Part shown: one piece after another, positions 1 to 25,268 of the stretch
Layout of the letters: each line of letters begins with the position of its first letter
How positions within the stretch are numbered: the stretch's first letter is position 1
Source of the DNA: a virus
Length of the DNA stretch: 25,268 bases
Direction: 5' to 3' (one strand)
IMG/VR virus record: IMGVR_UViG_3300009156_000078
Span: 1 to 25,268 of that record
Notes under the pieces: model-generated
The model's input: the letters and a program-made list of their open reading frames with translations, nothing else
The model's database searches: none
What the model was told of the DNA's origin: nothing
Program-made: the position numbers and the translations under genes

Positions 1-3000
1 CGTGTAGTCGACGGTCGGCGTCCGCACCGACGCCATGGCGGCGGATTCCACCAGTGGCGTCGGATGTGCGGTCGCGCCCTTGAGCCGGTTGACCGGGTGG
101 TAGGGGTCGAAGATCGCGTCGGAAAGCTCGGAAGTCTGGTCGCCGGCCGGGGTGTGGGCCTCGACGCGCTCTATTGCGTCGCGGGCTCCCTTGGTTCCAG
201 GCTCCGTGCCTCCCATCGTTCGAGGATCGCTTGGAGAAGGCGTTGGGCCGCCCTCGCCGGCGGCTGGTCCGGGTCGAGTTTCGCCAGAAGGTCGCGCCGG
301 CGCACTGCGTACTCCGCTTCCGGATCGGCCGCCTCCGCGTCCTCCGGATACTCCACCAGCCAGTCCTCCACCTCCTGGGCGGTCCACGGCGGGTTTCGCG
401 CCCACGCCAGCACCTGGTTCTCGATCTCCGGGCCGGTCCCCGGATTCTGGTCGAGGGCCCACAGGGCGAGGCTGGTCAGGGGCGGATACAGGCCGCTGTT
501 CCAGTCGCTCGGGAGGTGGCTTAGAGCCCTCTGGTTCGCCGGGGTACGGGTGCGGCTCTGCGGTCGGTCGGCCATTTCGGACTGTCTCCAAGGCGCTCAA
601 GAGCGCTGCGACACTGTCCACCTCGGCCAGAAGGGGGGCGGCGGGCAGTGTAGCACCTTCGCGCGGGTTGCGGTCAATCACGAGGAGGCGGGTGTCGAAG
701 CTGGTGCCGTATTTGGTGTAGATCTTCCCATCGACGGCGATGTTGGCGCGGACGGTGAAACCGCGCTTCTTCATGTCCTCCCAAAACTCCCGCCACGTCG
801 GCGCGCCCATGGTGGCGCCGCGGCCGACGATCGCCACCAGCCGGCCGCCGGGGACCAGGCGGCGGGCGGCCTCGGTGATGTGCCGCTGCGCCGTCTTGAG
901 GTCGATCTTGTCGCCGGTGCGCTGCGCATTGCGCGAGAACGGCGGGTTCATGACGACGACGGTCGGTCGCAACTGGTGGGGGCCGTAGATGTTGTTGAAC
1001 TGCTCGGCGTCCTCCTTGAACACGTAGCCCTGCGCCGGCGGGATCAGCTCCTCGAGTAAGGTGACGCGGCGATCGGCAAGCTCGTTGGCCATGATCTGGA
1101 CGCCTGGCCGCATGGCCGCGGCGACGATCGAGCCGGTGCCGGCGGAAGGTTCGAACAGCACGTCGTCGGCGGCGACGTTGGCGGCGTAGACCGCGGCCGC
1201 GGCGTAGTCGGGCGGGGTCGAGAACTGCTGGTATTCGGCCTGTTCCTCGCTGCGGACGGTCTGCGTCGGGAGCTTGTCGAGGAGGTGCTTGCGGATGGCG
1301 GTGGTCACCTCGATCGGGTTGTTCTGTTCGAGGCGGAAGGCGGCGGTGTCGCGGATGGTGAGGTTCACCGCCAGCTCCATCGCGTCGTAGACGTCCTTCC
1401 GGTCGTATTTGCCCTCGCCGCTGGTGCCGCCGTAGGCCTCGTTGGCGGCCCGGATCAGGCTGTCCGAGGAGAGCTTGACGTTGGAGCCGTAGACGTCGGC
1501 GAGCATGTCGGCGATGCGATGGGCGAGGACGACGTGCGGGCTTGCCGGCGTTGGCGGCCGAGCTGCAGGGGCGGGCGTTGGCTCGGGCGTCGGGGCGGGG
1601 CGCGGCCTGCGGTCCTCGATGTCGCGCAGCGCTGCCTCGTAGGCCTCGCGGCTGTCGTGCTGCACGATTTCGGTGCGGGCGGGGTAGCCGTCGCGGTCCC
1701 ATTCGAGGGTGAGCTTGTTGATCGAGCGGTGCGTCCCGGACGGGCTGACCCATGTCGGCACGCCCATGATGGTTTCGGAGACGCGATCGCCGGTCGGCGC
1801 GGGCGCGGGGCCGGCGCGGCGCACATAGAGCTCGTCGTGGCGGTCGAATTCCTTGATCGGCCCGCGGCGATCGTCGGTTTCGATCTGGACGCGGCCGCCG
1901 CGGACCACCGTGGGGCTGGCAAGGACGATGATCGGGGTGTCGTTGATGCCGAGCCACCAGTCGCCTTTGCGCAGCTCCTCGGCGGTGATCTTGACCGATG
2001 GCGACGAGAGGTCGGGCGCGGGTGCGGGCGCGGTCGGCGCTTCCTTCCAACCACCGGCGGCGGCCCATTCATAGCCGGCGACGAAAGCGGGCGGGTTTTC
2101 GCCGGTGAGTAGCTTGCCCTCCTGGAAGCGCCAAGCACCGGCGGCAAAGGCGCGCTGCTGCTCGTTGGCGCGCTGGTGGGCGCCGGTGACGCGCTCGCCG
2201 GGTTTGGCCGAGGGGTAGAGCGTGGCCGCGTGGGCGCGGGCCCGGTCGAACATTTCCTCGCGCGAAATCTCGGTCGGCGCGGGCGCGGGCGTCTCGGGCT
2301 CGGGTGCCGGCGGCGCGGTAACCGGGACCTTGCCGCCCTTCAGCATCGCCTCGATGTCGGCGCGCATGCCGGGGAGGTCGTGCGGCCGCGCCTGCTTGTG
2401 GCCGCGGGCGCTCCGGTTCGTCTCCATCATGTAGCGGGCGAACAGGCCGGCGAGCGATGAGGCGCGGCCTTTGAGCGTGTTGGCGACCTTGCCGAACGGG
2501 TTGTCGGGCTGCGTGCCGGCGCGGTCGTAGGTGAAGCCGAGCGCGTTGATCTGCTTCACCAGGTCCTTGATTTCGTCGTCGACGCGCCGATAGAGCGCCT
2601 GGTCCTCGTCGCTGGCCTCGTTCTGGAAGGTCGCCAAGCGGCTTTCGAGGTTGCTGTCGCCGGCCATGAAGCGGGCGACGCCGTAGTCGGCCGATTGGTC
2701 GGGGACGGCGGTCCGGGTGGTCCTCGGGTTGACCGCGGTCACGTCATAGGGCGGCACTTCGATGTCGTGGCCGCGATCGTCGCGGACCATGACGCTGATG
2801 ATGCCGCGATTGACCACCGTGCCGCGGATGGTGCCTTCGGACTTGGTGCCGCCGCTGCGCGGGACGGTGTAGCGGACGGCGTCGCCGACATGGAGTTCGT
2901 GCCCACCGGCGCCGGTGAGCGGGTGGCCGCGGGCGTCGCGGAGCACGCCGGTCGGGGCGCTCGGCGCTGGCGGGGCCGCTGGCGGCGGCTTGGGTGGCGT

Positions 3001-6000
3001 CGGTGGCGTCGGCGCTGACGGCGGCGCGAGCGGCGGCGCGGGACCACCGCCTTTCAGCTCGGCGGGGGTGTGGCTCTCGATCCAGGCGGCGAATTCGCCG
3101 GCGGTCATGTCGGTCGCCGGGTACTGGTTGGCGCCGATGTAGCGGTTGCCCTTGCCCGTCGCGCCGCGGCGGAATTGCACCAGGAGGATGGCGTTCTTGT
3201 CGGCGTCGAACCCGCCCTGCCACTGCACATTGACGGTGCCGTCGCCGCGGGCGAGCTGCATGTAAACCTCGCCCGACACCGCCTCACCGGCCTTGTTGAC
3301 GGTGACCGGCTCCTGCTTCTCCTCGCGCTCCTGGCCGCGCCGGCCCTTCTTGACGGTGACGCGGGTGTAGGGGGTGTCGTGCTCAAGGACGGCGGCGACC
3401 GCCGAGAGGTAGCGCTTGCCGTCGTTGAGGAAGCCGGCCTTGAGCTTGCCGTCCTGCTTGTGGCCGTCGATCGGCTCGTCGTAGGTGCCCTCGATGCGGA
3501 TGTTGCGCGATTTTTCGAGGCCTTTTGGTGCGGACGGCTTTGCCGCCGGTGCCTCGGGCTCCTCGGCCGGCGCTTCGCCTTCGGGCACGCCGACGATTTT
3601 CAGGCCTTCCTTGCTCGGCTGCAGATAGCCGTTCTTGGCGTAGATGAACCAGCCGCGATCGAGGCCGTAGATCTTCGCCCACGCGAGCAGTCCGTCCTCG
3701 TTGCGATGAAGGTCGAGGCCGTTCTGGACCGTGAGATTGATGCCGTAGTAGTGGCGGCCCTCATGGTTGATTTCGGCGATGTCGAAGCCGCGGCGCAGCG
3801 CGTCCTCGAGTATCGCGTCGGCCGGCCGCTCGAAGCCGATCGTTTCGAGGGCGCGGGCGGCGTTGGCGAGGCTGATACCTCCCTTCCGGCCAAGGTTTAC
3901 CTCGATGCCGCGGGCGATCGCCGCCGGCGACGTGAATTTGCGGGTGTCGAGGAGGGTGTCGATGCCGGCGTCGGTCGCGAGGTCGACGGCGTGGTGACAA
4001 GAGGCGAGGCCGGCGCGTGATCCTTCCTGGAATTCGATCACCGGCGTCATGCCGAGGGCTTTGACCACCTTCTGGACGAACGGCTCGACGATCAGGTCTT
4101 GGTGGCTGATGAGGAGTTGGGTGTCGTCCTCGGTGAGCTGCAGCGGGAAGCGGAACAGGCGCGAGTCGATGCGCGGGGCGGGGTCCTGGAACGTGCCCTG
4201 ATAGGGGTAGCTCAGACCGGCCGCGGTGAGCTTGTTGACGACGTCCTGGTGGCGGGCGTGCTTCCTGTCCCACTCGGCCTTCTGGCGCTCGGTTTCGGCG
4301 TCGAGCTGCTGCAGGCGGCCGCGGACCGCCTCCATGATCGAGGCGTAGGGCTCCTTGTCGCGCTGGCCGCGGGGCGGCTCGCCCCACGGCGCCGGCGACG
4401 ATGCCGGGTGGCTCATCATCGCGAACAGGTCGCGGAGCGGCTTCGGGTCGCCCTGCCACGCCTTCACCGATTCCGCGGTGAGGGTGGAGAAGTGCTGGTT
4501 GGCCTTCTGGTAGTTCGGGGTCGAGGCCTTGTTCTCGGCCGCCTTTTGCAGCCGCCTGGCCTTCGCCACCCATGCGTCGAGCGGGACGATCGCGGTGGGC
4601 TCGGCGGCGGGCTCGGCGGCGGGCTTGGCCTTCGGTCCTTGGCGGGCTTTCCGCGCCTCCTGGTCGAGGTAGACGTCGGTGAGCGCCTTCTGCTGGTCGG
4701 CGGTCAGGTTCCGCCATTTCTTGCGGGCCTGCTGCTTGGTGAAGTCGAGCTTGGCGAAGCGGGCGGCGTCATAGCGCTGCGTGTCGTCGAGTTCGTCGTC
4801 GTACCAGGTGCCGGCGCGGGCGGTGGCGAGGCGATCGGCGGAGGGGGGTTCGATCTCGCCGGGGTCCGACCACTGGACCTGAACGCTGTTCCCCTCGATC
4901 TGGACGTCGGCGAAGATCACCGCCTTGCGGTCCTGCGACCACAGCGCCCGGCCCTTGCCGTAGGGGCCAAGGGTCCACCCGCGCGACGCGGCGACGCGGC
5001 GGAACAGGTCAAGGTTGGTGGTCGGCGCGAGGGTAGCGTTCCACTCCTGGTCGGCGATGCGGCGCTCGACGTCGGCGAGGAAGTCGTCGACGGCCTGCTC
5101 CTCGTCCTCGGCGTCGAATTCGGCGGCGTCGGCCTTCTCCTCGTCGGTTGGCTCGTCGTCGTAGGGCTCGTCCTCCTCGGGACGCTCCTGCGTGATGTCG
5201 CCGTTTTCGTCGATGTAGCCGACCACCTCGGGCTGCTCGTCCTCGCCGGCGGGTTCGACGCGGCTGATTTCGCGGGGGTCGACAAACGCCCAATCGCCGC
5301 CGGTGATGATGTTGGCGCCGCCGGGAAAGAGGTGGAGCGGCCCGACCATGGTCACGGCGGTCATGCCGTCGCGGGCGATGCCGTAGCCGGGGAGGCGGAT
5401 GCGATCGCCGAGCTTGACGCCGGCCTTCTCCATTTCGGCGGCGTAGATGGCGTCGATCTTGGCGTCGACCGCCTGCTCGACGGCATGAATCGCGTCCTCG
5501 ATGCCGGCGACGCGCTTCACCTCGGCGTCGTAGCGGTCCTTGGCCTTCTGCTTGTCGGCCGCCTTGCCTTTCTTCGACGGCTCGGACGGCCGCTGTGTGT
5601 GGTCCTCGCGGATGTGCTTGAGGATGGTGTCAAAGGTCACCAGCCGCCGGTAGTCCTCGATCGACGGCGCGGTGATGGCGGCGACCGTCTCCTTGATGCC
5701 GGCCACCCACTTGAGCGGCCATTTGGTGTCGGCGCTCGGGAAGCCTACCAGCCGCCAGTCGGGGGCCTCGTAGTCGGCGTCGGCGGCCTCGATCAGGCGA
5801 TAGGCTGCGTGGTTGTGGTTCGAGGGCGGGGTGTTGGGCGGCTCGAATTCCCGCGCGGTTTCGGGCTCCTCGGCCTCCTCGGTTGCGGATTCGGGCTGTT
5901 TTTCGGATTCGGTTGCCTCGGGCTCCGAGATAGGTTCCTCGCGCTCCTCGCCGGCTTCGGGCTCGCGCTCCTCGGGCTCGGGTTGTATCTCCTCAGTTTG

Positions 6001-9000
6001 CGTTGCAGCGCCATGTGGCGCTCGCGAAACGGCTGGTTCCGGCCGTTCCTGTCCGTGAAGCGGGTTTTTCGTGTCGCCGGTGCGGGCCCATCCGACAAAC
6101 TCGGCCCACGTCAATTCGGTGGTCGGTCCCATGCCTTCGAACGATGACGGGTAGTGCGCCCCGTAGGCGTTCTCGGCCTCGTCCTGGTCGGCATATCCGA
6201 CCATGACCTTGTGCTCGTCGAACCCTTCCTGGTCGGCATCGATGTCGTGGTACTGGTCGATGACGAACACCGGCGCGTCGGGCGCGATGTCTGGGTCGGT
6301 GCCGGGTTTCAGGAAAAAGTCGAGGTGATCGCCGTCCGCGCCTTCGGTGCGGGGGAAGCGCCCGTAGTGGGCGAACATCGGCTGTTCCCACCGCTCGCCG
6401 CTCGGGCTGGTGCCGGTGCGGGTCGAGCCCTCCGGATTCTCCACGCGGCCTTGGAGCTGCATGCCCGGGGAGCCGATGGTGATGGGGCCGGTCTTGTAGT
6501 TTTCGGCCTTCTTCTGCGCGTCGGTCGGCTCGGGCAGGTCGTTCTCGGGCGAGGTGGCGGCCTGGTGGGCGTCGTCGTCGAGGCGATCGGCGTTCCGCTG
6601 CGCCTGCCACGCGCCGTAGTCCTGGTCGAGCTCCGCGCGCTCCTGCGGGTTCAGGCCGCGGACGTCCTCCATGGTGAGGCCGCGGGTGCGGAGGAATTCG
6701 GCCTGGTCCTGACGGGTCTGGTCGGCCAGGGCGGCGGTCTGGCCGAAGGTGCCGCGCTCGGGCCGCTCCGGGGCGCGGAATTCGCCGCTGCCGCCGTTGT
6801 CCTTGGCGCTGCGCTCGACGCGGCTGCGGTAGACGTCGGCGAGGACGTTCACCTCGGCGGTGCCGACGCCGAGCATGTCGGCGACGGTCTTGCGGACCTT
6901 GGCCAGCGCCTTGTCCATCCGCGCGCCGCCCATGCCGCCCTGCCGCGCGGTCTGGCGCTTCACGCCAAGGTCGTAGAGGGCGTGGCTGACGTCGTCGTCG
7001 AACAGCGCGGTCGCGCCGCCGACCTGGGCTTGGCGGGCTGGCGGCGCCGGCGGCACCGGCGAGGGGATGTCACCAGGCGGGCCGGCTTCGGGCCGCTCGG
7101 CCTTGCGCGCGGCCGCGGCGGCGTCGAGCTGCTGGTCGCGGATCTGCTTGAGGAAGTCGTAGCCGGCTTGCCGATCGTCGCTGCCGACCAGGCTGATGAC
7201 GGCGTCGCGGTGGACGTCGTAGGTGCTGCGGATGGTGCGGCCGTTCAACAGCGAGCGGGTGACGGTTTCGAGGGCAACGTCGGCGGGCGAGGCCGCCATG
7301 TCGGCGGCTTCGGTGTCGGGCGGCGGTGCTTCGTCGGTCGGTGGCGGCGCTTCGGCTTCGGCCTCGGCCTCGGTGTCGGGCTGCAGGAGGCCGATCGGGA
7401 CGGAGAGGATTTCGCCATCGTTGGCGTCGAGGTCGATGACGTCGGCGTTCTCGCCGGTTTCGTCGTAGCCGACGATCTGCGCGCGGAATGGCGCGTCCTC
7501 CATTTCCGGGAGGGTGACAATGACGTTTGTACCACTAGGCGGTAGTCCGGGTTTTGGCGGTGCGCGCGGGTCGACGCCGGCGACGATGCGGCCGGTGTCG
7601 GGGTCGATGTAGGTGGCACCAGGCGTGCCGCCGGTCGACGGCATGGCGCTGCCGGGGACGGGAATACCGCCGGCCTCCGCGGCCGCGGCCAGCGGTCCCT
7701 TCCGCCGCGGCGGCGGGGAAGGGGGAGGAGCTGGTGGCGGCTCGGGAGGGCCGGCGGCACCTTCGGGTGGTGGCACATCCGGACCGGGAGGGAGTGAACC
7801 CGGAGCCGGAGGAGGAGGCGGCGGCGGCGCTTCATCGCCAGCACCACCACCGCCGCGCCGACCACCGAAGATCTCGAACAGGGTTTGCGCGATGACGCCG
7901 ACGCCACCGCCGGCGGCCGCCGATTCCGGCAGGCCTTCGAGGATGGATTGGTCCTCGTTGTAGGTCTGCTCGATGGCGTTCTGCAGCGCCTCCTGGCCGC
8001 CTTCTTGGAACGCCTCAATCAGGCCTTGGCCGCCGATCCGGCCGAACAGTCGGGCGATCGGGCCGCGGAACGGCTGCGGCACCTTGAGCACGCCGAGCAG
8101 GGTTTCCATCGGGACGATGTCGGTCGCGCCCGGACCAGCGCCCATCAGGCCGGCGGCGGCAATCTCCTCCTCGGTGAGCCCGCGCCGGCCGGCGGCTTGT
8201 TCGGATTCCGACCATTCGGCGGCGCGGTCGATCGCTTCGCCGACGCCGGCGCCGATGAACCATGAGCCGGCGATGCCCTGGCCGCCGGGGATTGGCAGGG
8301 TGGCGAGGCCGACCACCAGCGAGCCGAGGCCTTCGGACACGACGCGGGTCGGGCCGCCCTCCCATCCGGGCGACGGGCCGAGGGTGGTGTCGATGCCCTT
8401 CTTGAGCGCCTGGCTCCACTGCCAGAGCTTGCGATCGGCGAGCGGGGTGGGCTTCGGGTAATACTGGTCGAGCAGCTCGGGCGTCATGGTGCCCGACTGC
8501 ATTTCGTCGATCAGGCCGCTGATGAAATCCCGGTCGGCGCTGTCCTCGAACATGGCGTTGACGTCGGAGCGGAAGGCTTCCAGCTCCTCCGGGGTCATGG
8601 TGGTGACGCGCGATAGCTCGTCGCGGACCTGCTCGACCGCCTCGCCACCGAACGGGGTCAGGCCGGCGATGGCCTCCATGCCGAACTGCACCATCCGCTC
8701 GGCGCCGGCGGCGAGGCCGGTGGCGGCTTCGGTGAAGAAGTTGGAGCCGTTCTCCTCCTGCCACTGCTTCTGCCAGCGTTCGACCTGTTCCGGCGTGCCG
8801 TAGACCATGCCGTTTTCGTCGGGCTCGGGCATGCGGCGGCCGCCGCGGCCGCCACCGCCGAGCGTGTCGGGTGGCGCGCCGGTGCCGCCGACCAGGCTCA
8901 AGTCGCCGCCGTTGTTGGCGAGGAAGTCGGAGAATTGCGCGACGTAGCGCTGGCCGGTGGTGCCGTGGATGTCCTTGGCGGCGGCGGACTCGGGGTTGAT

Positions 9001-10050
9001 CGGGCGGCCGGTGAACCAGACCGACGCGGCCTGCTCGGGGCTCCCGTACTGGTCGATCATGCCGCCGAATTTGGCGTCGAAAATGCGGTCCTGCAGTTTC
9101 GGTTTGGCTAGGAATTCCTCCTCCGTCACCTCGCGGCCGAGCACCTGGCGCGACCACTCGGGGAGGTTCGAGCGCATGATCTGGTATTTGCCGAGCGCCT
9201 GGTCGCCGTTGCCAAGCCGCTCGCCGCGCGCCGAGTAGGGGTGCGCCTCGCCGCTCGACTCGATGTCGGCGATCGCCGCGCGGTAGAGGAGCATGCGGTT
9301 GGAATTCTGCAGCGGCCGGGTGTCGCCGGAACCGGCGCTGCCAGCGAGGCCGCGGTCGAAGTCGGCGAGGAACGCCAGTTCGTCGGGATCTTCGAAGTTG
9401 CGACCACCGGAGGCGCGATCGGTCGCGCCCTTGTAGCCCCACACTGCCGGCGGGCGGTCCCTGCCGCCGACGCCGATGTGGAGCGAGCCGTTGCCGAGGT
9501 AGCCTTCGCCGAACGAGTAGAGGCCGAAGCGGTTGGCGCCGGCGGCGGCGCCGAGGCGGGCGAGCTGCACGCGCTGCGCCGGGGTCCAGAGGGTGCCGTC
9601 CGCGTTGTAGCCCTTCAGGTCAAGCTCGGTGCCGCCGGCGTGGCTCTTGTGGCCGCCGCCCTTGGCTGCGGTGACCACCAGGTTGGCGATGCCGAACTGG
9701 TCGGCCTGGCTCGCCATGGCGTCGAGGATCGAGGTGGCCTGCGGGGTGAGGCCTTTGAGGCTGGTGCGGTCGGCGATGTTGGCCGACACCGCGACACCGG
9801 TCGGCGTGGTGTAGAGCAGCGAGCCGATCGGCTTCATCGTCTGGATCGGGGTGGCCGGCTCCTCGAGTTCGGCCGACTCCGTCGCCGGCGCGCCGGTGAG
9901 GTCGACGTCCGGGGTGACGCCAACCCTTACTCGAGGGATGGCGGTTTTCGGCCCGCCGAGGCCGAACGCGGCGTCAAGCTCGGCCTGGCGCTGTTGCGCC
10001 ATGGCCTCGTCGGGCGAGATGCCGAATCCACCGAAGTCGAGCAGCGCCAA
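1..10050 (-). CDS. Giant polyvalent protein: M15-like peptidase, transglycosylase, pyrophosphatase-like, DarB-type methyltransferase, strawberry-notch lead-in (partial)
   Basis: I read the frame triplet by triplet and found no stop in 3350 codons; the protein continues past the left edge. A TAG lies two codons upstream, so translation starts at TTG 10050 or later; TTG has AAGGGGGG before it. Domains by residue: about 90-197 M15-like peptidase (SHAGGTELD with H137 and D144, then LHIG with H191); 250-347 lysozyme-like transglycosylase (IESSGE, E264; GKYQIM); 571-730 Gly-rich, partly hydrophobic; 740-785 Pro-rich; 1185-1310 inorganic-pyrophosphatase-like (DGDHLD, D1239/D1241/D1244; FDEHKVM); 1350-1411 very acidic; 2940-3130 N6-adenine methyltransferase (FEPSAGTGS 2966-2974, NPPF 3035-3038); 3329-3350 HPTPLVESAAMASV, the segment that precedes strawberry-notch helicases. 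Large stretches between have no domain I recognise. By family knowledge this is a polyvalent, DarB-like protein. Ejection with the DNA, wall digestion and anti-restriction are inferences. Confidence 0.9.
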   Translation of the reverse strand, partial: MALLDFGGFGISPDEAMAQQRQAELDAAFGLGGPKTAIPRVRVGVTPDVDLTGAPATESAELEEPATPIQTMKPIGSLLYTTPTGVAVSANIADRTSLKGLTPQATSILDAMASQADQFGIANLVVTAAKGGGHKSHAGGTELDLKGYNADGTLWTPAQRVQLARLGAAAGANRFGLYSFGEGYLGNGSLHIGVGGRDRPPAVWGYKGATDRASGGRNFEDPDELAFLADFDRGLAGSAGSGDTRPLQNSNRMLLYRAAIADIESSGEAHPYSARGERLGNGDQALGKYQIMRSNLPEWSRQVLGREVTEEEFLAKPKLQDRIFDAKFGGMIDQYGSPEQAASVWFTGRPINPESAAAKDIHGTTGQRYVAQFSDFLANNGGDLSLVGGTGAPPDTLGGGGRGGRRMPEPDENGMVYGTPEQVERWQKQWQEENGSNFFTEAATGLAAGAERMVQFGMEAIAGLTPFGGEAVEQVRDELSRVTTMTPEELEAFRSDVNAMFEDSADRDFISGLIDEMQSGTMTPELLDQYYPKPTPLADRKLWQWSQALKKGIDTTLGPSPGWEGGPTRVVSEGLGSLVVGLATLPIPGGQGIAGSWFIGAGVGEAIDRAAEWSESEQAAGRRGLTEEEIAAAGLMGAGPGATDIVPMETLLGVLKVPQPFRGPIARLFGRIGGQGLIEAFQEGGQEALQNAIEQTYNEDQSILEGLPESAAAGGGVGVIAQTLFEIFGGRRGGGGAGDEAPPPPPPPAPGSLPPGPDVPPPEGAAGPPEPPPAPPPSPPPRRKGPLAAAAEAGGIPVPGSAMPSTGGTPGATYIDPDTGRIVAGVDPRAPPKPGLPPSGTNVIVTLPEMEDAPFRAQIVGYDETGENADVIDLDANDGEILSVPIGLLQPDTEAEAEAEAPPPTDEAPPPDTEAADMAASPADVALETVTRSLLNGRTIRSTYDVHRDAVISLVGSDDRQAGYDFLKQIRDQQLDAAAAARKAERPEAGPPGDIPSPVPPAPPARQAQVGGATALFDDDVSHALYDLGVKRQTARQGGMGGARMDKALAKVRKTVADMLGVGTAEVNVLADVYRSRVERSAKDNGGSGEFRAPERPERGTFGQTAALADQTRQDQAEFLRTRGLTMEDVRGLNPQERAELDQDYGAWQAQRNADRLDDDAHQAATSPENDLPEPTDAQKKAENYKTGPITIGSPGMQLQGRVENPEGSTRTGTSPSGERWEQPMFAHYGRFPRTEGADGDHLDFFLKPGTDPDIAPDAPVFVIDQYHDIDADQEGFDEHKVMVGYADQDEAENAYGAHYPSSFEGMGPTTELTWAEFVGWARTGDTKNPLHGQERPEPAVSRAPHGAATQTEEIQPEPEEREPEAGEEREEPISEPEATESEKQPESATEEAEEPETAREFEPPNTPPSNHNHAAYRLIEAADADYEAPDWRLVGFPSADTKWPLKWVAGIKETVAAITAPSIEDYRRLVTFDTILKHIREDHTQRPSEPSKKGKAADKQKAKDRYDAEVKRVAGIEDAIHAVEQAVDAKIDAIYAAEMEKAGVKLGDRIRLPGYGIARDGMTAVTMVGPLHLFPGGANIITGGDWAFVDPREISRVEPAGEDEQPEVVGYIDENGDITQERPEEDEPYDDEPTDEEKADAAEFDAEDEEQAVDDFLADVERRIADQEWNATLAPTTNLDLFRRVAASRGWTLGPYGKGRALWSQDRKAVIFADVQIEGNSVQVQWSDPGEIEPPSADRLATARAGTWYDDELDDTQRYDAARFAKLDFTKQQARKKWRNLTADQQKALTDVYLDQEARKARQGPKAKPAAEPAAEPTAIVPLDAWVAKARRLQKAAENKASTPNYQKANQHFSTLTAESVKAWQGDPKPLRDLFAMMSHPASSPAPWGEPPRGQRDKEPYASIMEAVRGRLQQLDAETERQKAEWDRKHARHQDVVNKLTAAGLSYPYQGTFQDPAPRIDSRLFRFPLQLTEDDTQLLISHQDLIVEPFVQKVVKALGMTPVIEFQEGSRAGLASCHHAVDLATDAGIDTLLDTRKFTSPAAIARGIEVNLGRKGGISLANAARALETIGFERPADAILEDALRRGFDIAEINHEGRHYYGINLTVQNGLDLHRNEDGLLAWAKIYGLDRGWFIYAKNGYLQPSKEGLKIVGVPEGEAPAEEPEAPAAKPSAPKGLEKSRNIRIEGTYDEPIDGHKQDGKLKAGFLNDGKRYLSAVAAVLEHDTPYTRVTVKKGRRGQEREEKQEPVTVNKAGEAVSGEVYMQLARGDGTVNVQWQGGFDADKNAILLVQFRRGATGKGNRYIGANQYPATDMTAGEFAAWIESHTPAELKGGGPAPPLAPPSAPTPPTPPKPPPAAPPAPSAPTGVLRDARGHPLTGAGGHELHVGDAVRYTVPRSGGTKSEGTIRGTVVNRGIISVMVRDDRGHDIEVPPYDVTAVNPRTTRTAVPDQSADYGVARFMAGDSNLESRLATFQNEASDEDQALYRRVDDEIKDLVKQINALGFTYDRAGTQPDNPFGKVANTLKGRASSLAGLFARYMMETNRSARGHKQARPHDLPGMRADIEAMLKGGKVPVTAPPAPEPETPAPAPTEISREEMFDRARAHAATLYPSAKPGERVTGAHQRANEQQRAFAAGAWRFQEGKLLTGENPPAFVAGYEWAAAGGWKEAPTAPAPAPDLSSPSVKITAEELRKGDWWLGINDTPIIVLASPTVVRGGRVQIETDDRRGPIKEFDRHDELYVRRAGPAPAPTGDRVSETIMGVPTWVSPSGTHRSINKLTLEWDRDGYPARTEIVQHDSREAYEAALRDIEDRRPRPAPTPEPTPAPAARPPTPASPHVVLAHRIADMLADVYGSNVKLSSDSLIRAANEAYGGTSGEGKYDRKDVYDAMELAVNLTIRDTAAFRLEQNNPIEVTTAIRKHLLDKLPTQTVRSEEQAEYQQFSTPPDYAAAAVYAANVAADDVLFEPSAGTGSIVAAAMRPGVQIMANELADRRVTLLEELIPPAQGYVFKEDAEQFNNIYGPHQLRPTVVVMNPPFSRNAQRTGDKIDLKTAQRHITEAARRLVPGGRLVAIVGRGATMGAPTWREFWEDMKKRGFTVRANIAVDGKIYTKYGTSFDTRLLVIDRNPREGATLPAAPLLAEVDSVAALLSALETVRNGRPTAEPHPYPGEPEGSKPPPERLEQRPVSAPDQPRPVGPRPESGDRPGDREPGAGVGAKPAVDRPGGGGLAGGVSGGRGGGRSGSGVRSAPARPSGETRPGPAAGEGGPTPSPSDPRTMGGTEPGTKGARDAIERVEAHTPAGDQTSELSDAIFDPYHPVNRLKGATAHPTPLVESAAMASVRTPTVDYT

Positions 10051-10057
10051 GCCCTAT

Positions 10058-10065
10058 CCCCCCTT
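10058..10065 (-). promoter_or_regulatory. Ribosome binding site that decides the TTG start of the giant gene
   Basis: The minus strand reads AAGGGGGG seven bases before TTG 10050. It overlaps the TGA stop (10065-10067) of the upstream Pro/Arg-rich gene, so the two genes are probably translationally coupled. The in-frame TAG at 10054-10056 rules out any earlier start. The first in-frame ATG is codon 17 and has no comparable site. Confidence 0.7.
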
Positions 10066-11075
10066 CAGTCGACGACGTCGTACCGATGCTTGTTGCGCCG
10101 GGTGATGTCGTCGATTTCCTTCCGGCGCGGGCTGTCGGCCGGGAGACGATAATATTCATCGTAGAGCTTTTTGAGCTGTGCTCTCGACAACGGCGCCTGC
10201 GCCTGTGGACGATATTGCGGGGCGCGGAACAGGGACTCGGCGCCGCTGCGACCAGGTGCCGGCCGAGCTGCAGGGGCGGCGGGTTTTGGCGTCGGCCGCG
10301 GCCGTGGCGTCGGCTGTGGCTTGGCGGTCGGGTTGGGCCTCGCGCCGACCACCACCACCGGCGTCTTGACCGCGGGCCTGACCGGCATCGAGACGGCTTT
10401 CACAATCTCGTCACCGCGCGAGCGGGGTGGACGGACGCGGGGCGTCGGGACGCGGATGCCGTCGCTGGTGGCGATGTCGGTCGGCCGCGGGCGCGGCGTC
10501 GGCGGCTGCTGCTGGCCGAACGGGTCGCGGGGGTTGGTCGAGGTCACCACGCGCTTCGGGCCGGGGTTGCGGGGATTCGGCGGGTTGGCCGGCTTGACGG
10601 CGCGGCCGTCGCGGGTGTCGGTCGGCCGCGGCCGCGGATCGGGCACGGTGACGCCGCCGGCGGTGGCGGCGGGGGCGCGGGTGGTCGGTGTGCCGCGGTC
10701 GCCCTTCGGACCAGGCACCGAGGCCGCGGTCTTGACCGCCGGCGTGGGGCTGTCGGTCGCGGCGATGCGGGATTGATCCTTCGCCGTGGCGCTGGCGCTG
10801 GCCGTAGCCTTCGGCACGGGCCGGGAGGGGGGATTGGGCACGTTGACCGCTCCCGCCTCGCCAGTGGCGACCTTTGGCCTTGGGCGGGGCGAAGGAACGG
10901 CGACGCGGCCACCGCCATCGCTTGAGCCGGCGATCCGGACCACCTTCTTCTTTGGTCGGTTGCCGACGTCGCGGGTCGAGACGGCGAGCCCGCCGCCACC
11001 GCTGGTCTGCGGCAGAGGGTCCTCGCCGGGGACGAAAACGGGCCGCCTCAAGAAGCGGCCGAGCCCGATAGCCAT
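10065..11075 (-). CDS. Pro/Arg-rich, mostly disordered phage protein (probable virion protein)
   Basis: A 336-residue protein with no recognised catalytic domain. After a short N-terminus (MAIGLGRFLRRP), residues of about 50-270 are low-complexity and rich in Pro, Arg, Thr and Ala. They carry repeated variants of P-x-P-R-P-R-P (for example PSPRPRP, PDPRPRPTD, PTPRPRPTD, PTPRVRP, PTPRPRPTPKP). The last 50 or so residues look like a small charged helical domain (SRAQLKKLYDEYY, RRKEIDDITRRNKHRY). The start is an ATG with AGGAGG seven bases upstream. The gene sits between the 477-residue protein (11 nt gap) and the giant gene (14 nt gap). The strong positive charge would suit DNA or membrane contact, and the position suits an ejected internal virion protein. 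Both are inferences; the function is unknown. Confidence 0.8.
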   Translation of the reverse strand: MAIGLGRFLRRPVFVPGEDPLPQTSGGGGLAVSTRDVGNRPKKKVVRIAGSSDGGGRVAVPSPRPRPKVATGEAGAVNVPNPPSRPVPKATASASATAKDQSRIAATDSPTPAVKTAASVPGPKGDRGTPTTRAPAATAGGVTVPDPRPRPTDTRDGRAVKPANPPNPRNPGPKRVVTSTNPRDPFGQQQPPTPRPRPTDIATSDGIRVPTPRVRPPRSRGDEIVKAVSMPVRPAVKTPVVVVGARPNPTAKPQPTPRPRPTPKPAAPAARPAPGRSGAESLFRAPQYRPQAQAPLSRAQLKKLYDEYYRLPADSPRRKEIDDITRRNKHRYDVVD

Positions 11076-11086
11076 GGGTGATCCTC

Positions 11087-12520
11087 CTATGCGGCGTTGC
11101 GGGAGCTGCGGATCTGCGACGCGAGTTGCTGGTACTCAGGCGAGCCCGGTTTCATGCGGGATAGCTCGGCCGCCATGCGGCGGATAACGGCCTTGGACGC
11201 GATTGGCGGGGCCGCCGCCGGCGCGCGGGCCGGGGCGGGCGCGGCGACGGGTGCGACCTGGGGCGCGGCCGCGGCGGGTGCCACGCCCGGATACTGCTCG
11301 GCGAAGGACGAGGCCGGGGCGACGCTGCCGGTGATCTGGCCGGTGATGCCGACGACGCCGCGCGAGGCCTCCGGCTGGCGCTGCCTGACCGGCTGGCGGT
11401 CGCCCTTGCTGGCGGTCGCCGACGGTCCTGCGGCGCGTTGGCCGCCGAGGCCGACGTCGTTGCCCTTGCCGCCGGCGAGGCGGTCCTGGCCGGCGCCACC
11501 GGTGAGGCGGTCGCCCTTCTCGATGGTGGTGGTGCCGGTACCGGGGGCGGGAGTGGCACCAGGCGTCGGCGGTTCGGGCGAGCCGCGCGGGGTCGGCGCT
11601 GGCGCGGCCTCCGCTTGATCGATGTCGGTCACCTCGCCGGTCTTGGTGTTGAAGGCCTTGGTTGGCGACGGCCGCGCCGGCTTGTCGCCGCGGGGCGGCT
11701 TCTGTCCCATGCCGCGGAGGATTTCGTTGGTGCGCTGCTCGATCGCCCGCTGCTGCTTCTTGGCCTTGAGGTCCATGAAATTCATGTCGGCCTGCAGTTC
11801 CTCAAGCGCCTGGCTGCGGGCCTTGTCGTAGTTCTCGGCGCGCTTCGATTCCTTCGAGCCCGGCCCTGAGATGCCGAGCTGCACGTCGATCTCCTTTTCG
11901 CGGCGATACTGGTCGATCTCGCCCTCGGTGGTCGCCGCGGCCTTCTGCTGCTCGTTCCAGCGCTCGAACGCGGCCTCCGGGTTGAAGAAGGTCGAGCCGA
12001 AGGAAAGCACCTCCTCGGGGCTGGTGAAGGTCTGCGCCAGTTTCCGCCCGTTCGGGGCGTCGAAATTGATGGTGATCGAGCCGTCGTCGTTGTGAGTCAG
12101 GTTGCCAAGGTCGAGGTCCTTGCCGTAGCCGCGGAGGTTGCCGGCCTTGATGAAATTCCTAAGCGCGCCCTCGGTGTCGCCGGCCTGGGCTTTGACGATG
12201 CCATCGGCAAACAGCTTCGAGCCGTCGCGGGCGGCGTCGGATTCCGCCCATTCGCGCCACGCCTCGGCGCTCTCCATGTCGCCCTGTGACAGGAACTCCT
12301 GCGTCTTTTTGGGGACGATGAAATCCCGGTAGAAATCGTCGAAGGTTCCGGGCTTGCCGGCGGCCTCGTACTCGCCGGTTGCCGCCTTGTCGATGCGGGC
12401 GATGGCCTTGCGATTCCGCATGCGGTCGATCGCCGAGGCGTCGTTCTCGACACCGGTCCAGTTGACGCCCGACTGCAGGCCGCGGGCGAGGCCACTTGCG
12501 AAGGAACCAGCGCCAGCCAT
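11087..12520 (-). CDS. Probable internal virion protein, 477 aa, with two RTX-like nonapeptides
   Basis: The family is not recognised. The N-terminal 280 residues are charged and predicted helical (GLARGLQSGVNW near the start; long Lys/Glu/Gln helices at about 200-280). Residues 285-450 are Pro/Ala/Gly-rich linker. Within the linker, residues 341-349 (GGAGQDRLA) and 350-356 (GGKGNDV) fit the RTX calcium-binding pattern GGxGxDxLx. A VVGITG string near residue 390 resembles the tail shared by two small head proteins. The last 35 residues form another helical piece (RRMAAELSRMKPGSPEY). The neighbouring 502-residue protein ends only 10 nt upstream, and the Pro/Arg-rich gene follows. Position between the tail genes and the giant protein suggests an ejected internal protein; that is inference. 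Confidence 0.8.
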   Translation of the reverse strand: MAGAGSFASGLARGLQSGVNWTGVENDASAIDRMRNRKAIARIDKAATGEYEAAGKPGTFDDFYRDFIVPKKTQEFLSQGDMESAEAWREWAESDAARDGSKLFADGIVKAQAGDTEGALRNFIKAGNLRGYGKDLDLGNLTHNDDGSITINFDAPNGRKLAQTFTSPEEVLSFGSTFFNPEAAFERWNEQQKAAATTEGEIDQYRREKEIDVQLGISGPGSKESKRAENYDKARSQALEELQADMNFMDLKAKKQQRAIEQRTNEILRGMGQKPPRGDKPARPSPTKAFNTKTGEVTDIDQAEAAPAPTPRGSPEPPTPGATPAPGTGTTTIEKGDRLTGGAGQDRLAGGKGNDVGLGGQRAAGPSATASKGDRQPVRQRQPEASRGVVGITGQITGSVAPASSFAEQYPGVAPAAAAPQVAPVAAPAPARAPAAAPPIASKAVIRRMAAELSRMKPGSPEYQQLASQIRSSRNAA

Positions 12521-12530
12521 GGTTTTCTCC

Positions 12531-14039
12531 TCACGCTGCTTGCGCGAATTCGCCCGGTCCCGGCCGCGGCTGCGGCTGTGCCGGGGGCTTGGCCTTGTTG
12601 ATGCGATTCCGCGCGCCGATGCCGACCACGCGGCCGATCTCGTCGACCTTCGACGCGAGGTCTTGGATGGCCTTCATCGAGATGCCGATCGCGTCGACGA
12701 TGGGGATCGTCTCGCCGTTGCCGATGCCGGTCTGCGCTTCGACGTCCTGGGCCATGGCGCCGATGTGGCGCTCGCCGCCGTCGTCGGCGGGTGAGCCTTC
12801 CTTGTATTGCCACTCGCCGATCGGCAGCTCCTCGATGGCGTCGAGCGCTTCGCCCTCGGGGACGTCCTCGAAGCCTTCCTTCTGCTTCTCGTCCGACATG
12901 ACCAGCGGCAGGGCGGTCTGGATCGCCTGGCCGGCGAGCTGACCCCATCCGGCCATTTCGGAGGCCTGCATCTGCTCGCGCTGCAGGTCGGCCTGGGTGT
13001 CGATGTTGTACTTTTCGAGCTCGCGGCCCCATCCGGCGTCGTAGAGGTTGCCGGCCTGTCCGGTGGCGCTGATTGCGCCGGTGAAGCCGGGGTAGCGGAG
13101 CTGCGCCGCGTCGAGGGTTCCGGCCTGCAGGAGGCGTTCGGAGTCCATTTCCTGCGCGCGGTCGGTGATGTCGCGGGTGAGGCCGAGGCGATCGGCGTCG
13201 CCGAGGATGCCGGCGGCCGAGGTTCCCCCTGCCAGTGCGCCGGTAAAACCCTGGCCGGCGATGCCGGGGGTCTGCATCCACGCCTGGTTGGCTCCTGCCA
13301 CCGCACCGATGCCGGTCTGGCCGGCGGCGGTGGCGCGGTTCTGGATGTTGCCGCCCATGTTGATGGCGGCGAGGCGCTTCTGCTCGGCCTCGTCGCGGAC
13401 GTCGCCGCGGGCCGCGTTCATGGCGTCGGTGCGACCGAGCGCGGTGCCGAGGCCCAAGGCGCGATCGACGCCCGCGTAGGCACCGGAATCGGGGCGCACG
13501 CCGCGGGCGGCCATGGCGCGCTGGCTGGCGTCACGCTGAATTCCGGCTTGGCTCTCGACGTCGGCGGCGGCGGCCGCGGCGCGATCGGCCTGGCGGCCCT
13601 CGCTGTCCCACGTTGACGCTTCTTCGACGAAACGGTCCTCGAGTGGCTGGAATTTCTCCTTGTAGCGGTTCTGCTCGTCGGTCGCGAACTGCATCTGCTG
13701 TTCGGCGAACGGGTTGACCATCGCGTCGAGGGCGTCCTGACGGTCCTGCGAGACTTGCCACTGGCCTTGGGCGAATTCGAGCCAATCCTGCCCGAGCTGG
13801 TTCTGCTGGAGCGCGATGCGCTGCGTCTCCGTCTCCGGCGCTGCGCCGGCGGCGAGGCCTTGGCTCAACGGGTGTTCGTTGAGGTAGTCGTCGATGCGCT
13901 CGTTCGAGGCCTTGAGGGCCTGGTTGACCTTGTGTTTGACGTTCTTGGTGTGCTTCAGGAATTTGTTCCCGAGGCGCTGCGAGCGTCGTGCGGTGCGGTT
14001 GAGCTGCCGCGCGTAGCGTCTGTTGGGTTGCTTGGCCAT
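12531..14039 (-). CDS. Virion protein with C-terminal S74 self-cleaving chaperone domain
   Basis: A 502-residue protein. The first 45 residues are strongly basic (MAKQPNRRYARQLNR), followed by Gln/Glu-rich helices to about 170 and an Ala/Gly-rich middle. From residue 380 it matches the peptidase S74 intramolecular chaperone: SDEKQKEGF, then GEWQYK, HIGAMAQDVEA and a closing helix ISMKAIQDLASKV. In this family cleavage occurs before the Ser of SDxxxK using a Ser/Lys pair; S382 and K387 have the right spacing. Cleavage would release a C-terminal fragment of about 121 residues after it helps trimer assembly. S74 domains usually end fibres or spikes, but nothing here looks like a fibre shaft. The protein may be a tail-tip or ejected internal protein. 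The gene starts 3 nt after the 107-residue gene. Confidence 0.85.
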   Translation of the reverse strand: MAKQPNRRYARQLNRTARRSQRLGNKFLKHTKNVKHKVNQALKASNERIDDYLNEHPLSQGLAAGAAPETETQRIALQQNQLGQDWLEFAQGQWQVSQDRQDALDAMVNPFAEQQMQFATDEQNRYKEKFQPLEDRFVEEASTWDSEGRQADRAAAAAADVESQAGIQRDASQRAMAARGVRPDSGAYAGVDRALGLGTALGRTDAMNAARGDVRDEAEQKRLAAINMGGNIQNRATAAGQTGIGAVAGANQAWMQTPGIAGQGFTGALAGGTSAAGILGDADRLGLTRDITDRAQEMDSERLLQAGTLDAAQLRYPGFTGAISATGQAGNLYDAGWGRELEKYNIDTQADLQREQMQASEMAGWGQLAGQAIQTALPLVMSDEKQKEGFEDVPEGEALDAIEELPIGEWQYKEGSPADDGGERHIGAMAQDVEAQTGIGNGETIPIVDAIGISMKAIQDLASKVDEIGRVVGIGARNRINKAKPPAQPQPRPGPGEFAQAA

Positions 14040-14042
14040 GGC

Positions 14043-14366
14043 TCACTCTCCCGTCGTGCGCGCCCCGCCGCGGACCAGGATGGCGCTCTGCACCGAGCCG
14101 AGGGCCCGGTAGAGCGCCGCGACCTGGGCGGACAGGGCGTTGAAGTCGGCCGCGGTCGGCGCGGCGCTGACCACCAGGCCGGTCGGCGGGGTGATGAGCG
14201 GCGCGAGGCCGCGCAAGTCCTCCAGGCGGACGGCGGCCTTCGGCATTGCCTGCTTCGAGCGCGAGCCGTCGAGGACGTGCAGGATCTCGTTGTCCTTCTC
14301 GGTGAAGGCGGTTCGCGTCTCGGGTGAGCCGGTGACGCCGGGGGCGGGGATGTTCCGGTTGAGCAT
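14043..14366 (-). CDS. Small phage structural-module protein, 107 aa
   Basis: The family is not recognised. The start ATG overlaps the stop of the preceding nozzle-like gene as TGATG, so it is almost certainly read by coupled translation; the frame stays open upstream, but only inside that gene. The protein begins MLNRNIPAPGVTGSPETRT, has a charged helix (FTEKDNEILHVLDG), a Pro-rich turn (LITPPTGLVV), and a hydrophobic helix (ADFNALSAQVAALYRALGSV) that could form a coiled coil. Its place between the tail-nozzle-like gene and the S74-domain gene suggests a minor virion or assembly protein. Confidence 0.75.
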   Translation of the reverse strand: MLNRNIPAPGVTGSPETRTAFTEKDNEILHVLDGSRSKQAMPKAAVRLEDLRGLAPLITPPTGLVVSAAPTAADFNALSAQVAALYRALGSVQSAILVRGGARTTGE

Positions 14367-16132
14367 CACGCGGCCTGTGCCTGTTTGATTTCGTCGACGG
14401 TCCTCGCCATCGTGATCTTGTCGATGGGGACGTCGGCAAAGACGTCGAGCGCCCACTTGCGGCCGAGGAAGCCGGACGGGAGCCGTTCGACGCGGTCGCG
14501 CTTGCCGATGGTGGCGACCTTGACGTCGTTGCAGTAGACGCCGAGCGAGAAGGTGCCGCCGGCGCCGGCGGGGATCGGCAGGAGGTTGTCGCCGGCGAAC
14601 ACGTCGTTGTTGATCGACTGGCTGTTGATCGAGCCGGTGACGGTGCCGGCGGTAATCATCGCCTGGTTCTGGGCGATGATGGCGGCGACCACCGACTGCT
14701 TGGCGGCGGCCTCAAGCTCGCTGAAACCCTCGCCGCTCTCGACCAGGATGCAGCCAAAGTTGTCGTCGATCGGCATGTAGTAGTCCTTCGACCGCCAGTA
14801 ATAGATCGCCGGCGCGCCCTGCTCGGGGTCGAAGCGGCGGACGTTCTTGCCGTCCGGGTCGAGGTAGAACAGGTCGCCCGAGGGGACGTCGAAGTACCAG
14901 CTCCGGGCGATGATCTTGCTGCGGATGAGGTAGGCGACGTCGCCGGCGGGGTCGATGATGATCGAGCCGGATTTTGGCTCGTCGGTGATCGGGTCGACGC
15001 CGTCGAAGGAGGCGATCCACCGGCCGTGATACTGGCCGGCGCGCATGGCGGCCGGGTTGAGCGCTCGCCAGTCGCGCGGGTTGAACAGGTTATCCGACAC
15101 CAGCCCCACCTCGCCGCTCGACTTGGCGATCGCCAGCCCGTCCGGGGCGGCCCACGCGATGGCGTAGCCGAGGTCGACGATGCCGTAGGACGAGACGCCG
15201 GGGAGGTTGGTTTCGATCTTCGACATTGACATCGAGGCCGGTTCGGTGCCGGCGGCGCGCCACGGCTGGCCCTTGGTGATGACGACGAGCTGCACGTCCA
15301 TGGCGCCGAGGCCGACGATCTCGGCTTCGACGGTCTGGGCGTACACCTCCGGCCAAGCGTGCGGGAGGTAGGGTTCGCAGAAGTAGAGCGTCTTGCCGAC
15401 AAAGCCGGCCATCATGCCGTTGGGGAGCGCGGTGAGGCCGAGGAGGCCGGCCGGCGGCGGGTTATAGGTCCGCGACGGCAGGCGCTCGGCGAATTGCGTG
15501 ACCGGGATGTTGTCGACGAAATTGGCGGCGGAGGCGGCGCGCTCGGCGATGAAATAGAGGTCGGTGCCGGCGGTGCCGGTCTGCGTCCGGTAGAAGCGCT
15601 GCAGCGTGATGTTGCGGCCACCAGGCGGGGCGAGGATGCCCGAGAGGGTGACGGTGATGCCGGTCTGCCAGTTGATCGGGTCCGAGATGGGCGAGGGCTC
15701 GGACTCCTCTCCGAAGGCGGTGACGTAGGTGTAGACGTAGTTGCGGACGGTGACGTCGCCGGATCCTGCTCCGGAGGGCGTCAGGGTGGGCTTGGTGGTC
15801 GGGGCGGGGACGGCGAGGTCGTAGGTGGTGCCGCCGACGATCATCTTGGGCGGCTGGCCGACCTGGGTGACGTAGAGCCGATCGTCGGCGACCGGGCCCG
15901 GTACGGCCCACGCCTGGGTCGCCCATCCGAGCCATGTGGTGCCGTGCTTGTAGATCGACTGGTAGTTCGGCGTGCCGGGGAAGGTGTGCTCGATTTCGGG
16001 CACACTGAACGGGGTGAGGCCGCCGTCGTCCATGCGGAGCTCGACGGCGTCGGCGGCGGCGTGCGGGGGCAGGAGCCGGTTGATGATCCGGGGCTGCTCG
16101 CCGGTGAACCCTGTGATGGTGATGATGCTCAT
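14366..16132 (-). CDS. Tail-nozzle-like (tail tubular protein B-like) structural protein
   Basis: A 588-residue, beta-rich protein. The N-terminus (GEQPRIINRLLPPHAAADAV, then LRMDDGGLTPFSVP) resembles the opening of podovirus tail nozzle proteins, where a short strand-rich segment about gene products and their contributions precedes a propeller-like body. A fibronectin-like stretch at about 110-215 (NYVYTYVTAFGEESEPSPIS) is typical of these proteins. Later blade-like segments include GLVSDNLFNPRDW, SWYFDVPSGDLFYLDPDG and APAIYYWRSKDYY. The gene starts within the fibre stop (ATGA, 4 nt overlap) and its own stop overlaps the next start. A nozzle or stabilisation-ring role at the tail end is inferred from these features and gene order; no catalytic motif is seen. 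Confidence 0.7.
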   Translation of the reverse strand: MSIITITGFTGEQPRIINRLLPPHAAADAVELRMDDGGLTPFSVPEIEHTFPGTPNYQSIYKHGTTWLGWATQAWAVPGPVADDRLYVTQVGQPPKMIVGGTTYDLAVPAPTTKPTLTPSGAGSGDVTVRNYVYTYVTAFGEESEPSPISDPINWQTGITVTLSGILAPPGGRNITLQRFYRTQTGTAGTDLYFIAERAASAANFVDNIPVTQFAERLPSRTYNPPPAGLLGLTALPNGMMAGFVGKTLYFCEPYLPHAWPEVYAQTVEAEIVGLGAMDVQLVVITKGQPWRAAGTEPASMSMSKIETNLPGVSSYGIVDLGYAIAWAAPDGLAIAKSSGEVGLVSDNLFNPRDWRALNPAAMRAGQYHGRWIASFDGVDPITDEPKSGSIIIDPAGDVAYLIRSKIIARSWYFDVPSGDLFYLDPDGKNVRRFDPEQGAPAIYYWRSKDYYMPIDDNFGCILVESGEGFSELEAAAKQSVVAAIIAQNQAMITAGTVTGSINSQSINNDVFAGDNLLPIPAGAGGTFSLGVYCNDVKVATIGKRDRVERLPSGFLGRKWALDVFADVPIDKITMARTVDEIKQAQAA

Positions 16133-17547
16133 AGCTTCAGGTACAGCGTGCCGAGGGCGATGAACGGTCCCATGTTGTCGAAGGCGGTGCCAGAACCGGT
16201 GTTGCCGATGTCGATGGTGAGGGTGACCGGGTGGGTGTGCGTCCCGGAATTGTTGATGACGTGGCTGTGGGTCGAGCCGGTGTTGGGGACGGTGACGGTG
16301 TGGCTGTGGTTGCCGTCGCTGGCGACGGTGACGACGTGGGCGTGGCTACCGCCGTTGCCGACCGTGACGGCGTGCGAGTGGCTGCCGTCGTTGCTGATGC
16401 CGTGAACATGGCCGCCGGTGCTGTCGGCGACCTTGAGGTTGCCCGAGCCCGCGCCACCCGACTCCACCGAGTCCTGGACGATGCGCCGTGAGCCCGAGGA
16501 GACGGAGCCGACGAACACTTCGAAGTTATTGTTCGAGCTGTCGGTGATGTTGCCGTGGGAGTGGGCACCGGAGCCGGTCACCGCGCCGCCGTGGTCGTGG
16601 GCGGCTTCGGTGTCGGTGACCGAGCCGGGATGGGTGTGGGCGGCTTCGGTGTCGGTGACCGATCCGGGGTGGGTGTGGGCGCCGATGTTGTTGGTGGTGC
16701 CGCCGGTGTGGGTGTGGAGGCCATCGGTGGCGGTGGCGCCGCCGTGATTGTGGTCGCCGTTGGCGGTGGCGGTGCCGGTGGCCGAGGTGATCGGGTGGTC
16801 GTGGGCCGGCAGGTTGGTGATGGCGAGGGCGCGGGTTTCGCCGCCGCCGGTTGCGCCTGGCGTGGTGCCGTTCGGGGTGGCGGTGTTGACGGTGAGGCGG
16901 TTCTTGACGCCTCCCCCGAGGTTGTCGAGGCAGATGAAAGCACGGCCGGCTGCGTCGGGCAGGGTCAGCCGTTTGTTGGCCGCGAAGTCGGCGGCTGCAG
17001 ACGCGCCGCGGCCGCCTGAGACGGGGCACTGCGCGTCGGCGAAGGTGGTCCAGAGCAGGGTGAACAGGTTGACGGTGTCGGCGTTGGCGCGCTCGGTGGC
17101 GGCGCTGGCGGCGTTGCCGATCGAGAAGCCGTTGGCGCGGACCCATCCGGTGATGGTGGCGGTGCCGGGGCGATACTTGGTGTCGCCGGTGACGAACTGC
17201 ATGGTCAGGGCGGATTCGACGGCGGCGATCCGGGCGATGACTTCGAGCATCGCGGCGGTGGTGAACCGGAGCTGGCAGAGGTCGCCGGCGGCGAACGCGG
17301 TTCCGACCGTGCCCTCCTGGGCGCGGATGACGGTGAACACGTCGCTGGTGCCGGTGTGGGCGGTGCAGCGCACCACTTCCATCGCCGAGGCCGAGCGCAG
17401 CGTCATCGGGAACCAGTCGTCCGAGCCGCCGGCGATCGGCGGGAATTTCGCGCCCTGGCCGGCCTGCACGCTGATTGAGGTGGCGGCGGCGGTGATCGGA
17501 GCGGAGAGGACCGCGTCGGCGTTGTTGGAGAATAGGACCTGGCCCAT
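16129..17547 (-). CDS. Collar-type tail fibre with 13 HxH metal-site motifs
   Basis: The start is the ATG at 17547, with GGGAGG six bases upstream and a TGATG overlap with the previous gene, giving 472 residues. Residues 1-105 are a common phage fibre N-terminal domain (GQVLFSNNADAVL, IRAQEGTVGTAF, LRFTTAAMLEV). Residues 130-245 resemble a phage tail-collar domain (TGWVRANG, LTLPDAAGRAF, LAITNLPAHDH). Residues 247-441 hold 13 HxH motifs separated by Gly/Thr/Val/Asn-rich strands. The C-terminus (FDNMGPFIALGTLYLKL) matches the usual end of collar fibres. In T4 gp37 each HxH of a trimer binds one iron ion, so a trimeric needle with many metal sites is plausible. This is the best receptor-binding candidate in the window. 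Confidence 0.88.
   Translation of the reverse strand: MGQVLFSNNADAVLSAPITAAATSISVQAGQGAKFPPIAGGSDDWFPMTLRSASAMEVVRCTAHTGTSDVFTVIRAQEGTVGTAFAAGDLCQLRFTTAAMLEVIARIAAVESALTMQFVTGDTKYRPGTATITGWVRANGFSIGNAASAATERANADTVNLFTLLWTTFADAQCPVSGGRGASAAADFAANKRLTLPDAAGRAFICLDNLGGGVKNRLTVNTATPNGTTPGATGGGETRALAITNLPAHDHPITSATGTATANGDHNHGGATATDGLHTHTGGTTNNIGAHTHPGSVTDTEAAHTHPGSVTDTEAAHDHGGAVTGSGAHSHGNITDSSNNNFEVFVGSVSSGSRRIVQDSVESGGAGSGNLKVADSTGGHVHGISNDGSHSHAVTVGNGGSHAHVVTVASDGNHSHTVTVPNTGSTHSHVINNSGTHTHPVTLTIDIGNTGSGTAFDNMGPFIALGTLYLKL
16599..16676 (-). repeat. Tandem 2 x 39-bp repeat inside the fibre gene
   Basis: Two head-to-tail 39-base units (16599-16637 and 16638-16676) differ at only two bases. Each encodes the 13-residue unit built on AHTHPGSVTDTEA. 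The repeat is in frame, so a change in copy number would lengthen or shorten the HxH needle without a frameshift. Confidence 0.85.
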
Positions 17548-17852
17548 CAACAACCTCCCTCGCGGATGCGGATTCGGACGTCCACCTCCTTGGTACGGAC
17601 CCCCACCGTCGTAACAAGGACGTGGATCAGCGCCACCTCGCCATCGGTGCCGCCTGACACCCAAAGTTTGACGATGGTGTCGGTGTGGCCGACGCTGTCG
17701 ATCACCAGGCCGGATGTGTCGTCGGCGTCGAGCTGCGCCGTGGCGGTGGCGATGGTGTCGCCCTCCGAGAGCCAGCGGTCGATCGGGTTGGCGTAGTCGA
17801 GGTCGTAGTCGAGGACGTCCTGCGGATCCTTGACGAACGAGTTGTCGGTCAT
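17547..17852 (-). CDS. Phage fibre-associated structural protein, 101 aa
   Basis: The start ATG overlaps the preceding stop as ATGA (4 nt). The protein opens with FVKDPQDVLDYDLDY and ANPIDRWLSEGDTI, and continues with LWVSGGTDGE and HVLVTTVGVRTKEVDVRIRI. This DP-x-x-VLDY / GDTI / GGT-G / TT-x-GR pattern is widespread in small phage proteins encoded beside tail fibres and is often annotated as a fibre or virion structural protein. It is mainly beta-strand. The stop overlaps the start of the collar-type fibre (TGATG). A role as a fibre-attachment or head/tail surface protein is inferred. Confidence 0.8.
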   Translation of the reverse strand: MTDNSFVKDPQDVLDYDLDYANPIDRWLSEGDTIATATAQLDADDTSGLVIDSVGHTDTIVKLWVSGGTDGEVALIHVLVTTVGVRTKEVDVRIRIREGGC

Positions 17853-18343
17853 AGCCCCGAGCCTTTCCCCGTTCGGTCGTCGGCGCCGACGATGATCGGC
17901 CAGCGGTCGCGGCCGACGATGATGGTCTTGTGGCGGGTGCCTGGGCCGGCGGCGCGCTGGTCGGCGCGGACGATGATGCCGCGGTTTTCGGCCGGCGAGA
18001 AAAATTGCTCGAGTGTGAGGTCGACGCGGTCGAACAGGTCGGCGTCGATCAGGATCGGGTCGCTGGCGCTCTTGACCACGGCGACGTTGTTGAGGCCGGC
18101 GGTGTCCATGGCGGCGATGATGGCGAGGGTGTCGGCGAGGTCGCGCATGGCGAGGATCGGCGCGGCCACCTCGTAGAGGGTGATGGCGAGGGTGTCGGTG
18201 AGGTCGTTGAGCCACATCATTTCGGAGGGCTCGGCCTCGGCGATGGCGAGCTGCAGGGCGTCGAGGCTGAAAAACTCGATGGGCTCGTCGGCGGCTCCGA
18301 TCGAGGAGACGGCGAAGGTGCTGATGGGCCCGAAGCTGGTCAT
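17849..18343 (-). CDS. Probable tail fibre or tail-surface protein, 164 aa
   Basis: Not assigned to a named family. The start ATG (MTSFGPISTFAV) overlaps the previous stop as ATGA. The FGPIS-x-FA opening is common in small phage surface proteins. Two related internal segments (LNDLTDTLAITL and MRDLADTLAIIA) suggest a short internal duplication. The C-terminal part has two IIVG strings (KTIIVGRDRWPIIVGADD). It ends with a 4 nt overlap into the 101-residue gene. Position between other fibre-type genes suggests a virion surface protein. Confidence 0.75.
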   Translation of the reverse strand: MTSFGPISTFAVSSIGAADEPIEFFSLDALQLAIAEAEPSEMMWLNDLTDTLAITLYEVAAPILAMRDLADTLAIIAAMDTAGLNNVAVVKSASDPILIDADLFDRVDLTLEQFFSPAENRGIIVRADQRAAGPGTRHKTIIVGRDRWPIIVGADDRTGKGSGL

Positions 18344-18714
18344 GCCGGCGACACCGTGATCGAGACGGTGAGCTGCCACGACTGCGCGCTGGTCTTGGTG
18401 CCGAGCGGTTCGACCTTGCGGCAGAGCATGATGCCGGCGGCGGCCTGGTTGAACAGCCCCCATTCCTCCCAAGCGAAGTTGGCCTCGGCGGTGGTGAACA
18501 GCGAGCGGAAGGTGAGGACGTTGGCGGCGCGGAGCGGGTAGGTGGGCTCCTGGAGCTTGCGCTGCACCGACGCGCCCTGCAGGTCGGTTTGGGCGGCGTT
18601 GAAGGCGGCGTTACTGTTGCCGACGCCGATGCGGGCGGTGCCGTTGTTGAAGCTGGTGCCGGTCCCGATGATGAGGCCGGCGATGTGGTCCGCGCCGGTG
18701 TTGGTCAGAGGCAT
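18340..18714 (-). CDS. Phage tail fibre-type structural protein, 124 aa
   Basis: The ATG directly follows the TAA of the previous gene (TAAATG). The sequence holds the pattern IAGLIIGTGTSFNN, ARIGVGNSNAAFNAAQTDL, then VLTFRSLFTTAEANFAWEEW and GLFN, typical of small phage tail or fibre proteins that have IGVGxSxxAFxAxQTDLxG. It is a beta-rich protein ending in WQLTVSITVSP. No catalytic residues are evident. The gene overlaps the next one by 4 nt (ATGA). Confidence 0.8.
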   Translation of the reverse strand: MPLTNTGADHIAGLIIGTGTSFNNGTARIGVGNSNAAFNAAQTDLQGASVQRKLQEPTYPLRAANVLTFRSLFTTAEANFAWEEWGLFNQAAAGIMLCRKVEPLGTKTSAQSWQLTVSITVSPA

Positions 18715-18930
18715 TTACCCCTCCCCCTTGATGGTTTCGACCAGGCGGCCGTCCTCGAACTTTTCCAGCGTGAATTCGACGTTGAAGCGGATGGCGACGG
18801 TGCTTTCGCCGGCGCCCTGGGCGCGGCGGACCAGGTCGTCGATCGCCGCCGCCATATCGGGCGCCTTGGCGCGGATGACGTCGGCGAGGGCCTTGGCGCG
18901 TTCGATGGTGGCGATGTCGCTGATGAGCAT
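18715..18930 (-). CDS. Small protein of unknown function between adaptor and fibre genes, 71 aa
   Basis: ATG 18930 overlaps the stop of the adaptor gene (TGATG), with GAGG suitably placed upstream. A GTG at 18939 would add three residues and cannot be excluded. The protein has a helical N-half (IATIERAKALADVIRAK, AAAIDDLVRRA) and a strand-rich C-half (VAIRFNVEFTLEKFEDGRLVETI). No family is recognised. Tight coupling to the adaptor suggests a virion or assembly role. Confidence 0.75.
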   Translation of the reverse strand: MLISDIATIERAKALADVIRAKAPDMAAAIDDLVRRAQGAGESTVAIRFNVEFTLEKFEDGRLVETIKGEG

Positions 18931-19559
18931 CAGAACCACCTCGGCCGGGAGCGGAGGGGGCCGCGCTGCTCGCCCTTGGTGACCTTGTGCTGGAAGTGGT
19001 CGAGGCGTTCGCCGAAGCGCTGTGCGAGGGGCGCGGCAATCTCGGGGTTGTACTGGTCGCCGGGTCGCAGAAGGATCTCGGCGGCCGCACCGCCGGCGAT
19101 TTCCTTGGCATAGGTGTCGACGAGAACGTCGGGCAGCATCGGCGCGTTGGCGGACGGCAGGAGCACCAGGTCGAGGTGCAGCGTGCCGGTGGCGGCGAAG
19201 GCGACCGACACGCTTTCAGGGTTGGACTGCGTGATCCAGGCGGGGCCGCCCTCCTTGGTTTCCCAACCGGGCTGCTCGCGGTCGAGTTGGTCCTTCCGGA
19301 TCGGGGTGAGGACGTAGCGGGACTCGTCGTCGCCGTCGAAGCGGGCGGCGGTTATCTCGAAGATCTGCGCGTACTGCACCGGGACCAGGCCGATGCAGTC
19401 CTCGGTCGACTTGATCTTGAATTCGTCCTTGCAGCGCCAGATGCGGGTCCTACGGCAGAATTCTATCGCGGCGTCGCGCAAATGGCGGATTGCCATCGGC
19501 TCCGGGGTGTTCGGGGCCTGCTCCTGAACGCGCGGGATGAGTAGCTCGATGTCCCTCAT
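18930..19559 (-). CDS. Head-tail adaptor protein
   Basis: A 209-residue protein. The opening (MRDIELLIPRVQEQAPNTPE, then HLRDAAIEFCRRTRIW) is the usual start of phage adaptor proteins: a helical bundle in which an R-x-A-x-x-EFC-x-RT helix is followed by a beta-rich section. Later segments include SVAFAATGTLHLDLVLLPS, an adaptor-like strand pair, and the helix DVLVDTYAKEIAGGAAAEIL. By family knowledge, such proteins form the ring between portal and tail. The start overlaps the 136-residue gene by 4 nt (ATGA). Order downstream of portal and capsid agrees with this role. Confidence 0.8.
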   Translation of the reverse strand: MRDIELLIPRVQEQAPNTPEPMAIRHLRDAAIEFCRRTRIWRCKDEFKIKSTEDCIGLVPVQYAQIFEITAARFDGDDESRYVLTPIRKDQLDREQPGWETKEGGPAWITQSNPESVSVAFAATGTLHLDLVLLPSANAPMLPDVLVDTYAKEIAGGAAAEILLRPGDQYNPEIAAPLAQRFGERLDHFQHKVTKGEQRGPLRSRPRWF

Positions 19560-19966
19560 TGCAGCGCGGTTCCTTCCTCGCCGGCGGGCTCCATGGCTTG
19601 CACGCCGGCGGCCTCGGCGCTCGGCAAGTCGCGGCCCTTGGGGGCGATCGGGCCGATGAAGGTCGGCACGGTGGGGGTGATGTCGGCCTCGGGGCCGCCG
19701 GGGCGGAAGCGCTTGGCCTGCGGGCCGGTGACCATGTGGGCGATGAGCTTGCCGGCTTCGAGGACCAGCACGTCGCCGTCCGCAATCTCGTAGGACTGGC
19801 TGATGATGGTCGGCGGGGCGTGCAGTTCGTCGACCGGCTCGCCGAGGACGGGGTGCGGGAGCGCCTGGCGGTAGCCGATGAGGCCGGTGGACTGTTCGAG
19901 GGAGACGCCGGTGATGTTGCCGAGGACCGAAGCGCCTTTGTCGTCGCTGATGATGAGGGTGAGCAT
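19556..19966 (-). CDS. Head/connector-module protein of unknown function, 136 aa
   Basis: I chose ATG 19966 because GGAGG lies five bases upstream; the in-frame ATG at 19978 has no such site and would add four residues. The protein begins MLTLIISDDKGASVL, contains TIISQSYEIADGDVLVLEAG and LIAHMVTGPQAKRF, and ends in an Ala/Gly/Glu-rich tail. The first two thirds look beta-rich. No family is recognised. It sits between the DUF6682-like gene and the adaptor, overlapping the latter by 4 nt, so a connector or head-completion role is plausible but unproven. Confidence 0.75.
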   Translation of the reverse strand: MLTLIISDDKGASVLGNITGVSLEQSTGLIGYRQALPHPVLGEPVDELHAPPTIISQSYEIADGDVLVLEAGKLIAHMVTGPQAKRFRPGGPEADITPTVPTFIGPIAPKGRDLPSAEAAGVQAMEPAGEEGTALQ

Positions 19967-19979
19967 GGAGGCCTCCATT

Positions 19980-20678
19980 TCAGGGTTTGGACAGGTCGGT
20001 GCGGGTGGCGGGGGACGATGAGCGCTCGGCTTGCGCTTTGAGGCCGAGGGCCTGGGCATACTGGCCGTAGTGGAAGGCACCGCGGCCGGGGTCCGCGCCG
20101 ATGTCGTCCTTGGAATAGGCGCGGTAGCAGACGTAATCGAGGAGCGGCGTGCGGTAGGGCTCCTGCAGGCCGATCGGCACGTCATATGACGCGATCAGGT
20201 CGGCCGCGCCGGTCGGCACGACGTCGGTGGGGACGAACGAGACGACGGCCTCGATCTTGATGCCGTCCTTGGCGCCTGGGTAGCAGTACCACTCCTTGAG
20301 CGGGCCGACCGTGTTGGCGTCGCTGTCGACGATGAACTGGCGGATGGCGGTGCGGTAGGGGACGACGTCGGGGTTGGTCCAGTTGGGCTCGGAAAGGTCG
20401 AGCTGCGCCCGGTCGACAGGGGTGATGACGTTGCCCTTGGGGAGGTTGCGGACGACGCGGAGGAGGGCGAGGTGGGCGGGGTCGCTGAGTTTCTGCAGCA
20501 CGCCCTCGACCAGCGTCAGCTCCACCGTCCTCGATGACGCGGCGGGCTTCGCCAGCACGCAAGCGGTCTGGCCATCGTTCAACCAGGCGCACAGCTCGGG
20601 GAGCGGCCAGCGGACGTATTCGAGGTCCTGCAGGATGACGCTCGCGTCACGGAAGATCGAGGAGGCGAGCGCGCTCAT
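19980..20678 (-). CDS. DUF6682-like phage connector protein
   Basis: A 232-residue protein. Hallmarks are near the N-terminus: ASVILQDLEYVRWPLPELCA and WLNDGQTACVLAKP, then TLVEGVLQKL and LLRVVRNLP; later VDRAQLD, EPNW, EWYCYPG and IEAVVSFVPTD. This pattern (L-Q-D, RW-x-x-ELxxWLNDGQ, RN, YP, FxP) matches the DUF6682 type found in tailed phages near portal and adaptor genes. Family members are thought to be adaptor-like connector proteins. The ATG follows the upstream TGA directly (TGAATG). Confidence 0.78.
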   Translation of the reverse strand: MSALASSIFRDASVILQDLEYVRWPLPELCAWLNDGQTACVLAKPAASSRTVELTLVEGVLQKLSDPAHLALLRVVRNLPKGNVITPVDRAQLDLSEPNWTNPDVVPYRTAIRQFIVDSDANTVGPLKEWYCYPGAKDGIKIEAVVSFVPTDVVPTGAADLIASYDVPIGLQEPYRTPLLDYVCYRAYSKDDIGADPGRGAFHYGQYAQALGLKAQAERSSSPATRTDLSKP

Positions 20679-21251
20679 TCAAGACGTCCGCTCGCGGATG
20701 GCCAATTCGAGGGTCGCCGACGGTGTGCCGTGCGGGTTGTTGATGCCGAGCTCCTTGGCGCGGGCGATCAGCTCCTTGCGGCTGAATTTGGCCTGGACCG
20801 GTGGCTTGCCGTTCGCCGGCGCTGCGGCCGCCGGCGGCGGCACGATCGCGCCCGTCACCGGCGCGGCGTAGCCGCCGATGCCGCCGATGCCGGGTTGGGC
20901 CAGCGCCTCGGGTGACAGGGGCGGCTCGGGCTCCTCCGGCGGCAATGTTGCACCGTTCGGCGGGATTGTTGCAGCGATCGGCGCAATTGTTTCGGCGTTC
21001 GCCGGCGGAATTACCGGATCGGGGCCGCGGTAGGCGGGGTCGTCGCGGCGCGGCGGGCTGTCCTCGACCTTGCGGTAGAGCGCCGAAGCGCCGGAGGCGA
21101 GGAACATCTCGACGTGGGGCTCGAACCAGACGTCGGCGACGCGGCGGCCCTTGGCGTCGGGCTCGAAGTGATAAACCTCGTTGCCGATGGGCACGATGAT
21201 GGGTCCGTCACGGCGGACCAGACATTCGATCAACACGGGGTTGGCCTCCAT
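20679..21251 (-). CDS. Head-module protein with C-terminal HeH/LEM-like domain
   Basis: Given from ATG 21251 (190 aa). A GTG at 21236 has a better ribosome binding site (GGAGG eight bases before it) and may be the true start. Residues 1-70 form a globular, strand-rich part (IECLVRRDGPIIVPIGNEVY, HFEPDAKG, VEMFLASGASALYRKV) shared with small phage head proteins. Residues about 75-150 are a Pro/Ala linker. The last 40 residues (FSRKELIARAKELGINNPHG, TPSATLELAIRER) fit a helix-extended-loop-helix/LEM-type fold, which in other phage proteins may bind DNA. The gene follows a 194-base structured gap. The function is unknown. Confidence 0.78.
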   Translation of the reverse strand: MEANPVLIECLVRRDGPIIVPIGNEVYHFEPDAKGRRVADVWFEPHVEMFLASGASALYRKVEDSPPRRDDPAYRGPDPVIPPANAETIAPIAATIPPNGATLPPEEPEPPLSPEALAQPGIGGIGGYAAPVTGAIVPPPAAAAPANGKPPVQAKFSRKELIARAKELGINNPHGTPSATLELAIRERTS

Positions 21252-21445
21252 TTTTGCACGACGGACGGCGTCGTCTCCTGTCCTGGGGGATGGGATCCGA
21301 CGCCGCCCGCGCCGTCCTGGTCGGCGAAAGGAGGCCGTCCAATTCCGACCAGGGCGAGCCATGAATGGCGCATCCTTTTAGCAGCGGCGCGCCGGCCCGC
21401 GGTAGAGGCGGCCCGGCGCGCTGTGGTCACTTTCAACCCCCGCGA
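21252..21445. other. 194-base structured non-coding gap between head genes
   Basis: The longest gap in the window. It has three separate inverted repeats: 21266-21273 with 21298-21305 (8 bp), 21316-21324 with 21345-21353 (9 bp), and 21387-21395 with 21413-21421 (9 bp, extended by four more after one mismatch). None has a U-run on the minus-strand transcript, so they are not classic terminators. The 20-base loop of the middle hairpin contains CCUCCUUU on the transcript, complementary to a ribosome binding site. A leader, attenuator or processing region is possible. I saw no clear promoter. Confidence 0.5.
21387..21421 (-). other. Strong hairpin just after the decoration-like gene
   Basis: A 9-bp perfect GC-rich stem (21387-21395 with 21413-21421), one mismatch, then four more pairs around a short loop. 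It lies 24 bases after the stop at 21446. The transcript continues with CGCUGCUAAAAGG, lacking the U-run of an intrinsic terminator, so it may be a factor-dependent terminator, RNase-processing site or 3'-end stabiliser. Confidence 0.5.
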
Positions 21446-21907
21446 TCAGGTCGTCATAAAGACGAGGAGGCTGATATTCCCGGCGGCCGGGGTAGCGGCC
21501 GCGGCCTGGAATTTGATGCCGATCGAGCGATCGGCGCCGGTGGGCGCAACGGCGAAGCCGGCGGGCTTCGACATGCGGGTGGCCGCCGCGGGAACGCCGG
21601 CGACGTTGGCGGCAAAGAACTCGTTGCCGCAGGTCCGGGCGGTGACGGTATCGCCCGGGGTTCCGGACATGATGCCGACGTCGAGCGCCAAGGTGGGCGA
21701 GCCGCCGGTATCGAGGTCGTCCGGGACGAGGATCATGTCGGTGACGAAGTGGTAGGCGGGCAGCACCAGGGCGTCGATGATGTCGTTGATGACGATCTGG
21801 GCGGCGGTGACGGGGATGACGGCCCGCACGCAAATGACGTCGCCGGCGGACTCGGCATCGGCCTGACGGCTCGGCCCCGCGACGTAGGAAGAAGCGCGAA
21901 TTGCCAT
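21446..21907 (-). CDS. Probable capsid decoration or accessory head protein, 153 aa
   Basis: No named family recognised with certainty. The ATG has GGAG eight bases upstream. The protein is beta-rich and Ala/Val/Ile-rich: VICVRAVIPVTAAQIVINDI, LVLPAYHFVTDMILVPDDL, ALDVGIMSGTPGDTVTART, then IGIKFQAAAATPAAGNISLL. This sequence style (stable strands, alternating small and hydrophobic residues) suits a virion surface protein. It lies 73 nt after the major capsid gene, the usual place for decoration or head-completion genes. Confidence 0.75.
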   Translation of the reverse strand: MAIRASSYVAGPSRQADAESAGDVICVRAVIPVTAAQIVINDIIDALVLPAYHFVTDMILVPDDLDTGGSPTLALDVGIMSGTPGDTVTARTCGNEFFAANVAGVPAAATRMSKPAGFAVAPTGADRSIGIKFQAAAATPAAGNISLLVFMTT

Positions 21908-21937
21908 TGTGGTGTCTCCGAAAGGTGTTGGCGAACG

Positions 21938-21962
21938 GGCGGGCGCGACGATAGCACCCGCC
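21938..21962 (-). other. Hairpin directly downstream of the capsid gene
   Basis: On the transcript a 9-bp stem with one G-U pair and a 7-base loop, 18 bases after the capsid stop codon. No U-run follows. It could stabilise the capsid mRNA 3' end or reduce read-through into the next gene; it is only weakly terminator-like. Confidence 0.5.
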
Positions 21963-21980
21963 GGCGAGTCGGAACGTGCC

Positions 21981-23081
21981 CTACGGCGCGTTCGGGTCCT
22001 TGGCGTAGGTGTCGATCGCGATCACCCCGAAGTCGCGGTTCCGGAACCGGGTCTTTTTGGTCCCCATGATGGTGCCGGCCGCGATGTCGACCTGGTTCTC
22101 GAAGTCGGTCAGCTCCTCCTTCCACTGCATCCGCATGCCGCCGCTGGTGCCGTAGGCGGCGACGCCGGCCTGGCGTGCGAGGAGGAGGGCGCGGGCCGCC
22201 GGGAGGTTGACGGTTGCGCCGTAGTCCGAGAACCGGATCACCGACTCGTGGGAGTGCAGCACGGCATTGTTAATCATGCCGAGGTTGCCCTTGAAGATCG
22301 GGTTGCTCTTGCCCTCCGCGGCCGCTGCGGCCTTCTGGATGTCGAGCCATGAGCCCGGCGAGACGGAGGTCCGCATCTGGTACTCCTGGAAGGGCACCAT
22401 GACGACGACGAAATGCGGCTCGCCGTTGATCGAGACGGGCAGCATGTTCGGGTTTTCCGGGTTGGTCGCCCGGATCATGGTGGCCTTGACCAGCACCCGC
22501 TCGATGGTCTGGACGCTCATCACGTCGGCGGTGGTGACGTTGTTCTTGGCGGTCGCGGTGCCGCCGTAGACCAGGTGGTCGGTGTCGGGCGCCTGAATGG
22601 CGTTGCCGGCGTGGCCGACCCACGTCACGTCCTCGATGAAGTCCTCGTTGATGCCGCGCGCCCCGGACAGGTAGATGAACATCATCTCGTCGAGGAAGCG
22701 GGCCCAATAGTCGCCGAGGCGGTCGCGGGCGACGCTGCGGAGGTCGTGGAGGGTGCGCTTGCGGGTCATGCGGCCGCCAGCCGACACGGGGGCCCGCATC
22801 TGGTCGATCATGACCTGGTCGGTCGCAAATTTCAGGTCCTCGCTCTTACCCTGGGCGCGGTCGTCGCCGTAGATCGGGCGCTTCCGGAGCTGCAGGGAGA
22901 GGTCGAAACTGATGGTATCGCCGGCGGCACTGTCGAGGTCAGTCAACCGCTGAATAAAGCTGTTGTCTGTAGTGCCAATGAACTTGCGCTCGAAGTAAGC
23001 CTTCTTCGCGGTATCGATGAAAAGCTCGGCAGACCAGCGCTTGACGGCTTTGGGATCGCCAACAGGAATCGTGGTGTCCAT
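21981..23081 (-). CDS. Major capsid protein, N4-gp56 family
   Basis: A 366-residue protein of the length usual for the family. Hallmarks in order: AVKRWSAELFIDTAKKAYFE, FIGTTDNSFIQRLTDLDSAA, GDTISFDLSLQLRKRPIYGD, then LRSVARDRLGDYWARFLDEM with FIYLSGARG. Further on come ERVLVKATMIRA, VVVMVPFQEYQMRT, NPIFKGNLGMINNAVLHSHE, ARALLLARQAG and KKTRFRNRDFGVIAIDTYA. By family knowledge these form the HK97-fold shell of the phage head. It follows portal and scaffolding genes, as expected. The start ATG 23081 has GGAG nine bases upstream, but that site lies inside a strong hairpin (23083-23130), so translation may be controlled. Confidence 0.95.
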   Translation of the reverse strand: MDTTIPVGDPKAVKRWSAELFIDTAKKAYFERKFIGTTDNSFIQRLTDLDSAAGDTISFDLSLQLRKRPIYGDDRAQGKSEDLKFATDQVMIDQMRAPVSAGGRMTRKRTLHDLRSVARDRLGDYWARFLDEMMFIYLSGARGINEDFIEDVTWVGHAGNAIQAPDTDHLVYGGTATAKNNVTTADVMSVQTIERVLVKATMIRATNPENPNMLPVSINGEPHFVVVMVPFQEYQMRTSVSPGSWLDIQKAAAAAEGKSNPIFKGNLGMINNAVLHSHESVIRFSDYGATVNLPAARALLLARQAGVAAYGTSGGMRMQWKEELTDFENQVDIAAGTIMGTKKTRFRNRDFGVIAIDTYAKDPNAP

Positions 23082-23082
23082 G

Positions 23083-23130
23083 TGGATGGGCTCCGTTTCC
23101 GGTGTTTCGGGAACGTCGCGAGCCCATCCA
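23083..23130 (-). promoter_or_regulatory. Capsid-gene leader hairpin that buries the ribosome binding site
   Basis: An 11-bp perfect inverted repeat (23083-23093 with 23120-23130) ends one base before the capsid ATG. Inside it a second stem (four pairs, a C-A mismatch, three pairs; loop of about six) follows a 4-base bulge GCGA on the transcript. The GGAG site (23091-23094) is paired in the outer stem. Four GGA motifs lie between 23077 and 23129, including one at the SD and one overlapping the start codon. CsrA proteins bind GGA motifs, and a CsrA-like gene lies 325 bases upstream. Confidence 0.6.
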
Positions 23131-23168
23131 TGGCGCTCGGTGACCGGCGAGGTGTGCGCCGATTCTGC

Positions 23169-23396
23169 TTAGTCGGGCAAGTCGGGGTCGGCGTCGCCGG
23201 TGATGCCGATGATCGGCGAGGTGGTGCTGGCCTGCGCCTTGCGGTGCCGCCGCGCCATGCGCTTGGCGCTCTTGCGGATGGCGTCGAGCGGGCCGCCCTT
23301 GCCGAGCGGGGCGGCTCGGCCGCCAGCCTTGACGCTGGTCGAGGAGAGCGCGGCCAAGGCGGCGCGCTCGATTGCCGTGAGCTGTCGATCGGCCAT
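23169..23396 (-). CDS. Small basic head-module protein with IIGITG tail, 75 aa
   Basis: No family recognised. The ATG has AGGAGG seven bases upstream. The N-half is helical (MADRQLTAIERAALAALSST), followed by a Gly-rich turn and a strongly basic helix (DAIRKSAKRMARRHRKAQ) that could bind RNA or DNA. The C-terminus (SPIIGITGDADPDLPD) closely matches the C-terminus of the CsrA-like neighbour, although the rest of the two proteins is unrelated. It ends 87 nt before the capsid start. Confidence 0.8.
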   Translation of the reverse strand: MADRQLTAIERAALAALSSTSVKAGGRAAPLGKGGPLDAIRKSAKRMARRHRKAQASTTSPIIGITGDADPDLPD

Positions 23397-23406
23397 GGCG
23401 TCCCTC

Positions 23407-23610
23407 CTATGCGGGCAAGCGCGGTTCGGGGTCGGGCTTGCCGGTGATGCCGATGATCCGGCTCGGGTTGGTGAGCCTGACGATCGGCACCGACTTGGCG
23501 GCGTCGAAGGCGAGGCGCACCTGGTTCTGGCCGCTCTTGTGCTCGATGGTGACGGTGGTCGGCCCGCCGATCGCGACGCTGTCGCCCACGCGGACGGTCA
23601 TTTTGAGCAT
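23407..23610 (-). CDS. csrA: CsrA-like RNA-binding translational regulator, phage-encoded
   Basis: A 67-residue protein whose first 45 residues align with CsrA/RsmA end to end: MLKMTVRVGDSVAIGG, then TTVTIEHKSGQNQVRLAF and AAKSVPIVR. Matching family features are ML at the start, RVG-[ED]-[ST], IG, TVT, G-x-NQVR, K-x-V and the key C-terminal Arg (R45, equivalent to R44 of E. coli CsrA). Arg6 of E. coli CsrA is Val here, and one residue is inserted before NQVR. CsrA dimers bind GGA motifs in mRNA leaders and usually block ribosome binding. Residues 50-67 form a non-CsrA tail (RIIGITGKPDPEPRLPA). The gene lies between scaffold and capsid genes, 27 nt after the scaffold stop. Targets may be phage mRNAs or host ones; not known. 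Confidence 0.85.
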   Translation of the reverse strand: MLKMTVRVGDSVAIGGPTTVTIEHKSGQNQVRLAFDAAKSVPIVRLTNPSRIIGITGKPDPEPRLPA

Positions 23611-23624
23611 CGACGGGCCTACTC

Positions 23625-23635
23625 ACATTTCCTGT
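23625..23635 (-). promoter_or_regulatory. Possible CsrA-type site in the leader of the CsrA-like gene
   Basis: The transcript reads ACAGGAAAUGU, 14 bases before the ATG of the CsrA-like gene. It partly matches the CsrA selection consensus RUACARGGAUGU (ACA and GGA kept, the rest altered). Such a site could allow autoregulation. The match is short and may be chance. Confidence 0.3.
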
Positions 23636-23637
23636 TT

Positions 23638-24510
23638 TTAGATCGGCTGGCCGCCGTTCCAGTGCAGATAGCCCTCGCGCTGCGTCGGCGTGAGGCGCGC
23701 CATGGCGTCCTCGTAGGCGAGCGGGTCGTCCTCCATCAGGCGATCGAGGGCGGCGTAGCCGGAGCTGTCGCCGGCGATGTGCTCGGGGTCGCTGGCGGGC
23801 ACGCGGGCGAGGGTCGGCGGGGTTTCCGGGCGCTGCCTGGTGGGCGGGTCTGGCGATCGCCGGCGCTGTGCCTGCGGGATGGTAGCGGGGTCGATCGTCG
23901 CCGGGTCGACGCCGAGTAGCCGCGCCGAGCCGCGGACGATGTCGGCGTGGGCGTTTTCGAGGAAGGAGGGATCGAACACGGATTTGCCGGCGCGCTGCGC
24001 CTCGGCCTGCTGTTCGCGGACCAGGCGGTCGAGGCGGCCGTTGAGTTCGGGGTCGTCGCGGTAGGCGGGGTAGCGGTCGAGGAAGCTGGCGACGTCCACC
24101 TCGATCCAGTTGGCGGCGCGTAGATCCTCGGCCTGGCCGGCGCGTGAGGACTGCAGCATGACGACGGTTTCGGCCTTGCCGATCCGGCCGAGCTCGGCGG
24201 CGAATTCGGCGCCGGTGATGTCGCCATCGTCGAATTTCTTGGCGACCGCGGCGCGCTCGGCGTTGAGGGCGTCAAGATCGGCGTTTGCGTCGGCCGGTGG
24301 CCGCCAGTCGGGGACGGGCGCGGCAACCACCAGTTCGTCCTCGCCCTCGTCGCCGGCGGCAATCTCGTCGCCCTCGGCGTCATTTTCGGCACCCGCGGCG
24401 GGATTGTTTGGGTCGTCGGCGAGATTATCTTGCTCCCCGCCCTCGCCCATCGCGGCGGCTTCCTCGTCGGTCAGTAGCGCCATTTCGGCGTCAGTCGGTG
24501 TTCCGGCCAT
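23638..24510 (-). CDS. Capsid scaffolding protein
   Basis: A 290-residue, acidic, mostly helical protein. The first 70 residues are dominated by Asp, Glu, Ala and Gly (LTDEEAAAMGEGGEQDNLAD, EGDEIAAGDEGEDELVV). Helical segments follow (DLDALNAERAAVAKKFDDGD, ITGAEFAAELGRIGKA, LNGRLDRLVREQQAEAQ). A Pro/Arg-rich linker (RRRSPDPPTRQRPETPP) leads to a C-terminal helical region (YAALDRLMEDDPLAYEDAMA) of the kind that binds capsid subunits. The ATG has GGGAG seven bases upstream. An acidic helical protein between portal and capsid genes is the classic signature of scaffolding; no protease motif is visible. Confidence 0.8.
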   Translation of the reverse strand: MAGTPTDAEMALLTDEEAAAMGEGGEQDNLADDPNNPAAGAENDAEGDEIAAGDEGEDELVVAAPVPDWRPPADANADLDALNAERAAVAKKFDDGDITGAEFAAELGRIGKAETVVMLQSSRAGQAEDLRAANWIEVDVASFLDRYPAYRDDPELNGRLDRLVREQQAEAQRAGKSVFDPSFLENAHADIVRGSARLLGVDPATIDPATIPQAQRRRSPDPPTRQRPETPPTLARVPASDPEHIAGDSSGYAALDRLMEDDPLAYEDAMARLTPTQREGYLHWNGGQPI

Positions 24511-24563
24511 GGTTGGCTCCCTTCGGTGGCTTGGCCTCCTTTCCGATCGGGGGTTGGATCAGC

Positions 24564-25268
24564 TCACGCGGCGCGGCGCGTGATGCCTGGCATGCTCTCC
24601 GGGTTGGCGGGCGGCGGCAGGAGGCCGCGGGCGGCGGCGCTCGGCGGCACGCCTGGCGCGGTTTCGCCGGCTTGCTCGGCCGACACCTGTTCGGCGGCCG
24701 TCTCGATCTGGTCGAGCTTCGACTGGTAGCCGGCGTCCTCGAGTATGCGGTCGGCGACCGGGATGATGCCGGGGGCGCGGATGATGTCGGCGGCGATGTC
24801 GATCGCGCCGCGCTTGGCACCGCCCATCGAGGTGATGTTCGAGCGGGCCATGTCGGCCTTGGTTTTCTCCGCGGCCGCCTCGTTCTTGACGGCGTCGCTG
24901 ATGAGCTTGCGGAGCTGCGCGAGCAGCATGTCCTCCTGCATTTTCTGCTGCTTGGCCTGGGCTTCCTGCTTCTGCATGTCCTCCGGCGTCGGCTCGGTCT
25001 GGTCGGGGTCGCGCTGTCCGGTGATCGAGCGGATGCGCTTGACGATTTCCTCGCGGTTGGAGAGGTCCATTTCCTCCACCACCAGGTCGAGGATCGCCAT
25101 CTGGATCTCGGGCTGCATCTTGCTGGTGGCTTCGAGGAGGGCGTCGACGTTCTGCTGGCGGATGGTGGCGCGCCAGTCGGCCTCGCTGATGACGAAATCG
25201 GCCTTCGAGGCGGTGATGTCGGTGTCGGGGTTCTCGGGGTCGTTGATGGTCGACCAGGAGGGGACGCC
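24564..25268 (-). CDS. Portal protein, C-terminal part (partial)
   Basis: Only the last 234 residues are in the window; the gene continues past the right edge. The visible start, GVPSWSTINDPENPDTDIT, then ADFVISEADWRATIRQQNVD and MAILDLVVEEMDLSNREEIV, ends in KRIRSITGQRDPDQ. This is the usual C-terminal region of podovirus-type portals. A long Gln/Lys/Glu helix follows (KQEAQAKQQKMQEDMLLAQL), then a Pro/Ala tail with PPSAAARGLLPPP. Portals form the 12-fold ring through which DNA enters and leaves the head. The gene ends 53 nt before the scaffolding gene. Confidence 0.9.
   Translation of the reverse strand, partial: GVPSWSTINDPENPDTDITASKADFVISEADWRATIRQQNVDALLEATSKMQPEIQMAILDLVVEEMDLSNREEIVKRIRSITGQRDPDQTEPTPEDMQKQEAQAKQQKMQEDMLLAQLRKLISDAVKNEAAAEKTKADMARSNITSMGGAKRGAIDIAADIIRAPGIIPVADRILEDAGYQSKLDQIETAAEQVSAEQAGETAPGVPPSAAARGLLPPPANPESMPGITRRAA

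Follow-up and report, generated by a model that had tools for sequence, protein, structure and literature searches.

The window analysed here, the whole of IMG/VR virus record IMGVR_UViG_3300009156_000078, is a linear virus fragment of 25,268 bases that ends at base 1. It encodes a giant protein which we read, with a probability of roughly 0.8, as a DarB-like polyvalent ejection protein from a podovirus akin to POI1126, Atu_ph08 and Bcep22. The protein probably travels with the phage DNA, opens the cell wall and methylates the DNA against restriction. The nearest relatives of the phage are located in Hyphomicrobiales and other Alphaproteobacteria. The features of the window are listed in Table 1.

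Table 1. Features of the giant gene and of neighbouring genes in the window (residues are numbered in the giant protein).
Feature	Position	Strand	Details
Giant polyvalent ORF	1..10050	minus	3350 codons inside the window, 3' end past the contig edge
Strawberry-notch helicase (AAA_34) lead-in and first residues (putative)	1..129	minus	residues 3308-3350
Pro/Gly-rich linker, 123 residues	202..570	minus	residues 3161-3283, methyltransferase to helicase
DarB-type DNA adenine methyltransferase (predicted) with N-terminal helical cap	571..1533	minus	residues 2840-3160
InPase domain (PF18823)	6085..6522	minus	residues 1177-1322; DGDHLD (1239), FDEHK (1277)
Short conserved module	6763..7011	minus	residues 1014-1096; also in POI1126, Atu_ph08, PBC5, G004, G005
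Gly/Ala-rich amphipathic to hydrophobic stretch	7891..8373	minus	residues 560-720
Lytic transglycosylase (LT) / lysozyme-like domain (predicted)	8896..9303	minus	residues 250-385; catalytic E264 (IESSG), GKYQIM
M15-type (LAS) peptidase domain (predicted)	9451..9780	minus	residues 91-200; alignment, structure model, Foldseek
Giant start region (putative)	10048..10065	minus	TTG 10050-10048; AAGGGGGG 10065-10058, seven bases upstream; in-frame TAG 10056-10054
336-aa Pro-rich protein	10065..11075	minus	no cysteine; candidate virion or ejection protein
477-aa virion structural protein (phrog_9667)	11087..12520	minus	no cysteine
502-aa virion structural protein (phrog_8003) with S74 chaperone	12531..14039	minus	no cysteine
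588-aa virion protein	14366..16132	minus	phrog_511 'internal virion protein'; syntenic with POI1126 gp21
Major capsid protein, N4-gp56 family	21981..23081	minus	TIGR04387, E=1.3e-71
P22-type portal protein, C-terminal part	24564..25268	minus	-

The giant ORF runs without a stop from the TTG codon down to base 1. The longest stop-to-stop frame expected by chance, taken from 30 simulated 25-kb sequences of the same dinucleotide content, was 699 aa. GC content at codon positions 1, 2 and 3 is 0.71, 0.51 and 0.875 over the whole ORF, with position 3 ranking first in each block of 250 codons; the ORF is therefore coding throughout. The original prediction of one stop-free frame over 10,050 bases is thus confirmed. 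The TTG is the probable start codon and is taken as close to correct because AAGGGGGG and an in-frame TAG stand just before it; the alternative is an ATG 16 codons downstream. Since the record is a linear fragment ending at base 1, the gene lacks its 3' end. In six related giants (L183, L184, L187-L190) 1981-2391 residues follow the aligned segment, so a full protein of about 5300-5750 aa is expected, of which some 2000-2400 residues would be absent here. The size of over 4500 residues that had been proposed is by this estimate a conservative figure. No near relative of the giant protein was found in a scan of viral contigs with the protein as query. A contig of the same or a sister phage (L005, 99.3% DNA identity) is situated right of the window, and the nearest long host contig (L103) has no match to the N-terminal region of the giant.

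Pfam reported no model above threshold for either of the two N-terminal domains, the M15-type peptidase and the LT, and alignments of both regions were therefore built. The M15 alignment consists of nine rows, the window giant and eight homologues from viral contigs. H134, H137, D144 and H191 are identical in all of them, and the zinc ligands (H137, D144 and H191) stand in the H-x6-D...H pattern of M15 peptidases. In the LT domain, the catalytic glutamate E264 of the E-S motif is present in every alignment row covering that position. Residues 250-385 also have matches in Rhizobiales phage tape-measure proteins and in over 90 viral ORFs. The hydrolase region was modelled with AlphaFold2 on 18 sequences (mean pLDDT 86). 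In Foldseek searches against the PDB, the M15 fold matched MepA, LysECD7, LysB4, the RB49 endolysin and ChiX with moderate E values (0.004-0.2), and the LT fold matched a GH23 chitinase, Slt and Cj0843 (E 0.003-0.04, Foldseek probability about 1.0), likewise with moderate statistics. A search of a viral model library matched the region to LT_GEWL and 'Peptidase M15A' proteins. By zinc ligands, catalytic glutamate and fold matches, the two domains are predicted M15 and LT enzymes. The same pair is also found in L224/L279 and L277. In two further contigs (L273 14281-14360, L278 14571-14680) an M15-bearing gene stands directly before another large gene that starts from an ATG of its own, which suggests fission or fusion of the giant.

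Further along the chain, the InPase model is matched over nearly its full length with E=1.5e-36, and the acidic motifs DGD.LD and FDEHK are kept. This region is 34-49% identical to that of the POI1126, Atu_ph08 and PBC5 giants. Searches with Pfam gave nothing credible for residues 400-760 and 1400-2830. The Gly/Ala-rich stretch at residues 560-720, of which residues 593-710 are common to the giant of contig G008, is a candidate envelope-contacting segment. Pro/Ala/Glu-rich linker makes up about 17% of the chain. The sequence HEGRH at residue 2096 was considered as a zincin motif and rejected, as it lacks the usual context.

The methyltransferase carries the TP motif FSTPP (2943), EPSAGTG (2967) and NPPFS (3035). 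FSTP and NPPFS are invariant across 10 viral sequences, and EPSAGTG is invariant or nearly so. The model of the domain reached a pTM of 0.84, and in fold it corresponds to type I/IIG modification subunits, EcoKI and PacII among them. With its TP motif and NPPF it is a predicted EcoKI/TaqI-like N6-adenine methyltransferase. An Erm37 function, indicated by an NCBIfam match, was dropped as its score was far under the cut-off. Residues 3308-3350 align to the start of AAA_34 in the six giants mentioned above and more weakly with G028, so that six complete methylase-helicase dyads and one with an open 3' end enter the alignment. In L183, L187, L188 and G028 a Pfam search confirmed the AAA_34 domain itself. 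The window holds the first 20 or so residues of AAA_34, and the helicase assignment stands on about 42 residues. The two peptidoglycan-type hydrolases, the pyrophosphatase-like domain, the DarB-type N6-adenine methyltransferase and the strawberry-notch lead-in that had been read from the DNA by eye of a model are all recovered by these analyses, as is the N4-gp56 capsid.

The giant gene closes the head/tail module of a podovirus with an N4-gp56 capsid, and the capsid, portal, tail and virion genes lie just upstream on the same strand. Gene order up to the giant is that of POI1126, in which gp30, a DarB-like giant, takes the equal position. A giant ORF (3261-5165 aa) is present in each of the eight additional long contigs examined that encode a related capsid. 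Capsid relatives in genomes come chiefly from Hyphomicrobiales and other Proteobacteria. Beside the giant, three adjacent virion-type proteins of 336, 477 and 502 aa (10065-14039) have no cysteine in 1315 residues; they are possible partner ejection proteins. The 477-aa protein contains a weak RTX/hemolysin-type calcium-binding repeat (GGAGQDRLAGGKGNDVGLGG), which scored below the cut-off. A tail-fibre protein (16129-17664) has a long repetitive C-terminal region rich in His, Gly and Thr (HTHTGG..., HSHGN..., HTHPV). Two related structural proteins, phrog_437 and phrog_399, are encoded in tandem (18930-19559 and 19980-20678). They perhaps resemble the paired tubeA genes described in Bcep22-like phages (PMC10386132).

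The giant contains a single cysteine (C2018) in 3350 residues, compared with 0.50% in its neighbours (p about 1e-6). In 26 related giants 23 cysteines were counted among 108,945 residues and 14 of the 26 have none; these counts were mostly made on stop-to-stop frames, and some of the 23 may precede the true starts. To set enzyme type apart from delivery, homologous methylase-helicase segments were compared, which hold 1 cysteine in 8705 residues in seven phage giants versus 40 in 8688 in eight plasmid proteins (Fisher p 2e-11, a value overstated by the non-independence of the sequences). One plasmid homologue is without cysteine in the matched segment. It is a 2547-aa methylase/strawberry-notch protein of a Methylotuvimicrobium plasmid (L284, 0 in 1098 matched residues). 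In its lack of cysteine it differs from the plasmid proteins that stand alone, and it may be a transferred protein itself. Among known ejected proteins, cysteine is absent from those of N4 (vRNAP, 3500 residues; gp51, 644; gp52, 150) and from gp15 (747) and gp16 (1318) of T7, while T7 gp13 and gp14 have some. P1 DarB has 9 in 2255 residues, and cysteine depletion is thus no rule for DarB itself. As the capsid and portal of the window also lack cysteine, the depletion is compatible with ejection and no proof of it; the composition of the giant supports a virion role. For N4-like RNA polymerases, the absence of cysteine and the injection argument have already been published (PMC3915230). In a limited literature search we found no such statement for DarB-type giants. 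Our comparison carries the N4 observation over to these giants, with the plasmid dyads as homologous control, and opens the ejection model to tests in coliphages.

From its relatives and its composition, we infer that the giant is delivered into the host with the DNA. It would be made late, packed in the head and released by way of the tail, its small domains strung along a flexible chain. At the N-terminus, the M15 peptidase and LT would cut a local hole in the peptidoglycan, as does T7 gp16-N, whose transglycosylase leads through this layer (PMC8954989). The methyltransferase-helicase dyad would enter the cytoplasm with the DNA and methylate adenines along the genome as it comes in, an action that has been proposed for P1 DarB. 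The InPase domain probably removes pyrophosphate or a nucleotide signal. The best reading thus combines the leading transglycosylase of T7 gp16, the chain of N4 vRNAP and the methylation of incoming DNA by P1 DarB. An ejected protein that opens the wall and shields the DNA had been suggested in the original prediction, and this idea is well supported: gene position, structure models, the known relatives and the low cysteine content all speak for it. A more specific version, to which we give somewhat less than even odds, is that a single chain of about 5500 residues, left unprocessed, traverses the entire envelope with the wall cutters ahead and the DNA-modifying enzymes at the rear. Cysteine loss would then have been selected because the chain, partly unfolded, passes the oxidising periplasm. 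If this is true, the absence of cysteine would be a mark of podovirus ejection proteins readable from sequence, which could be used on unannotated phage genomes.

Cleavage of the giant as a polyprotein would give a different picture. Once packed, it might be split, either inside the head or while entering the cell, to give hydrolase, InPase and methylase-helicase pieces, perhaps by a zincin in the missing C-terminal part, and such processing of polyvalent proteins has been proposed (Iyer et al., 2017; PMC5512222). Several relatives have an HExxH motif in their C-terminal half (HEAFH in POI1126 and G020, HEMFH in G016, HELGHH in L184), and in L273 and L278 the M15 part has a gene to itself, after which a further gene begins at an ATG of its own. 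However, no convincing zincin was found in the 3350 residues present, and L187, L183, L189 and Atu_ph08 contain no HExxH at all. We consider processing unlikely, though it deserves more weight than the two alternatives that follow.

Lysis genes separate from the giant lie after it in both POI1126 and JC1, the JC1 homologue occurs in virions, and LT domains homologous to that of the giant are contained in tape-measure proteins. These observations make it very improbable that the hydrolase domains act in lysis at the end of infection or that the protein is a late intracellular enzyme with no part in the virion, even though endolysins too may carry M15 and LT domains and the InPase region matches phrog_938, which bears the label endolysin. 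Still less credit is due to an artefact, in which an assembly or base-calling error masks a stop or fuses two genes: the coding signal is even along all blocks of the ORF, and the domain order matches that of unbroken relatives of 3.2-5.7 thousand residues on independent contigs, against which stand the published PBC5 giant, broken into two overlapping frames, and the two genes in place of one in L273 and L278. A DarB-like ejection protein remains the preferred reading.

Such giants differ in their N-termini. A leader of the form V-A/P-x-N-x-F-x-x-[STN]-P is present in the first 40 or so residues of the JC1 giant (L280) and of L096, L097, L098, L293, L294 and L295, with examples such as VPKNLFLQSP, VAENLFLKSP and VAKNSFLQSP. 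It is a candidate capsid-targeting signal. A second leader type, MPIVIGLGD...NDPLNLYGG, is shared by the giants of Atu_ph08, G004 and G005. Neither type was seen at the N-terminus of the window giant.

POI1126 gp30 and Atu_ph08 gp21 (4841-4877 aa, the latter 4877 aa) and the PBC5 giant share with the window giant an N-terminal pair of wall hydrolases, InPase and a DNA methylase, and have an SF2 helicase, which is putative in the window giant. Pfam identified Hydrolase_2, M15, InPase, an Eco57I-type methylase, an SNF2-type helicase and LPD39 in POI1126 gp30 and Atu_ph08 gp21. In its published description, Atu_ph08 gp21 has a cell wall hydrolase, then a peptidase, and in addition a methylase and a helicase; it was likened to Bcep22 (PMC6630229). 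The hydrolases of the POI1126/Atu_ph08/PBC5 group are Hydrolase_2 (SleB type) and M15, whereas the window giant has M15 and LT. The helicase of that group is of the SNF2/ResIII type with LPD39 in contrast to the putative strawberry-notch helicase of the window giant, and the methylase of the window giant is closer to that of other giants (G028, L187). In the Lessievirus phages, Bcep22 gp75, JC1 gp69 and CSP3 orf43 (about 4500-4600 aa) likewise follow the structural genes and are described with an N-terminal LT, a methylase and a helicase. They differ in that the helicase is of HepA type (PMC10269572 and PMC9144972 for CSP3 and JC1), and the passages describing them report one wall hydrolase and do not mention InPase. 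None of them figures in the sequence matches listed for the window. JC1 gp69, which has no cysteine, was detected in purified virions with 51 unique peptides and a score second to the capsid (PMC9144972). The combination of domains, which the original prediction had suggested to be unusual, is therefore already known in similar form from Atu_ph08 gp21 and POI1126 gp30, and from JC1 gp69 and CSP3 orf43 as well.

Iyer et al. (2017) named this class polyvalent proteins and described InPase, lysozyme and DD-peptidase domains in it, with strawberry-notch in few cases (PMC5512222). The window giant has two traits of the class: it unites disparate predicted activities in one chain and lies beside late/structural genes. 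Delivery into the host with the DNA, a third trait, is probable from its relatives and composition. P1 DarB has the dyad of adenine methylase and helicase that is predicted for the window giant, is packed in the head and protects DNA in cis. Its packaging depends on the N-terminal 30 residues (PMC9024508), and it requires DarA, DdrB, Hdf and Ulx. Unlike the window giant, it is a 2255-aa protein of a myovirus with 9 cysteines and no reported wall hydrolase. T7 gp16 is a cysteine-free ejected protein with an N-terminal transglycosylase like that of the window giant, but it has 1318 aa and lacks methylase, helicase and InPase. The N4 virion RNA polymerase gp50, an ejected giant with a beads-on-a-string arrangement (PMC12633501), resembles the window giant as a cysteine-free multi-domain chain of a podovirus, but is an RNA polymerase without wall hydrolase or methylase. 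Plasmid methylase/strawberry-notch proteins have a homologous dyad (37-55% identical to the L187 giant); unlike the giants they are mostly of about 1460 aa, stand alone and have a normal cysteine content.

This family of the largest phage proteins is widespread and little tested. The window giant adds to it the shuffled architecture M15, LT, InPase, methylase and putative strawberry-notch helicase, in which the slots for wall cutters and helicase subtype are exchangeable while the overall plan is kept. Because such proteins are described in the literature on Atu_ph08, CSP3/JC1 and P1 DarB and by Iyer et al., it is no new kind of system but a further, domain-shuffled member of the known DarB-like giants.
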